Source of the DNA: Halobacterium litoreum
GTDB lineage: Archaea; Halobacteriota; Halobacteria; Halobacteriales; Halobacteriaceae
Direction of reading: 5' to 3'
Length of the DNA: 64,000 bases
Assembly: GCF_021233415.1 (NCBI RefSeq)
Contig: NZ_CP089466.1
Location: 2,633,406-2,697,405 of the forward strand
Made by a program: the position numbers and the translations under genes. The number at the start of each line of letters is the position of its first letter. The stretch's first letter is position 1. Under the pieces are notes generated by a model. That model searched no databases. It saw only the letters and a program-made list of their open reading frames with translations, and was not told where the DNA came from. Positions 1 to 64,000 of this stretch are shown here, one piece after another.

Positions 1-177
1 GCCCGCGCGCGCCTCGCTGCCGTCGACCGGCGGACGCTCGGCTTCGGGCTCCTACAGTCCGTCCTGGTGCCGTTCGTCTGGGACCACCCGCCGCTGGTCG
101 TCGCGGTGGCGGGACACGTGGTGGCGGTGGCGGTTGTGGCGACCGCGTCGCTGTACGCGCTAGAACAGGCCGACTAG
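1..177 (+). CDS. C-terminal fragment of a hydrophobic (membrane) protein
   Basis: An open frame runs from the first base of the window to a TAG stop at 175-177 and gives about 58 residues, so the gene starts outside the window. The fragment holds two hydrophobic stretches rich in Val, Ala and Leu, separated by a short polar segment (VWDHPP), and ends LEQAD. This fits the last one or two transmembrane helices of a membrane protein. The family cannot be recognised from this piece. Its stop codon overlaps the stop of the convergent small gene that follows. Confidence 0.55.
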   Translation, partial: ARARLAAVDRRTLGFGLLQSVLVPFVWDHPPLVVAVAGHVVAVAVVATASLYALEQAD

Positions 178-344
178 TTCTTGATCTGCTGGAACTGGTC
201 GATGAGGTCCTCTGCGGAGTCGCCGGAGTCGAACTCGACGGAGCCCTCGTAGGTCGTACGAGTGTCGTCGTCGCTCACTTCGACGCCGTTGTTCTTCGCC
301 TCGCGGCGCTCGTGCTCGTCCTCGTCATAGGCACCCATTGACAT
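174..344 (-). CDS. Small acidic haloarchaeal protein, DUF5786-like
   Basis: Encodes 56 residues beginning MSMGAYDEDEHERREAK and containing TTYEGSVEFDSGDSAEDL near the C-terminus. This pattern (MGAYDE start, ERRE, EGxVExDSGDSAEDL, then QIK) matches a small uncharacterised family found across haloarchaea that I know as DUF5786. It has no membrane segment or cysteines. The start could also be the ATG two codons downstream (338). It converges on the upstream membrane-protein gene with a stop-stop overlap. Function is unknown; the family assignment rests on motif memory, not a search. Confidence 0.75.
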   Translation of the reverse strand: MSMGAYDEDEHERREAKNNGVEVSDDDTRTTYEGSVEFDSGDSAEDLIDQFQQIKN

Positions 345-408
345 GGCAACAACAAGCACGTTTGCGGTTGGTAAGTATGAATGTAACGGATGTTCACGCG
401 GGTTGGAC

Positions 409-717
409 TCAGAACGAAACCGGTTCGGGGCCGTCGACGCCCATCGGCGTCGGGTCGCGGTCGCTGTACCCGACGCGACCGACGGCGCTCTCGCCCACCG
501 CACCGTACACCGCGAACGTCGCCTCGGTCGCCGTCTCGAAGCGGTCCTCGCCGGTGCGCGCGATGACCGCACGCAGCGTCTCGCCGCCGTCCGCCTCGTC
601 GAGTTCGTGGTCGCCGCAGGCGGACGCCAGTTCTGCCGCGGTCAGCGGGTAATCTTGGGCCGTCAGGACGTCTGCGGTCTCTCTGAGGGTCATCGTTCGT
701 TGGGATGTGGAGCCCAT
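409..717 (-). CDS. Small conserved haloarchaeal protein, DUF5789-like
   Basis: Encodes about 102 residues. The core MTLRETADVLTAQDYPLTAA is followed by an acidic middle and a Gly/Asp-rich tail, resembling the DUF5789 proteins of haloarchaea, in which a short helical domain (here TAQDYPLTAAELASACGDHEL) is the conserved part. Three ATG starts are possible: 744, 717 and 693. A TATA-like element at 761-769 on this strand would place transcription initiation near 737, which excludes 744 and favours the ATG at 717. No enzyme motif is visible and the role is unknown. Confidence 0.65.
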   Translation of the reverse strand: MGSTSQRTMTLRETADVLTAQDYPLTAAELASACGDHELDEADGGETLRAVIARTGEDRFETATEATFAVYGAVGESAVGRVGYSDRDPTPMGVDGPEPVSF

Positions 718-760
718 ACAAGAGGTTTCTGCATCAACAATCATGATAGTAATAGGGCCC

Positions 761-769
761 TTATTTTTC
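761..769 (-). promoter_or_regulatory. TATA-like promoter for the DUF5789-like gene
   Basis: On the minus strand the sequence reads AAAAATAAG, an AT-rich island in very GC-rich DNA and a typical haloarchaeal TATA element. About 25 bases downstream is the expected start site near 737, just upstream of the ATG at 717. Confidence 0.45.
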
Positions 770-811
770 TCGGACCGCGCCGCTTAGGTGGCGGCGCGCC
801 CGCCGTCCCGT

Positions 812-1612
812 ATGGTCTACGCGGACCTCCACGTCCACACCGACAACTCCGACGGCACCCTCGCGCTCGACGAGGTGCCCGCCGCCGCCCGCGACGCCGG
901 CGTCTCGGCGGTCGCCATCACCGACCACGACCGCCTCCACCCCGACCTCGACGCGCCCGTCACCGAACGCGGCGGCGTCGACGTCGTCCACGGCATCGAA
1001 CTCCGCGTCGAGGCCGGCGACCAGCGCGTCGACCTCCTCGGCTACGGCGCCCGGCGCACCGACGCGCTCGTCGCCGAGACCGACCGCATCCAGCGCGACC
1101 GCCGCACCCGCGGCGCCCGAATCATCGAGAACGTCGAAACAACCCTCGGCGTCGACCTCGGCCTCGAATCCCGCGAGGGACTGGGTCGCCCGCACATCGC
1201 GCGCGCCGTCGTCGACCACCCCGAAACCGACTACGACGAACTCGGCGCCGTCTTCGACGACCTCATCGCCGACGACGGCCCGTGTTTCGTCGCGCGCGAC
1301 GTCCCCGACTTCGAGACGGGCGTCGAACTGCTCTCGGAGGCCTGCGGTCTCGTCGGCCTCGCCCACCCGCTGCGCTACGACGACCCGCAGACCGCCCTCG
1401 GCCTCTGTCGCGACCTCGACGCCGTCGAACGCCACTACCCCTACGACCGACCCGTCGGCGACGACCCCGCCGAGGACGGCGACGTGCTCGTGGACGCCGC
1501 CATCGACGAGTTCGACCTGCTCGCCACCGGCGGGAGCGACGCCCACGAGCGCACCCTCGGGAAGGCCGGCCTCTCCCGCGTCGCCTACGAGACCGTCCGC
1601 ATGCACCTGTAG
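812..1612 (+). CDS. PHP-domain metal-dependent phosphoesterase
   Basis: The 266-residue product starts MVYADLHVHTDNSDGTL, the classic N-terminal PHP motif I with metal-binding His7 and His9. Motif II follows as AITDHDRL (residues 36-43), a later HGIELRV carries a metal-binding Glu, and GGSDAH near the C-terminus is the last metal motif. Stand-alone PHP proteins of this size are usually phosphoesterases of the YciV/TrpH type that hydrolyse phosphate esters or short nucleotides. An in-frame ATG at 788 exists, but family members begin at the conserved VYADLHVHT, so 812 was chosen. The true substrate cannot be told from sequence. Confidence 0.85.
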   Translation: MVYADLHVHTDNSDGTLALDEVPAAARDAGVSAVAITDHDRLHPDLDAPVTERGGVDVVHGIELRVEAGDQRVDLLGYGARRTDALVAETDRIQRDRRTRGARIIENVETTLGVDLGLESREGLGRPHIARAVVDHPETDYDELGAVFDDLIADDGPCFVARDVPDFETGVELLSEACGLVGLAHPLRYDDPQTALGLCRDLDAVERHYPYDRPVGDDPAEDGDVLVDAAIDEFDLLATGGSDAHERTLGKAGLSRVAYETVRMHL

Positions 1613-1658
1613 TGCCCCTGCCGTGAGGTTCAGGTGGCCTCGGCCCCAAACCCCGTGC

Positions 1659-1820
1659 ATGCAGTGTCACTACTGCGACCGGAGTGCGGACCTCACCGTC
1701 GAGAAAGGCGGCATCAAGGTCGGCGTCTGCGAGGACCACTTCCAGGACCAACTCGACGAACTCTCCGACAGCGAGACCCTCCAGCGACTCCGGGAGCAGC
1801 TCGAAATCGAGCGGTCGTAA
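1659..1820 (+). CDS. Small zinc-finger-like haloarchaeal protein (DUF6757-like)
   Basis: Encodes 53 residues: MQCHYCDRSADLTVEKGGIK, then VGVCEDHF and an acidic helical C-terminus. The CHYC pair plus a later CEDH form a Cx2C...CxxH arrangement likely to bind zinc. The pattern is a known small uncharacterised haloarchaeal family (DUF6757 as I remember it). The open frame extends upstream to 1623, but the zinc motif at the very N-terminus marks 1659 as the start. It sits 46 bases after the PHP gene on the same strand and could be cotranscribed. Confidence 0.7.
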   Translation: MQCHYCDRSADLTVEKGGIKVGVCEDHFQDQLDELSDSETLQRLREQLEIERS

Positions 1821-1832
1821 CGCCCTCTCCTT

Positions 1833-2598
<766 letters not shown>

Positions 2599-2692
2599 AG
2601 GACACGCTAAATCTCCGAAGCGCAGACTCCACGACACCACTGTTCCATAGCCATCCCGCAGGCTTATGCGCGCGCCGACGCTTCCCTCTGGT

Positions 2693-3160
2693 ATGCGAAA
2701 GGTACGCCTCGACGACCTCGACTCCCGGATGGGGCCGGCGGACCGGAGCCTCCCCCTGACGGACGCGCTGGGCGCCGCCGACGCCGCGTTGAACTTCTAC
2801 GAGCTCGCGCCGGGCGACAGTTTCGCGTACGGCTTCCACGCCCACGAGAAACAGGAGGAGATATTCTACGTGCTCGACGGCACCGTGACGTTCCGCACGC
2901 TCGACGAGGACGTCGAAGTCAGCGCGGGCGAACTCGTGCGCTTCGGACCGGGCGAGTTCCAGCGCGGCGTGAACCGCGGCGAGGAACGCGTGCGAGCGCT
3001 CGCAATCGGCGCGCCACAGGAGTCCGGGGACACCGAGATACTCCGGGCGTGCGAGGACTGCGGCGAGGAGACGCTGCACGCGCTCGAACTCGCGGACGAC
3101 CGCTCCGAGATTCGCGCCGTCTGCGAGGAGTGTGGCGCGGTCACGGGACGCTTCGAGTAA
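2693..3160 (+). CDS. Cupin protein with C-terminal zinc-ribbon-like tail
   Basis: The 155-residue protein has a cupin barrel: ELAPGDSFAYGFHAHEKQEE carries the HxH metal ligands and the following Glu, and FGPGEFQRGVNRGEE is the second cupin motif. The C-terminal 45 residues contain CEDCGEET and later CEECG, a probable zinc ribbon. An upstream ATG at 2666 is in frame, but the start at MRKVRLDDLD fits better because an AT-containing promoter region precedes it. Its TAA stop overlaps the ATG of the next gene (TAATG), so the two are translationally coupled. Substrate unknown. Confidence 0.8.
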   Translation: MRKVRLDDLDSRMGPADRSLPLTDALGAADAALNFYELAPGDSFAYGFHAHEKQEEIFYVLDGTVTFRTLDEDVEVSAGELVRFGPGEFQRGVNRGEERVRALAIGAPQESGDTEILRACEDCGEETLHALELADDRSEIRAVCEECGAVTGRFE

Positions 3161-3528
3161 TGACCCATCCGCCCCGCCTCGTGTTCGACGACGACTGCGG
3201 CTTCTGCACGTGGTGTGCGAACTTCGCGGCGCGCCACGGCGACGTGGAGACGGTGGGCTTCACCGACCTCACGCCGGACCAACTCGCGCGCCTCCCCGAC
3301 GACTACGAGAACTGCGCCCACCTCCTCACCGACGACGCCGTCTACTCGTGTGGCGAGGCCGTCGAGCGCACGCTCGTCCACGACTTCCCCGCGCTCGGGC
3401 CCGCCTTCTCGATTCTCCGAGCCGTCCCGGGGTACGCGTGGCTCCGCGAGAAACTGTACCGCGCGGGCGCCGACCGTCGCGTCTTGCTCGGGAAAATAGC
3501 GCGCGACGACCCGCCCGCGAGAAATTAA
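3160..3528 (+). CDS. DCC-family thiol-disulfide oxidoreductase (DUF393)
   Basis: The 122-residue protein opens with PRLVFDDDCGFCTWCANF, the DxDCxxC signature of the DCC family (Cys13, Cys16 and an extra Cys19). The family is predicted to have a thioredoxin-like fold and to act in thiol-disulfide exchange, but is barely characterised. The rest, ending YRAGADRRVLLGKIARDD, follows the family pattern. The start codon overlaps the stop of the cupin gene, so both probably form one transcript. It overlaps the convergent phosphotransferase-like gene by four bases at its 3' end. Confidence 0.8.
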   Translation: MTHPPRLVFDDDCGFCTWCANFAARHGDVETVGFTDLTPDQLARLPDDYENCAHLLTDDAVYSCGEAVERTLVHDFPALGPAFSILRAVPGYAWLREKLYRAGADRRVLLGKIARDDPPARN

Positions 3529-4433
3529 GCGAGCGCGTCGAGCGCGTCGAACACGGACTCCCGGAGGAAGTCGGCGCGCGCCGCCGTCGCCTCCGGGCCG
3601 TGCTGGTCCTGCACGTACAGCGACTCGACGTAGTACGTCCCGATTAACGCGACGTACAGCGGTCGCCGCGCCGCGAAGCCGTCGGGGAGCGAGCGTACCG
3701 ACTCGTAGCCGGCGCGGAACGCGGCCTGCGCGTCGCCGCCGTCGAACGCCGGGAGCACTGTCCGCCAGTAGTCCCACTCGCCGGGCGCCGCGAGCGCGTG
3801 CTCGAAGTCCACGACGCAGGCCACTTCGCCGTCGCAGACCGCGACGTGGGCGGGCGTCCACCAGCCGTGACAGAGCGCGGAGTCGCCGGCCCCGGCGAAC
3901 GCGCCGGGGTGCTCGCGCAGGAAGTCGAGAACCGCGTCGGCCACGTCCGCGTGCCCGTGCTCGGCGAGTACGTCCCGTCGCGCCTGAACCACCGCGAGCG
4001 CGGCGTCCCGCCAGATATCCGCCTCGGGGAGCGCGAGGTCGTCGCCTGCCATCCCGAATTCGCCGTAGCCGTCGAGGTGCGGTGCGGTCTGCGCGTGGAG
4101 CGTCGCGAGTCCTCGGCCCGCCGCCCGCGACCACGCTTCGTCCGCGTCGTGCTCGCCGTCCGGACTGGGCGCGTCCGGATGCCACGCCGCGACGTAGTGT
4201 CCGGTGCCGACCGCCAGCACGTCGGGAACGGGGACGTCGGTGTGCTCGCCGACGAACGCCGTCGCGCGCCCCTCGACGCCCGCGTGCCCGGTCGGTCCGG
4301 TGTCGCGCTTGCAGACCGCTCGGTTGCCGTCGACGGTCACCTCGTGGACCTCGTGGGGCGGCACGTCGTGTAGCCGTCGCTCGATTCGGTACGCCTCGAA
4401 GTCGGCCGCGAGTGCGTCTCGTGTCGATTGCAT
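3525..4433 (-). CDS. Aminoglycoside-phosphotransferase-fold protein with altered catalytic loop
   Basis: The 302-residue protein has the layout of the APH/choline-kinase family: an N-terminal lobe with AVCKRDTG (Lys42 may be the ATP lysine), a helical middle, and a C-terminal lobe with CVVDFEHA (residues 206-212), the Mg-binding DFE motif. The catalytic loop, normally HGDxxxxN, reads CHGWWTPAHV (residues 188-197): the catalytic Asp is Trp191 and the Asn is His196. Either the family uses different catalysis or the protein is a pseudokinase. The gene is otherwise intact and normal in composition. Substrate unknown. Confidence 0.75.
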   Translation of the reverse strand: MQSTRDALAADFEAYRIERRLHDVPPHEVHEVTVDGNRAVCKRDTGPTGHAGVEGRATAFVGEHTDVPVPDVLAVGTGHYVAAWHPDAPSPDGEHDADEAWSRAAGRGLATLHAQTAPHLDGYGEFGMAGDDLALPEADIWRDAALAVVQARRDVLAEHGHADVADAVLDFLREHPGAFAGAGDSALCHGWWTPAHVAVCDGEVACVVDFEHALAAPGEWDYWRTVLPAFDGGDAQAAFRAGYESVRSLPDGFAARRPLYVALIGTYYVESLYVQDQHGPEATAARADFLRESVFDALDALA

Positions 4434-4547
4434 GAGTTCGCCGCGTCACGTGCGACGACCGGCCGCGAGCGGCACGGCGCCGCCGCTACGGCCGGGAGAA
4501 GACACGCTACCCGAGTCGGCGCCCGGACAAAACTGTTCGGGTCGCGT

Positions 4548-5423
4548 CTACTCGACGACGCGCACGACCTGCATTTCGGCGACGCCGGTCGCGGTGACGA
4601 CGTAGTCGGCGCCGTCGAGGTAGTCCGCGAGCGCGTCGGCGTCTTCGACGCCGTCGAGGCCGGTGTTACCCGTCTCCACGGCAGCGCGGAGTTCGTCTGT
4701 CCACTCGGACTCGGGGGCGCGGTCGAGGACGGTGACGACGCGCGCACCTTCGCCGACGCTCACGGCGTCGAGCGTGAGCATGTGGTGGGCGGCGTGGTCG
4801 CCGACCGTCACGCGAACCCGGTAGGTCGCGTTCTCCACCCGGAGGTGGTCCTGTGGCTCGAACGTCTCGGCGGCGGCCGGCTTCTCCTCGTGGTGGCCCA
4901 CCGAGTACGAGTCGTTCAGCATCGCGTCCGCGATGTCGCGTTCGCTCTCCGTCAGGTCGGCGTACCGGAGCGGTTCGCCCTCGACTTCGCTCTCGTTCGC
5001 TTCCACGAGGTCGTACTGGTAGCCCGCTTCCTGTGCGAACCCCGCGAACGACGTGCTCGGGTCGTACGTCTCGCCCCGGAATCGGACGTAATCGAACGTT
5101 CCGAGCGCGAGCGTTGCGTCCGACCCCGGACCGTCGCCGGTGCGCGCGAGGTCGGCGCGCCCCTCGGCGCTCGCGGCGTCCGCGACCAACTGGTGGAGGT
5201 CCGGCTCGGCGACGGCGACCGTCGCGCCGTCCGGCACGTCAGCGCCGTCCACTGGCGTCGCGTCGAGCCGTCTCGTGGGTCGCGTGCTTGTCGTCTCGTC
5301 CGTCGTCGGTTCGTCGGTGCTCGTCTCGACCGTCTCGGGGCCTTCGCCGCCGCCGGAACAGCCCGCGATTGCGGCGGCGAGCGCCACACCGCCGGCTCGG
5401 AGGAAGCGTCTACGGGAAGCCAT
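4548..5423 (-). CDS. Tat-exported lipoprotein of unknown function
   Basis: The 291-residue protein starts MASRRRFLRAGGVALAAAIA, a twin-arginine signal, followed by the lipobox AGCSGG. A Thr/Glu/Ser-rich linker typical of haloarchaeal surface lipoproteins follows. The mature part has no motif I recognise. It includes FDYVRFRGETYDPS, a DHLRVENATYRVRVTVGDHAAHH segment with several His, and a C-terminal VVTATGVAEMQVVRVVE strand-rich end. The start was chosen because the signal peptide begins there; the frame stays open upstream into the neighbouring gene. It is predicted to be anchored on the outer face of the cell membrane. Confidence 0.75.
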   Translation of the reverse strand: MASRRRFLRAGGVALAAAIAGCSGGGEGPETVETSTDEPTTDETTSTRPTRRLDATPVDGADVPDGATVAVAEPDLHQLVADAASAEGRADLARTGDGPGSDATLALGTFDYVRFRGETYDPSTSFAGFAQEAGYQYDLVEANESEVEGEPLRYADLTESERDIADAMLNDSYSVGHHEEKPAAAETFEPQDHLRVENATYRVRVTVGDHAAHHMLTLDAVSVGEGARVVTVLDRAPESEWTDELRAAVETGNTGLDGVEDADALADYLDGADYVVTATGVAEMQVVRVVE

Positions 5424-5473
5424 TACCGACGATTTTCGCGGGTCGGATAAGTGTCTTGTCGGGGGTGAAACGG

Positions 5474-6637
5474 CTACTGGTACGCGGCGATGCCCGTGAG
5501 GTCCTCGCCGAGAATCAGCGTGTGGATGTCGTGGGTGCCCTCGTAGGTGTACACCGTCTCCATGTTCGCCATGTGGCGCATCGGCGGGTAGTCCGTGGTG
5601 ATGCCGTTGCCGCCGAGCATCTCGCGGGCGACGCGGGCTTGGTCGCGGGCCATCCGGACGTTGTTTCGCTTCGCCATCGAGACGTGCTGGGGGCGCAGGT
5701 CGCCGCGCTCCTTCAGGTCGGCGAGCCGGTGGGCGAGCAGCTGGCTCGTCGTAATCTGGGTCGCCATCTCCGCGAGCTTGTCCTGTTGCATCTGGAAGCC
5801 GCCGATGGGCTGGTCGAACTGCTCGCGGTCGGTGGCGTAGTCGCGGGCCGTCTCGAAGCAGTCGCGGGCCGCGCCGACGGCGCCCCACGCGATGCCGTAG
5901 CGGGCCTGCGTCAGGCAGGACAGCGGCCCCTTCATCCCGGAGACGCCGGGGAGGCGGTTCTCCTGCGGGACGCGGACGTTCTGGAGGCCGATTTCGCCCG
6001 TAATGGAGGCGCGCAGGCTGAGTTTCTCGTCTATCTTGTTCGTCGTCACGCCGTCGCGCTCGGTCTCCACGAGGAAGCCACGGACGGGGTTGTCGGCCTC
6101 GCTGTGGTCGCGGGCCCACACCACCGCCACGTCGGCGATTGGGGAGTTCGTAATCCACGTCTTCGAGCCGTTCAGGACGTACTCGTCGCCGTCCGCCTCC
6201 GCCTTCGTCTCCATCCCGGAGGGGTTCGAGCCGTGTTCGGGTTCGGTCAGCCCGAAGCAGCCGACGGCTTCGCCGGCGCCGAGGTCCGGGAGCCAGCGCT
6301 CCTTCTGGTCCTCACTCCCGAACGCGTGAATCGGGTACATCACGAGCGCGCCCTGCACGCTCGCCATCGAGCGCAGCCCCGAGTCGCAGGCCTCCAGTTC
6401 CTGCATCAGCAGGCCGTAGGCCTTCTCGCCGACGTTCGGCAGGCCGTAGCCGTCGAGGTTCGGCGCGTAGAAGCCGAGTTCCCCCATCTCGGGGATGAGT
6501 TCGGTCGGGAACGTCCCGTCCACGTAGTGGTCGCCGATGTCCGGGCGGACGTTCTCGTCGACGAACTCACGGGCGGTGTCGCGGATGAGCCGCTCCTCCG
6601 AGGACAGGTCTGCCTCCAGTCCCACGTAGTCGAGCAT
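5474..6637 (-). CDS. Acyl-CoA dehydrogenase, glutaryl-CoA dehydrogenase-like
   Basis: The 387-residue flavoenzyme begins MLDYVGLEADLSSEERLIRD. It contains the FAD/substrate segments CFGLTEPEHGSNPSGMETKA and GSKTWITNSPIADV, and the C-terminal METVYTYEGTHDIHTLILG, in which the Glu of YEGTHDIH is the catalytic base position of glutaryl- and isovaleryl-type dehydrogenases. The TYEGTHDIH ending is closest to glutaryl-CoA dehydrogenases, which oxidise and decarboxylate glutaryl-CoA to crotonyl-CoA using an electron-transfer flavoprotein. No electron-transfer flavoprotein or lysine-degradation genes are nearby, so the exact substrate is inferred only from similarity. Confidence 0.85.
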   Translation of the reverse strand: MLDYVGLEADLSSEERLIRDTAREFVDENVRPDIGDHYVDGTFPTELIPEMGELGFYAPNLDGYGLPNVGEKAYGLLMQELEACDSGLRSMASVQGALVMYPIHAFGSEDQKERWLPDLGAGEAVGCFGLTEPEHGSNPSGMETKAEADGDEYVLNGSKTWITNSPIADVAVVWARDHSEADNPVRGFLVETERDGVTTNKIDEKLSLRASITGEIGLQNVRVPQENRLPGVSGMKGPLSCLTQARYGIAWGAVGAARDCFETARDYATDREQFDQPIGGFQMQQDKLAEMATQITTSQLLAHRLADLKERGDLRPQHVSMAKRNNVRMARDQARVAREMLGGNGITTDYPPMRHMANMETVYTYEGTHDIHTLILGEDLTGIAAYQ

Positions 6638-6703
6638 GCACAGTAGTCGGGGGGCGGCGGTGAAAAAGCCTGCTAGTCTGTGCCGCACACGCCGGAAATC
6701 CGA

Positions 6704-7390
6704 CTAGTCGGCCGCCCGCGCTTCCGCGAGGCCGGCGGTGAAGTTCTCGAAGAGGCGCTTGGCCTCGCAGGCCGCGGCGTAGTTCTCGGGCGTGATGCCC
6801 GCGAGCACGTCGGCCTCGCGCTCGTCGCTCAACTCCTTGTTCCGCGTGAGTTCCTCGGCGGTCTCGTTGTCGTACTCGGGGTGGAACTGGACGCCGACGG
6901 AGTGGTCGGCCCGAAACGCGTGGACGCCGTAGTCGTTCTCCGCGAGCAGTTCGGCGCCCGGCGGCAGCCTCGTCACGGCGTCCGAGTGCGTCGTGAACAC
7001 CGTCATCGACTCGGGCACGTCCTCGAAGAGGGGGTCGTCGCGTGTGCGCTCGACCTCCCGGTAGCCGATTTCGTACTCGCCCATGTCCTCGACGGTGCCG
7101 CCGAGCGCCTCCGCGAGCACCTGGTGGCCGAAACAGACGCCGAGCACGGGGACGCCCGCGTCGTGGGCGTCGGCGACGTACTCCACGAGGCGCGGAATCC
7201 AGTCGTCGTCCCAGTACACCGACGACCGAGACCCAGTGACGACGACGCCGTCGAACTCGACGTTCTCGGGGAGTTCGCCGCGCTCGGCGTGGAACTCCAC
7301 GAGGTCGGCGTCCAGTTCGCGGCGGAAGTTCCGCGCGGTGTCCGCGGGTTCGTGGGCGGCGTTTAGCAACGCGACGCGTGGGCGACTCAT
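6704..7390 (-). CDS. Class I glutamine amidotransferase-like protein
   Basis: The 228-residue protein has a single class I GATase domain: GVVVTGSRSSVYWDDDWI near residue 50-65, the nucleophile elbow GVCFGHQ with Cys86, and a distal SVGVQFHPEYDNET with the catalytic His and Glu. Stand-alone proteins of this type (GuaA-N-like) either feed ammonia to an unlinked synthetase or hydrolyse gamma-glutamyl compounds. The ATG at 7390 directly precedes a conserved start (RPRVALLNAAHE). No synthetase partner is adjacent, so its pathway is open. Confidence 0.85.
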   Translation of the reverse strand: MSRPRVALLNAAHEPADTARNFRRELDADLVEFHAERGELPENVEFDGVVVTGSRSSVYWDDDWIPRLVEYVADAHDAGVPVLGVCFGHQVLAEALGGTVEDMGEYEIGYREVERTRDDPLFEDVPESMTVFTTHSDAVTRLPPGAELLAENDYGVHAFRADHSVGVQFHPEYDNETAEELTRNKELSDEREADVLAGITPENYAAACEAKRLFENFTAGLAEARAAD

Positions 7391-7463
7391 CGCGTCTCAG
7401 TAGCGGCCGCTGGCGGAAGGTCGTTTCGCCGCCGGCCAGTGCTGTCGGCGTCGCGGACGCCGG

Positions 7464-7760
7464 TCACTCGACACCGACGGTGACGGTGCCGGCGCTGCTC
7501 ACGGCGACGTGAGCGTTCGCGTACTCGAAGGAGATGTGGACGTCGCTACCGGCGTCGGCGAGGACGTCGTTCAGCGCGTCCGGGTCGAGGGTGTCCGCGA
7601 GCTGCGGGAGGTCCGTGACGTCGCTGTCGGTCGCCGCGGCCACGGCCTCGACGACGCCGATGCTCGGCGTCTCGGCGTCGGTCCACGAGTACTGCGTTCG
7701 TTCGCTCGCTCTCGACGGGCCGATTCGCTCCGTCGCTCGTTCGCTGGTGTCTTCGGTCAT
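7464..7760 (-). CDS. HalOD1 output-domain protein
   Basis: The 98-residue protein has an N-terminal Ser/Glu/Arg-rich tail and a compact C-terminal domain: SIGVVEAVAAATDSDVTDLP, then DPDALNDVLAD and VHISFEYANAHVAVSS. This is the HalOD1 domain, predicted as an output domain of haloarchaeal regulators and often found alone. The tail (DNA 7694-7747) is built from repeated TCGTTCGCTCGCT-like units encoding SERATER and ASERTQ, similar to the short repeats elsewhere in this window. The ATG at 7760 was chosen because upstream residues are not HalOD1-like. Confidence 0.7.
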   Translation of the reverse strand: MTEDTSERATERIGPSRASERTQYSWTDAETPSIGVVEAVAAATDSDVTDLPQLADTLDPDALNDVLADAGSDVHISFEYANAHVAVSSAGTVTVGVE

Positions 7761-7957
7761 CGATTCGGTGGTGCCTCTGCACCGTGATTCCCCGCGGAAC
7801 CGTGGTGTGGTCACACGTAGCGCGCTCTCGACTAAGTAGGTTTCGTGACGACTCCGATAGATGGCCGTCGTCCGCCGGCCGGTGTCCACCGGACTGCTCC
7901 CGGCGGCGCCGCGCTCGGTCGAACCACCTTTGGCGCGCGCCCGCCACCTGCGAGTGA

Positions 7958-9184
7958 ATGCGCGCCATCAAGGACAGCGTCCACGACTACATCGAGGTCG
8001 AGGGCGTGGCCGAAGCCCTGCTGGACACGCCCGCCGTCCAGCGACTCCGCCACATCAAGCAACTCAGCACGGTTCGGCTCGTCTACCCGTCGGCCAACCA
8101 CACGCGCTTCGAGCACTCCCTGGGCGTCTACCACCTCGCCGACCGCGCGCTCGACCACCTCGACGTCTCCGGCGCGCGCGCCGACACCGTCCGCGCCGCC
8201 GCGCTCCTCCACGACGTCGGTCACGGCCCGTACGGCCACCAGACCGAGGGCATCATCCAGCGCCGCCTCGGTCGCCACCACGACGAGGTCGAGGACCTGC
8301 TCGCCGGCGGCCCGGTCGGGGACGTGCTCCGCGACCACGGCCTCGACCCCCACCGGGTCGCCGCCGTCGTCTCCGGCGAGGGCCGCCTCGGCCAACTGGT
8401 GGCGGGCGAACTGGACGTCGACCGGATGGACTACCTGGTGCGGGACGCCCACCACACCGGCGTTCCCTACGGCACCATCGACCACGGCCGCCTGCTGCGC
8501 GCGCTCACGTTCCGCGACGGCGAACTCGTGCTCGCAGAGGGGAACGTCGCCACCGCCGAGAGCGTGCTCGTCGGGCGCGCGCTCATGAACGCCACCGTCT
8601 ACCGCCACCACGTCTCCCGCATCGCCGGCACGATGCTCGACCGCGCCGGCGCGCGCCTGCTCGACACCACTGACCTCGCCCCGGAGACGTTCGCGCGGAT
8701 GACCGACGCCGAACTGCTCGGCGCGCTCCGCGACGAGGAGGCCACGGCCGACACCGCGCGCCGCGTCCGCGACCGCGACCTGTTCAAGCGCGCCGTCTGG
8801 GTGGAACGCGGCGCCGTCCCCGACGACGTGGTCGCCGCCGACTACGAGGCCGTCCGCGAGTTCGAGCGCGATATCGCCGACACCGCTGGCGTCCCCGAGC
8901 GCGAAGTCGTCGTCGACAACCCCGGCAGTCCGTCGATGCCGGAGTCATCGGTGCGCGTCGCCGTCAACACCGAGTCGCGAAGCGCCTCGAACGGCCGGAC
9001 GCAGTCCGGTGACGGGGCCGTCCGCCGCCTCGACGAACAGAGCCCGCTCGTGCAGGGGATGCAGGAGTCCCAGCGCGTGCAGTGGCGTTTCGGCGTCTAC
9101 GCGCCCGACGAGCACGCCGCCGAGGTCGCCGCCGCCGCCGAGCGCGTCCTCGGCCTCGACGCCGTCGGCGACGCCGACTACTGA
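7958..9184 (+). CDS. HD-domain phosphohydrolase (SAMHD1/dGTPase-like)
   Basis: The 408-residue protein begins MRAIKDSVHDYIEVEGVAEA and has the HD-family metal motifs: TRFEHSLGVYHLA carries the first His, AALLHDVGHGPYGHQTEG carries the His-Asp pair, and ELDVDRMDYLVRDAHHTG carries the distal Asp. The order matches the archaeal and bacterial homologues of SAMHD1 and deoxyguanosine triphosphohydrolase. The likely activity is dNTP or nucleotide phosphohydrolysis. Near the C-terminus (about residues 335-353) a Ser/Asn/Gly-rich stretch interrupts an otherwise conserved region; its DNA (8960-9022) contains a hairpin and looks inserted. Confidence 0.8.
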   Translation: MRAIKDSVHDYIEVEGVAEALLDTPAVQRLRHIKQLSTVRLVYPSANHTRFEHSLGVYHLADRALDHLDVSGARADTVRAAALLHDVGHGPYGHQTEGIIQRRLGRHHDEVEDLLAGGPVGDVLRDHGLDPHRVAAVVSGEGRLGQLVAGELDVDRMDYLVRDAHHTGVPYGTIDHGRLLRALTFRDGELVLAEGNVATAESVLVGRALMNATVYRHHVSRIAGTMLDRAGARLLDTTDLAPETFARMTDAELLGALRDEEATADTARRVRDRDLFKRAVWVERGAVPDDVVAADYEAVREFERDIADTAGVPEREVVVDNPGSPSMPESSVRVAVNTESRSASNGRTQSGDGAVRRLDEQSPLVQGMQESQRVQWRFGVYAPDEHAAEVAAAAERVLGLDAVGDADY

Positions 9185-9244
9185 CGGCCACCCCGTCGCT
9201 TTCTGGTAAACGACGGCTTGGGGCGCGCGTCCGTCACTCGACGC

Positions 9245-9637
9245 ATGGTACACTCGCGCCGTCGCTTCCTCGCCGCGCTCGCCGCCGCGCCCGCGCTCGC
9301 CAGCGCCGGCTGTGTCGCCACCCGACTCCGCGTCGACGCCGACCTCTCCGGCGTCGTCTTCACGGGCGTCGGCCGCGACCAGTCGGTGTCGTGGGGCGCG
9401 AACCGCGTCGCCGCCACCGTCTCGCTCGCGCCCGACGCGGCGACCGACCGCAGAGTCCGCGAAATCGTGGTCGCCACCGCCGGGAGCGTCACCGGCACTC
9501 GCGACGTGCGTCCCGGACAGACCGGCGTCTCTGTGTTCCTGCCGGTCGGGAAAGAGAGTTCGCTGCTCGCGGTGGACGCCAGCGAGAACGTCGTGGATAC
9601 GGGAACGGTCCGGGTTCGCGCCGCGAGGACGCCGTAG
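9245..9637 (+). CDS. Small Tat-exported lipoprotein
   Basis: The 130-residue protein starts MVHSRRRFLAALAAAPALAS, with twin Arg and a hydrophobic stretch, followed by the lipobox SAGC. The mature portion is short and beta-rich (VVFTGVGRDQSVSWGANRVA, EIVVATAGSVTGTRDVRPG). No domain is recognised. It ends directly against the convergent alaS gene. The start at 9245 is set by the signal peptide; an in-frame codon at 9218 would add only nine residues. Confidence 0.7.
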   Translation: MVHSRRRFLAALAAAPALASAGCVATRLRVDADLSGVVFTGVGRDQSVSWGANRVAATVSLAPDAATDRRVREIVVATAGSVTGTRDVRPGQTGVSVFLPVGKESSLLAVDASENVVDTGTVRVRAARTP

Positions 9638-12415
9638 TCAGGCGCTCGCGACGGTCTGCAGAATCTCGGGCGCGTCGTCGAGTGCGTCGTCTAACTGCTC
9701 GGCGTCCGGGCCGCCGCCCTGCGCGAAGTCCGCGGGACCGCCGCCGCCGCCGCCGACCCGCCCCGCGAGTTCGCCGACGACCTCGCCCGCGTTCACGGGC
9801 ACGCCGTCGGGCACCGCGACGACGAACTGCGCGCCGTCCGCGCCGGAGCCAACGACCGCGATTTTGCCGCTCTCTACGAGCGCGTTCGCCGTCGCGCGGA
9901 GTTCCTCCATGTCGCCGTCGACGCGCTGAATCACGGCCGTCGTGCCGGCGACCTCGACCTCCTCGCCGGCGCCGCCGCCCGACGCCCGGGCCTCCGCGAG
10001 TTGCTCTTTCAAGTCCTCTATCTGCTTGCCGCGTTCCTTCCACTCGGTGAAGAAGCGCTCGGCCGTCTCCGGCACCTCGTCGGGCGCCACGTCGAACGTG
10101 TCGGCGGCCGCGAGCAGGTCGTCTTCCGTCTCTTGGACGTGCTCGATGGCGGCCGCGCCCGCGGCGAACGTCAGGCGCTCGACGCCGTCCTGCACGCGCT
10201 CGGCGTTCAGAATCTTGATGGTCCCGATTTCGCCGGTGCGGTCGACGTGCGTCCCGCCGCAGGCCTGCACGTCCTCCGCGACGTGGACGAGGCGGATGTT
10301 CTCGCCCGTCGGAATCCCGCCCTGGTAGAGGTCGAAGCCGTACTTCTCCTCGGCCTCGTGGCGGTGGGGCCACTCGCGCTGGACCGACGTGTTCTCCGTG
10401 ACGATGTCGTTGGCGACGCGCTCGATTTCCTTGACCGTCTCCCGGTCGAGGCGCTCGAAGTGCGCGATGTCGATGCGCGAGGAGTCGGTGCCCTTCTGGG
10501 CGCCCGCCTGCCGCACGTGCTCGCCGAGCACTTCGCGGGCGGCGTGGACGACTACGTGCGTCGCGGTGTGGTGGGCCATCAGGCGGCGGCGGCGCTCCAC
10601 GTCGATTTGGCCGCGCACGAACTCGCCTTTCCCGGGGTTCTCGTCGGTCCGGTGGAGGACGACGCCGTCGCGTTCCTGCACGTCGAACACGTCGACGGCG
10701 TGGTCGTCGGTCGAGAGCGTGCCGTGGTCGGCGGGCTGGCCGCCGCCCTCGGGGTAGAACATCGTCTGGTCGAGCACCACGTCGTAGACGGTGTCGTCGC
10801 CCTCCTCGCGCTCGAACACGTCGAGCACGACGGCCTCGAACTCGGAGCGGTAGGCGTCGTCGTAGTACAGCGCCTCCGTCTCCGGGAGGTCCGCGAGGCG
10901 CTCGTCGGCCTCCTCGCCGCCCGCCGCGCCGCCCGCCTCGTCGTGACGGTCGGCGACCAGCGAGTAGAAGTCGTCGGGGGCGTCCACCTCGGCGCCCACC
11001 TCGCTCGCGATGTCCGCGACCATGTCCGGCTGGATGCCGTGGGAGTCGTACAACTCGATGAGTTCCTCGGTCGGGATGGGTTCGCCGCGCTCGGCGTACT
11101 CCTCGGCGAGCTGTTCGACCTTCCGGCCGCCGCGGTCGAGGGTCTCGGCGTACTTCTCGACCTCGCTTCTGACGATGCTCCGGATGGTGTCGCGGTTCGT
11201 GTAGCCGAGGCGCTCGGCCTGCATGTCCACGAGTTCGTCCATCGGCACGTCCGCGCCGACGCTGTCCACGAGGCGCTTGGTGCGCCGCAGGACCATCCGC
11301 GCGAGGTAGCCCGTGCCGACGTTCGACGGCACGATGCCGTCCCCGAACATGTACGCGAGGACGCGGCTGTGGTCCGCGATGGCGTAGATGTCCTCGAGAG
11401 GTTCGACCAACTCCGAGAGGTAGTCGGTGTCGACGTCGAGTTTGTCCGCGATGTTGTCGCGGGCCGCCTGCACGTCCTCGACCTCGTCGATGTCGAGGTT
11501 GCCAGAGAGTTTCGCCGCGCGGTGGACGAGTTGCTGCTCTTCGTCGGTGTGCTCGATGCCCGCGCGCTCCTTGAGGAAGTCGATGGTCTCGGGGTAGATG
11601 GCCTCGTAGACGGTCGCGGTGCCCTGGCTCATCCACGTCCAGCGCTCCACGCCGTAGCCGGTGTCGACGACCCGGCGGTCCATCCGCGAGTACGTGTTCC
11701 CGTCTTTCATCTCGTACTCGCCGTCGGGGTCCAGTTCGAGGCTCATGAAGACGAGCGTCGCCAGTTCGAGGCCCTTGTAGATGACCTCGAAGGCGGGGCC
11801 GGCGTTCCCGCCGCCGACCCACGGGTCCTCGATGAACGTCACTTCGTCCAGCGGCACGCCGACGGACTCCAGGAGCCCCTCGCAGTATTCGACCGTCTGG
11901 TCCTTCCAGTAGACTTCGCCCTCGTAGGCGTAGTCGGTGCCGTCGTCGGCGTTGAACGCGTGGTGGCCGAGCATCTCGAAGGCCATCGTGTGCCGGCCCG
12001 TCTTCCCGACGTTGTCGATGTCCTGCATCCGGATGCAGGGCTGGCTCACGACGAGGGGGTTCGCGGGCGGCGGCGACTCGCCGCTCGTGACGTGGGGCTG
12101 GAAGTCGTAAATCGACGCCTGCGTCAGGAGCACGTCGTCGCGCCACCGGTTCGCGGCGACCGGGTACGGGTCGATGCGCTCGTGGCCCTCGGTCTCGAAG
12201 TACGAGAGCATCTCCTCGCGCATCTCCGTGAGGCTGTATTCCTCGCCGAAGCCGGGGTCGTCGATGAACTGGTAGTCCTCGCAGGGCGGTTCGCCGCAGG
12301 TCTCGCGGTCGGGGTCGCGCGTCCAGAAGTGCGCACCGCACTCGGTGCACTCCCGGCGCTCGAATCCTTCCTCCTCGAAGTAATCGAGGCGGTACTCCGA
12401 TTCGAGGTCGCTCAT
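9638..12415 (-). CDS. alaS: Alanyl-tRNA synthetase
   Basis: The 925-residue protein is an archaeal-type AlaRS, which charges tRNA-Ala. The N-terminus ([26 protein letters not shown]) carries the zinc-binding cysteines typical of archaeal enzymes. The class II catalytic core includes [19 protein letters not shown] and an FEMLGHHAF segment. The editing domain has [20 protein letters not shown] and the downstream [13 protein letters not shown]. The C-terminal domain has a Gly-rich run (about residue 890) before PADFAQGGG, as in other AlaRS. A minus-strand TATA-like TTTTACT near 12,441-12,447 lies about 30 bases upstream of the ATG. Confidence 0.97.
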
Positions 12416-12592
12416 TGGGTGTAGGTGGCCGACGAACGAGTAAAACAGTTCCGGGACTAGCGAGTGCCAGAACCGCCAGCCAGCCCGATTTTCCGCCGCG
12501 AAATCGTCGGATGCGTACGCGTTGCTGACCGCGGCGTCGCTCGGTGCGATTGAGCGACAGCCTTACGCCGTGTCACTCGTAACCACGTCACG

Positions 12593-13870
12593 ATGACTCG
12601 ACGGCTCTCCCGTCGCGCCCTCCTCGCCTCGCTCGGTGGTGCCGCCGCCACCGCCGCCGCGGGCTGCACCGCGCCGGCAGACGACCCCGACGCGACGACG
12701 ACCACGCAGACAGCCGCCGGCTCCGACGCCCCCGAAATATCGCTGTCCGGCGACGGCGCGTGGACGACGTACGGCTACGACACCGGCCACAGCGGCTTCA
12801 ACCCCGACGCGTCCGGCGTCGGCGACGACCCCTCGCAGGTGTGGAGTTCGTCGGTCGAGGGCATCTACACGCTCCGCGAACCCGCGGTCGCCGACGGCCG
12901 CGTCTTCGTCGGGAGCGACCAGTTCATGTGGGCGTTCGACGCCGCCACCGGCGAGCGCGCGTGGCGCACCGACCTCGACGCGATGGCCCACCACTTCGCG
13001 CCGACGTACCGCGACGACACCCTCTACACGGTCGCGAAGGACGCCGGCGGCGTGAACAACGGCGCCCCCGGCTACGTGCGCGCGCTGAACCCCGCCGACG
13101 GCGGCGTGCGCTGGGAGACGAAACTCCCCGCCACGTCGACGGTGGCGCCCGACGGCGACCGCCTCTACGTCGCCGCGAAGGCCGGCGGGTCGGGGTTCGT
13201 GCGCGCGCTGGACCGCGCCGACGGGAGCGAGGGCTGGCGGTTCGACGTGCCCGACACCCCTCGGAGCACGATTACGGGCACGCCCGCGGTCGCCGACGGC
13301 ACCGTCTACGTTCCCGCGACGCACCTCGCGAACGACGGCTCGAAGACCGGCGCGCTGTACGCGCTCGACCCCGAGTCCGGCGACGTGGACTGGTCGGTGT
13401 CGACCACCGCCCCGCTGTACGTCGCGCCCGTCGTCGCCGACGACCGCGTGTTCGTCGCGGCGCGCGACGGCACGATTCACGCGCTCACCCCCGACGGCGA
13501 CACCGACTGGACGGTCGACGCCACGAACCGAATCTACAGCCGCCCGACGTACGCCGACGGCCGGCTGTTCGCGCTCACCGCCGGCGACATCGTCGCGTAC
13601 GGCGCGGGCGGCGAGGAACTGTGGCGCGCCGCCAGCGACCGCACGCAGATGTCCGGCATGACCGTCGCCGGCGACACGCTCTACGTCGGCGGCGAACCGC
13701 TGTTCGCGCTCGACGTCGCCGACGGCTCCGTGACGTTCGACATCCCGGTCGACGTCTACCACGGCTCCTACGGCGCACCCGTCGTCGTCGAGGACGTGTT
13801 GTACGCCGGCATCTGCATCAAGGAACAGACCGGCGTCGAGTACGACAACTACGTGCGAGCCTACGTCTGA
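12593..13870 (+). CDS. PQQ-type beta-propeller lipoprotein
   Basis: The 425-residue protein has a Tat signal (MTRRLSRRALLASLGGAAAT) and lipobox AAGC, then repeated blades with the pattern VADGRVFVGSD...WAFDAATGERAWR, DRLYVAAKAG...VRALDRADGSEGWR, GTVYVPAT...LYALDPESGDVDW and further copies. These are PQQ-like/BamB-type beta-propeller repeats, about seven in all. Most haloarchaeal examples are surface-anchored and of unknown role; the PQQ name reflects fold, not proven cofactor binding. The gene diverges from alaS. Confidence 0.85.
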   Translation: MTRRLSRRALLASLGGAAATAAAGCTAPADDPDATTTTQTAAGSDAPEISLSGDGAWTTYGYDTGHSGFNPDASGVGDDPSQVWSSSVEGIYTLREPAVADGRVFVGSDQFMWAFDAATGERAWRTDLDAMAHHFAPTYRDDTLYTVAKDAGGVNNGAPGYVRALNPADGGVRWETKLPATSTVAPDGDRLYVAAKAGGSGFVRALDRADGSEGWRFDVPDTPRSTITGTPAVADGTVYVPATHLANDGSKTGALYALDPESGDVDWSVSTTAPLYVAPVVADDRVFVAARDGTIHALTPDGDTDWTVDATNRIYSRPTYADGRLFALTAGDIVAYGAGGEELWRAASDRTQMSGMTVAGDTLYVGGEPLFALDVADGSVTFDIPVDVYHGSYGAPVVVEDVLYAGICIKEQTGVEYDNYVRAYV

Positions 13871-13931
13871 CTGGGGGCGAGTCGGGCCGCTTCCCCCACC
13901 GCCTAAACCCGCGAACGCGTTCGTGTCGCCC

Positions 13932-14915
13932 ATGGGACGGATGCTCGACGGCGAGTGGCACACCGACGAGGAGATGCTCGAACACGACGACAACGGCGAG
14001 TTCGAGCGCGAGGAGACCTCCTTCCGAGACTGGGTGGGCGAGGACTACCCCGCCGAGTCCGGGCGCTACCACCTCTACGTCTCCTACGCCTGCCCGTGGG
14101 CCCACCGCACCCTGCTCGTTCGCGCGCTGAAGGGGCTGGAGGACGCGATTTCGGTGAGCGTCGTCGACCCCGTGCGCTACGACCAGGGCTGGGAGTTCGA
14201 CCCGGACGTGCCGGGCTCGACCCCGGACCACCTCTACGGCTCGGAGTACCTCCGCGAGGTGTACGCCGAGGCCGACCCCGACTACTCCGGGCGCGTCACC
14301 GTCCCCGTCCTCTTCGACACCGAGGAGGAGACCATCGTGAACAACGAGAGCGAGGAGATAATGCGGATGCTCGACGGCGCCTTCGACGAGTTCGCCGCCC
14401 GCGACGTCGACCTCTACCCCGAGGGCTACCGCGACGAAGTCGACCGCCTAATCGAGGACATCTACGACCCCATCAACAACGGCGTCTACCGCGCCGGCTT
14501 CGCCGACTCCCAGCGCGCCTACGACAACGCCGTCAACGACGTCTTCGAGGCGCTCTCGCACTACGACGACGTGCTCGCCGACCAGCGCTACCTCGCCGGT
14601 GACCGCCTCACGCTCGCGGACGTCGCGATGTTCACCACGCTCTACCGCTTCGACGAGGTGTACCACACGCACTTCAAGTGCAACCGCCGCCACGTCGCGG
14701 ACTACGACAACCTCTGGCCGTATCTCCGAGAACTCTACCAGCTCCCTGAGGTCGCCGCGACCTGCCACATGGACCACGTGAAGAACCACTACTACCGGAG
14801 CCACGGCCACCTCAACCCCAAGCGCATCGTGCCGACCGGCCCGAACCCCGATTTCGTCGCGTCCCACGGCCGCGGCGACCTGCCCGGCGGCCCGCCCGAG
14901 GCGCTCCGCGACTGA
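13932..14915 (+). CDS. Glutathionyl-hydroquinone reductase-like GST
   Basis: The 327-residue protein belongs to the Xi-class GST/ECM4-YqjG family. The thioredoxin-fold half contains LYVSYACPWAHRTLLVRALK, with catalytic Cys54 in the CPWAHR motif, and TVPVLFDTEEETIVNNESEE. The helical half contains FEALSHYDDVLADQRYLAGD and ends with the family-typical HMDHVKNHYYRSHGHLNPK. Members reduce glutathionyl-hydroquinones; haloarchaea make gamma-glutamylcysteine rather than glutathione, so the physiological thiol is probably different. The ATG at 13,932 was preferred over an in-frame GTG at 13,923. Confidence 0.88.
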   Translation: MGRMLDGEWHTDEEMLEHDDNGEFEREETSFRDWVGEDYPAESGRYHLYVSYACPWAHRTLLVRALKGLEDAISVSVVDPVRYDQGWEFDPDVPGSTPDHLYGSEYLREVYAEADPDYSGRVTVPVLFDTEEETIVNNESEEIMRMLDGAFDEFAARDVDLYPEGYRDEVDRLIEDIYDPINNGVYRAGFADSQRAYDNAVNDVFEALSHYDDVLADQRYLAGDRLTLADVAMFTTLYRFDEVYHTHFKCNRRHVADYDNLWPYLRELYQLPEVAATCHMDHVKNHYYRSHGHLNPKRIVPTGPNPDFVASHGRGDLPGGPPEALRD

Positions 14916-14946
14916 CCTTCATAGGGCTGGCGCGCGTCGTCCCGAC

Positions 14947-15426
14947 ATGGACCTGACACGGGACGACCTCCCCGGAATCGCGCTCGCCGTCGTCGTCTGT
15001 AACGCCGTCGGCGCGGCGCCCGCGCTCGTCACCGCCACCGGCGCCGGCACGTGGTACGAATCGCTCGCCCGGCCGGCGCTCGCGCCCCCGAACTGGGTGT
15101 TCGGGCCGGTGTGGACGCTGTTGTTCACGCTCCTCGGCGTCGCCGCCTACCTCGTCCTGCGGGACGGCACGGGCCGGAAGCGCGCCGTCGCGTTCGGGCT
15201 GTTCCTCGCGCAGTACGTCCTCAACGTCAGTTGGACGCTCGTCTTCTTCGGCGGCGAGAACATCGAGGGCGGCCTCGCCGTCATCGCCGCGCTCCTCGCG
15301 CTCATCGCCGCGACGCTCGCGGCGTTCTACCGCGTCCGCGGAGTCGCGGGCTACCTGCTCGTCCCGTACCTCGCGTGGGTGTCCTTCGCCGCGTACCTCA
15401 ATTACGCGTTCTGGACGCTGAACTAG
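14947..15426 (+). CDS. tspO: TspO/MBR family membrane protein
   Basis: The 159-residue protein has five predicted transmembrane helices and family motifs: WYESLARPALAPPNWVFGPV before helix 2, then FAQYVLNVSWTLVFFG-like (here FLAQYVLNVSWTLVFFGGEN) and VPYLAWVSFAAYLNYAFWTLN at the end. TspO proteins bind porphyrins and related ligands and act as regulators or tryptophan-rich sensors; in some phototrophs they modulate pigment synthesis. The promoter region before the ATG is short (about 30 bases after the preceding gene), so it may be read together with the GST-like gene. Confidence 0.9.
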   Translation: MDLTRDDLPGIALAVVVCNAVGAAPALVTATGAGTWYESLARPALAPPNWVFGPVWTLLFTLLGVAAYLVLRDGTGRKRAVAFGLFLAQYVLNVSWTLVFFGGENIEGGLAVIAALLALIAATLAAFYRVRGVAGYLLVPYLAWVSFAAYLNYAFWTLN

Positions 15427-15716
15427 CGCTCCTCGTGGCCGACGCTGATGCCGCCCTCCTCGCTCCAGAGTTCGAGGCGCTCGTCGACGGCCTCGAACAC
15501 CTCGCCGACGGAGCGGTCGTTCTCGTTCGCGAGGTGGAGCACGTACGCCGCGAGCAGGTCGAACTGCGGGTTCGGCCCCCGCGTGGCGAACTCGCCGTCG
15601 TTGAGCAGCATGTTCGCGCCGCCCTCGTCGCCCATCTGTATGACCGCCGTCGGCGACTCCGCGTCCGCGCCGATCATCTCGATGGCGTCCGTCTGGAAGT
15701 CGGTGAGGTCTGCCAT
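15423..15716 (-). CDS. Conserved acidic haloarchaeal protein, unknown function
   Basis: Encodes 97 residues, MADLTDFQTDAIEMIGADAE at the start and a helical segment FDLLAAYVLHLANENDRSVG in the middle. The composition is acidic as expected for a haloarchaeal cytoplasmic protein. I recall similar small DUF proteins in haloarchaea but cannot name the family with confidence. It overlaps the convergent tspO gene by four bases and lies about 70 bases downstream of nothing on its own strand except rfcS, which is read in the same direction further along. Confidence 0.65.
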   Translation of the reverse strand: MADLTDFQTDAIEMIGADAESPTAVIQMGDEGGANMLLNDGEFATRGPNPQFDLLAAYVLHLANENDRSVGEVFEAVDERLELWSEEGGISVGHEER

Positions 15717-15790
15717 GCGCGAGCGTTCGTCCGCGCGCGGAAGAAGGTGCTGTTACCGGTCGGCGGTGCTTCGCGTTCTCGCTCTCGCGG

Positions 15791-16762
15791 TCACTCCTCG
15801 GCGTTCAGCGCGACCGAGGCCAGCAGCGCCTCCAACTGGACGCGCTCGTTGGCGCCCTCGGCGATGCGGTAGTCGGCCTCGCCGAGGCGGTCGAGCAGGC
15901 GAACGGCGGCGGCCTCCTCCACGTCGAAGTTCCACACCGACCGGTGAATCTGGTCGATGATGTCGCCGCCCGCCAGCCCTCGGTTCGTCAGCAGGTCGTC
16001 GAGCGTCGAGCGCGCCGCGGTGAAATCACCCGACAGCGCCTCGGTCACCATCTCCTCGATTTCCTCCGGGCGCGCCGTCGCGGTGATGGCGTAGACGGTC
16101 TCCTCGTCGACGGCTTCGCCGGTCGCCGAGGCCGCCTGCAGGGCGTTGATGGCGCGGCGCATGTCGCCGTCCGCGGCGTACACGAGCGCGTCGATGCCGT
16201 CCTCCGTGTACTCCAGGTCCTCCTGCGCGGCGATGTGCCGGAGGTGGGCGGCGACCGCGTCGTCGCCGATTTGCGCGAACCGGAACACCGCACACCGCGA
16301 CTGAATCGGGTCGATGATCTTCGAGGAGTAGTTACACGAGAGGATGAAGCGGGTGTTGTTCGAGAACTGCTCCATCGTCCGGCGGAGCGCGGACTGCGCG
16401 TCGTCCGTGAGGGCGTCGGCCTCGTCGAGGAAGATGACGCGGTAGTCGTACCCGCCGAAGGAGGCCCGCGCGAAGTCCTTGATGCGGTCCCGGACCACGT
16501 CGATGCCGCGCTCGTCGCTGGCGTTCAGTTCGAGGAAGTTCTCCTGCCAGTCGTCGCCGTAGATTTCTTTCGCGATAGAGACGGACGAGGCCGTCTTCCC
16601 GGTGCCGGCGGGCCCCGCGAACAGGAGGTGCGGGAGGTCGTCGCGGTCGACGTAACTCTGCAGGCGTTCCGTGATGTCGGGGTGGCCGACGACGTCCTCC
16701 AAGCGCTCCGGCCGGTACTTCTCGACCCAGATTTCCTGCCGTCCGCCGGCGGCGTCTGTCAT
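15791..16762 (-). CDS. rfcS: Replication factor C small subunit
   Basis: The 323-residue AAA+ protein is the clamp-loader small subunit that, with the large subunit, loads PCNA at primer ends. It shows [20 protein letters not shown] at the N-terminus, Walker [16 protein letters not shown] (Gly50-Thr57), Walker [21 protein letters not shown], sensor 1 [19 protein letters not shown] (including the SRC arginine finger), and the C-terminal collar. The frame is open a few codons further to a GTG (16,774), but the ATG at 16,762 is preferred. There is no intein, unlike rfc genes of some archaea. Confidence 0.96.
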
Positions 16763-16929
16763 ACCGGTAGCCACGGGCCACCCGGACTTAAGCGGTGCGA
16801 GGTACGGCAGTCGCGCTCGCGTCGGCCCCGCTACCTACCGGCCACGTATCAGCCGAGTGCTTGCACAGCACGCCACACACTGTTCAGTTCGCAGATATGT
16901 TTATGGAGAATGACGCCGACAGTACGCGT

Positions 16930-18003
16930 ATGACCACGTCACGCGTTCGAGCGCTCGCGCTCGCCGCCGTCGTGTTGCTCGCCGTCCCCGCTCTCGTGGG
17001 CGTCGCGGCGGCCGACGAGCGCGCGGGCGGCACCATCGTTGTCGAAGAGGGCGAGACCGTCACGGGCGGCCTGCAGGCGACCGGCGGCACCGTCGTCGTG
17101 CGCGGCACCGTCGAAGGCGGCGTCGAGGCGTTCGCCGGCACCGTCGTCGTCGACGACACCGGCACCGTGGAGGGCGACCTCACCGGCGCCGCCGGGTCGA
17201 TTCGCGTCGCCGGCACCGTCGACGGGAACGTGCAGGCCGCCGCGGGGAGCGTCGACATCACCGACACGGGCGTCGTCACCGGCGACGTGGAGACCGGCGC
17301 GGGTTCGTTCGTCCTCGACGGGCGCGTCGACGGCACCGTGCGCGTCGGCGCCGGGAGCATCTCGCTCGGCGAGAACGCCAGCGTGGGCGGCGACTTCCGG
17401 TACGACGGCGACCTGACGCGGGCCGACGGCGCGACCGTCGGCGGCGAACTCGTGCAAGACGACAGCCTCGGCCTCGACGTCTTCCCCCTGCTCCCGCAAA
17501 TCGCGGGCTGGCTGTTCGCCGTCTACACGCTGCTGTTGACGCTCGCGTTCGGCGCCATCCTCCTCGTCGCGTTCCCCGGTGTCTCCCGCACCGCCGCCGA
17601 CGGCGCCGCGAACCGCCCGCTCCGCACCGCCGGGTGGGGGCTGCTCGCGTTCCTGCTCGCGCCCCTGCTCGCGGTGGTGTTGTTCCTCTCCATCGTCGGC
17701 ATTCCCCTCGGCCTGCTGTGGCTGTTCGTCTACGTGTTCGTCCTCATTGCGGCGTTCGTCTGGGGGGCGTACGCGCTCGGCGCGTGGGGGCTCTCGCTCG
17801 CCGACTACGAGAACAAGTGGGCGGCGCTGGTCGTCGGCGTGCTCGGCGTCGAACTCCTCGGTCGCATCCCGATTCTCGGCGGGTTCGTCGACCTCGCCGT
17901 CCTCCTGCTCGGCCTCGGCGCCGTCGCGCTCTCCTTCTACGCGTGGACGAAGCGCCGGCGGGGCGGCGACGAGGAGGAGGAGATGGACCCCTCGGTCGCG
18001 TGA
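16930..18003 (+). CDS. Bactofilin-like repeat protein with C-terminal membrane helices
   Basis: The 357-residue protein starts with a Sec-type signal or membrane helix (MTTSRVRALALAAVVLLAVP), followed by about 150 residues of short beta repeats (GTVVVRGTVEGGVEAFAGTV, GNVQAAAGSVDITDTG), the pattern of bactofilin/polymer-forming proteins. The second half has about four transmembrane helices (IAGWLFAVYTLLLTLAFGAI, LLAVVLFLSIVGIPLGLLWL and following). It probably places a beta-solenoid outside the membrane. A TATA-like GTTTATGG near 16,898-16,905 places the transcript start at the chosen ATG, which argues against an in-frame ATG at 16,903. Confidence 0.8.
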   Translation: MTTSRVRALALAAVVLLAVPALVGVAAADERAGGTIVVEEGETVTGGLQATGGTVVVRGTVEGGVEAFAGTVVVDDTGTVEGDLTGAAGSIRVAGTVDGNVQAAAGSVDITDTGVVTGDVETGAGSFVLDGRVDGTVRVGAGSISLGENASVGGDFRYDGDLTRADGATVGGELVQDDSLGLDVFPLLPQIAGWLFAVYTLLLTLAFGAILLVAFPGVSRTAADGAANRPLRTAGWGLLAFLLAPLLAVVLFLSIVGIPLGLLWLFVYVFVLIAAFVWGAYALGAWGLSLADYENKWAALVVGVLGVELLGRIPILGGFVDLAVLLLGLGAVALSFYAWTKRRRGGDEEEEMDPSVA

Positions 18004-18055
18004 CCGCACCGCGCCTGACCGCACCGCTGAAGTCGGCGCGCCGGCTACGCCCGGT

Positions 18056-18253
18056 ATGCGCGTGACCGTCGAGGTGGTCGGCGAGGACACCCACGAGTTC
18101 GACGTGGACGACGAGACGTACGCCGACCTCCTCGCGAAGGTCGACCTCAGCCCCCACGAGGTGTCGGTGATGGTCGACGGGACGCCCGTCCCGGAGGACC
18201 AACCGGTGGACGCAGAGCACGTCCGCGTACTCAGACTCATCCGTGGCGGGTAG
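18056..18253 (+). CDS. samp2: Ubiquitin-like small archaeal modifier protein 2 (SAMP2)
   Basis: The 65-residue protein MRVTVEVVGEDTHEFDVDDE...LRLIRGG has the beta-grasp pattern and the C-terminal diglycine that is adenylated by the E1-like UbaA. In Haloferax, SAMP2 forms isopeptide links with target proteins and supplies sulfur for tRNA thiolation. The match to that family (VEVVGE, LSPHEVxVxVDGxPVPEDQ, VLRLIKGG) is close across the whole length. The ATG at 18,056 gives the normal length for the family. Its end overlaps the GTG start of the next gene. Confidence 0.92.
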   Translation: MRVTVEVVGEDTHEFDVDDETYADLLAKVDLSPHEVSVMVDGTPVPEDQPVDAEHVRVLRLIRGG

Positions 18254-18623
18254 CGAGATTCGGCGGGCGTCGGCCCGAGACCACCTCGGCGCGATGCGGG
18301 TGCTCGACGGCGCGATGCTCGAAATCTCGGCGTCGGTCGTCGAGGACCGAATCGACGCCGGCACCGTCCTCGTGGCCGACGACGACAACCGCATCGTCGG
18401 CGCGCTCGTCGCGATGCCGCGGGAAGAGGGCGCGCACGTCGAAGCAATCGCGGTGCGCCGACGGCGCCGCGGGCGGGGAATCGGCTCCCGCCTCGTCGCG
18501 GCGGCGGCCGACCGGTGGACGCCGCTCACGGCCGATTTCGACCCGCCGGTCAAGCCGTTCTACGAGAAACTGGGCTTCGACTGCGAGCGCCGCGGCGACC
18601 GCTATCGCGGCGTCCTACACTAG
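18243..18623 (+). CDS. GNAT-family N-acetyltransferase
   Basis: The 126-residue protein contains the acetyl-CoA-binding motif [20 protein letters not shown] (Q/RxxGxG/A type) and the C-terminal PFYEKLGFDCERRGDR of GNAT enzymes. It starts at a GTG that lies 11 bases inside samp2, so translation is probably coupled to samp2. The substrate is unknown. The overlap suggests but does not prove a link with ubiquitin-like modification. It converges on the phosphohexomutase gene with a 9-base overlap. Confidence 0.8.
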   Translation: MAGSEIRRASARDHLGAMRVLDGAMLEISASVVEDRIDAGTVLVADDDNRIVGALVAMPREEGAHVEAIAVRRRRRGRGIGSRLVAAAADRWTPLTADFDPPVKPFYEKLGFDCERRGDRYRGVLH

Positions 18624-19985
18624 CGGTTCGACGAGGCCGCGGCCCGCGTCGAGCAGATTCCGGACGCGCTCGGGGCTGTCGGCCTCGGCGTAGACGCGCA
18701 TCTTCGGCTCGGTGCCCGACGGCCGGACGAGGAGCCACGTGCCGTCCTCCAAGAGAATCTTGAAGCCGTCCGTGTCGTTGACCTCGGCCACGTCGACGCC
18801 CGCGACGGTGTCGGGGAGTTCGGCTTCGAGGTCGGCGAGCACGCCCGCTTTCCGGTCGTCCGGGCAGTCGACGCTCACCTTGTCCTGGTGGATTTCGCCG
18901 TGCTCGGCGGCGATGGCGTCGAGCCGGTCGTCGACGCCGCGCTCGCTGGCGGCGGCCGACGCGAGCAGCGCCATCAGCACGCCGTCCTTCTGGCGGACGT
19001 GTCCGCGCATCGTGTAGCCGCCGGACTCCTCGCCGCCGAACAGCGCGTCGTGTTCGCCCATCGCCTCGGCGACCCACTTGAAGCCGACCGGCGTCTCCAC
19101 GACCTCGCAGCCGTGGGCGTCCGCGAGTCTGTCCACGAGGAAGGTGGTGGAGACGGTGCGCACCGCCGGCCCCGAGTCGCCTTCGAGCAGGTAGTCGTAG
19201 GCGAGCGCGTAGAAGCGGTTCCCGTCGAGGACGCCGCGGTCGGGCGTGACGGCGGCGACCCGGTCGGCGTCCCCGTCGTTGGCGACGCCGAGGTCGGCGT
19301 CGTGTTCGTTCACGGCCATCGCGAGGCCCTGCAGGTTCGCCTCGTCGGGTTCCGGGGAGGTGCCGCCGAACTCGGGGTCGCGCTCGCAGCGCAGGCGAAT
19401 CACGTCCGCGCCCGCCGCTTCGAGGAGCGCGTCGGTGACGCCGCGCCCGCTCCCGTGCATCGCGTCGTAGACGACGGTGAGCCCCTCCAGGTCGGCGTCC
19501 ACGAGGCTCCGGCAGTGGTCGGCGTGGTCGGCCACGAGGTCTTCCTCGCGAATCTCGCCGGTCTGCTCGCCCTCCTCGGGTTCGCGGAGGTTCGCCTCGA
19601 TGGCCTCCGTGACCTCGGGGAGCGCCGGCGCGCCGTCCTCGGGCAGGAACTTCACGCCGTTGTACTCCGGCGGATTGTGGGATGCCGTGATGACCAGCGC
19701 GCCCGCGAAATCGCGCTCCGCGACGGCGTGCGAGATTACGGGTGTCGGGCAGTCCCGTTCCGGGAGCACCACGTCGAACCCGTTGGTCGCGAGCACGTCG
19801 GCCACGTCGTCCGCGAACCCGCGCGAGGTCTCGCGCGCGTCGTACCCGACGGCGACCGTCTCGCCGCCGTGACCCTCGCTGTCGAGGTAGTCGGCGGTGG
19901 CCTGCGCGACCACGCGAACGCGCTCGCTCGTGAACACGTCGAGCGTGGCGCGCCAGCCGTCCGTGCCGAAGGAGATGGCGTCCAT
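18615..19985 (-). CDS. Phosphoglucomutase/phosphomannomutase family protein
   Basis: The 456-residue alpha-D-phosphohexomutase has all four family motifs: the phosphoserine loop VITASHNPPEYNG with Ser102, the Mg loop VANDGDADRVAAV, the sugar-binding GGEESGGYT, and the phosphate-binding LVRPSGTEPKMRVY. It interconverts hexose 1- and 6-phosphates for sugar nucleotide, glycan or glycoprotein synthesis. Sequence alone does not decide between glucose, mannose and glucosamine substrates. The gene is single on its strand, converging with the GNAT gene. Confidence 0.92.
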   Translation of the reverse strand: MDAISFGTDGWRATLDVFTSERVRVVAQATADYLDSEGHGGETVAVGYDARETSRGFADDVADVLATNGFDVVLPERDCPTPVISHAVAERDFAGALVITASHNPPEYNGVKFLPEDGAPALPEVTEAIEANLREPEEGEQTGEIREEDLVADHADHCRSLVDADLEGLTVVYDAMHGSGRGVTDALLEAAGADVIRLRCERDPEFGGTSPEPDEANLQGLAMAVNEHDADLGVANDGDADRVAAVTPDRGVLDGNRFYALAYDYLLEGDSGPAVRTVSTTFLVDRLADAHGCEVVETPVGFKWVAEAMGEHDALFGGEESGGYTMRGHVRQKDGVLMALLASAAASERGVDDRLDAIAAEHGEIHQDKVSVDCPDDRKAGVLADLEAELPDTVAGVDVAEVNDTDGFKILLEDGTWLLVRPSGTEPKMRVYAEADSPERVRNLLDAGRGLVEPLV

Positions 19986-20090
19986 GGTTGAGGGGTCGCC
20001 GCCTCGGGTGAAAATCCCTGCGGTCCCCCGGACTACTCAGCGAGCTTACTGGAACGAACCGTCGGAACGCGCTTCGCGGACCGGCGACCG

Positions 20091-20096
20091 TTTAAA
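20091..20096 (+). promoter_or_regulatory. TATA box of the FMN reductase gene
   Basis: TTTAAA at 20,091-20,096 lies 24-29 bases upstream of the ATG at 20,120, so the transcript would begin at or just before the start codon (leaderless). Confidence 0.55.
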
Positions 20097-20119
20097 CCGC
20101 GAGCCCGGAACCGGTAGTA

Positions 20120-20704
20120 ATGACCGACACTCCGCTCGTCGTCGGCGTCGCCGGTAGTCGGCGCGACGGCAGTCACACCCTCCAAGGCATCGAACGCGCG
20201 CTCGCCGCCGCCGCGGACGCGGGCGCCGACACCGACCTCGTGGACCTCGGTGACGTGGACTTGCCCCTCTACCACCCCGACCGCAGCACCGAAGAGTCGG
20301 GCGAGGCCGCCGCGCTCCTCGAACGCGTGCGCGCCGCCGACGGCGTGATAATCGGGTCGCCCGTCTACCACGGCAGTTACTCCTCGACGTTCCGGAACTT
20401 CCACGACTACTGCGGGTTCGACGAGTACGAGGACACCGCCGTCGGCCTGCTCGTCGTCGCGGGCGGCGGCACCATCGCGTCCACGCTCGACCACCTCCGG
20501 GTGACGATGCGGGGCGTCCACGCCCACGTCGTCCCCGCGCAGGTCGGGGTTCGGAACACCTCCTCGAAGTTCCGGGCCGACGGCTCGCTCACCGACGACG
20601 ACATCGCCGACCGCATCGACGGCGTCGCCGAGGACGTGGTCGACGCCGCCCGGATGCGACTCGCCGCCCGCGAACCCACGTCGACGGCGTGCGCCGACGA
20701 CTAG
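20120..20704 (+). CDS. NADPH-dependent FMN reductase-family flavoprotein
   Basis: The 194-residue flavodoxin-fold protein has [16 protein letters not shown] at the N-terminus (FMN phosphate loop), [20 protein letters not shown] in the middle and [19 protein letters not shown], all typical of the NADPH-dependent FMN reductase / azoreductase-like family. Such proteins reduce flavins, quinones, chromate or azo compounds. A TATA box just upstream suggests a leaderless transcript. It overlaps the convergent GIY-YIG gene by four bases. Confidence 0.88.
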
Positions 20705-20934
20705 AACAACTCGGCCTTCTCCGAGCGCGACAGCTGTTTTATCTCGTACTCTCTGCTCATCGCCGCGGACTTCGACTCGAAGGACTCGGTGTACCGGAGT
20801 TCGACCGGCGTGCGGCCGCGCGTGTACTTCGCGCCGTCACCGGCGTCGTGTTCCGCGACGCGCCGCTGTACGTCGGTCGTGTAGCCGGTGTAGTAGGTGC
20901 CGTCACTACACTCGACGACGTACACGTAGTGCAC
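20701..20934 (-). CDS. GIY-YIG domain protein (YhbQ-like)
   Basis: The 77-residue protein starts at GTG and reads [20 protein letters not shown], with the GIY-YIG equivalent (VYVVEC...TYYTGYT), then [20 protein letters not shown] and a C-terminal [14 protein letters not shown]. This is the small stand-alone GIY-YIG family, whose fold is that of a nuclease, though the bacterial member YhbQ is poorly characterised. No ATG is available near this position, and homologues start here, so GTG was chosen. Confidence 0.85.
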
Positions 20935-20972
20935 GCCGAGAACGAACCACGGGGGACGTACCTGTGTTTCGG

Positions 20973-21122
20973 TCAGGCTTTGCGCCCGCGGTTGCGGGAT
21001 ACTTCCGCGATGCCGACGTTCGCCGAGCAGTTCGGGCAGGCTCGCACCTGTCCGTCCTCGTCCGCGAACACGCGGACGAAGTCGTCGGAGACGTGGCCGT
21101 CGCAGTGGGTACAGCGGGGCAT
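20973..21122 (-). CDS. Small double-CxxC zinc-finger protein (DUF7563-like)
   Basis: The 49-residue protein [20 protein letters not shown]...ACPNC has two CxxC pairs spaced like a zinc ribbon (CTHC and CPNC). It matches a family common in haloarchaea that I recall as DUF7563. Such one-domain zinc ribbons probably bind nucleic acid or protein, but no role is known. The open frame continues upstream to 21,191; the ATG at 21,122 is preferred because homologues begin at MPxCxxC. Confidence 0.75.
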
Positions 21123-21330
21123 GGGTTTGGTGCCGACGGGGCCGCCGGCAGCGTGAGAATACTCCGCACGCCAATAAAGGAGTTTTCCCAAATTCGAACA
21201 TAATTTCCCCCAGCCCGAATCTCAGTTCGTCCGTCACGTCGCCGCCCGGTGCGCCGACGCGCGGGTTGTTTCGACGCGTACACGGTGTGAACACGGCCCA
21301 GCGCCCCCGTGAAGCGCCCGATTATGGGAA

Positions 21331-21341
21331 GCCTTATAAGG
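21331..21341 (+). promoter_or_regulatory. Strong TATA box of the histone-like gene
   Basis: GCCTTATAAGG (21,331-21,341) contains TTATAA preceded by a purine-poor BRE-like stretch. It lies about 28 bases upstream of the ATG at 21,365, which implies a short or absent leader. It sits in a 240-base spacer that otherwise shows no gene. Confidence 0.65.
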
Positions 21342-21364
21342 AGGGCAGGAAAAAAGCCGTTCGT

Positions 21365-21532
21365 ATGGCAGACCTCATCGTCAAGGCCGCTGTGAAGGAA
21401 GAACTCGACGACAAGAACGTTGCCTCCGACTTCTACGAGGCACTCGACGAGGAAGTCTCGGAACTCCTCGAGGACGCCGCCGCGCGCGCCGAGGCGAACG
21501 GTCGCAAGACCGTCCAGCCGCGCGACCTGTAA
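21365..21532 (+). CDS. Small histone-fold protein (DUF1931-like)
   Basis: The 55-residue protein MADLIVKAAVKEELDDKNVA...ANGRKTVQPRDL has the helix-loop-helix pattern of a single archaeal histone fold, ending with the KTVQPRDL-type loop (RKTVxxxD) found in histone-fold proteins. The family is widespread in haloarchaea (DUF1931 as I recall). It differs from the fused double-histone HpyA of haloarchaea by its size. A strong TATA box suggests high expression. A T-rich run ATATTTTT at 21,551-21,558 just after the stop could serve as the terminator. Confidence 0.8.
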   Translation: MADLIVKAAVKEELDDKNVASDFYEALDEEVSELLEDAAARAEANGRKTVQPRDL

Positions 21533-21588
21533 TTCGGTAGACCTCCTTCGATATTTTTCGCGACGCGACGCCGACCAGCGACGCGTAT

Positions 21589-22263
21589 CTACGGTTCCGT
21601 GACCCGCACGCCGTCGTCGGTGCCGACGTAGACCGCGTCGGCCAGCCCGACGAACAGGCCGTGTTCCACGACGCCCGGAATCTCCGACAGCGACGCCGCC
21701 AACGCCCGGGGGGCTTCGATTTCGCCGAACGCGCAGTCCACCACCAGATTCCCGTTGTCCGTGACGACCGGGCCGTCCTTGCGCTCGGCCGCGCGCAGTT
21801 CCGGGTCGCCGCCGAGGTCGCGGACGCGCTCCGCGACCACCGGGTGGGCGTCCGGCAGCACCTCGACGGGTACCGGGTAGTCCAGCGCGTCGACCTCCTT
21901 CGACGGGTCCGCCACCACGAGGAAGCGGTCGGCGCTCGCGTCCACGTACTTCTCGCGGGCGTGGGCCGCGCCGCCGCCCTTCACGAGGTCGCCGTCCGCG
22001 ACCTGGTCGGCGCCGTCTATCGCCACGTCCACGCTCGCCTCCTCCAGCGACGTGAGCGGGATTCCCGCCTCGATGGCCAACTGGCGGGACTGGAACGACG
22101 TGGCGACGCCCTCGATTTCGGCGTCGCGCTCCCCGAGCGCGCGAATCGCGTGCGCCGCCGTGCTCCCGGTGCCGAGACCGACCACCGCCCCGTCCTCGAC
22201 TTCCGCGGCGGCGGCCTCGCCCGCTCGCCGCTTCGCCTCGTCCGTGCCGCCCGTGTTCTTCAT
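21589..22263 (-). CDS. rpiA: Ribose-5-phosphate isomerase A
   Basis: The 224-residue enzyme interconverts ribose 5-phosphate and ribulose 5-phosphate. Motifs seen are VVGLGTGSTAAHAIRALGER (phosphate loop), DVAIDGADQVADGDLVKGGG with the active-site Asp and Lys, and REKYVDASADRFLVVADPSK. The C-terminal segment VVDCAFGEIEAPRALAASLS and GVVEHGLFVGLADAVYVG completes the family pattern. The ATG at 22,263 is the first that fits the family length; an upstream in-frame extension is GC-rich and Gly/Pro-rich and is not conserved. Confidence 0.93.
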   Translation of the reverse strand: MKNTGGTDEAKRRAGEAAAAEVEDGAVVGLGTGSTAAHAIRALGERDAEIEGVATSFQSRQLAIEAGIPLTSLEEASVDVAIDGADQVADGDLVKGGGAAHAREKYVDASADRFLVVADPSKEVDALDYPVPVEVLPDAHPVVAERVRDLGGDPELRAAERKDGPVVTDNGNLVVDCAFGEIEAPRALAASLSEIPGVVEHGLFVGLADAVYVGTDDGVRVTEP

Positions 22264-22401
22264 GCACGACGGTGGGAGGCCGCCCCGCAAAAAGCCACCT
22301 CCCCACGCCGGCGCGACGCCCACCACGCGACACCGAAAACCACCGGCTGAAGTCGTTTATCCGGCGATTAACTAAGCCTCCGTCTGTCGTCTGACGGAGC
22401 G

Positions 22402-22869
22402 ATGACGCGCGCGTCCCAGTCCCGGAGCCGCGACACCGCCGCCGACGACGCCGTGCCGGTCGTCGACGACGCGCGCGCAGCCTGCACGGACCTGCTCGCG
22501 CACGGCGACCACGCGCTCGTCGTCGCCCTCGACGCGACGCCCCGCGAGTGGCTCGCCGACCGCGGGCACGCCGCCCCCAACCCCGCGTTCGTCGCGACCT
22601 ACCCCCATCCCGACTGCGTGCGCGTCGTCTCCGACCTCCGCGAACCCGTGGCCGTCGCGCTCGCCGCCGAGGAGTTCCTCGCGTCGCTCCCCGACGGCGC
22701 CGCGCCCGCGGTCTGCGTGGACGGCCTCGACCGACTCGCCGAACGCGCCGGCCCGCTCCGAACCGCCCGCTTTCTCTCCGTCCTCGCGAACCGCGTCCGG
22801 GCCGCCGGCGGCACCTGTCACTACCACGGCGGCGCCGACTGCTCGCACGTCCCGGCGAGCGACCCGTAA
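22402..22869 (+). CDS. Haloarchaeal protein of unknown function, RecA-like remnant (DUF7504-like?)
   Basis: The 155-residue protein reads ALVVALDATPREWLADRGHA, VCVDGLDRLAERAGPLRTAR and FLSVLANRVRAAGGTCHYHG. The alternation of hydrophobic strands (VVALD, AVCVDGLD) with helices resembles the KaiC/RecA-like core without a P-loop, as in haloarchaeal DUF7504 proteins, which may be regulatory. This family assignment is tentative. It diverges from rpiA, with a clear AT-containing spacer between them. Confidence 0.55.
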   Translation: MTRASQSRSRDTAADDAVPVVDDARAACTDLLAHGDHALVVALDATPREWLADRGHAAPNPAFVATYPHPDCVRVVSDLREPVAVALAAEEFLASLPDGAAPAVCVDGLDRLAERAGPLRTARFLSVLANRVRAAGGTCHYHGGADCSHVPASDP

Positions 22870-22927
22870 TCGAGTCCGGCGACGGCGGCGCCGCTGGTCG
22901 GTTCGCCGAAACCGGCTTGCTCGCGAC

Positions 22928-24052
22928 TCAGAGTTGCTCTTTCACGGTCTCCGGGTCGTGCGTGAGTCGGAGCGTCCGCGACCGGCCGCGTCCCTCCAAC
23001 TGCTCGTACTCCGCCTCGATGAGGCCGAGTTTGTCGAGTTTGTTCACGATCTCCGTGTACCGCGTGTAGCCGAGGTCGGTGCGGTCGTGGAACGTCTCGT
23101 AGACGTCCCCGGCCTGCTCGCCGTCGCAGTCCGCGACCGTCTCCACGAGCGCGCGCTCGACGTCCGACAGCGCGCGCAGGTTCCGGGAGAGCGCGACGTG
23201 CTTGGCGTCCTCGTACACGGCGTCCACGTCCGCCGGCTCGACGGTCTTGTTCGCGCGGGACTCGGCGTGCAGGCCGGCGCGCCGCATCACGTCGATGCCG
23301 ACGCGCAGGTCCCCCGCCTGGTCGGTGAGTTCGCTCACCTTGTCCAGTACCGTCGTCGGCACCGCGCCCTCCCGGAACCCCACCTCGATGCGGTCCCGGA
23401 GGATGTCCGTAATCTCGGCGCGGTCGTACGCCGGGAAGTACGCCTCCTCGGGGCGGAACACCGACTGCACGCGCCCGTCGAGGTCCTCGATGACGTCCAA
23501 GTCGAGGTCCGACGAGACGACGATGACGCCGACCTTCGCGCCCGGATGGGTCTCGTGGGCGCGCAACAGCGAGTACAGGGTGTCGCTTGCCTCCCCCTCG
23601 TAGAACAGGTAGTTCACGTCGTCTAAGGCGACCACGAGCACCTCGTCGTCCTCGGCGATGCGCTCGGCGACCTGCCCGAACAGCTTCTTGAACGAGATGC
23701 CCGACGAGGGCGGCTCGTACTCGAAAATCTCCTCGAAGACGCGAGAGAAGACGGCGTACCGCGTCGAGTCCACCTGGCAGTTCACGCGCACCGTCCGCAC
23801 GCCGGGCTGGCCGCCGAGTTCCCCGAACAGTTTCTGGACGGCGGTCGTCTTCCCGGTGCCGGGCGGCCCGCGCACCATCACGTTCAGCGGCCGCGACCCC
23901 CTGACGGCCGGTCGGAGCGCGTACTGGAGGGTCTGGAGTTGGGACTCCCGGTGGCGGAACACCTCGGGGACGTAGTCGATTTCGAGCGCGTGTTCATCCC
24001 GGAACACGGTCTCGTCCCAGCCCAGCATCCCCTCCTCGGGGTCGTCTTCCAT
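22928..24052 (-). CDS. Orc1/Cdc6 family replication initiator
   Basis: The 374-residue AAA+ protein has DYVPEVFRHRESQLQTLQYA at the N-terminus, Walker A NVMVRGPPGTGKTTAVQKLF, Walker B VLVVALDDVNYLFYEGEA, sensor segment VGVIVVSSDLDLDVIEDLDG with the RVQSVFRPEE arginine region, and a C-terminal winged helix (VYETFHDRTDLGYTRYTEIV). It belongs to one of the several Orc1/Cdc6 paralogues of haloarchaea. No obvious origin recognition boxes or AT-rich unwinding region are visible on either side, so it is probably not the gene of an active origin. ATG at 24,052 is preferred over a GTG at 24,064. Confidence 0.93.
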   Translation of the reverse strand: MEDDPEEGMLGWDETVFRDEHALEIDYVPEVFRHRESQLQTLQYALRPAVRGSRPLNVMVRGPPGTGKTTAVQKLFGELGGQPGVRTVRVNCQVDSTRYAVFSRVFEEIFEYEPPSSGISFKKLFGQVAERIAEDDEVLVVALDDVNYLFYEGEASDTLYSLLRAHETHPGAKVGVIVVSSDLDLDVIEDLDGRVQSVFRPEEAYFPAYDRAEITDILRDRIEVGFREGAVPTTVLDKVSELTDQAGDLRVGIDVMRRAGLHAESRANKTVEPADVDAVYEDAKHVALSRNLRALSDVERALVETVADCDGEQAGDVYETFHDRTDLGYTRYTEIVNKLDKLGLIEAEYEQLEGRGRSRTLRLTHDPETVKEQL

Positions 24053-24133
24053 CACTTTCACCACGCTCGGGGAGATACTTAATGCTTCGCCACACTCGCC
24101 GCGAAGGCGGCTGAAAGCGCCGCTACCGCCGAA

Positions 24134-24895
24134 TCACGCGTTTCCGGCGCGCGGTTCGGTGGCCGCGTTCGCCCACCGGGCCGCGAAGAAGTCTCGGCCC
24201 CACGCGAGCGCCGGGTCGCCGCGCGCCAGCAGGAACGACCGGTCGTCGAACGACCCGTCGAGGCGCGGCAACTGCACGAGGACGGCGTCGTCCGTGACAC
24301 AGAGCCCGCAGGGCACGTCGGCCGCCCGCACCGCCGCGTCGTCCGCCTCGCGGAGCGCGTCACCCGCCTCCGAGAGCGCGCCGTCCACGAGCACGCGAGC
24401 GCCCGCGTCGCCGCCGCAGTCCGCGAGCGCGTCCGCGAGGCCGGGGTCCCGCACCGCGACGAACGCGTCCACGCGGTCGGACGCCGACACGAGCGACCGG
24501 AAGCGCTCTCGCGCCCGCGTCGGGTACGTGTCCGGACTCGCCACGACCTCGGCGTCCGCGAGCGCCGGGAGGCGGCGGCGGAACCGCGTCGGCACCACGC
24601 TCGCGTCGTGTTCCTCCCAGTAGCCGGTGCCGTCTAGCAGGCGGCCGACGCGCGCCCGGTCGGCGAGACAGCCGGCGAGCACGTCGCCTCTCCCGGTCGT
24701 CGCGACGCAGTCGTCGCCCCGGACCACGAGGCCGGCGTCGTCCAGCGCGTCGATGGCCTTGTACACCGCCGAGCGACTGCCGTCGACGGCGGCGAGCAAG
24801 TCGTCGGTGGTGGCGCCGCCGTCCGCGACCGCGTGGAGGACCGCCCGCCGCACGTCCGAGCGCGCGACGAACGCGTGGACCGTCTCGGAGACCAT
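24134..24895 (-). CDS. Transcriptional regulator with winged helix and FilR1-type domain
   Basis: The 253-residue protein has an N-terminal winged helix (ADGGATTDDLLAAVDGSRSA, VYKAIDALDDAGLVVRGD) that resembles ArsR-type repressors and a C-terminal FilR1/DUF1724 domain (PCGLCVTDDAVLVQLPRLDG). Many such regulators exist in methanogens and haloarchaea; the effector is usually unknown. The ATG at 24,895 was chosen; a GTG at 24,910 is also possible. It precedes orc1/cdc6 on the same strand, separated by about 80 bases. Confidence 0.8.
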   Translation of the reverse strand: MVSETVHAFVARSDVRRAVLHAVADGGATTDDLLAAVDGSRSAVYKAIDALDDAGLVVRGDDCVATTGRGDVLAGCLADRARVGRLLDGTGYWEEHDASVVPTRFRRRLPALADAEVVASPDTYPTRARERFRSLVSASDRVDAFVAVRDPGLADALADCGGDAGARVLVDGALSEAGDALREADDAAVRAADVPCGLCVTDDAVLVQLPRLDGSFDDRSFLLARGDPALAWGRDFFAARWANAATEPRAGNA

Positions 24896-25022
24896 GTCGG
24901 GTCGGTTCACCCATCAGTAGTGTGGGGGTTTCGACGATTCTCACGAACTGGGTATCGCGGCGCGAGAACTGTTTAGGACGCCGAATTCAACGCTTTTGGG
25001 CGTTCGTTCTGAACCGACGACT

Positions 25023-25862
25023 ATGCCCTCCGAGAAGTATCCCGACTCCGGGCGGCGCCGGTTCGTGAAAGGCGTCGTCGGGTCCGCCGGCCTCGCCGGC
25101 GTCGGTACCGCCGGCACCGCCGCGGTGAACTCCCTCGTCTCCTCGACCGGCGTCGGCGGTGGCGCCGTCACCTACTACGGCATCGAGAACACCGACGGCC
25201 CCGCGCCCCGCGCGATGCCCCAGATTCCCGTCGAGCTCGACGACGACGGCTACCTGAAGGGGAAGTGGACCGGCTTCGAGGAGGTCGAAGCGAAGGACGG
25301 CGGGACGAAGCGAATCGCGAACGCCGAGGAGATAGCCGGCGTCGACTACTCGCCGCGGTGGTTCCAGTACTGCGGGATTCAGGGCGTCGCCGGCCTCCAA
25401 CCCGACTACGACGGCGACAACTACTTCCGGTACGCCGGCGGTGGGCGCGCCTACGACTGGCAGCCATCCGACGGCCGCGTCAACGTCGAGGACTTCGCGG
25501 ACTACGAGACGTGGACGAACGGCGTCGGGAAGGACGGACTCGGGAAGGGCGCGTTCACGACGTGGCGCTCCCAGAACGTCGACACCACGATTCCCGTCCA
25601 AATCATCCGCTCGACGCGCATCGAGGCGGCCGCCAACGGCGACGGCGAGGCCGCCGACTGGCTCGCCGAGAGCACCGCCGAGGGGTTCATGGCGGTTCTG
25701 AACAAGTGTACGCACTACTGCTGTACGCCGAAGTTCAAGTCCCCGCAGGGCGTCAAGTTCGACGCCGAGAACGGCGTCTACTGTCCCTGCCACCAGTCCA
25801 GTTACGACCCGTTCAGCATCGTCAAGCGCAGTTACACCGCGCTCCCCCGGCCCGGCGACTAG
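25023..25862 (+). CDS. Rieske iron-sulfur protein with Tat anchor
   Basis: The 279-residue protein starts with a Tat-like signal/anchor (SGRRRFVKGVVGSAGLAGVG). The C-terminal Rieske domain has CTHYCC and CPCHQS, the two motifs that ligate the [2Fe-2S] cluster (Cys, His and Cys, His) with flanking disulfide cysteines. It resembles the Rieske subunit of haloarchaeal cytochrome bc-type complexes. No cytochrome b gene is adjacent here, so it is either a stand-alone Rieske or the complex is split. The long insertion between signal and Rieske core is typical of archaeal members. Confidence 0.88.
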   Translation: MPSEKYPDSGRRRFVKGVVGSAGLAGVGTAGTAAVNSLVSSTGVGGGAVTYYGIENTDGPAPRAMPQIPVELDDDGYLKGKWTGFEEVEAKDGGTKRIANAEEIAGVDYSPRWFQYCGIQGVAGLQPDYDGDNYFRYAGGGRAYDWQPSDGRVNVEDFADYETWTNGVGKDGLGKGAFTTWRSQNVDTTIPVQIIRSTRIEAAANGDGEAADWLAESTAEGFMAVLNKCTHYCCTPKFKSPQGVKFDAENGVYCPCHQSSYDPFSIVKRSYTALPRPGD

Positions 25863-27883
25863 AACTTCTCTAGGAGCCGCCCGTAGAACCCCGCCTTCGA
25901 CGCTTCGGCTCCCCCGCGGCCGCCGTCGTCACCGTCACCGCCGTCCGCCGCGGCGCCGTCTGCCAGTTTCTCCACGATGAGTTCCGGCGTGGAGCGCGCG
26001 AGGTGGTCCTTGACGGGGGAGCGCTCGACGACCAGTTCGCCGTCCTCCAGGCCGAGGGCCTTGATGCCGTCGACGGTCACGCCGAACCCGCACTGGTCCC
26101 GAATCTCGCCCGCGAGGTGGGAGACGAACACGCCCGACGCGCCCGCCTCGTGGAGTTCTTCGAGGATGCCAGCGACGATTTTCGCGGACGCCCCCGGCTC
26201 CGTGATGGATTCGAGTTCGTCCACGAGCACGAGTTTGCGCGCCGCGCCCTCGGTCAGTCCCGCGAAGTCCCGGAGCGTCGCCTCGAACGCGCCGGCGTCC
26301 AGCGTCCCCTGTGACTTCGCGTAGTAGTGGAGTTCCTCCACCTCGGGGACGCGCGCGGACTCGGCGGGCACCGGGAGGCCCATGTGCGCGAGCACGACGA
26401 CGACGGCCACGAGGTCCAGCGTGCTCGTCTTCCCGCCGGAGTTCACGCCCGAGAGCAGCGCCACGCCGTCCACGCCGTAGTCCACGGGGTCGACGTCCGC
26501 GAACGCCACGTCGAGCAGCGGCGAGCGCCCCGCGTCGATGTCGAAGCCGCGGCCGCCCCGCTCCGCGAGCACGCAGTCGAAGTCGTTCGCGAACCGCGCG
26601 ATAGCCAACTCCACGTCGAGGTCGAGGGCGTCGTTCACGAGGTCCCGGGTCGGCTCCCGGAGGTCCGCGAGCGTCGACGCGAGGTCGCGTTTCCGCTCGG
26701 CGGCGCGCCGGTCGCGGGCCGCCGTCAGGTCCTCGCGCAGTCGCGACACCGCCTCCGCGTCGTGTTCCACGGGGAACGTCGGTTCGTCGCCGAACGCGCG
26801 CTTGGCGACCTCCGCCTCCCCCGATTTCAGGTCGAGCGCGTCCACGAGGTGGTCGCGGGCCGCCGCCACCGCCTCCGCGTACTCGTCGGCGAGTTCGCGG
26901 GAGAGCAGGCTGTCGACGCCAGCGCCGCGCTCCACGAGGCTCAGCAGGTCGGCGCCCTCGATGGTCACGTCCTGCTCCTGAATCGCCTCCCGGAGGCGGT
27001 CGTTGGCGACCGACTCCGCGGTCGAGACGGCGGCGTCGAGGTCGTCGACGGCCACCGAGAGGCGGTCGAGTTCGTCGTCGCCCGCCACGCTCCCGTCCGA
27101 TTCGAGTTGCGCGAGCGCGGCGTCCAGTTCGTCGAGGTCCACGCCAGCGTCCAGACCCGCCGTCTGGTGGACCTCGATGGCCGCCCGGATGCGGTCGCGG
27201 TTCGTCGCGAAGAAGGACAGCACGCGCTCGGGCACGACCTCCTCGGGGCGGTCGAGGGCGTCGGGTTCGACGCGTACGTCGCCGTCCACCTCCACGCCGA
27301 CGAACGCCTCGTCGAGCGCGACGACCGTCGAGTAGCCCCGCGCGAGGTCCGCCAGCCCGCGGGCGTCCTCCACGACTTCGACGGAGAGTTCGGGGAACGT
27401 CTCCCGGGCCGCGCTGTACCGTTCGGCGTCGGTCGTCGCGAGACACCGGTCCCGGACCGCCAGCCCGTCCGGCCGGGACAGCGGTTCGACGCCCACCAGC
27501 GCGTCCAACACCGCGGGGTCGGGGTCGCGGGCCATCGCGCGCTCCGCGAACTCGTTGGCCTCCCGAATCCGGGAGTCGGTCGCGCTCGGGTAGAACGTCC
27601 GCAGGCGCTGGCTCGCGTAGTCCGTGACGGCGCGCTCCTGTAACAGCGCGAGCACGCGGTCGTACACCTCCCGCGCCCGGTCGGTCGCGAGGAAGCCGCC
27701 GGGGTCGTCGTGGCGCGCGCGAATCGCGTTCCGCACGATGCGCGCCGCCCGCCCCTCGCTGACGCCGGGCGCGCCGGCGACCGCCGCCACGTCCCCGCGC
27801 TCTAGGGCCGCCTCCGGGTCGTCCAGCGACCGCAGCGCGTCCGCGGTCTTCGCGCCGACGCCCGGAATCGCCTCCAGTTCCAT
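25859..27883 (-). CDS. MutS-family ATPase with N-terminal helix-hairpin-helix (MutS2/MutS5-like)
   Basis: The 674-residue protein has HhH motifs at the N-terminus (LEAIPGVGAKTADALRSL), a long helical lever region (about residues 60-430), and a MutS-type ATPase domain: Walker A LLSGVNSGGKTSTLDLVA (Gly479-Thr486), the LVLVDELESITEPGASAKIV Walker B region, and GVFVSHLAGEIRDQ. It lacks the MutS mismatch-recognition domain and has no Smr domain. Haloarchaeal proteins of this type are described as MutS5-like; they may act on recombination intermediates rather than mismatches. The ATG at 27,883 is preferred over a TTG at 27,910. It overlaps the Rieske gene by four bases. Confidence 0.9.
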   Translation of the reverse strand: MELEAIPGVGAKTADALRSLDDPEAALERGDVAAVAGAPGVSEGRAARIVRNAIRARHDDPGGFLATDRAREVYDRVLALLQERAVTDYASQRLRTFYPSATDSRIREANEFAERAMARDPDPAVLDALVGVEPLSRPDGLAVRDRCLATTDAERYSAARETFPELSVEVVEDARGLADLARGYSTVVALDEAFVGVEVDGDVRVEPDALDRPEEVVPERVLSFFATNRDRIRAAIEVHQTAGLDAGVDLDELDAALAQLESDGSVAGDDELDRLSVAVDDLDAAVSTAESVANDRLREAIQEQDVTIEGADLLSLVERGAGVDSLLSRELADEYAEAVAAARDHLVDALDLKSGEAEVAKRAFGDEPTFPVEHDAEAVSRLREDLTAARDRRAAERKRDLASTLADLREPTRDLVNDALDLDVELAIARFANDFDCVLAERGGRGFDIDAGRSPLLDVAFADVDPVDYGVDGVALLSGVNSGGKTSTLDLVAVVVVLAHMGLPVPAESARVPEVEELHYYAKSQGTLDAGAFEATLRDFAGLTEGAARKLVLVDELESITEPGASAKIVAGILEELHEAGASGVFVSHLAGEIRDQCGFGVTVDGIKALGLEDGELVVERSPVKDHLARSTPELIVEKLADGAAADGGDGDDGGRGGAEASKAGFYGRLLEKF

Positions 27884-28004
27884 CGCCGGACCGTTGGCGT
27901 CCTCCCTCAAAGTGCTTACGCGCCCACCCGGTCAGAACCCGACTCACCCCGCCGGCCCGCGCTCGCCCGGCAACGATTTACCCGCGGGGCGTCCAGAAGC
28001 GACC

Positions 28005-28250
28005 ATGCGAATCGAGTTCGACCGCGACACCTGCATCGGGATGTTCCAGTGCGTCGCGGAGTGGGGCGACGGCTTCGAGCAGGACGCCGACGCCGGGAAG
28101 GCGATTCTAGTCGAGGGCGAGGAAGTCGAAGAGGACGTGTTCGCCCGGGAGATTCCCGAGGACGCCGAACTGGACGCGAAGTTCGCGGCGCGCTCGTGTC
28201 CCGTCGACGCCATCGCCGTCTACGACGACGACGGCGAGCAAATCGTCTGA
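28005..28250 (+). CDS. Ferredoxin with one [3Fe-4S] cluster motif
   Basis: The 81-residue protein has MRIEFDRDTCIGMFQCVAEW, with Cys10 and Cys16, and a distal SCPVDAI with Cys65. Met13 sits where the second cysteine of a 4Fe-4S motif would be, so only three ligands are present, as in [3Fe-4S] ferredoxins such as those that serve some cytochromes P450. Acidic throughout. It diverges from the MutS-like gene with about 120 bases between the starts. Confidence 0.8.
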   Translation: MRIEFDRDTCIGMFQCVAEWGDGFEQDADAGKAILVEGEEVEEDVFAREIPEDAELDAKFAARSCPVDAIAVYDDDGEQIV

Positions 28251-28323
28251 GCGGGAGCGAGCGACGCCGAGGCGCGCGCTCGGCCAAACACTTTTCACTC
28301 GACGCCCTGTACTGTGTGGTAGC

Positions 28324-28428
28324 ATGTGCCACCCGTGGGAGGAAGTCCCCGTCTGGGACACCGCCGACGTCGAGACGGAACACGAAGACGGCACCGAGGA
28401 CGTCCAGCGCGAAGTCGCGCCGTCCTGA
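28324..28428 (+). CDS. Possible 34-residue protein
   Basis: An ATG at 28,324 opens a 34-codon frame reading MCHPWEEVPVWDTADVETEH and then an acidic tail ending REVAPS, with a TGA at 28,426-28,428. Acidic composition and third-codon GC bias are as expected for a haloarchaeal gene. An AT-containing TTTTCACT element lies about 30 bases upstream. No family is recognised. It sits between the ferredoxin gene and the convergent mdh gene. Confidence 0.4.
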   Translation: MCHPWEEVPVWDTADVETEHEDGTEDVQREVAPS

Positions 28429-28484
28429 CTGCGCGACGGCGGCGCTGAGCGCACTCGAAAGAACAGAGAAGCGACGCGGCGTCG

Positions 28485-29399
28485 TTACGAGATTTTGTCG
28501 TACTGCTCGGAGAGTTTCTCGGCGGCCTCGCCGAGCTGGTCGCGCTCGTACTCCGTGAGGTCCCACTCCACGACCTCCTCGACGCCGTTCGAGCCGAGTT
28601 TCACGGGGACGCCGAGGCCCACGTCGTCGAGCCCGTACTCGCCGTCGAGCACGAGGCTGCCGGGGAGGACTTCGCCGGTGTCCCGGAGGATGGCCTCGAC
28701 CATGTGAGCGACGCCGGTCGCCGGGCCCCACTGGGTCGCGCCCTTGCGCTCGATGACGTTCATCGCGGACTCCTGGAGGTCCGAGAGAATCTCGGCCTGC
28801 TCGGAGTCGCTGAACTCGGGGTCCGCGCCGTTCACGCGCACCTTCGAGAACACGGGCACCTGCGCGTCGCCGTGCTCGCCGAGGATGGTCGCCTCGACGT
28901 TCTGCACGGGCGCGTCGAAGCGCTCGCTCAGGACGTACCGGAAGCGCGCGGAGTCGAGGCGGCCGCCGAAGCCGACGACCTTGTGGCGGTCGCGGTCGCC
29001 CGTCTCGTAGAGGTGGCGGTTCAGGAGGTCGACGGGGTTCGACGTGGTGACGGTGACGAAGTCGTCGTTGTGCTCCGCGATGGAGGAGCCGATGTCCTCC
29101 ATGATGGGCGCGTTGTCGCCCGCGAGGTCGATGCGGGTCTGCCCGGGCTGGCGCGGGATGCCCGCCGTGATGACGACCACGTCGGAGCCCGCGGTGTCCT
29201 CGTAGCCGCCCTGGTAGACCTCGGTGTTCGAGTCGTAGGCGACGCCGTGGTTCGCGTCCGCGGCCTGCCCGATGGTCTCGTCTTCCTTGTCCGGGATGTC
29301 CACGAACACGAGTTCGTCGGCCACGTCGCGGAGCGCGAGGTTGTAGCCTGCGGCGGCGCCGACCGTGCCGGCTGCCCCCACGATGCTGACTTTCGTCAT
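28485..29399 (-). CDS. mdh: Malate dehydrogenase (LDH-like type)
   Basis: The 304-residue enzyme begins [20 protein letters not shown], with the GxxGxxG NAD-binding loop, and has [11 protein letters not shown] (coenzyme specificity Asp), [19 protein letters not shown], the SNPVDLLN region, and the catalytic [20 protein letters not shown] with the active-site His. It closely follows the well-known haloarchaeal NAD-dependent malate dehydrogenase along its full length. Reaction: malate to oxaloacetate in the citrate cycle. Start ATG at 29,399 gives the expected length. Confidence 0.95.
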
Positions 29400-29561
29400 A
29401 TCACGTAAACCACCTCCGGGGAGGCCGTTAAGCGCTTCGATACCCGCACTCCCGGCCCCGAACGCGCCCACTCTCGGGGCCGACAGCCGCCGAACGCCGA
29501 TTCGACGAACGACGACGTTCCGCCCACAGGCTTTTCGACGCTCCCGGCCCTCCACTCCCCC

Positions 29562-30209
29562 ATGAGCGACACGGACGACGGCTTCGACGAGGAGGCCGTC
29601 CGCGAGGAACTCCGCGAGAAGTACGAGAACGAACAGGAAGACCGCGAGACCACCGCCCGCATGAGCGAACTCCTCCTGCAGGGCGCGACGATGACCAACG
29701 ACCACTGCGACCGCTGTGGCTCCCCCATCTTCCGGTACGACGGCCAGTCGTTCTGCCCGACCTGCCAGCACGAAGCCCAGCAAGCGCAGGCCGAACAGGA
29801 GCAGCGAACGCAGGCCGAGCAGGAACAGCGGGCGCAGGCCGAGCGAGCCCAGGCACAGCAATCCCGAACCGAGCAGGCACAGGCTGGCGGCCAGCGGGCC
29901 GACGCGCCAGACCAGCAGGCCGCCGCCGAGCAGCCGCCCGCCGACACCCGCCAACAGCCAGCCGACGCCCAGCGAAGCCAGCCAGCGCCCTCGGCACGGA
30001 CCGACGACCAGTCGCGGGACCAGCGCGCTCCCCAGTCGCCCGCCCGGTCCGCGTCGGGCGGCACGCCGTCGAGCGAAGCCGCCGACGCGCTCGAATCGAG
30101 TATCGCCGCGCTCGCACGCCGCGCCGCGAGCGCCGACGACCCGCGGACCGCCCGCGAGTACCTCGAAGCCGCCCGCGAAGCCGCCGAAGCGCTCGCCGCG
30201 CTCCGGTAG
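29562..30209 (+). CDS. SSSCA1/autoantigen p27-like zinc-ribbon protein with Gln-rich tail
   Basis: The 215-residue protein has an N-terminal helix ([20 protein letters not shown]), then [20 protein letters not shown]...FCPTC, which is the four-cysteine zinc-ribbon of the Sjogren-syndrome/scleroderma autoantigen 1 family. The long middle is rich in Gln, Ala and Glu ([19 protein letters not shown]), probably a coiled coil or disordered region, and the C-terminus is helical ([20 protein letters not shown]). In other archaea this family is linked to cell division or centromere-like roles only by name; the function here is unknown. Confidence 0.8.
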
Positions 30210-30257
30210 CCGACGGTCGGCGAAAACGGTTATCCCGGGAGCCATACACCTCTCTGT

Positions 30258-30650
30258 ATGGACATCCTCGTTCCCGTCGACGGCTCGGACTGCAGTTTCC
30301 GCGCGCTCGACTTCGCCGCCGACATGGCGCCCCGGTACGACGCCGACCTCCACGTCGTCCACTTCGCGGAATCCGAGACCGACGCCACCGACGCCGTCCG
30401 CGACCGCGCCCGGACGCTCCTCGACGCGCAGGGCGTCGACGCCGAACCCGAAGTCACCACCGACGCCGACTTCGAGTTCCGACCCGGCGACCGCGTCGGC
30501 GACGACATCCTCTCGCTCGTCGACGAACGCGGCTACGACCACGTCGTGATGGGCCACCACGGCGCCGGCACCATCGAGCGCGCCATCCTCGGGAGCGCCG
30601 CCGAAACCGTCCTGCACGCCGAGAAAGTGCCGGTGACCGTGATTCCGTGA
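30258..30650 (+). CDS. Universal stress protein (UspA family)
   Basis: The 130-residue protein [20 protein letters not shown] has the USP N-terminal motif (DGS) and ends with [20 protein letters not shown] and [15 protein letters not shown], which contain the ATP-binding Gly motif (G-x2-G-x9-G-S). Typical of the small haloarchaeal USPs. It stands alone with a short AT-containing promoter region upstream. Confidence 0.9.
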
Positions 30651-30676
30651 GTTCGCCGCGACGTTCCGCGAGCGCG

Positions 30677-33118
30677 CTACTCCGGCCGGTAGTCCGTCCC
30701 GACGACTTCGCGCACGCGCTCGGCGGTGACCTCGCCGACCCCCGAGGCGTCCTGTAGGTCCTCGACGCTCGCGGTCATCACGGCCTCCACGCTGCCGAAC
30801 TCGCCGAGCAGCGATTGGGCAGTCACGGGGCCGATGTCTGCAATCGAGGAGACGACGTACTCCTGTTGCTCGCCGAGCGTCTTCGCCGCCTTCTCGCCGT
30901 GCGCGTCCACTTCGCGGTCGTTCTCGGTCTGCTCGCGCTCCGCGATTGTCCGAATCATCTCCGCAGTGTCGTCCTCGTCTCTCGTGTGGACGACGCTCAC
31001 GCCCCAGTCCACGGCGAGGCTCGCGAGTGTCGCGCGAATCGCGTTCGGGTGGACGTTGCGCTCCGCGTACAGGTCCCCGTCACCCTCCAACAGCAGGACG
31101 GGGCGCGTGTAGTGTCGCGTCAGGTCCTTGGCCTGCTCGAAGATGGAGCGGTCGCCGCCCAGCAGGGTGTCCATGAAGTCGGCGTGGGACTTCCGCTCGA
31201 CGGCGACGCGGTCCGAGAGCACGTAGTCGCCGACGGCCAGCGTCTCCAAGCGCGTCTCGACGTCCTCGCGCTTCGAGAGGTCGCGGGCGATGTTCGAGTC
31301 GAGTTCGCGCTGGTCGACCACCACCTCCACCTCGTCGTCGCCTCCGGCGCGCGCCGCTACGCCCTCGTCGTCCTCGCTCCCGTCGACGTCCTCGGGGTCC
31401 GGTGCGTCGAAGTCCGTCAGCCCGGCCTGCTCGTCGCTCTCGTCGTCCTCGGCGTCGGCAGTCGCCTCCTCGTCGCCACCGACGTCCGCATCCGCGCCGT
31501 CGTCGCCCGCGCTTTCACTGTCCGCGCTCTCGTCGTCGTAGTCGTCGAGTGCCTGCTGGTCGCCGTGCAAGTCACTCTCCAGTTCCTCGGCGACGCCCTT
31601 CAGCGACCGCAGTTCCTCCTCCATCTCCTGCTCGCGCCGGCGCGAAATCCAGAAGTACGCCTCGTCGCGTGTGTCTTCGGCCATCAACACGACCACGCGA
31701 CCCTCGGTCTGTCGTCCGGTTCGCCCCTTCCGTTGGACCGACCGAATCGCCGTCGGCACCGGTTCGAAGAAGAGCACGAGGTCGACCTCCGGCACGTCCA
31801 GTCCCTCCTCCGCGACAGAGGTTGAGACGAGCACCTCGAACTCGCCGTCGCGGAACTCGTCTAAGGTCTCGCGTTGCTCCTTTTGGGTCATCCCCTCGCT
31901 GCCGTCGGCGTCGCCCTGCCCGACGAACCGCCGCGTATCGAAGTGGTCGCCGAGGAAGTCGGTCAGGGCCTCCGCGGTGTCGCGGGACTCCGTGAACACG
32001 ATGACGCGGTCGCCGCCCTCGATGCCCAGCGTCTCCGCGAGCAACATCCGGGCCTTCCGGAACTTCGGGTGGAGTCCGTCGAAGTCGTCTGCGATTCGCA
32101 TCGCCTCCTTGACTTTCGGCTCGGAGACGAGGCGTTGGCTCGCCTTCGACGCGCCCGACGACCGGGCGGCGTTGCGCTGGCGCTCGAAGTACCGCCGGAC
32201 CGACTCCACGCTCTGGGTCTCGACCAGTTCGACGGCGCGCTTCAGTTTCATCACCTCCGCGTGGACGCTCATTCCCTCGTACCCCTCGCTCTGGTCGTTG
32301 TCGATGAGTTGCTGGAGTTCGGCGCGAATCCTGTTCAAGTCCTTCTGGGAGATGTCCGGGCTCGACGCCCGCGTCACCCCCAGGTCGCGGAGTTTCTCCA
32401 GTCGGTCCTCGATGACCTCGTTGACGGCGTCCCGAATCTCCAGGACGTCGTCGGGCAGTTGGATGCGCTCCCACTGCACGTCCGTGTCGTACGTGTGCTC
32501 GCCGACGTCCGCGTCGTCCTCGGTCATCACCTCCACGTTCGCCACGCCGAGGTTCTCGCAGACCGTGCGGATGTCCTCCTCGTTGCCGCCCGGCGACGCC
32601 GACATCCCCGTCACCAGCGGGTCCGCCGCGTCCGCGTGGTAGCGCTCCGCGATGTACGTGTACGCGTAGTCGCCGGTCGCGCGGTGGCACTCGTCGAACG
32701 TGCAGTGAACGACGTCCCGCAGGTCGATTCGCCCGCCCACGAGGTCGTTTTCCACGACCTGGGGCGTCGCGACGACGACGCGCGCGCTCGACCACATCTC
32801 CGCCCGGTCGTCGGGCCGCGTCTCCCCCGTGAACACCACCACCTCGTCGTCCGGCACCGCCAACGCCTCCCGGTAGAACGCCGCGTGCTGCTCGACCAGC
32901 GGCTTCGTCGGCGCGAGCATCAGCGACGTCCCGCCCGCGTCGTCGTCCAGCCGGTACGCCGTCACCAGCAGGCTCACCGTCGTCTTCCCCAGCCCGGTCG
33001 GCAGGCAGACGAGCGTGTGGTCGCGGCGCGCCGCCGCCGCGAGTTGGAGTTGGTACTGGCGGGCCTCGATGACGCCCGACTCCAGCATCGAGTGGTCGAC
33101 GTGCGCGGACTCCGACAT
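30677..33118 (-). CDS. hef: Hef: XPF-type helicase-nuclease
   Basis: The 813-residue protein combines an SF2 helicase with an XPF-type nuclease. Helicase motifs are [16 protein letters not shown] (Walker A, Thr41-Thr46), [14 protein letters not shown] (DECH box), MSASPGG (motif III), [19 protein letters not shown] and [18 protein letters not shown] (motif VI). A long acidic linker (about 510-600) follows. The nuclease domain has the [20 protein letters not shown] motif (ERKxxxD), and the tail has two helix-hairpin-helix repeats ([20 protein letters not shown] and [18 protein letters not shown]). Hef processes stalled replication forks and interacts with PCNA in other archaea. Confidence 0.96.
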
Positions 33119-33484
33119 TCGCAGTGTGGTTGGTCGCTCTCGCGGTTAAGGCTTCGCGTACCGGGGTGAAAGTGGAGTGACTCTGGCTCTGACGCTTGCG
33201 CTTTCGCCCACTGCTGGGAAGCCCCGCGGCTCTGGGCTCGGGAGCCTCGCTGCGCGCCTCGGTCGCTTCGCTTCCTGCGGTGTCTGCTCACGGCGCGAAG
33301 CGCCGTTCGCACGGGCCGAGGCGGCGTAACCGCCTCGCGGCTTACGTCGGCTGCCGTCGCCCAGAGCCACGCCCCTTCCCGAGCCCCACCCTACTGGTCG
33401 TCGAGTAGCAGGATGCAATCGGTCGTCGAATCGTGCGAAGCCATCGGCTGTCGTGTGTGCGTGACTGTTCGACAAAATCCCGGG
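33119..33484. other. Gene-free, hairpin-rich spacer
   Basis: No protein-coding frame with haloarchaeal composition is present. Two perfect hairpins are visible: GGCGC-GAA-GCGCC and GAGGCGG-CGTAA-CCGCCTC, both near 33,290-33,345. Further inverted pairs are GGCTCTGGG (about 33,229) with CCCAGAGCC (about 33,360) and GGGCTCGGGA with TCCCGAGCCC. Also present are TCGCTTCGCTTCC-like repeats. The spacer resembles the element at 2255-2598 and may be a miniature mobile element or a folded transcript end. Confidence 0.5.
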
Positions 33485-34042
33485 CTATATCGCCTGCGCG
33501 AGCCACATTGCGGCCGCCGCGCCGAGCGGGATGCTCGCGTTGTCGTCGATGACGTAGCCGCGGACCACGGGCGTCGCGCCGTCTGCGAGCGTCGCCGCGA
33601 GCGCGCCCGCGACGGCCGCCGCGAACGGCACGTCGAGCAGGCTGGCGATGCCCAGACAGATGCCGAACGTCGCCAACAGCACCCAGCCGCGTTTCACGCC
33701 GAGTTCGCCGCGGGAGAGCAGCCCGCTCGCGGGGTCCGCGAGCATCAACATCAACAGCGCCGGCACCGCGATTGCGGGGGCGAACAGCCACGCCGTCGCC
33801 GTCGAGGAGAGCACGTAGAGTGCGTACCCCGCGGGGTTGTCCTGCTCGTAGTCGCGAGTGAGCGCGTCGAAGATGCGCCAGTTCACGCGCCCCGACAGTC
33901 GGAGCGCTTCGAGAACGAGTGCGATTACCGACCCGACCACGAGGAGCCACTGCACGACCGCCCACTGGACCACGCTGGCGAGGTACGCCGCGGGGACGAC
34001 GGCCCCGCTCGCGTGTACCAGTCGGCGGCCGAGTTCGCTCAC
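33485..34042 (-). CDS. Dolichol-kinase-like (CDP-dependent lipid kinase) membrane protein
   Basis: The 185-residue protein is highly hydrophobic with about six transmembrane helices. It carries the motifs LVLEALRLSG, LADPASGLLSRGELG and LADGATPVVRGYVIDDNASI, as in the dolichol kinase/phytol kinase family, which use a nucleoside triphosphate to phosphorylate polyprenols. In haloarchaea this would support lipid-linked glycan synthesis. It begins with GTG inside the last bases of glyS (GTGA overlap), so it is translationally coupled to the synthetase gene. Confidence 0.8.
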   Translation of the reverse strand: MSELGRRLVHASGAVVPAAYLASVVQWAVVQWLLVVGSVIALVLEALRLSGRVNWRIFDALTRDYEQDNPAGYALYVLSSTATAWLFAPAIAVPALLMLMLADPASGLLSRGELGVKRGWVLLATFGICLGIASLLDVPFAAAVAGALAATLADGATPVVRGYVIDDNASIPLGAAAAMWLAQAI

Positions 34043-35766
34043 AGGTCGGCGAACGTCGTCTCGCCGTCCCGGAGCGCCGGCAGCAGTTCCGTGAGGTCGT
34101 CGGCCGCCACTCGGGTCTGCTCGGTCGTGTCGCGGTCCCGCAGGGTGACCGTGCCGTCCTCCAGCGTGTCGTAGTCGACGGTCACGCAGTACGGCGTCCC
34201 GACCTCGTCCTGCCGGCGGTACCGGCGGCCGATGTTCCCGGAGTCGTCGTAGGTCACCGACAGCCCCGCCTCGCGGAGGTCGGCCGCGAGGTCGCGGGCC
34301 GTGTCGCCCATGTCGTCTTTGTCCATCAGCGGGAACACGCCGACGGTCGTCGGCGCGACTTCGGCCGGCAGACGGAGCACGTCCCGTTCCTCGCCGTCCA
34401 CTTCGTCGGCCTCGTAACTGTGCGCGAGGACGGTGTAGACGGCGCGCCCGACGCCGAACGCCGGTTCGACGACGTGGGGAACGATGTGGCGGCCCGACTC
34501 CGTGACCTCCTCGACCGAGAAGCCGGTTTTCTCCGTCGGGACGGCGTACGCCTCGCCGTCCACTTCGACGGTCACCTCGTCGCCGTCGAACGCCGCGCGG
34601 TCGCGCTCCGCGAGCGCTTCGAGCGCGTCCGCCACGGCCGCCGCGTCGCCGCCGAACTCCGGCCCGAGGTACGCCATGTCCGGGTCGACCGTCGCGCGCT
34701 CGACGGTCTTCGGCTCGTCGTACTGCTTGAAGACGGTGAAGTTGTCGTCGGCGTGGTCGGCGTGCTTCGAGAGGTCGTAGTCGGTACGGGACGCGACCCC
34801 CTCCAGTTCGACCCAGTCGCCGTCGACTTCTGCCTCGGCGTCCCAGCAGTCCGCCGCGTAGTGCGCGAGTTCACCGGGGAGGTGCTGGCGGAACCGGAAC
34901 CGCTCCATGTCGACGCCCACGCGCTCGAACCACGCCTTCGACCGCGCGAGGAAGTACGCCACCCACTCGCCGCCCACGAGGCCCTCGTCGAGTGCCTCCT
35001 GTGGCGTCAGGTGGACGTACTCCTCGCCCTCGCTCTGCTGGGCGTCGGCGTCGTACAGCGGCAACTCCACGTCGGCCACGCGGTCCAGGTCGGGGCCGTC
35101 GCCCTCGGGGTCCACGAAGTACTCCAGTTCCGCCATCGTGAACTCCCGGGCGCGCAGCAGCGCGTTCCGCGGGCTGATCTCGTTCCGGTAGCCCGCGCCG
35201 ATTTGGGCGACGCCGAACGGCAGTTGGTTGCGCGCGTACTCTTTCAGGCGCGGGAACTCCGTGAACATCCCCTGTGCCGTCTCCGGGCGCAGGTAGCCCG
35301 GCTGACCCGACCCCGGGCCGATGCTCGTCTCGAACATCAGATTGAACTCCTCGACCGGCTGCCCGGCGAGGGGCGCGCCACACGACGGACAGACGAGGTC
35401 GTGCTCCGCGATGATGTCCTCGACCTTCTCGGTCGGGTACGTCTCGGCGTCCTCGATGTCCGTGTTGTCCTCCACGACGTGGTCCGCGCGGTGGCTCTCG
35501 CCGCACTCCGCGCACTCCACGAGCATGTCGTCGAAGCCGTCGAGGTGGCCCGAGGCGAGGAACACCGGCTCCGGCGTCACCGTCGGCGAGTCTATCTCCA
35601 TGTTCCCCTCGCGGGTGACAAAGCGGTCGCGCCACGACTCCTCGACGTTCCGCTTCAGCGCCGCGCCCTCCGGGCCGTACGTGTAGAACCCGGAGACGCC
35701 GCCGTAGGCCTCGTTGGCCTGGAAGAAGAACCCGCGGCGTCGCGCGAGTTCGCTCAGGTCACTCAT
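34039..35766 (-). CDS. glyS: Glycyl-tRNA synthetase
   Basis: The 575-residue class II enzyme charges tRNA-Gly. It begins MSDLSELARRRGFFFQANEA and has GFYTYGPEGAALKRNVEESW, CVECAECGESHRADHV and CPSCGAPL zinc-finger pairs, the catalytic RPETAQGMFTEFPRLKEYAR and EISPRNALLRAREFTMAELE segments, and the C-terminal anticodon-binding half ending DLTELLPALRDGETTFADL. Eukaryotic/archaeal alpha2 type. It overlaps the CBS-domain gene by eight bases at its start and the dolichol-kinase-like gene by four at its end, so all three are likely read together. Confidence 0.95.
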   Translation of the reverse strand: MSDLSELARRRGFFFQANEAYGGVSGFYTYGPEGAALKRNVEESWRDRFVTREGNMEIDSPTVTPEPVFLASGHLDGFDDMLVECAECGESHRADHVVEDNTDIEDAETYPTEKVEDIIAEHDLVCPSCGAPLAGQPVEEFNLMFETSIGPGSGQPGYLRPETAQGMFTEFPRLKEYARNQLPFGVAQIGAGYRNEISPRNALLRAREFTMAELEYFVDPEGDGPDLDRVADVELPLYDADAQQSEGEEYVHLTPQEALDEGLVGGEWVAYFLARSKAWFERVGVDMERFRFRQHLPGELAHYAADCWDAEAEVDGDWVELEGVASRTDYDLSKHADHADDNFTVFKQYDEPKTVERATVDPDMAYLGPEFGGDAAAVADALEALAERDRAAFDGDEVTVEVDGEAYAVPTEKTGFSVEEVTESGRHIVPHVVEPAFGVGRAVYTVLAHSYEADEVDGEERDVLRLPAEVAPTTVGVFPLMDKDDMGDTARDLAADLREAGLSVTYDDSGNIGRRYRRQDEVGTPYCVTVDYDTLEDGTVTLRDRDTTEQTRVAADDLTELLPALRDGETTFADL

Positions 35767-36616
35767 CGGTCAGCCCCGCCAGCAAGTCCACGTCCCGCAC
35801 GATGCCGACGAGCTCGTCGCCGGACACCAGCGGCACCTGCTCGATGTCGTTGGTCAACATCATCTGTGCGACCTCGCGGGCGGTCCGGCGCTTCGTCACC
35901 GTCACCACGTCCGCGGTCATGAACTCGCGGACCGGCTCCGCCGGAATCTCCACGTTCCGCGTCGGCAGGTAGCGGCTCCCGGTCGCCTGAATCGACTCCC
36001 ACTTCCAGTCGTCGTCGTCGGCCGCCATCGAGTCGCCCGTGTTGTCCTCGCCTTCGACGACGCGAGCCACCTCGATGATGTCGACCTCGGTGAGCACGCC
36101 CGCCATCTCCGCGTCCTCGCCGAGCACGACGCTGTAGGGCACTCGCGCGTACGAGATTTCGCGCTCCGCGACCGGCAGCGGCGTCTCCACGTACGTCGTG
36201 TTCACGTCGCGGCGAGCCAGCCCGCCGACTTCCGTGTCGCCGTCCTCCTCGCCGTCCGCGATGGCCCGCACCACGTCTGTCACCGTCACGATGCCCTCCA
36301 GTCGCCCGTCCGCGACGACCGGCACGCGGCGCGCTCCCGTCGACAACATCAACGACGCCACCTCCGGAATGGTCGCGTCGCTCGTCGTCGTCGGCGCGTC
36401 CCGCATCAGCATCGCCAACTGGTCTTCCTCCGGGCGCTCGATGAGGTCGTCCCGAGAGATGAGTCCGCGGTACCGCTCGCCGTCCTCGGACGGCTTCACG
36501 ACGGGCACAGACGAGAACGCCCGTTCCTGAATGTACTCCAGAATGTCGTCCCGCGTCCCCGGCAACTCGACCGTCACTACGTCCTCGCGGGGCGTCATCG
36601 CGTCAGCGACGTTCAT
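35759..36616 (-). CDS. Protein with four CBS domains
   Basis: The 285-residue protein is made of two CBS pairs: DAMTPREDVVTVELPGTRDD...YRGLISRDDLIERP, TTTSDATIPEVASLMLSTGA...GIVTVTDVVRAI, a degenerate third (PLPVAEREISYARVPYSVVL...GVLTEVDIIEV), and FMTADVVTVTKRRTAREVAQ...LVGIVRDVDLLAG. No catalytic domain is attached. CBS pairs bind adenine nucleotides and act as energy sensors. A plausible partner is the translation machinery gene it overlaps (glyS), but this is inference only. Confidence 0.88.
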   Translation of the reverse strand: MNVADAMTPREDVVTVELPGTRDDILEYIQERAFSSVPVVKPSEDGERYRGLISRDDLIERPEEDQLAMLMRDAPTTTSDATIPEVASLMLSTGARRVPVVADGRLEGIVTVTDVVRAIADGEEDGDTEVGGLARRDVNTTYVETPLPVAEREISYARVPYSVVLGEDAEMAGVLTEVDIIEVARVVEGEDNTGDSMAADDDDWKWESIQATGSRYLPTRNVEIPAEPVREFMTADVVTVTKRRTAREVAQMMLTNDIEQVPLVSGDELVGIVRDVDLLAGLTDE

Positions 36617-36682
36617 GTGGGCGTCGTACTCTCCCCACGCATTTGTAGGCTACGACACCGCGTTACGCGTCCACACGCCGAC

Positions 36683-37282
36683 TCAGAAGAACTCCAGTTC
36701 CGCCGGGTCCTCCGGCAGCTCGTCGGCGCGCGGGAAGAACTTCTCGTAGCCGTCGTGGCGGAACGCGCCGAGTCGCGTCCCGTCCATCGTCCGGACGAAC
36801 GTGAACATCTCCCCCTCCTCGCGGGCCGCGAACGCACACATCGCGATGTCCTTCAAGTGGTAGCCGCCCGCCAGCAGGATGACTCGCTCGGCGTCCGGGT
36901 CGCGCAGTTCCTCCACGATGAACGCGTCAGACTGCACCTCGGCGCGGTACACGTCGTACTCGGGGTAGTCGCCCGCCTCGAACGCAGCGGCGAACTCGCT
37001 CCCGTCGTCGTCCGCGACGACGAACTCCATCCCGTACTCGCCGTCCGGGTCGTTCGTGTCCCGACCGATGGGGCCGGCGTCCACGGACGCGATTTCGGTC
37101 ACCTCGTACCCCTCCTCGCGTCGCTCGTCGGCGAGCGCGTGCATGTCCTCCAGAGTGTTCGACCACGCGTCCTTCAACTGTCCCGCGTTCGCGGACATCT
37201 GCTCGACGCGCTGGTGGTGCTCCTGGAACGTCTCGTCTTCCTCCGGCACCTCGTCCTGCTCGGTCGTGGGGGAATCTACCAT
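36683..37282 (-). CDS. Conserved haloarchaeal protein (DUF7529-like?)
   Basis: The 199-residue acidic protein has a helical N-terminus (EEDETFQEHHQRVEQMSANA, LKDAWSNTLEDMHALADERR), then EVTEIASVDAGPIGRDTNDP, EYGMEFVVADDDGSEF and FTFVRTMDGTRLGAFRHDGY. No catalytic motif is visible. I recall similar haloarchaeal proteins as DUF7529 but the number is from memory. It is read in the same direction as the CBS-domain gene and lies 66 bases upstream. Confidence 0.65.
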   Translation of the reverse strand: MVDSPTTEQDEVPEEDETFQEHHQRVEQMSANAGQLKDAWSNTLEDMHALADERREEGYEVTEIASVDAGPIGRDTNDPDGEYGMEFVVADDDGSEFAAAFEAGDYPEYDVYRAEVQSDAFIVEELRDPDAERVILLAGGYHLKDIAMCAFAAREEGEMFTFVRTMDGTRLGAFRHDGYEKFFPRADELPEDPAELEFF

Positions 37283-37355
37283 GTCGCCGCGTTATCGTCT
37301 CGCACTCAAGAACCTTCCGTGCCGAAACCGAACGCGACGCCCGACGACGCGGGCG

Positions 37356-37823
37356 TCAGGGGCCGATACCGAACACTTGCTCCATCACCAGCGACGTCCC
37401 CAGCATCGTCAACGCCGCGAGCAACATCCGCACGCCGGTGGCGAACCGGTCGTCGGGCTCCACTGGCCGGAACCGCGCCGGCGGCAGGCGCTGTACGAAC
37501 CGCTGGAACGCCGACTGGCTGTCCTCAGCGAACTCGCCGAACACCGAGAACCCCTCGTCGCCGTCGCGCCACGGCCGGTCGGGCAACAACAACACCGTCG
37601 CCGCGCCCAGGCCGAGCCATCCGAACACGAACAACCCGTACTTCACGCCCGGCGCGACACGCCCGCCGACGGCGAGCGTCGCGACTGCGGACACCGTCAC
37701 GAACAGGCCCGTCGCCGCGAGCACGTACGTCACGGTGTCGAGGACCTGGCCGAGGCGGTCTGTCGGCGCGTCCGTCACGCCGGACGTGCCCGGGCCGGAG
37801 CCCGGATTGGAGGGCGTCGACAT
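37356..37823 (-). CDS. Haloarchaeal membrane protein (DUF7555-like)
   Basis: The 155-residue protein has a Gly/Ser/Pro-rich N-terminus, two central hydrophobic helices (VTYVLAATGLFVTVSAVATL and KYGLFVFGWLGLGAATVLLL), an acidic loop (EGFSVFGEFAEDSQSAFQRF) and a third C-terminal helix (GVRMLLAALTMLGTSLVMEQ). No catalytic residues are evident. It follows dppF by only three bases, so it is likely the last gene of the dpp transcript. Confidence 0.65.
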   Translation of the reverse strand: MSTPSNPGSGPGTSGVTDAPTDRLGQVLDTVTYVLAATGLFVTVSAVATLAVGGRVAPGVKYGLFVFGWLGLGAATVLLLPDRPWRDGDEGFSVFGEFAEDSQSAFQRFVQRLPPARFRPVEPDDRFATGVRMLLAALTMLGTSLVMEQVFGIGP

Positions 37824-37826
37824 CGA

Positions 37827-39170
37827 CTACTGGAAGTGGTCCGTGAGGTACGCCTGGGAACTCTCGTACTCCTCTCGGTGGCGGTGACACCGACTCGTCC
37901 GCCCGGTGTCCCCGACGGGGAGCGTCTCCGGTTCCTCGCTCTCACAGACGCTCCCGAACTCATCGCGGAGCGTCTCCTGTGCCGACTGGAGGTCGTCGCG
38001 TTCCACGTGCTCGACGGCCTCGTCGACGTGCTGTTGGACGTCGCTTGGCACGTCCAGTTCGCCGAACGCGTCGTCGATGACCTCCTCGACGTCCATGCCC
38101 CGCGTCTCCATCCCGAGCAGGTCGCGGACGCGCTCGCGGACGGACTTCGTCACGTCGCCGCGCTCCCGGAGCACCTCCCGGAAGATCTCGATGCCCTCCC
38201 AGACGTCGTCGTCGATGTCCCGGTACTGCTCGGGGCGAATCTTCGACGGACACCGCGTACTGAACACACAGCCCGTCGGCGGGTCCCGCGGACTCGGCGG
38301 CGTCCCGCGCAGCGTCATCCGATTCTTCTCCGCGTTCGGGTCGGGTTCGGGAATCGCGGACAGCAGCGACTGCGTGTACGGGTTCGCCGGGTCGTCGAAG
38401 ATGTCGTCCACCGGTCCGATCTCCATGATGTTCCCGAGGTACATCACGGCGACCCGGTCACAGATGTGTTCGACGACGCTGAGGTCGTGTGCGATGAGCA
38501 GGTACGTCAGCCCGAATTCCTCTTGCAGGTCGTCGAGCAGGTTCAACACCTTCGCCTGCACGGAGACGTCGAGGGCGCTCACCGGCTCGTCGAGCACGAT
38601 GAAGTCCGGCTCCAGCGCCAGCGCGCGAGCGATGCCGACGCGCTGTTTCTGCCCGCCGGAGAACTGGAACGGGTACCGGTAGTAGTGCTCCTCGCTCAGC
38701 CCGACGGTGTCCAGCAGTTCGCGGACGCGCTGTCGGCGCTCCTGTGGCGTCTTCCAGTTGTGGACGTTCAGCGGCTCCATGATGATCTCCCCGACCGTCA
38801 TCCGGCCGTTGAGACTGGAGTCCGGGTCCTGGAACACCATCTGGACGTTCTGTCGCCACTGCTTGAGGTCGCTCCCGGAGAGCGTCGTGATGTCCGTCCC
38901 GTCGTACCGGACCTCGCCCGCGGTCGCGTTCTCCAACTGCATCAGGGTCCGGCCGAGCGTCGACTTCCCACAGCCGGACTCGCCGACGAGACCGAGCGTC
39001 TCGCCGCGATGCACGTCGAAGTTCACGCCGTCGACGGCCTTCACGGGCTTCCCGCCCAACAGGCCGCCCTCGGACCCGTAGTAGGTCTTCAGGTCGTCGA
39101 CTTCGACGAGCGTCTCCCCGGTCTGCGCGCTAACCGACTCGCTTTGTTCCTCCTGGTAGAGCGTCGTCAT
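37827..39170 (-). CDS. dppF: Dipeptide/oligopeptide ABC transporter ATP-binding protein DppF
   Basis: The 447-residue ATPase has Walker A GLVGESGCGKSTLGRTLM, the Q-loop VQMVFQDPDSSLNG, signature FSGGQKQRVGIARALA and Walker B FIVLDEPVSALDVSVQ, plus the Opp/Dpp C-terminal box PTGCVFSTRCPSK. A further 130-residue acidic extension is present, ending with CESEEPETLPVGDTGRTSRC. In haloarchaea that extension is common for DppF and may bind the second nucleotide-binding subunit. It partners DppD. Overlaps dppD by four bases. Confidence 0.94.
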   Translation of the reverse strand: MTTLYQEEQSESVSAQTGETLVEVDDLKTYYGSEGGLLGGKPVKAVDGVNFDVHRGETLGLVGESGCGKSTLGRTLMQLENATAGEVRYDGTDITTLSGSDLKQWRQNVQMVFQDPDSSLNGRMTVGEIIMEPLNVHNWKTPQERRQRVRELLDTVGLSEEHYYRYPFQFSGGQKQRVGIARALALEPDFIVLDEPVSALDVSVQAKVLNLLDDLQEEFGLTYLLIAHDLSVVEHICDRVAVMYLGNIMEIGPVDDIFDDPANPYTQSLLSAIPEPDPNAEKNRMTLRGTPPSPRDPPTGCVFSTRCPSKIRPEQYRDIDDDVWEGIEIFREVLRERGDVTKSVRERVRDLLGMETRGMDVEEVIDDAFGELDVPSDVQQHVDEAVEHVERDDLQSAQETLRDEFGSVCESEEPETLPVGDTGRTSRCHRHREEYESSQAYLTDHFQ

Positions 39171-40252
39171 TCCGTCACCTCCGTCTCAGTCTTGTCTGCA
39201 CGCGACCGATGCAACTCGACGGCCTCGTTCTGCGTGACGTCATCCGGGTACAGCAGGCACGCCGCCGTGTGGTCGTCGACGCCCTCGTCGACTTCCACCT
39301 GTACCGGGTGGACTTGCTCGCAGTCGTCGAACGCCTTCGGACACCGCGGCGCGAACCGGCAGTACGTCGCCGGCTCGTTCGGCGTCGGCACCTCGCCCTC
39401 GATGGTCGTCAGGCTGTCGCCGCGCTCGTTCCGACTCGGAATGCTCTCCAACAGCCCCTGCGTGTAGGGGTGTTTCGGGTTGTCGAACAGCTCCTCGACG
39501 GGCGCGGACTCGACCATCTCGCCCGCGTACATCACGTTCACGCGGTCGGTCACCTCGGCGATGACGCCCATGTCGTGCGTGATGAACATGATGCCGAGGT
39601 CGCGTTCCTCCTTGAGGTTCTCGAGCAACTCGAGAATCTGGGCCTGAATCGTCACGTCGAGGGCCGTCGTCGGCTCGTCGCAGATGAGCAGGTCGGGGTC
39701 ACACGCCAGCGCCACCGCGATGACGGCGCGCTGTCGCATCCCGCCGGAGAACTGGTGGGGGTACTCGTCCACGCGCCGCGGCGCGTCCGGAATCCCGACG
39801 TCCTCCAGCAGTTCGATGGCCTTCTCCGTGGCCTCACGGCCCCGCATCCCCTGGTGGAGTCGCAGCGACTCCTTGATCTGGTTCCCGACCGTGTAGACCG
39901 GGTTCAGGGAGGAAAGCGGGTCCTGGAACACCATCGCGATTTCGCCGCCGCGAATCTGTCGCCACTCCTTCTCGGAGTTGCCGACGAGTTCCTGGCCCTT
40001 GTACTGGATGGAGCCGCCGACCACGCGGCCGGGCGACTCGATGAGGCCCATGATGGACCGCGCCGTCACGGACTTCCCGGACCCGGACTCGCCGACGATG
40101 CCGACGGACTCCCCGCGGCCGATTTCGAGGTCGACGCCGTCGACGGCGCGAATCGTCTCCTTGTCGGTGAAGAACGCCGTCTGGAGGTCCTCGACCTGCA
40201 GGAGCGGCTCCTGTCCGGAGCGCTGGTCGGTGGCGAAGTCTGACTGACTCAT
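39167..40252 (-). CDS. dppD: Dipeptide/oligopeptide ABC transporter ATP-binding protein DppD
   Basis: The 361-residue ATPase has Walker A GIVGESGSGKSVTARSIM, the Q-loop IAMVFQDPLSSLNPVYTVGN, signature FSGGMRQRAVIAVALA, Walker B LLICDEPTTALDVTIQ, and the Opp/Dpp C-terminal cysteine box (TYCRFAPRCPKAFDDCEQ). Start chosen at the ATG at 40,252, which overlaps the dppC stop; a GTG at 40,255 would add one residue. Read together with dppF, it energises peptide import. Confidence 0.94.
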   Translation of the reverse strand: MSQSDFATDQRSGQEPLLQVEDLQTAFFTDKETIRAVDGVDLEIGRGESVGIVGESGSGKSVTARSIMGLIESPGRVVGGSIQYKGQELVGNSEKEWRQIRGGEIAMVFQDPLSSLNPVYTVGNQIKESLRLHQGMRGREATEKAIELLEDVGIPDAPRRVDEYPHQFSGGMRQRAVIAVALACDPDLLICDEPTTALDVTIQAQILELLENLKEERDLGIMFITHDMGVIAEVTDRVNVMYAGEMVESAPVEELFDNPKHPYTQGLLESIPSRNERGDSLTTIEGEVPTPNEPATYCRFAPRCPKAFDDCEQVHPVQVEVDEGVDDHTAACLLYPDDVTQNEAVELHRSRADKTETEVTE

Positions 40253-41739
40253 CACCCACCACCCCCTGTGGCCGCGGCCTCACCAGCCGCGTCGTCGCCA
40301 CCACTCTTCGGGTCGATGGCGTCGCGGACGCCGTCACCGAGCGCGTTGAAGCCGAGCACGAGGAGGGTGATGAAGATTCCCGGCATCACCGAGATGTGCC
40401 ACGACCGCGTGATGACGAACTTCTGGCCACGCGAGATGGCGCGGCCGAGTTCCGGCGTCGGCGCGGTCACGCCCAGTCCGAGGTAGGACAGGCCCGCCGC
40501 GCCGATGATGTACCCGCCCAGCGACATCGAGAGGTAGATGAGCAGGTAGCCGATGACGTACGGCGCGACGTGTTTACTCACGATGCGCCACGGGCGTTCG
40601 CCGAAGCCCTTCGCCGCGGTGACCCACTCGTTCTCGACGATTTGGAACGAGGGCCCGCGAACCGCGCGCCACAGCCCCATCCACCCCCATATGCCGAACA
40701 GTAACGCGAGGAGGAAGGCGCCGCTGTAAATCTGGGATATCCAGTGGTCCTGCAACACCGCCACCAGCATGATGAGGATGAGCAGGCGCGGCATCGCGGA
40801 GAACGCGTCACTCGCCAGCACCGCCGCGAGGTCGGTCAGACCCGCGTAGTACGCCGTGATGAGCGCGAGCGACAACGCGATGCCGCCCGCGAGTGCGGAC
40901 GCGAATATCCCGATGAACATCGAGATGCGCGCCCCGAACGCCATGAACGTGAACAGGTCTTTTCCGGACGTCAGTGTCCCGAACGGGTGGAATCTCCCGA
41001 AGTCGTCGTAGGTCCACAGGCCGAAGTTCTGTCGGTCACCTTGCGACGCCGAGAACAGGTTCGCGTTCCCGGCGGTCGTCGTCAAGACCTCACCGGACTG
41101 CGCGTCGTAGTACTGGATGGTGGAGGTCTCGTCGTACGGCTGCATCATGTTCTGGGACTTCGTCGTCGGACCGATGGTGGGCGCGAACAGCGCCATCACG
41201 ACGAACACCATGACGAGCACCAGCCCGAACCGACCCCAGTTGTGGCTGCGGAATCGGTCGATCATGTCGTCGGCCGGCGTCCAGTCCGCGTACCGGTAGT
41301 GACGCCGGAAGACGAGGTAGCCGCGCCACGCCCAGTAGAGCGTGACGAACGCGTACACGTAGATGACTGCGACGCGGATGAGCCACGCGTACGCCGGTTC
41401 GAGACCGAGGAAGGTCCCCTGCCAGCCCTGTCCGGGCACCTTGTACCCCTGGTTCGGGATGAGGTCCCGGCTCAGGAGCGTCGGCAGGTTCGCGAGTGCG
41501 TCGCCGACGTTCGCGAACACGGACGCGACACCGGTGATGACGCCGCCGATGGCTGCGGGGAGTGCGTCCGCGACGAAGTTCACGGGCACGTCCCACGGAA
41601 CGGCCATGATGCCGCCCCAGAGGGCGCCGAACTCGGCGGCGATGAGGACTGCCATGACGACCCCCCATCGTGCCGCCGGCGCGGGATTCTCTCTCACGCG
41701 CTGTACGAGACTGTTGCTCTTGTTTTCTTCAATCGACAT
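40252..41739 (-). CDS. dppC: Dipeptide/oligopeptide ABC transporter permease DppC
   Basis: The 495-residue permease is longer than bacterial DppC. It has an N-terminal pair of helices (VVMAVLIAAEFGALWGGIMA), a large extracytoplasmic insertion (about residues 200-260, TSTIQYYDAQSGEVLTTTAG), and the permease core with the EAA loop NEWVTAAKGFGERPWRIVSK and GYIIGAAGLSYLGLGVTAPT. It forms the translocation channel with DppB. Ends with a Gly/Ala-rich tail. Only two bases separate it from dppB. Confidence 0.92.
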   Translation of the reverse strand: MSIEENKSNSLVQRVRENPAPAARWGVVMAVLIAAEFGALWGGIMAVPWDVPVNFVADALPAAIGGVITGVASVFANVGDALANLPTLLSRDLIPNQGYKVPGQGWQGTFLGLEPAYAWLIRVAVIYVYAFVTLYWAWRGYLVFRRHYRYADWTPADDMIDRFRSHNWGRFGLVLVMVFVVMALFAPTIGPTTKSQNMMQPYDETSTIQYYDAQSGEVLTTTAGNANLFSASQGDRQNFGLWTYDDFGRFHPFGTLTSGKDLFTFMAFGARISMFIGIFASALAGGIALSLALITAYYAGLTDLAAVLASDAFSAMPRLLILIMLVAVLQDHWISQIYSGAFLLALLFGIWGWMGLWRAVRGPSFQIVENEWVTAAKGFGERPWRIVSKHVAPYVIGYLLIYLSMSLGGYIIGAAGLSYLGLGVTAPTPELGRAISRGQKFVITRSWHISVMPGIFITLLVLGFNALGDGVRDAIDPKSGGDDAAGEAAATGGGG

Positions 41740-41741
41740 TG

Positions 41742-42755
41742 TCAGTTACCCTCGAACCCGACACGCGGGTCGACGACCGTGTACAGGAAGTCTTGGAGGA
41801 TGTTCAGACCCACGATCAGGAGGATGAACAGGTACATCAGCGCACCGGCGAGCGGCAGGTCGCCGCGCATCATGGCGTTGAAGAACAGCCACCCGATGCC
41901 GTTGATACCGAAGACGCTCTCGACGAGCACGGACCCGCCGACCAGCACCGCGGCTTCCGCGGTGATGACGGGAATCAGCGGGATGAGGGCGTTCCGGAAG
42001 ATGTGCTTCCAGACGATGGTGCGGCCCGGAAGGCCCTTCGCGCGCGCCATCTCGACGTAGTTCGAGTTCTTCGCTTCGAGGAACGCGGTGCGACCGATAC
42101 GCATCTCGTTACCCATCGAGGCGGAGCCGAGGACGAGCGCGCCGGGCAACACCACTTTCGCGGCTTTGATGAACCCCATCGGTTCCATGAGGTTGCTCAT
42201 GTCCGGTGTCCCGGCGACTTTCGTCGACACCAGGAACTCCTCCCAGTTGAACCCGAAGAGGAACTCCTCGGACTGCGAGAGGATCATCAGCAGAATCACC
42301 GCGAGCCAGAAGTTCGGCATCGCGCGCCAGACGATACCGCTGAACGAGGCCAGGTAGTCGCCGAACGTGTTCGGGTTCAGGCCGGCGTAGAACCCGAGCG
42401 GAATCCCGACGAACAGCGGGAGGATGACGGCGAGCGCGCCCATCAGGATGGTGCGGGGCGCGTAGGACATGATGACGTCGTTGGCGGCGACGTCGGGGCG
42501 GATGACCCACGACTGCCCGAGTTCGAACATGAACATGTCCGTGATGAAGTCGAAGTACTGCGCCCACAGCGGCTGATTCATGCCCAGCCGGCGGTGCAGT
42601 GCGTCGATTCGTTCGCCGGTCGCTTGTTGTCCCAGGATAGCGTACGCTGGGTCGATGGGCCCGGCGTAGATGATGAAGAACGTCAGTGACGTGCCGAACA
42701 GTATCACTGGGATCGACAGTACTAGTCGTTTCGCGAAATAGGTCCACCGGCTCAT
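41742..42755 (-). CDS. dppB: Dipeptide/oligopeptide ABC transporter permease DppB
   Basis: The 337-residue permease begins MSRWTYFAKRLVLSIPVILF with the family-typical first helix and contains the EAA loop NYVEMARAKGLPGRTIVWKH and about six transmembrane helices, ending near YTVVDPRVGFEGN. It pairs with DppC. About 150 bases separate it from dppA. Confidence 0.93.
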   Translation of the reverse strand: MSRWTYFAKRLVLSIPVILFGTSLTFFIIYAGPIDPAYAILGQQATGERIDALHRRLGMNQPLWAQYFDFITDMFMFELGQSWVIRPDVAANDVIMSYAPRTILMGALAVILPLFVGIPLGFYAGLNPNTFGDYLASFSGIVWRAMPNFWLAVILLMILSQSEEFLFGFNWEEFLVSTKVAGTPDMSNLMEPMGFIKAAKVVLPGALVLGSASMGNEMRIGRTAFLEAKNSNYVEMARAKGLPGRTIVWKHIFRNALIPLIPVITAEAAVLVGGSVLVESVFGINGIGWLFFNAMMRGDLPLAGALMYLFILLIVGLNILQDFLYTVVDPRVGFEGN

Positions 42756-42905
42756 TGGTGCATGCCTCGAGTTGTGTGACTCGTTTGCATTCTTCTCTGT
42801 TTATTATTCGGGTTTAGGTCTTGCGTTTCGGAGGGCTCTCCGTACTGAAATGCGACTACGCTTGCGTTCGAAAAATGCAGGACGGCGGTTCGGGAAGCGA
42901 GCCGA

Positions 42906-44804
42906 CTATTCGAACTCGCCGCGGTCGCCGATCTTCGCCCAGATTTCTTTGCCGCGAGAGCCGCCCATGGCACCCGAGCGCGGGGATTCGAGCCACGGGT
43001 AACTGTAGCCCTGCGTGATGCCGTGAATCATCGGGATGTACACGGCGTCTTCCTCGATGGCGTTCTCCATCATCATGCCACCTTCGCCACGGGCTTCGGC
43101 CTGCCCGGTACCGTAGTTGTTCTGGATCATCTCCCAGCCGTCGATAGCCTGCTCTGCGGCGTCACCGGTCTCGGAGCTCCAGTTGATGTACCCGATGGCC
43201 TGACCGGACGTGTCGGTCGCCGGCGGGTACGCGAGGTTGAGGAAGTTGTCCAGGCCCGGGTAGTCGGCGAGCCAGCCGAGATAGTACATCTCGACGTTGC
43301 CGTTGCGGGCGCTGTTGAGGAACGTGTTCCAGTCGGCGCTGTTCAGCTCGAGCTTGATGTGCGCCTGCGTGAGCTGGTCACGGAGGAGCGTGTACAGGTC
43401 GCTACCCCACGAGGACGCCGAGCTGGACGGCATCGTGAAGGACATGGAGAACTGGTTGTCGGGACCGTAGCCCGCCGCTTCCATGACTTCCTTGGCCTTG
43501 GCGACCTGGCCACGCTGCTCGTAGCCGTACTTGTAGTCCTGGGCCTGCTCCTCGTAGTTGCTCGGGCCGCCCGGGAACAGTCCCGGCGGCGTGAAGTGGT
43601 ACGCCGGCTTCGCGGGACGCGGGAAGATTTGCTCGACGAACGTCTTCTGGCTGTAGACGTACGCCACAGCCTGACGGACCGGCTTCGGAACGACTTCGGA
43701 GTTGAACGCGAGGTAGTAGGTCGACGGCGTCGCGACCTCGTAGTAGTCCGCGGTCAGACCGTTCTCGTCCATCGGGCCGTAGGTACCGTAGCGGCGGCCA
43801 CGGTCGTCGGTCCCTTCGAATTCGCGGAGGTCCGGCTTGTACTGCGCGGACGGGATGTACGGCGAGTCGGCGTTGACGTTGACCGTCGCGTACGTGTATC
43901 GCGCGTTCGACTCGGTGTACACCGCCTTGTGGATGCCGGCGTTCATCGGCGTCTCGCCGTGGTAGTCGTCACGGGCGGAGAGCTGAACTTCGGACGCCTG
44001 CTCCCAGGATTCGAGCGTGTACGGGCCTGCGCCGACCGGGTTCTTCGTCGCGAACTCCTGGTGGCTCATCTGGCCCTCGTAGCCCTCGATGTCGCCGACA
44101 AGTCCTTCCGGAACCGCGGAGAAGGACGTGTACGCGAGCATGCTGGTCGCCGCGTAGAACGGCTGCTCGAGCTCGAGCGTGAGCGTGTAGTCGTCCTCGG
44201 CGGTGACCGCGATGGTGCCGGGCTTGTACACTTCCTGCTCTTCGCCGTCCACCGTCGTCGTCTCGGTCTCGTGTTTGACACCGAGCGTGTCGAGGATGAA
44301 CGTGGAGCGCCGCGAGTTGTCGGACGCCGCGAGGCGCTCGAAGGAGTAGACGAAGTCCTGTGCGGTGACCTCGTCGCCGTTGTTGTACGTCGCGCCCTGC
44401 TTGAGCGTGAACGTCAGCGTGGCGCCGTCGTTGGCCGTCTCGAGGGACTCCGCGAGGAGCATCTCGACGTTCGTCTGACCGTGCGGATAGTTGGTCAGCG
44501 CGTCGAAGATGTTCTGGATGTTCGCGCCCGACGTGGTGTCGGTCGCCTTGATCGGGTCGAGGGTGTCCATCGTACCGACGTTGAGGGAGCGGAGCGTCTT
44601 GCTCGGGTCGTACTCCATCTCCTCCGTCGTCTCGGAGTCCTCGTTGTCGCCACCGTTGTCGCCACCGTCGTCGGTGGGCGAGGTCGTCGTTTCTTCGTCG
44701 TCGTCCCCGCCGCCACCGGTACAGCCGGCCAGGGCGGCTGCGGTCGCAGCGGCACCAGTTCCCTGAAGGAACCGACGCCGGGAGAGGTTGTCAGTATCTG
44801 TCAT
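42906..44804 (-). CDS. dppA: Dipeptide/oligopeptide ABC transporter substrate-binding lipoprotein DppA
   Basis: The 632-residue SBP_bac_5 protein starts MTDTDNLSRRRFLQGTGAAA (Tat signal), with lipobox AGCTGG and a long Thr/Asp/Glu linker. The mature part has the family motifs LTFTLKQGATYNNGDEVTAQ, DFVYSFERLAASDNSRRSTF and later FVEQIFPRPAKPAYHFTPPG. It captures peptides outside the membrane for DppBCDF. It is the first gene of the operon; a TATA-like element lies about 30 bases upstream. Possible operator: the palindrome at 44,911-44,922. Confidence 0.93.
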   Translation of the reverse strand: MTDTDNLSRRRFLQGTGAAATAAALAGCTGGGGDDDEETTTSPTDDGGDNGGDNEDSETTEEMEYDPSKTLRSLNVGTMDTLDPIKATDTTSGANIQNIFDALTNYPHGQTNVEMLLAESLETANDGATLTFTLKQGATYNNGDEVTAQDFVYSFERLAASDNSRRSTFILDTLGVKHETETTTVDGEEQEVYKPGTIAVTAEDDYTLTLELEQPFYAATSMLAYTSFSAVPEGLVGDIEGYEGQMSHQEFATKNPVGAGPYTLESWEQASEVQLSARDDYHGETPMNAGIHKAVYTESNARYTYATVNVNADSPYIPSAQYKPDLREFEGTDDRGRRYGTYGPMDENGLTADYYEVATPSTYYLAFNSEVVPKPVRQAVAYVYSQKTFVEQIFPRPAKPAYHFTPPGLFPGGPSNYEEQAQDYKYGYEQRGQVAKAKEVMEAAGYGPDNQFSMSFTMPSSSASSWGSDLYTLLRDQLTQAHIKLELNSADWNTFLNSARNGNVEMYYLGWLADYPGLDNFLNLAYPPATDTSGQAIGYINWSSETGDAAEQAIDGWEMIQNNYGTGQAEARGEGGMMMENAIEEDAVYIPMIHGITQGYSYPWLESPRSGAMGGSRGKEIWAKIGDRGEFE

Positions 44805-44828
44805 CCACCCACGGGTTACTAATCTATA

Positions 44829-44840
44829 GTGATAAACTTA
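44829..44840 (-). promoter_or_regulatory. TATA-like element of dppA
   Basis: On the minus strand this reads TAAGTTTATCAC, an AT-rich segment centred about 30 bases upstream of the dppA ATG at 44,804, consistent with a near-leaderless transcript. Confidence 0.5.
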
Positions 44841-44910
44841 CCGCTTCTGGGGGTCTCCACGCCCTAAATTTCTCCACTCGCTACCGTGTACAATCAACCG
44901 ACGGCTACTA

Positions 44911-44922
44911 TGTGTTAACACA
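44911..44922. promoter_or_regulatory. 12-bp perfect palindrome between divergent genes (possible operator)
   Basis: TGTGTTAACACA is a perfect palindrome in the 180-base spacer between dppA and the divergent small gene at 44,985. It lies about 70-80 bases upstream of the dppA promoter and about 35 bases upstream of the TATA-like TTAAGTA (about 44,952-44,958) of the other gene. Its position and AT content suggest a regulator-binding site, but no regulator gene is adjacent. Confidence 0.4.
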
Positions 44923-44984
44923 CGGCAAACTATTCTGTCAATCCGACGGTCTTAAGTACCGGGTGAGACGTTGTATCACATGTC

Positions 44985-45155
44985 ATGACGACTGACGCCG
45001 CTCAGCCGACGTCTGACGCACACGGGACCGACGTGATGGCCTCGCTGGACGAGGAAGGCCGCGAGTCCCGACTCGTCATCGCGGACATCTCCCAGGACGA
45101 GGCCTGGGTATCCATGACCGCGGACGCGGCGACGCCGCTTTCGGCGTGGCGCTGA
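44985..45155 (+). CDS. Small haloarchaeal protein (DUF7556-like)
   Basis: The 56-residue protein MTTDAAQPTSDAHGTDVMAS is followed by LDEEGRESRLVIADISQDEA and ends LSAWR. It matches a small conserved haloarchaeal family that I recall as DUF7556. Acidic, no membrane segment or cysteine. The TATA-like CTTAAGTAC is about 30 bases upstream. It precedes the PPC-domain gene by 40 bases on the same strand. Confidence 0.75.
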   Translation: MTTDAAQPTSDAHGTDVMASLDEEGRESRLVIADISQDEAWVSMTADAATPLSAWR

Positions 45156-45195
45156 GACGGCAGGACTTTTCCTCGCGCGCGTCGATGACGCTCTC

Positions 45196-45615
45196 ATGAA
45201 CGTCCGTGAAGTCTCCGGCGGCCGCGAGTACGTCGTGCGACTCGACCACGGCGCCGACTGGCGCGAGGAACTCGAGTCGCTCGCCGAGGAGGACGACATT
45301 ACCGCCGCGTGGTTCGTCGGTATGGGGGCCGTACAGGACGCGGAGCTCTGGTACTACGACCAGGACGACTTCGAGTACAAGAGCGCGCAGTTCGACGAGC
45401 CCTTAGAGGTCGCCAGTTGTGTCGGTAATATTTCACTACTCGACGGCGAGCCGTTCGCGCACACGCACGTAACACTATCCCGTCGGTCCGGGCAGGCGCT
45501 CGCCGGCCACCTCGACCGCGCGACGGTGTTCGCGGGCGAACTGTACGTCCGAGAACTGGACACCGACCTGGAGCGCGCCCACGACGACGCCACCGACCTC
45601 GACCTCTGGCTCTGA
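45196..45615 (+). CDS. PPC-domain protein (DUF296)
   Basis: The 139-residue protein has the plant-and-prokaryote-conserved domain: VREVSGGREYVVRLDHGADW, AAWFVGMGAVQDAELWYYDQ, and FAHTHVTLSRRSGQALAGHL with the conserved His residues. In plants this domain joins an AT-hook; alone, it forms trimers of unknown function that may bind metal. Its TGA stop overlaps the ATG of polC (TGATG), which couples it to the DNA polymerase gene; this pairing recurs in haloarchaea as far as I recall. Confidence 0.85.
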   Translation: MNVREVSGGREYVVRLDHGADWREELESLAEEDDITAAWFVGMGAVQDAELWYYDQDDFEYKSAQFDEPLEVASCVGNISLLDGEPFAHTHVTLSRRSGQALAGHLDRATVFAGELYVRELDTDLERAHDDATDLDLWL

Positions 45616-48600
45616 TGCGCCCGGAAGACGAAGCGTACTTCGAGTCACTGGAGTCCGACCTCGACGACGCGTTCGACGTCGCCGAGCGCGCGAAGCGCCG
45701 CGGCGACGACCCGAAGCCAGAGGTCGAGATTCCGGTCGCGAAGGACATGGCCGACCGCGTCGAGAACATCCTCGGCATCGACGGCGTCGCCGAGCGCGTC
45801 CGCGACCTCGAAGGTGAGATGAGCCGCGAGGAGGCGGCCCTCGAACTCGTCGAGGACTTCGTGGAGGGCACCGTCGGCGACTACGAGACGGACGCCGGCA
45901 AGGTCGAGGGCGCGGTCCGGACCGCCGTCGCCCTGCTCACGGAGGGCGTGGTCGCGGCGCCCATCGAGGGCATCGACCGCGTCGAGGTGAACGCCAACGA
46001 CGACGGCACCGAGTACGTCGCCGTCTACTACGCCGGCCCGATTCGGTCCGCCGGCGGGACGGCGCAGGCGCTCTCCGTGCTCGTCGCGGACTACGCGCGC
46101 AGCCTCCTCGACATAGACGAGTTCAAGCCGCGAGACGACGAGATAGAGCGCTACGCCGAGGAGGTGGCCCTCTACGACTCCGAGACCGGCCTCCAGTACT
46201 CGCCGAAGGACAAGGAGACGAAGTTCATCACCGAGAACTGTCCCGTAATGCTGGACGGCGAGGCGACGGGCAACGAGGAGGTCGACGGCTTCCGCGACCT
46301 CGAACGCATCGACACGAACTCGCCCCGCGGCGGGATGTGTCTCGTGCTCGCGGAGGGCATCGCGCTGAAGGCGCCGAAGATTCAGCGCTACACCCGGAAC
46401 CTCGACGAGGTCGAGTGGCCGTGGCTCCAGGACCTCATCGACGGCACCATCGGCGAAGACGCCGGCGACGACGAGGCCGACGGCGAGGACGGCGAGAGCG
46501 ACGCCGCGAGCGACGACGGTGACGCCGAGGACGCCGGCGACGAGCCCGACGGGCCGCCCCGCGTCGACCCGTCGTACAAGTTCCTCCAGGACCTCATCGC
46601 GGGCCGCCCCGTCTTCGGCCACCCGTCGAAGGAGGGCGGCTTCCGCCTGCGGTACGGGCGCGCCCGAAACCACGGGTTCGCGACGGCGGGCGTCCACCCG
46701 GCGACGATGCACCTGCTGGACGACTTCCTCGCGACGGGCACCCAAATCAAGACCGAGCGCCCGGGGAAGGCGGCGGGCGTCGTGCCCGTCGACTCCATCG
46801 AGGGGCCGACCGTGAAACTCGCGAACGGGGACGTGCGCCACATCGAAAGCCCGGAGGACGCCCTCGAAGTCCGGAACGGCGTCGTGGAGATTCTCGACGT
46901 CGGCGAGTACCTCGTGAACTACGGCGAGTTCGTGGAGAACAACCACGAACTCGCGCCCGCCTCCTACTCGCCGGAGTGGTGGGTGCAGGACTTCGCGGAC
47001 GCCGGCGCGGACGTGCAGGCGCTCCGGGACTCGCCGTTCGCCGACCTCGACGACCCGGACGCCGACCAGGCAATCGAGTGGGCGACCGAGTACGACGCCC
47101 CGCTCCACCCCGCGTACACGTACCTCTGGCACGACGTGACAGTCGAGCAGTTCGTCGCGCTCGCGGACGCAGTCGTCGACGCCGAACGCGAGGACGGCGA
47201 CCTCGCGCTCGCGCCCGACGACGAGGTCCGGGCGACGCTGGAGGCCCTGCTCGTCGAGCACCGCCAGCGCGAGGACGCGCTCTACGTGCCCGACTGGGTG
47301 CCGCTCGCGCGCTCGCTCGGGGTCGGCGAGGCGCGGAGCGCCTCGGAATCGCCGAGCGGAGCATCGCTCCGCGAGGCCGAGGACCTGGCGAAGGAGTGGG
47401 ACAGCCTCTCGGCGGACGCCCGCGACTGGCCGAACGCGATGCGCGCCGTCGAGGAAGTCGCACCCTTCGACGTCCAGGAGCGTGCCCCCACGCGAATCGG
47501 GAACCGAATGGGGCGCCCGGAGAAATCCGAGTCCCGCGACCTCTCGCCGGCGGTCCACACGCTGTTCCCCATCGGCGAGGCCGGCGGGGCCCAACGCGAC
47601 GTGGGCGACGCCGCGCGGTACGCGCCCGACATGGCGGACACGCCCGGCGAAATCGACGTGCGACTCGGCGAACGCGTCTGCCCGGACTGCGACGAGCACA
47701 CCTACGAGGCGACCTGCCCCGACTGCGACACCTGGACCGACCCCCACTACGAGTGTCCCGACTGCGGCATCACCGCCGAACCCGACGAGTCCGGGCGCGT
47801 CGAGTGCCCGCGCTGCGAGCGCGAACTCGACAACGTCGAGACCCAGACCGTCGACGTCCAAGACGAGTACCGGAGCGCGCTCCAGTCCGTCGGCGAGCGC
47901 GAGAACGCCTTCGACGTGCTCAAAGGCGTACAGGGATTGATGTCCTCGGAGAAAGTCCCCGAACCGATGGAGAAGGGCGTCCTCCGCGCGAAACACGACG
48001 TCACCGCGTTCAAAGACGGCACCGTCCGGTACGACATGACCGACCTCCCGGTCACCGCTGTCCGCCCGCGCGAACTCGACGTCACCGTCGACCACTTCCG
48101 CGACCTCGGGTACGACGAGGACATCCACGGCGACCCCCTCGAACACGACGACCAACTCGTCGAACTCCGCGTGCAGGACGTCGTGCTCTCGGACGGCGCA
48201 GCCGAACACATGCTCCAGACCGCGGACTTCGTCGACGACCTCCTCACGGAGTACTACGGCCTCGATTCGTTCTACGAACTCGACGAGCGCGACGACCTCG
48301 TCGGCGAACTCGTCTTCGGGATGGCGCCCCACACCTCCGCCGCGGTCGTCGGCAGAATCATCGGCTTCACGTCGGCCGCGGTCGGCTACGCGCATCCGTA
48401 CTTCCACGCCGCGAAACGCCGGAATTGCGACGGTGACGAGGACTGCGTGATGCTCCTGATGGACGGCCTGCTGAACTTCTCGAAGTCGTTCTTGCCGGAC
48501 AAACGGGGCGGGCAGATGGACGCGCCCCTCGTCATGTCCTCGCGCATCGACCCGAGCGAAATCGACGACGAGGCGCACAACGTGGACATCGACCGGGAGT

Positions 48601-49178
48601 ACCCCAAGGAGTTCTACGAGGCGAGTCGCGAGATGGCCGACCCCGGCGAGGTCGACGACCTCGTGACCATCGCGGAGGAGACGCTCGGCACCGACGAGGA
48701 GTACACCGGATTCGGGCACACCCACGACACGACGGACATCCACCTCGGCCCCGCGCTCTCCGCGTACAAGACGCTCGGGTCGATGATGGACAAGATGGAC
48801 GCGCAACTGGAACTCTCGCGGAAGCTCCGGTCCGTGGACGAGACCGACGTCGCAGAGCGCGTCATCGAGTTCCACTTCCTCCCGGACCTCATCGGGAACC
48901 TCCGGGCGTTCAGCCGACAGGAGACGCGGTGTCTCGACTGCGGGGAGAAGTACCGCCGGATGCCCCTGACCGGGGACTGCCGGGAGTGCGGGGGCAGGGT
49001 GAACCTCACGGTCCACGAGGGCTCCGTGAACAAGTACATGGACACCGCGATTCAGGTGGCCGAGGACTACGACTGCCGGGAGTACACGAAACAGCGCCTC
49101 GAACTCCTCGACCGGAAACTGGAGTCCATCTTCGAGAACGACAAGAACAAGCAGTCCGGCATCGCGGACTTCATGTGA
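45615..49178 (+). CDS. polC: DNA polymerase II (PolD) large subunit DP2
   Basis: The 1187-residue protein is the catalytic subunit of archaeal family D polymerase. It contains VAVYYAGPIRSAGGTAQALS, FITENCPVMLDGEATGNEEV, RPGKAAGVVPVDSIEGPTVK, the zinc motifs CPDCDEHTYEATCPDCDTW and CPDCGI...CPRCE, and the active-site region NCDGDEDCVMLLMDGLLNFS, with Asp residues that coordinate Mg. It ends with another zinc cluster CLDCGEKY...CRECGG and a basic-acidic PCNA-type tail (KNKQSGIADFM). There is no intein, unlike several haloarchaeal polC genes. An in-frame hairpin-rich insertion is at 47,326-47,377. Confidence 0.97.
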   Translation: MRPEDEAYFESLESDLDDAFDVAERAKRRGDDPKPEVEIPVAKDMADRVENILGIDGVAERVRDLEGEMSREEAALELVEDFVEGTVGDYETDAGKVEGAVRTAVALLTEGVVAAPIEGIDRVEVNANDDGTEYVAVYYAGPIRSAGGTAQALSVLVADYARSLLDIDEFKPRDDEIERYAEEVALYDSETGLQYSPKDKETKFITENCPVMLDGEATGNEEVDGFRDLERIDTNSPRGGMCLVLAEGIALKAPKIQRYTRNLDEVEWPWLQDLIDGTIGEDAGDDEADGEDGESDAASDDGDAEDAGDEPDGPPRVDPSYKFLQDLIAGRPVFGHPSKEGGFRLRYGRARNHGFATAGVHPATMHLLDDFLATGTQIKTERPGKAAGVVPVDSIEGPTVKLANGDVRHIESPEDALEVRNGVVEILDVGEYLVNYGEFVENNHELAPASYSPEWWVQDFADAGADVQALRDSPFADLDDPDADQAIEWATEYDAPLHPAYTYLWHDVTVEQFVALADAVVDAEREDGDLALAPDDEVRATLEALLVEHRQREDALYVPDWVPLARSLGVGEARSASESPSGASLREAEDLAKEWDSLSADARDWPNAMRAVEEVAPFDVQERAPTRIGNRMGRPEKSESRDLSPAVHTLFPIGEAGGAQRDVGDAARYAPDMADTPGEIDVRLGERVCPDCDEHTYEATCPDCDTWTDPHYECPDCGITAEPDESGRVECPRCERELDNVETQTVDVQDEYRSALQSVGERENAFDVLKGVQGLMSSEKVPEPMEKGVLRAKHDVTAFKDGTVRYDMTDLPVTAVRPRELDVTVDHFRDLGYDEDIHGDPLEHDDQLVELRVQDVVLSDGAAEHMLQTADFVDDLLTEYYGLDSFYELDERDDLVGELVFGMAPHTSAAVVGRIIGFTSAAVGYAHPYFHAAKRRNCDGDEDCVMLLMDGLLNFSKSFLPDKRGGQMDAPLVMSSRIDPSEIDDEAHNVDIDREYPKEFYEASREMADPGEVDDLVTIAEETLGTDEEYTGFGHTHDTTDIHLGPALSAYKTLGSMMDKMDAQLELSRKLRSVDETDVAERVIEFHFLPDLIGNLRAFSRQETRCLDCGEKYRRMPLTGDCRECGGRVNLTVHEGSVNKYMDTAIQVAEDYDCREYTKQRLELLDRKLESIFENDKNKQSGIADFM
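47326..47377. repeat. Hairpin-rich in-frame insertion inside polC
   Basis: GCGAGGC occurs at 47,326-47,332 and again at 47,371-47,377, 45 bases (15 codons) apart. The DNA between forms three small hairpins: GAGGCGC-GGA-GCGCCTC, CTCGG-AATCG-CCGAG, and GCGGAGC-ATC-GCTCCGC. It encodes the low-complexity stretch RSASESPSGASLREA, which interrupts an otherwise ordinary acidic helix. It looks like a short duplicated-target insertion related to the one in the copper ATPase. Confidence 0.5.
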
Positions 49179-49263
49179 TTGCCGCCCGGCGAGGACGATT
49201 CTCCTGAGTACCGGGGATTCGCCCGGTCGTGTCGGGTCGTCTAGTCCGTCGCTCGGAGTCCCG

Positions 49264-49644
49264 TCACCGCGATTCGGTGTCTCGTTCCAGCGCCTCGCGC
49301 CGCTGTTCGTATTCGTCGTCGGTCAACTCCCCGCGAGCGTAGGCGAGTCGGAGTTCCTCGAGTGCCCGGTCCGAATCACGCTCGCTGTCCGTGACTGCCC
49401 TGTACACGAGGTAACCGCCGCCGACGAGGACGGCCAGGAACAGGAGTTGCATGACGGCTGCGACGACGAACGCCCAGCCCGACATCGTTCCGTCACCCCA
49501 CATTCCACCGCCCCACGCACCGCCCATCATCGGCCCGGCCCCCATCGTCCCGAAGCCCATGAAGAGCATCGGGAAGACGACGAACGCACCGATGACGATG
49601 AGGAGAATCGTGACCAGTCGGCTGTCGTTGGTGTTTTGAGGCAT
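49264..49644 (-). CDS. SHOCT-domain membrane protein
   Basis: The 126-residue protein has two transmembrane helices (VTILLIVIGAFVVFPMLFMG and GWAFVVAAVMQLLFLAVLVG) separated by a Gly/Met-rich loop (GPMMGGAWGGGMWGDGTM), and a C-terminal SHOCT motif (ALEELRLAYARGELTDDEYE). Met-rich loops and the adjacent divergent copper ATPase suggest a role in copper handling, though SHOCT proteins also act as oligomerisation modules. The ATG at 49,644 is set by the start of the first helix region. Confidence 0.78.
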   Translation of the reverse strand: MPQNTNDSRLVTILLIVIGAFVVFPMLFMGFGTMGAGPMMGGAWGGGMWGDGTMSGWAFVVAAVMQLLFLAVLVGGGYLVYRAVTDSERDSDRALEELRLAYARGELTDDEYEQRREALERDTESR

Positions 49645-49957
49645 GTATGTTTCCTCCGTGGGTCCGCACCTACTGTCACCTACGCGCCCGCAGTTCAATG
49701 CGGTTGTGCCTTCTAATACAGCGTCATTTTCCCTCTCTAAGTTTAGAACCCACAGCAGAACCTATACAAAACGCCGGTATTCTAAGTGGCTCTCCGGCAG
49801 GTGACGCGGACGATGACCGAGGGTGTCCTCGACGCGCTCCGAATCGGTGTCGGATTCTCCCAGAACGGGCGGCCGCGACCACTGACTCCTCGCTCTCCGA
49901 GCGTGACCACTGGGTCGCCACCCACGTTGAAGCACATTGCGAACGATTGACTCGACA
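49645..49957. other. Spacer between divergent SHOCT and copper ATPase genes
   Basis: About 310 bases. The left half is AT-richer (CTAAGTTTAGAAC near 49,738 and CTATACAAAAC near 49,768) and probably contains the promoters. The right half reads, in one frame, [20 protein letters not shown], which has the look of a C-terminal fragment of a lost gene, but no start or intact frame is present. No hairpins or direct repeats stand out. Confidence 0.4.
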
Positions 49958-52207
49958 ATGGACGACCACGCCCCGAACGACGACACCGAGGATTCACCTC
50001 GCGACGGCGCCGCTCCCGCCGAGCACGGCACACACAGCCAGCACGAGGGGCACGGTGGAATGCGCGAGGAGCACGACGGCCACGAGGGGCACGGCGGCAT
50101 GCACGAGGGCCACGAGCAGATGTTCCGACGTCGCTTCTTCGTCTCGACGCTCCTCTCGCTGCCGGTCCTGCTCTACAGCCCGACGCTCCAGGAGTGGCTC
50201 GGCTTCTCCGTCCCGGCGTTCCCCGGCAGCGAGTGGGTCAATCCCGTCTTCGCGGTCGTCGTCTTCGCCTACGGTGGGGTTCCGTTCCTCCGGATGGCCG
50301 GCCCCGAAGTCCGGGACCGCTCGCCGGGGATGATGACGCTCATCTCGATGGCCATCTCCGTCGCGTTCGTCTACAGTCTGGCGACCGTCGTCTTCCCCGC
50401 CCAGTCGGCGTTCTTCTGGGAACTCGTGACGCTCATCGACATCATGTTGCTCGGCCACTGGATCGAGATGCGGTCGGTCCGCCGAGCCTCGAGCGCGGTG
50501 GACGAACTGGCGAAACTGATGCCGGACACCGCGGAGCGAATCACCGACGACGGTGACACCGAGGAGGTCCCCGTCAGTGAACTCTCCGAGGGCGACCTCG
50601 TGCTCGTGCGACCGGGCGCGAGCGTCCCCGCCGACGGCGTCGTCGAAGAGGGCGACTCGGACGTCGAGGAATCGATGATTACGGGCGAGTCGAAACCCGT
50701 CTCGAAGGAACCGGGCGACGAGGTCATCGGCGGCACCGTCAACGGCGACGGCAGCCTCCGCGTGCGCGTCGGTGCGACGGGCGAGGAGACGACGCTCGCG
50801 GGCATCATGCGACTCGTCGAGGAAGCCCAGCAGAGCAAATCCGAGACGCAAGTGCTGGCCGACCGGGCGGCCGGCTGGCTGTTCTACGTCGCTGTCGGGG
50901 CCGCGGCCGTGACCGCGGTCGCCTGGACCGCCGCGGTCTCGTTCAACGCGACGATCATCGAGCGCGCCGTCACGGTGCTCGTCATCGCCTGCCCGCACGC
51001 GCTCGGCCTCGCCATCCCGCTCGTCGTCGCAATCAACACGTCACTCGCCGCTCGCAACGGGATGCTCGTTCGCGACCGAATCGCGATGGAGGAGGCGCGG
51101 AATCTGGACGCCATCGTCTTCGACAAGACCGGGACGCTCACCGAGGGCGAGCACGGCGTCGTCGGGGTGGCGACCGTCGACGGCGTCGACGAGGACGACG
51201 CACTCCGACTGGCGGCCGCCGTCGAGGGCGACTCCGAACACATGATTGCACGGGCCATCCGCGAAGCAGCCGCCGAGCGAGACCTCAGCGTTCCCGACGC
51301 GACCGGCTTCGAGGCAATCAAGGGTCGCGGCGTACGCGCGACCGTCGACGTCTCCGGCTTCCCCGGAGGCTCGTCGGACTCGGCCGACGGCGACAGCGAG
51401 GTGTACGTCGGCGGGCCGAACCTACTGACCCAACTCGATAGCGAGATTCCACCCCACCTCCGGCGGTTCGCCGACGAGGCCGGACAGAACGCCCAGACCG
51501 TGGTGTACCTCGTTCGCGGGGGCGAGCGAAGCGAGTCCTCGGACGAAGCGAGCGGCGAAGCCGCGAGCCGCGGGGGCGAGCTGGTCGCCGCCTTCGCGAT
51601 GGCCGACGTGATTCGCGAGGAGAGTTACCGCGTCGTCGACGCCCTCCACGACTTGGGCATCGAGGTGGCGATGCTGACCGGCGACTCGCAGGACGTCGCC
51701 GACGCCGTCGCTGACGAACTGGGCATCGACACGGTGTTCGCGGAGGTCCTCCCCGAGAACAAAGACGAGAAAGTCCGGGAACTCCAGGACCGAGGTAAGC
51801 TCGTGGGAATGGTCGGCGACGGCGTGAACGACGCGCCGGCGCTGACGCGGGCCGACGTCGGCATCGCCATCGGGAGTGGCACCGACGTCGCCGTCCAGTC
51901 GGCTGACGTCATCCTCGTGAAGAACAACCCGATGGACGTCGTTCGCCTCGTGAAACTCAGCGAGGCCAGTTACCGGAAGATGCAGGAGAACATCGTCTGG
52001 GCCGCCGGATACAACGTCTTCGCCATCCCGCTCGCTGCGGGCGTTCTCGCTCCGCTCGGGATTCTGCTGTCTCCCGCGGTGGGCGCACTCTTGATGTCGC
52101 TGAGTACGGTCATCGTCGCCGTCAACGCCCAACTCCTCCGCCGCGTCGACCTCTCCATTTCGGAGTTTCCCGACCGGACACGGGACCGGCCAGAAACGTC
52201 AACGTGA
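49958..52207 (+). CDS. copB: Copper-exporting P1B-type ATPase (CopB-like)
   Basis: The 749-residue transporter has a His/Met-rich N-terminus ([20 protein letters not shown]), eight predicted transmembrane helices, the TGES actuator motif ([11 protein letters not shown]), the metal-binding [14 protein letters not shown] with a CPH motif (CopB/subtype IB-3), the phosphorylation loop [18 protein letters not shown], the nucleotide-site [12 protein letters not shown], and the hinge [22 protein letters not shown]-type ATPases export copper or silver. The ATG at 49,958 is preferred over an upstream TTG. An in-frame 54-base insertion sits in the nucleotide-binding domain at 51,515-51,580. Confidence 0.93.
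51515..51580. repeat. In-frame 54-bp insertion with 12-bp direct repeats in copB
   Basis: CGCGGGGGCGAG is found at 51,515-51,526 and again at 51,569-51,580, exactly 54 bases (18 codons) apart. The 42 bases between contain CGAAGCGAG twice and the hairpin CGGC-GAA-GCCG. Without the insertion the protein would read [20 protein letters not shown], a normal P-type ATPase sequence; with it, [18 protein letters not shown] is added. The structure is that of a short element with target-site duplication that has kept the reading frame. Confidence 0.75.
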
Positions 52208-52298
52208 CTGATGCGGCCACTCGGTAGCGGGCTGCCTGCGGGAACGCGGCCCGGTATCGGCGATTGCTTTTATGACTTCTCGCGTCGAACCCGGAACT

Positions 52299-52592
52299 AT
52301 GAGCGACGACTCACCGACCGTCGGACTGGGCGCGACAGTGTACACGGAGAACGGCGACGAAATCGGCACCGTCCGCGGGTTCGACGAGGACGGCGTCTTC
52401 GTCACCACGCGGGACGGCGTGGACGCGCTCTCCATCGAACACGAGCGCGCCGGCCACGAGTTCGGCGAGGCCGAACTGATGTGGCGGTGCTCGGAGTGCG
52501 GGGAGCTCGGCGACCTCCAGGAGTCGTTCCCCGACGAGTGTCCGAGTTGCGGCGTCGAGAAAGAGGCGATTTACTACTGGACTGAGGACTGA
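52299..52592 (+). CDS. Rubredoxin-like protein (DUF7130-like)
   Basis: The 97-residue protein has an N-terminal PRC-barrel-like region (GLGATVYTENGDEIGTVRGF) and a C-terminal two-CxxC rubredoxin-like zinc or iron site: WRCSECGELGDLQESFPDEC, then PSCG and AIYYWTED. I recall this haloarchaeal family as DUF7130. A TATA-like GCTTTTATG at about 52,264-52,272 lies 26-35 bases upstream of the chosen ATG. It may carry electrons or be structural. Confidence 0.8.
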   Translation: MSDDSPTVGLGATVYTENGDEIGTVRGFDEDGVFVTTRDGVDALSIEHERAGHEFGEAELMWRCSECGELGDLQESFPDECPSCGVEKEAIYYWTED

Positions 52593-52632
52593 CGACGCGA
52601 CGAACTGGGGAGAACTGACCGATAGAAACGGA

Positions 52633-52986
52633 CTAGAACGGCGCCTGTGGGCCTTCGTCGTCCTCGGGTTCTTCGCCGTCTTCCTCGCCGGGGAACGACG
52701 GGCTCATGCCGCCGGTGTCGCCGCCGCCCATGCCGGTGTCGGCGTGGACGGTGTCGATTTCGGGGATTTCCTTGGTCATCCGGGACTTGATGGCTTGAAT
52801 CGTCATCGGGGAGATACCACACCCCGAGCACGCGCCGCCGAGCTGGAGGTCGACGACGCCCTCCTCGCGGTCGATGTTCTGGATGGCCGCGGTGCCGCCG
52901 TGCATCTGAATCTGCGGGAAGTTCCGGCGGAGGAAGTTGTTGACGCGCTCCTCCAGGTCGTCCCCGTCTTGGCTCTCTGCGCTCAT
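52633..52986 (-). CDS. NifU C-terminal domain Fe-S scaffold protein
   Basis: The 117-residue protein has ERVNNFLRRNFPQIQMHGGT at the start and LQLGGACSGCGISPMTIQAI, with the CxxC of NifU-C proteins that carries a labile cluster for delivery to apoproteins. The C-terminus is a disordered acidic/Gly-rich tail (GGDTGGMSPSFPGEEDGEEP). It is read convergently to the rubredoxin-like gene. Confidence 0.88.
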   Translation of the reverse strand: MSAESQDGDDLEERVNNFLRRNFPQIQMHGGTAAIQNIDREEGVVDLQLGGACSGCGISPMTIQAIKSRMTKEIPEIDTVHADTGMGGGDTGGMSPSFPGEEDGEEPEDDEGPQAPF

Positions 52987-53011
52987 GGGGCGGAGTTGGC
53001 GCTGGCGGTGC

Positions 53012-53362
53012 TTAGGCCTTTTCGTCGTCTGCGCTGGCGGCGTCGCCGACGCCGAACATCTTCTGGAGTTGGGTGTTCAGTTCGTCGAGGTAGATATCGA
53101 GGACGCGTTCGGCCTTCTCGTCGGTCGCCATCACACCCTCCAGTTGGGCGAGGGGGTCGTCGGGCACGTCGACGGAGAACTCGCCGTCGCCCTCGTAGTG
53201 GGGTTCGGCCTCCGCGAGAATCGTCTGGTCGATGCCGTGGACCAGATCCGAGTCGTACGTCTCGTTCATCTCGTTGAACGCGCGCTTGTACGCGGTCTGG
53301 AGTTTCGGGAAGTGGTCGACGTACTTCTGTTCCTCGAACTCCTCGGGCGTCAACTCGCTCAT
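53012..53362 (-). CDS. Conserved haloarchaeal protein (DUF5783-like)
   Basis: The 116-residue protein starts MSELTPEEFEEQKYVDHFPK and is helical (LQTAYKRAFNEMNETYDSDL, AERVLDIYLDELNTQLQKMF). It matches the haloarchaeal family I recall as DUF5783. It precedes the NifU-domain gene by 25 bases on the same strand and may be cotranscribed with it. ATG at 53,362 fits the family length; the upstream frame is not conserved in composition. Confidence 0.72.
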   Translation of the reverse strand: MSELTPEEFEEQKYVDHFPKLQTAYKRAFNEMNETYDSDLVHGIDQTILAEAEPHYEGDGEFSVDVPDDPLAQLEGVMATDEKAERVLDIYLDELNTQLQKMFGVGDAASADDEKA

Positions 53363-54312
53363 TGCCGGCGATTCGTCGTCGCGAGACAAGTGCCCGTCGG
53401 TCGCGCTCAGTCGGACTGCTCGAGGAGACGCACCGGTGAACGTACCACGGCCCACACCACAATTCTATATCGCACTATGTGATTTATAGATGGTGGTGTC
53501 GGCGACACGCCCGACTCTCGCGATATATCCTCTGTCCGCACCGTGCTGCTGCGAAGCGGGGCTCGCTGTGGCTGTCGCCTCGAGTCTGCGTGGCTCGTCG
53601 TGCTCCCTCGCGCACGCGAGCTCCGGCCACCGGCTCTCGGTGTGCTGGCTGCCGCACCGGCCCCAAACACTGCGATTCCCGCCGTCGGACCTTCGTCGGC
53701 GCGCCCACCCTCTCCTGTGTCGTCGCCCGTTTGCTAAACCGCGCTCCGGTTCAGCAACTCCGACATCTCTCGTCGTGTACACGCCCGCCCGTTTGGCGGT
53801 CTCGCTTCGCGCCCGTCACTTCGGCGCGCCGCTGGCAGCGCGCGCCTCTCCCGAGTTCGCCGAACACACCGATTTCAACACCGGCACGCCTCCTGCAGCC
53901 GGAACTCTGTGTGCGCCGCATCCCGGCCCCAAACCGACGATAAACTCTATTCCACGATATAAAAACTGGGGGTCGGTGGGAACTAGAGATTCGGAACGCT
54001 CTCAGCTACAAACCAGTTTCTCACCAGAAGGCACCGAAATTAATCTTGGTGGGGTCTGGTAGCTACTATTTCAGCACGAACCCCCACCGTAAGCCGCCCT
54101 ACGTGCGAACACTGAGAATAGTACCGCCGAGTATGCGCTATGTTGTGGTGGCGCTCTTCGTGTACAATGTGGGCGCTCCTTCGAGATCTGTTCTGTTCGC
54201 CATCAGTTCCATAGGTCAGGATATTATCTATAGAGCACAGAAGTAATACCTGATTGAAGATTCATTTACTAGGGCAGAATTTATAACAGGTTGGTCAAAA
54301 TGGAAAAGTATC
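53363..54312. other. Gene-free boundary region left of the modification/defence island
   Basis: No convincing gene lies here. The first half (to about 53,940) is GC-rich with small hairpins such as AACCG-CGCTC-CGGTT (about 53,738); an open frame there of 190 codons encodes a basic, Cys/Pro/Ser-rich product unlike haloarchaeal proteins. After about 53,940 the DNA becomes much more AT-rich. A TATA-like GATATAAAAA is at 53,956-53,965. A stem of about ten pairs joins 54,045-54,054 with 54,082-54,093 (GGTGGGG with CCCCACC plus CTT/AAG). A small RNA is possible but unproven. The change in composition marks the left edge of the island. Confidence 0.45.
54279..54287 (+). promoter_or_regulatory. TATA-like promoter of the island operon
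   Basis: ATTTATAAC at 54,279-54,287 is the best TATA candidate ahead of the eight-gene operon. It would start transcription near 54,309, four bases before a short open frame at 54,313, so the operon may have a leader ORF. Confidence 0.45.
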
Positions 54313-54402
54313 ATGAAGTATAGCCGACTGACGTTTGCACCCCACTCCTTGTACGAATTGCTCTCCCACATGAGACTCGCTGCAACTCTTAAAGATGTGT
54401 AA
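54313..54402 (+). CDS. Possible 29-residue leader ORF ahead of queF
   Basis: ATG at 54,313 opens a frame reading MKYSRLTFAPHSLYELLSHM and then RLAATLKDV, with a TAA at 54,400-54,402. The stop is one base before an ATG at 54,404 that can start queF (TAACATG), which would allow coupled reinitiation. The peptide is basic, unlike most haloarchaeal proteins. It may be a translated leader with no independent role, or chance. Confidence 0.25.
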   Translation: MKYSRLTFAPHSLYELLSHMRLAATLKDV

Positions 54403-54403
54403 C

Positions 54404-54832
54404 ATGGGCGAGCCAGCACCGGAACGCTTGGAGGTTATCGAGAATGAGTACCCGAATCGGCATACAAAATTAGAGCTGGTCGCGCCAGAATTCACTTGTC
54501 TCTGTCCGGAGAAACCATCCCAGCCGGACTTCGCCACGTTCGTCATCGAATACGTCCCGGACGAGTACATTGTCGAGCTGAAGGCGCTGAAACTGTACTT
54601 AACCTCCTACCGCGACGTGGAGATCTACCACGAGCCCGCAACCAATCGCATCCTCGACGACCTGGTCGATGCCTGCTCGCCTAGGTGGATGCGAATCACC
54701 GGGAAATTCAACACACGTGGCGGGATCACCACCGACGTCACAGTCGAATACGGGGAGCTAGACGAAGCCGAAATCCCCGAAAGCCAGTCAACGCGAACGG
54801 AGGACCTGACTCGAATCCAATCTGAACAATGA
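54404..54832 (+). CDS. queF: QueF-type NADPH-dependent preQ0 reductase
   Basis: The 142-residue protein aligns with bacterial type I QueF, which reduces preQ0 to preQ1 (7-aminomethyl-7-deazaguanine). Key elements are APEFTCLCPEKPSQPDFATF, with the catalytic Cys of LCP and Asp of QPD, the NADPH-binding ELKALKLYL (the QueF motif E-S/L-K-S/A-h-K), YHE and GKFNTRGGITTDV. One residue is inserted between Cys and Asp relative to Bacillus QueF. Archaea normally convert preQ0 to archaeosine without QueF reductase activity, and archaeal QueF-like amidinotransferases lack the NADPH motif. ATG at 54,404 is used; 54,395 is an alternative. Its stop overlaps the next start (ATGA). Confidence 0.9.
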   Translation: MGEPAPERLEVIENEYPNRHTKLELVAPEFTCLCPEKPSQPDFATFVIEYVPDEYIVELKALKLYLTSYRDVEIYHEPATNRILDDLVDACSPRWMRITGKFNTRGGITTDVTVEYGELDEAEIPESQSTRTEDLTRIQSEQ

Positions 54833-55875
54833 GTCTCTCGTTCTACGCAGCCATGAGCGTCTCCCCCAGCTCGATGCGGAAGACGTTCGCCCGACTGCAG
54901 GACGGTTATGGGTCATTGGAACCGCTGCAAAACGTCATGTTCACCCCCATCTCACAGGGGCCAGAAACCCACGGGGAAATCGAGGCGCTCACGAAACGAT
55001 TCGACCTCAACGTGATGTTCGACTCCGGCGGGTACGAGGTGCAAGTCGGAAACAAGGAATTCGACGACCTGTACTCGTACCTGATTGACTTCTATGGAGA
55101 GAACAACTGGGGGCATCGCTACGTCCTCCCCGATAACGTCCCGCTCACGGACGACCCTCCAAACGTTGTCGATCGGAAGGTGGACGAGACACTGAGCGCG
55201 ACCGAGATGTGCTTCCGCCGGCTTTCTGAAGACCGGCAATCACGAGCGGTCGCTGTCGTCCAAGGACATACGACAGACCAACTCTACCGATGCCTCAACA
55301 AGTACAGCCAACTCGATGGACTCCAGCACGTCGGGTTCGGGAGCTTTGGAACCGGTGGTGTGAGCAACGGCGTCAATATGCTCACCACCGAAGCCTTCCA
55401 TAACCTCTCGACAGTCGTTGACCGCGCACACGAAGAAGGCCTCTCGGTTCACGCCTTCGGTGTCGGCGGTCCAACCAGCCTCCCACTCTTACATGAAGCC
55501 GGCGTCGATTCCTTCGACACGACGAGCTGGATGCGGTCCAGCGGCTACGGGAACGTGTTCTTCCCGTTCAAAAGCCGGTTCAACGCCTCCCACCGGAAGA
55601 ACCGCAGCGGGAACGTCCTCACAGCGAGCGAGCTCCCCCATCTTCGAGCGGAAACCGGCCACAAGTGCCCGTTCTGTGAGAACATCAGAAACCTCCGGAA
55701 CAACCGCTGGGACCGCGTCATTCATAATCTGATCGTCATCCACGAGATGACGAATCAGATGACGGAGATGACCACGGAAGAGATCATCGGCGCGATGGAC
55801 CCCAACTCGCGGTACCGGAAACGGCTGGAAGATGTCCAAAAAACCCGTCCTGTCCGGGGGCCGATCTCAACATGA
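54829..55875 (+). CDS. dpdA: DpdA-like TGT paralogue (7-deazaguanine DNA transglycosylase)
   Basis: The 348-residue protein has the TIM-barrel landmarks of tRNA-guanine transglycosylase: VMFDSGGYEVQVG (Asp65, equal to the SDSGG Asp), HVGFGSFGTGGVSNG (substrate pocket), and LLHEAGVDSFDTTSW, which corresponds to the GVDMFDC segment that carries the nucleophilic Asp. A C-terminal HKCPFCENIRNLRNNRWDRV with CxxC and distal His resembles the zinc site. It lacks the PUA and other RNA-binding parts of archaeal TGT (about 500-650 residues), and its motifs match the DpdA family that places 7-deazaguanine bases in DNA. It follows queF by an ATGA overlap. Confidence 0.85.
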   Translation: MSLSFYAAMSVSPSSMRKTFARLQDGYGSLEPLQNVMFTPISQGPETHGEIEALTKRFDLNVMFDSGGYEVQVGNKEFDDLYSYLIDFYGENNWGHRYVLPDNVPLTDDPPNVVDRKVDETLSATEMCFRRLSEDRQSRAVAVVQGHTTDQLYRCLNKYSQLDGLQHVGFGSFGTGGVSNGVNMLTTEAFHNLSTVVDRAHEEGLSVHAFGVGGPTSLPLLHEAGVDSFDTTSWMRSSGYGNVFFPFKSRFNASHRKNRSGNVLTASELPHLRAETGHKCPFCENIRNLRNNRWDRVIHNLIVIHEMTNQMTEMTTEEIIGAMDPNSRYRKRLEDVQKTRPVRGPIST

Positions 55876-56717
55876 GCAACAAGCTCCACATCGTCGGGAG
55901 TGCAGGCCGACCAGAAGCTATCAAGCACTACCTCGACCTCATCGATCGACGTGATTACACCTCCGTTGAGGACGCGATGAGCGATGCCTACCACGAATTT
56001 GGGCTGAGCCACCCCAGCAAGCCGGGCCAGCTCATCAACACCAAGGACATGACAACCACGCTGGCCCGGCTTGGACTCGTGCACGAGGAAGACCGGCAGG
56101 AACTCACCGACTTCGGCCGCGATCTTGTGGATGTCCTCATTCATAACGAACAGCGGTTCTACGACCTGCTGCATTTCGTGTACGCGTCCGCCTATCATCG
56201 GAACCCAAGCCCGGAGCGGTTCATCTCGTGGTCGTACTACCAGATTACGCGAGAGTACTGTAAACGGGCTCCAGTCGATTTCAACGATGCCAAACAGGAA
56301 GTCGTCGAGGCCGTGCTGCAGTCGGCGGAGACCGAAACTGCGCCGGGGTTCGATGATCACGGTACACTCAGCACGAAGAGCATCAACAACTATCGGCGGT
56401 TCATCGACGAGTTGGACCCGCCGGTTCTCCAAGAGGGGCGGTTCGAGCTGCGTGAGTTCGTGCCGTCAGAGCTGGTTCTGGCGGCGATTGATCTCCTGTA
56501 CCGGACTGACTTCGCCGGGTCACGGGAGTATGGTGGGTTGATGAGTCTGAGTGGTGTTCCTGCCGAGGCTCTACAGACGCTGTGTTTGGTGCAGGAAGAC
56601 GTTCTCTCAGATGTTGTTGAACAGGCTGTGAAAATGGACAGTCGCCTGAGCCTCAAGGCGGACTACACGATGCACGTTCGGTTATCAGAGCCGGTGACCA
56701 TTGATGACCTCGCCTAA
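55872..56717 (+). CDS. Unrecognised operon protein with winged-helix-like N-terminus
   Basis: The 281-residue protein is not recognised. It is mostly helical. Residues 10-90 (VEDAMSDAYHEFGLSHPSKP, TLARLGLVHEEDRQELTDFG) look like a winged-helix unit followed by FYDLLHFVYASAYHRNPSPE, and the rest (ELVLAAIDLLYRTDFAGSRE) is also helical. It could be the counterpart of BrxA or a system-specific DNA-binding subunit, as it sits directly between dpdA (ATGA overlap) and the P-loop genes. No catalytic motif is visible. It may be the specificity or adaptor subunit of the system; this is inference from position only. Confidence 0.8.
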   Translation: MSNKLHIVGSAGRPEAIKHYLDLIDRRDYTSVEDAMSDAYHEFGLSHPSKPGQLINTKDMTTTLARLGLVHEEDRQELTDFGRDLVDVLIHNEQRFYDLLHFVYASAYHRNPSPERFISWSYYQITREYCKRAPVDFNDAKQEVVEAVLQSAETETAPGFDDHGTLSTKSINNYRRFIDELDPPVLQEGRFELREFVPSELVLAAIDLLYRTDFAGSREYGGLMSLSGVPAEALQTLCLVQEDVLSDVVEQAVKMDSRLSLKADYTMHVRLSEPVTIDDLA

Positions 56718-57171
56718 TGCCCTACTCCTCCAGCGGATGAACGCCCTCAAAGACGCTGCGTCTGTCGAACGGCTCTCTGCTGCCCAGCAGGAGGCGATGG
56801 ACCAGATTCGGAAGCATCGGGACGACGATGCCCGGTTCATAAACCTGTACGGTCCGGAAGAAGCCGGGAAAACGTTCCTGTGCTGGGCGCTCCGGGAAGC
56901 GGAGGACTGGGAGTACCATCCGCAGATGCCGGAGTCAGCTGATGAACCAGTGGTCATCTACGACCACGGGGAGGCAGACCGGATGGCGACACGGAATCTC
57001 CGGAACCATGCCAGCATCAACGGCCTTGCGACCATCGTCTACGTGACGCACAGGCCGGCAGAAGAGGTTTTTCCGAGAGTCGAACTGGCCCCTGGAGAGG
57101 ACCACTACCAGACTGTCCGAGCCAACTGGGAAGCACTCGGACTGTCCGTCGAACACGCACCCACTATGTAA
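56704..57171 (+). CDS. Small P-loop ATPase, BrxF-like
   Basis: The 155-residue protein has a Walker A INLYGPEEAGKTFLCWAL (Gly50-Thr57) and a possible Walker B (PVVIYDHGEADRMATR), then IVYVTHRPAEEVFPRVELAP. Its size and its place directly upstream of a large BrxC-like ATPase match BrxF of type 3 BREX. The start overlaps the previous gene by 14 bases; an alternative ATG at 56,734 would shorten the N-terminus. Only four bases separate it from the next gene. The BrxF assignment rests on size, motif and position, not full-length similarity. Confidence 0.75.
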   Translation: MTSPNALLLQRMNALKDAASVERLSAAQQEAMDQIRKHRDDDARFINLYGPEEAGKTFLCWALREAEDWEYHPQMPESADEPVVIYDHGEADRMATRNLRNHASINGLATIVYVTHRPAEEVFPRVELAPGEDHYQTVRANWEALGLSVEHAPTM

Positions 57172-57175
57172 ACCA

Positions 57176-60100
57176 ATGAGCGGAAAACAACTCACTGACA
57201 GCGTTGGCGAGGTGTTTGACCTCGTTCGGAAGAGCGAGGGAATCATCTCAACGTTCAGCGCAAACGAAGTCGCAGAGGAACCACAAACAGTCGAAGCCGA
57301 ATACGAGCGATTCGCGGACACCCACATCTCACTCGGGGACACCGACGGGTTCGAAGACGAGGTCTATGAATCGCTCGTGGAAAGCGAGAAACCGACGAAA
57401 GGCTACTTGTACGGGCCGTTCGGGTACGGGAAGACCAGTACGTCAGTCAGCATTTGGAAGGAGATCACGGACAACGACGTCATCGCTGTGCCCCCGTTCA
57501 CCCTCACGTCGTTCACCGCCATTATGCGCGCGACCCACGGGTGGATGCGGTACGAGCTGAACAACAAAGCCCCCGGGTACGTCGATGAGCTAGAGGAAAT
57601 CAAGGACCGATACATCAACCAAGAGCTGGAGGCGTACGCCGAAGAGAAGAAGGACGACCACCAGTTTCAGGACAAGGACCAGCTCGTGGAGATGTTCCGT
57701 GAGATGGAGCGTACCAACGACCTGGACCTCAGTATCCAGGCCGACACCCTCATCGACTTCTTCAGCGAGTGCACTGAACTCGCCCTGAAGGCGGACTTCG
57801 ACGGTCTACTCATCCTCGGCGACGAGTTCCAGCAGTACTTCAAGAGCGCGGATAATCGCCAGGACGCCGAATCTAGATTCCGGAACCTCGTGTTCGGACT
57901 GCAGTCCGGGGCGAAGGTGCAGGACGAGTTCGGGCTGTTCATCTCGATGCCGGAGCAGACGAAGAGCACTCTCGATGCGCACGCGGGTGACGTGCTGAAC
58001 CGGTTAGAACGCGATAACCTGACGCTCAACCTCCAGAACGTCTACGGGCAGGACTTCCCTGCCGAACTCTGGAACCGGTACGCACAGGGATACAGCTTCG
58101 AGGATCGGCAACACGATGTCATCAGTCAATCCGCATTGAAGGCGATTGGCGAGATTTGCTCTCGTGAAGACCTCAGCAACGGTCCTCGGACGGTCATTGA
58201 CATTTTCCGCATCGCAATCAAGCAGTACCAGACCGCCGGAGAGTGCTTCACGGTCCTTGACCTGGCCGACGCATTCTACGAAGGTGAAGTCCGCTACCAG
58301 GGGTCGTCAACGAAGATTCAGTCGGCCATCCAGGACGCCCTCGATCACTCCAGCGTTGACTCCGAGAAGAAATCACAGTTCATCCGCATCTGTGCCGTTT
58401 TCCCGGAAGAAGGCATCCCGGACGAGGTCGTTGAGTCGTGGAACCTTGGGGAGGCGAAAGAAGAGCTCTCGAAGGCCCTGCACGGAGAGGTCATCAAGGT
58501 CGTCGCAGAAGGCTACACACTGATTGATGTCACGGCTACTGAAGGCCCGGATGACATCGTTCAGCAGCTCATCCGTGATTTCTGGCGACAGTACGACACA
58601 GAGCACGTCAACGCCGCCTATGCGATGGAGGCGTTCGCCAACGACCTCGTCTGCGGTGAGATATTCGAACCCATCCGTGGGAAGCTCCGGGGGTGGGGCG
58701 TCGGAGACGGCCTGAATAACTACGAGCCGACGCTGTACAAGCGCAGCGACCTCCAAGGAACGTTCAACACGCGGTACCCGAAGCGGACTGCCAGCATCAC
58801 AGTCACCGACCCTGATCACGACGACGAGATCGGGAGTCACGATGACCTCGGGGCCGGGTACGGTACACCCGACATCGCGTTCAACTTCATCTTAGGGTGG
58901 GAGAGCGAGGAAAACCCGGTCACGCCCCGCATCGAGCGCGAATCCGAGCGTGAATACACGTTCGTCGTCAACGGCCGGCAGACGTTCGACTCGCTTCCTG
59001 AGAATCTCGATTTCCTTCGGGACGCGATGGACCCGAATGCAGTCACTCCGTTCCTGATGCTCGCGCTCGTTGCGTATCTAGAGCAGGATGACACGGAGAT
59101 GGACGCCCAGGAGGAGAACCGCGTCGAACACTTCCGGGATAAACTCCTCAACGTCGCGCTGAAGTCCCTGTTCGGCGAGGAACTCATCGACAACGCACCC
59201 GTCAAACTCAGTCGAGCGGGAAAGCGAGCAGTTGAGGGGGTGTTCACTGAGGCGATGCAGGAAGTCTACCCCGAGTACCACACCATCATCACCAGCACGC
59301 AGTACGAGAAGATGATGGATGAGTACGTGGACTTCCTTGACGCCCTCGAAACCACGTCAAAGCGCCGCGGTTCAAACCCCATCGAAGGGACGAAATCAGA
59401 TGTTGCATCGCTATTCGGCCTGAAGAACACTTCTCCCTTCGACGGCCGGATCAGTCAGCACTACAGCGACATCCTCACTGTCAAAAATAACGAAAAGGAC
59501 GGCTTCGTCGTCTCCGCGGAGCTCCACCCCCTCGAAGAGGAGATCATCAGTCGCTTAGAACATAGCGAAGACGAGCAAATCCCACAATCCACGGTCGATG
59601 AGATTGCGGTGGAGCACGGATACCGTGAGGAAGAGGTTGACGTCATCCTCACCTTCCTCCAGCACCGGGGTCTCGTCGAAGAGGTGGACTCCGGAGAAAC
59701 GCTTGCGCTCCTCGAAACCGATGTCAGCATCGAGGACGTCGAGGAAACGGTAACGGAGTGCCAGAACCTCCACGATGCAATCACGTCTCTTGATGCTGAA
59801 TTCATTCCAGACGGAGTTACGGCTGAGTTAGACTCAATTGAGGAAGACCTGGAGGATGCTCACCCTGATGACGGGGAGACGCTGGAGTCCCTCCAGGTGA
59901 CGGCTCGACACGTCCGAGATCGCCTCGACCAGCAGGTCCAATCCCTGCACCAGCGGTATCTCTCCGAATGCAAGGACGTCAAGAAGGAGGCCAACCGGGA
60001 ACGTCGTCGAATCAACCCTGACCACCTCGACGACCCAATCGAAGGCAGCGTGGAGTTCGTCGGGGTGCTGGACGACGCTCGCCGAGAACTGCGGGCAGAG

Positions 60101-61180
60101 TATCAGGATGTCAAACAGCGAATCGGGGAAGTGAGCGATGACTTGGAAGCTGCTGTCGCCCAACACGACGAACCGACTATAGAGAACACGGAAACGCTCC
60201 ACCAGAAGGCGAGAGAGGCACGCGATGAACTTGACGAGATCCGGGGCGAAGTCTCCGAGAGCGATGACGGAGAGAGTCTTGAGGATCTCGCAGACGCCGT
60301 GGAACGCTGGGAAATATTCGCCGACCAGGTAGCGAACGTCCGGCGGAAGATCATGGACTACGCTCGGACGTTCGAAGAGGAGGTGGACGAAGCGGAAGAT
60401 ATCGAGGATTTCATCGGACAGGTGTCCGAGCACTTCACAGACGATTGGGAAGCCGCTCTCCAGAACCGCGAAGGATTCGAAGAACAACTCAACCGCATCG
60501 AGGAATCCTACGAAGCCCGGCGTGAAAACCGCCGCGAGGTGTTCCAGAAGAAACTGGAAATTCTGAAGAGCGTGCTCAGTGAGGCCACTGGCGGTTCCTC
60601 CCGAGGGCTCCGTCGGGCTCAGTATCCGTTCATTGAGAACCCTGATGAGGCACGCCGAGGGTTAGTCGATGACTTCGAGGAGGAATACAGGACCCAAGTG
60701 ATCGAGAAGGCTGAGGAACAGCTGACGAAGGCGTTCCAAGAGATCGAGTACGCGCGCATCGTCGGTGTAGACGCCGGAGTCGAGGCTGACCCCGACGAGG
60801 TCGGCGAACGGATCGAACAGGCGGAAGCCAAAGTTTCTAACTTGAAATCTGCACTCTCCCGGTTCACCTTCACAGACATTCAGGAGGGGAACGAACTCTG
60901 CTCCGAGCTGGAAAGCAAGGGGCGTACAGTGTTGGACAGCGCGGAGGAACTCCGGGAGCAGTCCGGCGAGTTCCGCCGTGAAACGGAGCCCGACGATGAG
61001 GCCGTCCAAGAGTTGCTTGAGCGAATCAATGACCACCGTCAGGTGGACTTCAAGGAACTGCTCATGGAGTACCACGACGATGGCGAAAATCTCTCGCCGG
61101 ACGACCTCCTCACCCGGATGAACCAGCTGTTCAAGCACAACCAGATCGACATTGAGATCTCCCGCAGACGGGGGCGATAA
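57176..61180 (+). CDS. Large BrxC/PglY-like P-loop ATPase with coiled coil
   Basis: The 1334-residue protein has a Walker A GYLYGPFGYGKTSTSVSI (Gly80-Thr87), a Walker B-like DGLLILGDEFQQYF (Asp216, Glu217), and an arginine-containing downstream segment (LNRLERDNLTLNLQ). The second half is a long coiled coil (about 860-1290, with runs such as EEQLNRIEESYEARRENRRE). This architecture (N-terminal AAA-like ATPase, winged-helix-like middle, very long helical tail) is that of BREX BrxC/PglY and of related large defence ATPases. It would form the motor or scaffold of the system. No nuclease motif is visible. Confidence 0.82.
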   Translation: MSGKQLTDSVGEVFDLVRKSEGIISTFSANEVAEEPQTVEAEYERFADTHISLGDTDGFEDEVYESLVESEKPTKGYLYGPFGYGKTSTSVSIWKEITDNDVIAVPPFTLTSFTAIMRATHGWMRYELNNKAPGYVDELEEIKDRYINQELEAYAEEKKDDHQFQDKDQLVEMFREMERTNDLDLSIQADTLIDFFSECTELALKADFDGLLILGDEFQQYFKSADNRQDAESRFRNLVFGLQSGAKVQDEFGLFISMPEQTKSTLDAHAGDVLNRLERDNLTLNLQNVYGQDFPAELWNRYAQGYSFEDRQHDVISQSALKAIGEICSREDLSNGPRTVIDIFRIAIKQYQTAGECFTVLDLADAFYEGEVRYQGSSTKIQSAIQDALDHSSVDSEKKSQFIRICAVFPEEGIPDEVVESWNLGEAKEELSKALHGEVIKVVAEGYTLIDVTATEGPDDIVQQLIRDFWRQYDTEHVNAAYAMEAFANDLVCGEIFEPIRGKLRGWGVGDGLNNYEPTLYKRSDLQGTFNTRYPKRTASITVTDPDHDDEIGSHDDLGAGYGTPDIAFNFILGWESEENPVTPRIERESEREYTFVVNGRQTFDSLPENLDFLRDAMDPNAVTPFLMLALVAYLEQDDTEMDAQEENRVEHFRDKLLNVALKSLFGEELIDNAPVKLSRAGKRAVEGVFTEAMQEVYPEYHTIITSTQYEKMMDEYVDFLDALETTSKRRGSNPIEGTKSDVASLFGLKNTSPFDGRISQHYSDILTVKNNEKDGFVVSAELHPLEEEIISRLEHSEDEQIPQSTVDEIAVEHGYREEEVDVILTFLQHRGLVEEVDSGETLALLETDVSIEDVEETVTECQNLHDAITSLDAEFIPDGVTAELDSIEEDLEDAHPDDGETLESLQVTARHVRDRLDQQVQSLHQRYLSECKDVKKEANRERRRINPDHLDDPIEGSVEFVGVLDDARRELRAEYQDVKQRIGEVSDDLEAAVAQHDEPTIENTETLHQKAREARDELDEIRGEVSESDDGESLEDLADAVERWEIFADQVANVRRKIMDYARTFEEEVDEAEDIEDFIGQVSEHFTDDWEAALQNREGFEEQLNRIEESYEARRENRREVFQKKLEILKSVLSEATGGSSRGLRRAQYPFIENPDEARRGLVDDFEEEYRTQVIEKAEEQLTKAFQEIEYARIVGVDAGVEADPDEVGERIEQAEAKVSNLKSALSRFTFTDIQEGNELCSELESKGRTVLDSAEELREQSGEFRRETEPDDEAVQELLERINDHRQVDFKELLMEYHDDGENLSPDDLLTRMNQLFKHNQIDIEISRRRGR

Positions 61181-61182
61181 CC

Positions 61183-62301
61183 ATGCCAACGTTCACGGAG
61201 ATCGCTGAACAGGCACAAGCCACCCCCGTCGTTTGCCCACTCCCAAGACTGGCGAGTTTCTACCTCGATGACCTCGCCGTCTACACGTCACTCGACAACT
61301 TCCACTACGACCTTTACAATCCAGATTACCGATTCGACCGAGATGTGGTCATTAGTGCGGATGACCATCATCCGGACTACACGCACCTGAGCTGTGACGA
61401 GGAGCCGGTCACGCCCCGACTGAACGAGGTCGTGGACTGGAGCAATCGAGAACACCACGACCGGCTACGGCGGGAGCTGCTGAAACAATCCAGTCTCAAA
61501 AACCACATCGTTCACAGCGTGACTGGAGAAACCATCGTCGTGCTGCTCATCGTTGACGGCCTTTCCTACGAGTCACTCCGCACGACGCAACTCCCTGCCC
61601 AACCCGTGGTCGTTGACGGAATGACGACCACCGAACCCGGCTTCAAGCGGATTATTTACGGGGACGACAACGTCTCGCTGTACAGCGAGTTACTCCACGA
61701 GAAGAACTTCACCAACAAATTCGGTTTCACGTATTGGGACCGAGGACAGGAGGACCTCTCGACGGACCTCCATGCTGCGATGGGGAACGACGTGTACCGC
61801 ATCCGGGATTTCTCCGACGCGGTGGAGACTCTCTCAGATGCCGCCCCGTTCACGAACCGGACATACGTCCAGATCACACGAATGGGGTTGGACCAGGACT
61901 CGCACAACAAGAAAGAAGAGCCAGACCATGACGCGGTCGTTGAGAACATCATCGAAGATGTCCGCGACCTCGAAGCGGAACTCTCCAAACAGGCAGAGAG
62001 CTACCGGATTTTCGCAACGTCAGACCACGGCATTCTCTGGCGTACCCAGCTTCCGGATAGCCCGGAGGTGATTCTGGACGACTACAAACACCAACCACGG
62101 TACGTACAGGGCCGCGAAAAAGTCCCGCACAGTATGACGTACACCTCCGACGGTGAGATCGTCTCCGGGCTGGCATACCCATATCTCGCCCGGGATCTGA
62201 AACACACTGAGTGGGGCGTTCACGGCGGGTTCTCGTACTATGAATCCGTCGTCCCGCTCGTAGAACTCAGCAGCAACTCCAACGACGGTGATTCAGCATG
62301 A
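61183..62301 (+). CDS. Short PglZ-like alkaline-phosphatase-fold protein
   Basis: The 372-residue protein has the metal-ligand pattern of the alkaline phosphatase superfamily: VVLLIVDGLSYESLRT (Asp125), a Thr-rich nucleophile region GMTTTEPGF (Thr148-Thr150), ITRMGLDQDSHNK (Asp237, His241), ATSDHGILW (Asp281, His282) and WGVHGGFSYYESVVPL (His). PglZ of BREX systems shares this fold but is usually 700-900 residues, so this is a short version. The intact metal set suggests an active hydrolase, possibly a nuclease or phosphatase. Two bases separate it from the ATPase gene; its end overlaps herA by ATGA. Confidence 0.82.
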   Translation: MPTFTEIAEQAQATPVVCPLPRLASFYLDDLAVYTSLDNFHYDLYNPDYRFDRDVVISADDHHPDYTHLSCDEEPVTPRLNEVVDWSNREHHDRLRRELLKQSSLKNHIVHSVTGETIVVLLIVDGLSYESLRTTQLPAQPVVVDGMTTTEPGFKRIIYGDDNVSLYSELLHEKNFTNKFGFTYWDRGQEDLSTDLHAAMGNDVYRIRDFSDAVETLSDAAPFTNRTYVQITRMGLDQDSHNKKEEPDHDAVVENIIEDVRDLEAELSKQAESYRIFATSDHGILWRTQLPDSPEVILDDYKHQPRYVQGREKVPHSMTYTSDGEIVSGLAYPYLARDLKHTEWGVHGGFSYYESVVPLVELSSNSNDGDSA

Positions 62302-63461
62302 ACTTGTTCATCGGCGAAAACCTCGACGAGCACGGCGACACGTACATTGACGCATCATCAGCCCGCTCCATCCTCGCGTGTGGCAAACGCGGGACGGGCA
62401 AGAGCTACACGATGGGAAGCATCGTGGAAGAGATTCACACGGAAACCGACGACATCGTTCCGCTCGTCATCGACCCGATGGGGATTTATTGGACGATGGC
62501 CGAGGAAAACGACCGTCAACGCGACCTCCTCTGGGACTGGGGAATGTCCGAAGAGGGCTTCCCTGTGAATCTACTCGTCCCGGGGAATCCCGGCGAGCGA
62601 TTCGGTGATGAAGTCCTCCGGGAGCTTGAGGGGCGCGGCATCGACGTGAACCCGCTTCTGCTGAACCCCTCGGACATGACCCCAGACGGCTGGTGTGACC
62701 TCTTCGACCTGAACATCAACAAGCCGATGGGCATCGCTCTGTACCGGTCCGTTCGAGAGCTCAACGAAGAGGAGTCGGAATTCTACTTGGACGACATCAT
62801 CCAGAAGGTAGAGCGTGACGGCGGGTCCTCCGACCGAACCAAGGAAGCCCTCCTGAACCGGCTAGAGATGGCGAAAGACTGGGGCATTTTCGCCGACCAA
62901 TACCAGGATCTCTGGCGGACCTTCGATGAGAACAGAATAAACGTCCTGGACATGAGCGTCATCGATCCCGGGCAGTACGGGCTTCGAAACCTGGTCGTTG
63001 AAGTCCTGGGGAAAGAGCTCTTCCGGCAGCGTCAGGAGGCCCGCCGCCGTGAGGAGATGGGGCTTTCGGTGGAGATCCCCAAGGTGTGGTTGTTCATTGA
63101 TGAAGCCCACAACTTCGTGCCAAGCGGGTCGTCGTCACTTGCTAAGGACACCATTATTCGGTGGGTGAAAGAAGGGCGACAGCCCGGCCTATCCATCGTT
63201 GTCGCAACCCAGCAACCGTCAGCAATCGATAGCGATGTGCTGTCGCAATGCGACATCATTCTCTGCCACAAAATCACGACCAAAGAGGACATCCAGTCCC
63301 TTGACAAGCTCAGTCAGGACTACATGGGGAGTGATCTGAAAACCTACGTCCGGCAGATCGACAACGTCGGGGAGGTCGTCTATGTAGACGACGACGAAGA
63401 GACTGTGGAGATGGTGAAGATGCGGCCACGGCAGAGTAAGCACGGTGGCGGTGAAGCATGA
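62298..63461 (+). CDS. HerA-type DNA-translocating ATPase
   Basis: The 387-residue protein has Walker A SILACGKRGTGKSYTMG (Gly29-Ser36), the DUF87/HerA segment VPLVIDPMGIYWTM, Walker B KVWLFIDEAHNFVPSG, and the post-Walker-B region GLSIVVATQQPSAIDSDVLS typical of HerA/FtsK hexameric translocases. HerA-type pumps in defence systems drive DNA past a nuclease or modification enzyme. No NurA-type nuclease is nearby, which makes the PglZ-like protein a candidate effector. Starts four bases inside the preceding gene and its stop overlaps the GNAT start. Confidence 0.9.
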   Translation: MNLFIGENLDEHGDTYIDASSARSILACGKRGTGKSYTMGSIVEEIHTETDDIVPLVIDPMGIYWTMAEENDRQRDLLWDWGMSEEGFPVNLLVPGNPGERFGDEVLRELEGRGIDVNPLLLNPSDMTPDGWCDLFDLNINKPMGIALYRSVRELNEEESEFYLDDIIQKVERDGGSSDRTKEALLNRLEMAKDWGIFADQYQDLWRTFDENRINVLDMSVIDPGQYGLRNLVVEVLGKELFRQRQEARRREEMGLSVEIPKVWLFIDEAHNFVPSGSSSLAKDTIIRWVKEGRQPGLSIVVATQQPSAIDSDVLSQCDIILCHKITTKEDIQSLDKLSQDYMGSDLKTYVRQIDNVGEVVYVDDDEETVEMVKMRPRQSKHGGGEA

Positions 63462-63946
63462 GCAGGGGTAAGAAGGTGAAGCTGATGAAGGTCTCCAGCG
63501 CTACGTCACCCGACGACGTCGAACGCATCAATGCGTTCTTCAATTCAACCGAAATCAAAACCGACCTTCACTGGTTCACCTACCGAGACACACTTGACCG
63601 AGCATTCGAGCGCGAAGACCGACAACTCCTCTACGTAGACAACGATGACGGCGAGATCATCGGGGCTCTCATGGTGTGGTGCCAATCACGCGTCCTCGAC
63701 CCCGGCGAGGCGCAAATCCGCCTCGTAGCCGTTTCACCAGATAACCGCGATGAAGGGCTCGGGCGACTACTCTGCGAATGTGCGGAGGCCTTTGCCCGCC
63801 GACAATCACAGGATCGAATGATCGCCGATGTCGTTGCGTCAGCCCCGGCTGTTGAGTTCTGGAAATCAATCGGGTACGACCCCCTCGAAGAGTGGGAAAC
63901 CCGCGGCGGACGGTCGATGCTTACCGTTCAGAAACCCCTCGACTGA
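63458..63946 (+). CDS. GNAT N-acetyltransferase, last gene of the island operon
   Basis: The 162-residue protein has the acetyl-CoA motif IRLVAVSPDNRDEGLGRLLC (R/QxxGxG/A-like) and a C-terminal SAPAVEFWKSIGYDPLEEWE typical of GNAT enzymes. It starts in the last bases of herA (ATGA), so it belongs to the operon. QueF would give preQ1, which carries a free primary amine, and a GNAT could acylate it; this is a hypothesis. It could also act on a protein or toxin-like target. The 54 bases after the stop contain no complete gene. Confidence 0.82.
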   Translation: MSRGKKVKLMKVSSATSPDDVERINAFFNSTEIKTDLHWFTYRDTLDRAFEREDRQLLYVDNDDGEIIGALMVWCQSRVLDPGEAQIRLVAVSPDNRDEGLGRLLCECAEAFARRQSQDRMIADVVASAPAVEFWKSIGYDPLEEWETRGGRSMLTVQKPLD

Positions 63947-64000
63947 CCACCCTGAGCAGAAGCTGGCTTTCTCGCGTCCCGATCCTGGTATGTTCCGGAA

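Follow-up and report, generated by a model that had tools for sequence, protein, structure and literature searches.

Eight genes at the end of the 64,000-nucleotide stretch of Halobacterium litoreum DNA analyzed here (the window) may constitute a QueF-carrying archaeal version of the BREX-Related Capture (BRC) system. In this reading, to which we assign a probability of roughly 0.45, the system acts much like restriction-modification, and its self-mark is preQ1 that is made by QueF, inserted into host DNA by a TGT-fold enzyme, and acylated by a GNAT. In more general form, the best reading is of a modular, restriction-modification-like system with an archaeal branch that N-acylates preQ1 as the self-mark.

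The proposed mechanism involves several steps. QueF would generate preQ1 from preQ0, the TGT-fold enzyme would place preQ1 in the cell's own DNA, and acylation of the base by the GNAT would produce the self-mark. Sites would be recognized by the SspB-fold protein and the small ATPase, and DNA lacking the mark would presumably be intercepted and cut by HerA, the BrxC-like ATPase, and PglZ. Self-marking of host DNA coupled to attack on unmarked DNA had been put forward in an earlier note on this DNA, and we infer the same logic. If correct, this reading names the probable chemistry of the self-mark in BRC as acylated preQ1, not preQ0, and mass spectrometry on cultured haloarchaea could test for it directly. 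Likewise, preQ1 in DNA would be used by a cell rather than a virus, and one HerA/PglZ defense complex would pair with unrelated DNA marks.

Operon Layout and Origin

An ORF check of the window found all eight ORFs on the + strand, tightly packed between positions 54395 and 63946 (Table 1), with junctions of -4, -4, -17, +4, +2, -4, and -4 bases in gene order. The tightly coupled eight-gene operon described earlier is thus borne out by strand, short junctions, and a recurring gene set; QueF is the same gene as described, with a start at 54395 instead of 54404, nine bases downstream. The gene order, which the earlier note proposed to seek in other genomes, was indeed found again, and the same gene set occurs in other haloarchaea and in bacteria, a recurrence that argues against chance. 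Among the haloarchaeal carriers are Halohasta litchfieldiae, Haloplanus salilacus, and Haloplanus sp. HW8-1.

Table 1. Genes of the operon, with positions numbered from the first base of the window.
Feature	Position	Strand	Length and supporting matches
QueF (preQ0 to preQ1 reductase)	54395..54832	+	145 aa; TIGR03139, PF14489
TGT/DpdA-fold guanine transglycosylase	54829..55875	+	348 aa; PF01702
SspB/DUF4007-fold protein, likely DNA reader	55872..56717	+	281 aa
Small P-loop ATPase	56701..57171	+	156 aa; Walker A
BrxC/PglY-like ATPase, long coiled-coil part	57176..61180	+	1334 aa; Walker A, D216-E217
Short PglZ, alkaline-phosphatase-superfamily core, predicted effector	61183..62301	+	372 aa; PADLOC PglZ
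HerA/FtsK-type translocase	62298..63461	+	387 aa; DUF87, PADLOC HerA
GNAT acyltransferase	63458..63946	+	162 aa; PF00583

The last base of the window is the exact end of its contig. GC content is 0.61–0.72 at 44–54 kb of the window versus 0.53–0.59 at 54–64 kb, and the BRC PglZ was not found in 12 further genomes of the genus that were listed along with that of the source. The operon was therefore probably acquired.

Chassis Components

The window HerA matches DUF87 (52.8 bits, cut-off 23.2) and the PADLOC models for HerA (1.8e-23) and mad8 (2e-22), carries the Walker A motif GKRGTGKS, and has counterparts adjoining PglZ in every full locus. The PglZ match to PF08665 is weak (18.6 bits, below the cut-off of 25), and a whole-genome search with this model had its sole match elsewhere in the source genome rather than in the operon. 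The protein does match PADLOC PglZ (6e-8), and its D125, T150, D281, H282, and H347 are invariant in 44 of 44 sequences. Its profile also reaches the solved PglZ structures 9zn5 (5e-4) and 9nv3 (0.005). An alignment search found no PglZ relatives in viral contigs.

A BrxC identity for the large ATPase is suggested indirectly, through its family. The protein has Walker A (GPFGYGKT) and Walker B motifs and a D216-E217 pair that is invariant in all 18 family members, five of which match Pfam BrxC_BrxD (best 2.3e-6) and one PADLOC BrxC. The window protein itself had no match to BrxC_BrxD, DUF6079, or PADLOC BrxC, and the 49 matches of the family profile among solved structures include no BREX protein and are, by name, mostly helical or coiled-coil. 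The small ATPase has the Walker A motif GPEEAGKT, whose GKT is conserved in all 20 relatives; it was earlier called BrxF-like, an identity left unsupported because no PADLOC model matched. A Pfam search with the third protein yielded nothing useful; the protein has an SspB/DUF4007 fold and is likely a DNA reader.

Relationship to Known Systems

The earlier note held that this mix of genes was not a described system. In fact, it matches BRC, reported by Rakesh and Krishnan in NAR in January 2026 (PMC12839542), where seven of the eight proteins are listed, and the idea of a new system was rejected on this account. BRC comprises PglZ, a BrxC-like ATPase, a small NTPase, a DUF4007-type protein, HerA, GNAT, and TGT, with the HerA/FtsK translocase present in every locus and GNAT and TGT in a subset (PMC12839542). 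Its PglZ is short, lacks the additional domains seen in BREX, and has an inactive Swi2/Snf2-like part; the large ATPase is a DUF6079 protein with BrxC domains, the small one is an active STAND NTPase (STAND/BrxB-like), and the DUF4007 protein is BrxA-like and DNA-binding; protection against viruses or plasmids is a prediction (PMC12839542). The window operon shares HerA, the short PglZ (372 aa, catalytic core), the DUF4007-type (BrxA-like) protein, GNAT, and TGT. The loci analyzed here depart from that description in the association of QueF with the haloarchaeal ones and, at a single locus, in a Dnd-type module that stands in for TGT and GNAT. Neither QueF nor preQ1 is named in the main text of PMC12839542, and QueF is the informative part that is new relative to that text.

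BREX type 1 also has a BrxC-like ATPase and PglZ, whereas the operon has a short PglZ, includes HerA, and lacks PglX. Searches of the eight proteins against Pfam, PADLOC, and NCBIfam found no methyltransferase or PglX, in agreement with the earlier description of a BREX-like ATPase/PglZ/HerA set without PglX. Classification as a BREX subtype was rejected for want of this gene.

QueF and the Predicted PreQ1 Supply

The window QueF scores 148 bits against TIGR03139 (QueF-II, cut-off 86.9) and 118 bits against PF14489. It contains CLCP..QPDFA, whose Cys and Asp we take to be the QueF active site, and ELKALKLY, presumably the NADPH-binding-type motif. QueF and QueF-L are described in PMC6884629 as hard to separate by sequence. 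Across 391 haloarchaeal genomes, QueF above the Pfam cut-off was found in eight of eight BRC PglZ carriers versus three of 383 others (p 1.3e-14, kinship of genomes ignored), a count that omits below-cut-off matches (13 of the 24 genomes with any match). QueF lies within the locus in all ten full haloarchaeal loci and in a truncated Methanotrichaceae locus (L021), and is missing from a fragment locus (G409/L043).

PMC6884629 also gives the 7-deazaguanine of tRNA as preQ0-based in archaea and preQ1-based in bacteria; the operon QueF is therefore without an evident tRNA role. It shares 43% identity with the QueF of Streptococcus phage Dp-1 and 32% with the Halovirus HVTV-1 protein; the DNA of both viruses carries QueF-dependent dPreQ1 (PMC6884629). 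These viral pathways share QueF with the operon, along with preQ1 in DNA, which is predicted here; they differ in lacking a HerA/PglZ chassis. As for the precursor, QueC, QueE, and a QueD-type gene adjoin the operon in L042 (by annotation) and L031 (by homology). In the source genome, QueC matches are weak (25.2 and 21.2 bits) and PTPS was not found, so preQ0 would need to be imported. The consequence of QueF for the base (preQ1 rather than preQ0) and its link to the GNAT were not drawn in the earlier note.

The GNAT and the Proposed Mark

The window GNAT matches PF00583 (45.1 bits, cut-off 20.7) and contains RDEGLG, presumably the acyl-CoA loop of GNATs; all 21 of its aligned relatives are GNATs by Pfam. 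TGT and GNAT occur together in 19 of 21 full loci and are both absent from the other two (p 0.005). This count leaves out truncated or fragmentary loci (L015, L016, L018, L021, L025, L026, L043, L082, L083, and the split pair L087/L088), among which a GNAT lies beside HerA in L021, L025, L082, L083, and L088 and none lies there in L016 and L018. Within the count, the L023 GNAT, truncated to 99 aa where its contig stops, was called on the GNAT profile (56 bits), and a 754-aa gene separates GNAT and TGT in L022. The two proteins are fused in L014, where the GNAT part is backed by Pfam, and in 24 of the 120 TGT relatives listed among 210; such fusions occur in some bacteria.

These associations bear on a somewhat unlikely alternative, in which the mark is bare preQ1 and the GNAT acylates a protein, such as a component of the complex, to regulate the system. 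The tie to QueF in archaea fits this, GNATs modify many substrates (PMC12839542), and the haloarchaeal and bacterial enzymes are far apart (bacterial GNATs are 16–25% identical to that of the window). On the other hand, the GNAT is fused to the TGT and not to another part of the system, and it is missing from both full loci that lack a TGT.

It is quite unlikely that the mark is dPreQ0 with QueF as a local extra, even though preQ0 was the base proposed for BRC (PMC12839542). In seven of nine full bacterial TGT+GNAT loci, the genome, often incomplete, has no QueF above the cut-off, and among 396 relatives of L017, QueF exceeds the cut-off in none of 11 PglZ carriers versus 69 overall; these counts also speak against the acylated-preQ1 reading. 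However, canonical-type TGTs in all nine bacterial genomes suggest that QueF-less carriers import preQ1 or queuine, and QueF is constant in the full haloarchaeal loci. Furthermore, preQ1 offers a primary amine to a GNAT and preQ0 does not.

The TGT-Fold Enzyme

The window TGT exceeds the PF01702 cut-off (46.9 versus 26.3 bits) and retains TGT residues that are kept among its relatives. The joining of a 7-deazaguanine branch to a BREX-like set, proposed in the earlier note, holds, but the DpdA identity given to the enzyme fails the equivalog (NF041059, 26.1 bits versus 200), and Pfam DpdA is matched by one of 20 relatives (1e-4). Dpd systems (DpdA-K) have in common with the operon a TGT-fold enzyme expected to put 7-deazaguanine in DNA; their partners are different, and no DpdB, DpdC, or other Dpd partner was found among the eight proteins with Pfam, PADLOC, and NCBIfam. 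Assignment to Dpd was rejected on the DpdA score.

Assignment to the tRNA-acting TGTs, raised earlier as a point to check by profiles, is likewise not supported, with scores far below the equivalog cut-offs (TIGR00432, 32 versus 350 bits; TIGR00430, 20.2 versus 306.75). It is very unlikely that the enzyme acts on RNA, altering tRNA upon infection while DNA stays unmarked. Its fold is closest, among solved structures, to tRNA-acting enzymes, but at 348 aa it is too short to hold the additional C-terminal domains present in the archaeal enzyme of 577 residues. Moreover, the source genome encodes a second, archaeal-type TGT outside the operon, separate strong TGTs exist in 26 of 26 carrier genomes, and a Dnd-type module stands in place of the TGT in L086. 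With respect to viruses, a tblastn search of a phage collection found no relatives of the window TGT at 1e-3; among PHROGs it matches phrog_887 (39 bits), and A0A823ABE2 (34% identity over 252 columns) was reached when viral models were searched by fold.

Possible Exchange of the Marking Module

Locus L086 has the same chassis, but in place of TGT and GNAT there are DndB and a DndA/SspA-like desulfurase, as expected if TGT and GNAT form the marking module. The swap is seen in this one locus, whose contig ends before any further dnd genes. It is highly improbable that the operon modifies invading DNA, whether to tag it or to damage it; Dnd- and Ssp-type modules, one of which takes the place of TGT and GNAT in L086, mark host DNA. 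The window operon itself differs from Ssp/Dnd phosphorothioation systems in having no sulfur-modification gene.

More tentatively than the acylated-preQ1 reading of the window operon, BRC could be regarded as a plug-in chassis with exchangeable self-marks. These would be of the phosphorothioation type in some lineages and, in archaea, a new DNA base, N-acyl-preQ1 (7-acylaminomethyl-7-deazaguanine), produced by QueF, TGT, and GNAT. Capping with an acyl group would distinguish the host mark from the bare preQ1 of haloviruses such as HVTV-1, and the system could therefore still attack virus DNA hidden by preQ1.

Identity of the Operon

The operon described in the earlier note is real. Its gene set, presented there as an undescribed system, matches that of the BREX-Related Capture (BRC) system (PMC12839542), and no other paper on this set was found in the literature searched. 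According to that paper, BRC systems occur in 45 taxa and comprise PglZ, a DUF6079 ATPase, a STAND NTPase, DUF4007, HerA, GNAT, and TGT. The window operon fits this description, its DUF6079 ATPase and STAND NTPase members being putative. The paper suggests preQ0 as the BRC base and, more broadly, that acyl and 7-deazaguanine derivatives could serve as self-marks; its main text mentions neither QueF nor preQ1. With QueF as an additional gene, the window operon is a variant of BRC and not a new system.

QueF in Haloarchaea

QueF scores above the Pfam cut-off in 11 of 391 haloarchaeal genomes, namely eight PglZ carriers and three others (Fisher p 1.3e-14 for the QueF-PglZ association, with each of the 391 genomes counted as independent). 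When later-found carriers are included, QueF occurs in 10 of 11, the sole exception (genome G409) having only BrxC and PglZ fragments. All ten full haloarchaeal loci hold QueF within the locus, either before TGT (seven) or after GNAT (three, one of them on the opposite strand), and one haloarchaeal locus has a second copy. Archaeal tRNA takes preQ0 and not preQ1 (PMC6884629), so no function in tRNA modification is evident for QueF here.

Across 14.6–20 kb around QueF in the three non-carriers, no match to TGT, PglZ, HerA, or BrxC was found; two weak GNAT matches occur in one of them. On reading the ORFs, the QueF of one non-carrier has a cytosine methyltransferase and a gene resembling a sliding clamp nearby, and it may therefore be viral.

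In a QueF tree, two sequence types flank a 91/100 split, and the BRC label needs five changes (4–6 in bootstrap trees). Strictly supported branches, however, force only one change, the bootstrap is unsettled, and several branches are long; repeated recruitment of QueF to BRC is thus likely but not proven.

The Predicted Mark

Pairing was counted in the 21 loci with a complete set of SspB-fold protein, small ATPase, BrxC, PglZ, and HerA. TGT and GNAT are both present in 19 and both missing from two (L020 and L086; p 0.005). In L014 they form a single protein. Likewise, 24 of the 120 listed TGT relatives (210 in all) are 457–518 aa long with GNAT domains, and the GNAT part was N-terminal to TGT in all three fusions read. 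PreQ1, unlike preQ0, carries a primary amine; QueF together with GNAT thus suggests N-acylated preQ1 as the predicted base. This pattern provides a sharper, testable prediction for the putative BRC base. Bacterial GNATs share only 16–25% identity with the window GNAT, which weakens the assumption of one common GNAT function.

Locus L086 retains the chassis but has neither TGT nor GNAT. In their place are DndB (PF14072, 109 bits) and a DndA/SspA-like cysteine desulfurase, on a contig that stops short of any further dnd genes. This swap, in a single locus, supports TGT/GNAT as the predicted marking module.

Precursor Supply and Bacterial Loci

QueC, QueE, and a QueD-type gene adjoin the operon in two of ten full haloarchaeal loci (L042 by annotation, L031 by homology). 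The window genome encodes an archaeosine-type TGT; its QueC matches are weak only and a genome search found no PTPS, so it would need imported preQ0.

The tie between QueF and the locus seen in haloarchaea is missing in bacteria. Among the nine genomes of bacterial TGT+GNAT full loci, mostly metagenome bins, QueF is above the cut-off in two (L023 and L024) and not above it in the other seven. Among 396 genomes related to that of the bacterial locus L017, 69 have QueF above the cut-off, including none of the 11 PglZ carriers. A TGT of >360 bits is encoded in 9/9 of the full-locus genomes and strong QueC is missing from 6/9, a combination that may reflect salvage of preQ1 or queuine.

Location and Neighboring Genes

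GC falls at 54 kb of the window, whose end is the end of the contig. At the opposite contig end, an ORF was read as Orc1/Cdc6-like, with a PD-(D/E)XK/Cas4-like nuclease from 2.5 kb inward. PglZ was found in 8/391 genomes of the class (7/86 genera) but in none of the 12 further genomes listed for the same genus. Haloplanus sp. HW8-1 carries the locus on a 124-kb plasmid.

Features near BRC loci in other genomes
Locus	Coordinates	Feature	Placement	Basis
L028	16279-16644	~120-aa gene		
L030	5101-5454	~120-aa gene		
L031	5592-5969	~120-aa gene		
L032	16589-17023	~120-aa gene		
L041	4737-5114	~120-aa gene		
L042	5146-5517	~120-aa gene		
L013	20806-21114	~120-aa gene		
L013	12777-18202	272-aa protein; 201-aa small-ATPase-profile match (weak, 19 bits); 1328-aa ATPase-like protein	directly after BRC operon	
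L017	1020-3263	RNA polymerase alpha-CTD + sigma-70 region 4 protein	upstream	Pfam
L014	11073-11738	extra protein with Mrr N-terminal domain	between PglZ and HerA	Pfam
L015	3142-3721	protein resembling that of L014	after PglZ	appearance (Pfam for L014 only)
L121 (HW8-1 plasmid)	17866-23297	PD-(D/E)XK nuclease and ATP-dependent helicase following QueF		annotation

The ~120-aa gene lies near seven of ten full haloarchaeal loci; tblastn did not find it in the window, L027, or L029, and the L042 copy has no match in Pfam or PADLOC. Long genes also precede TGT in L022, L023, L024, L081, L084, L085, and L087, and on reading resemble the L017 protein or its placement (the Pfam assignment is for L017 only). 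The three L013 genes after the operon are possibly a second related system. Finally, the viral protein model A0A823ABE2 is 34% identical to the window TGT over 252 columns; thus, a virus may carry a relative of this enzyme.
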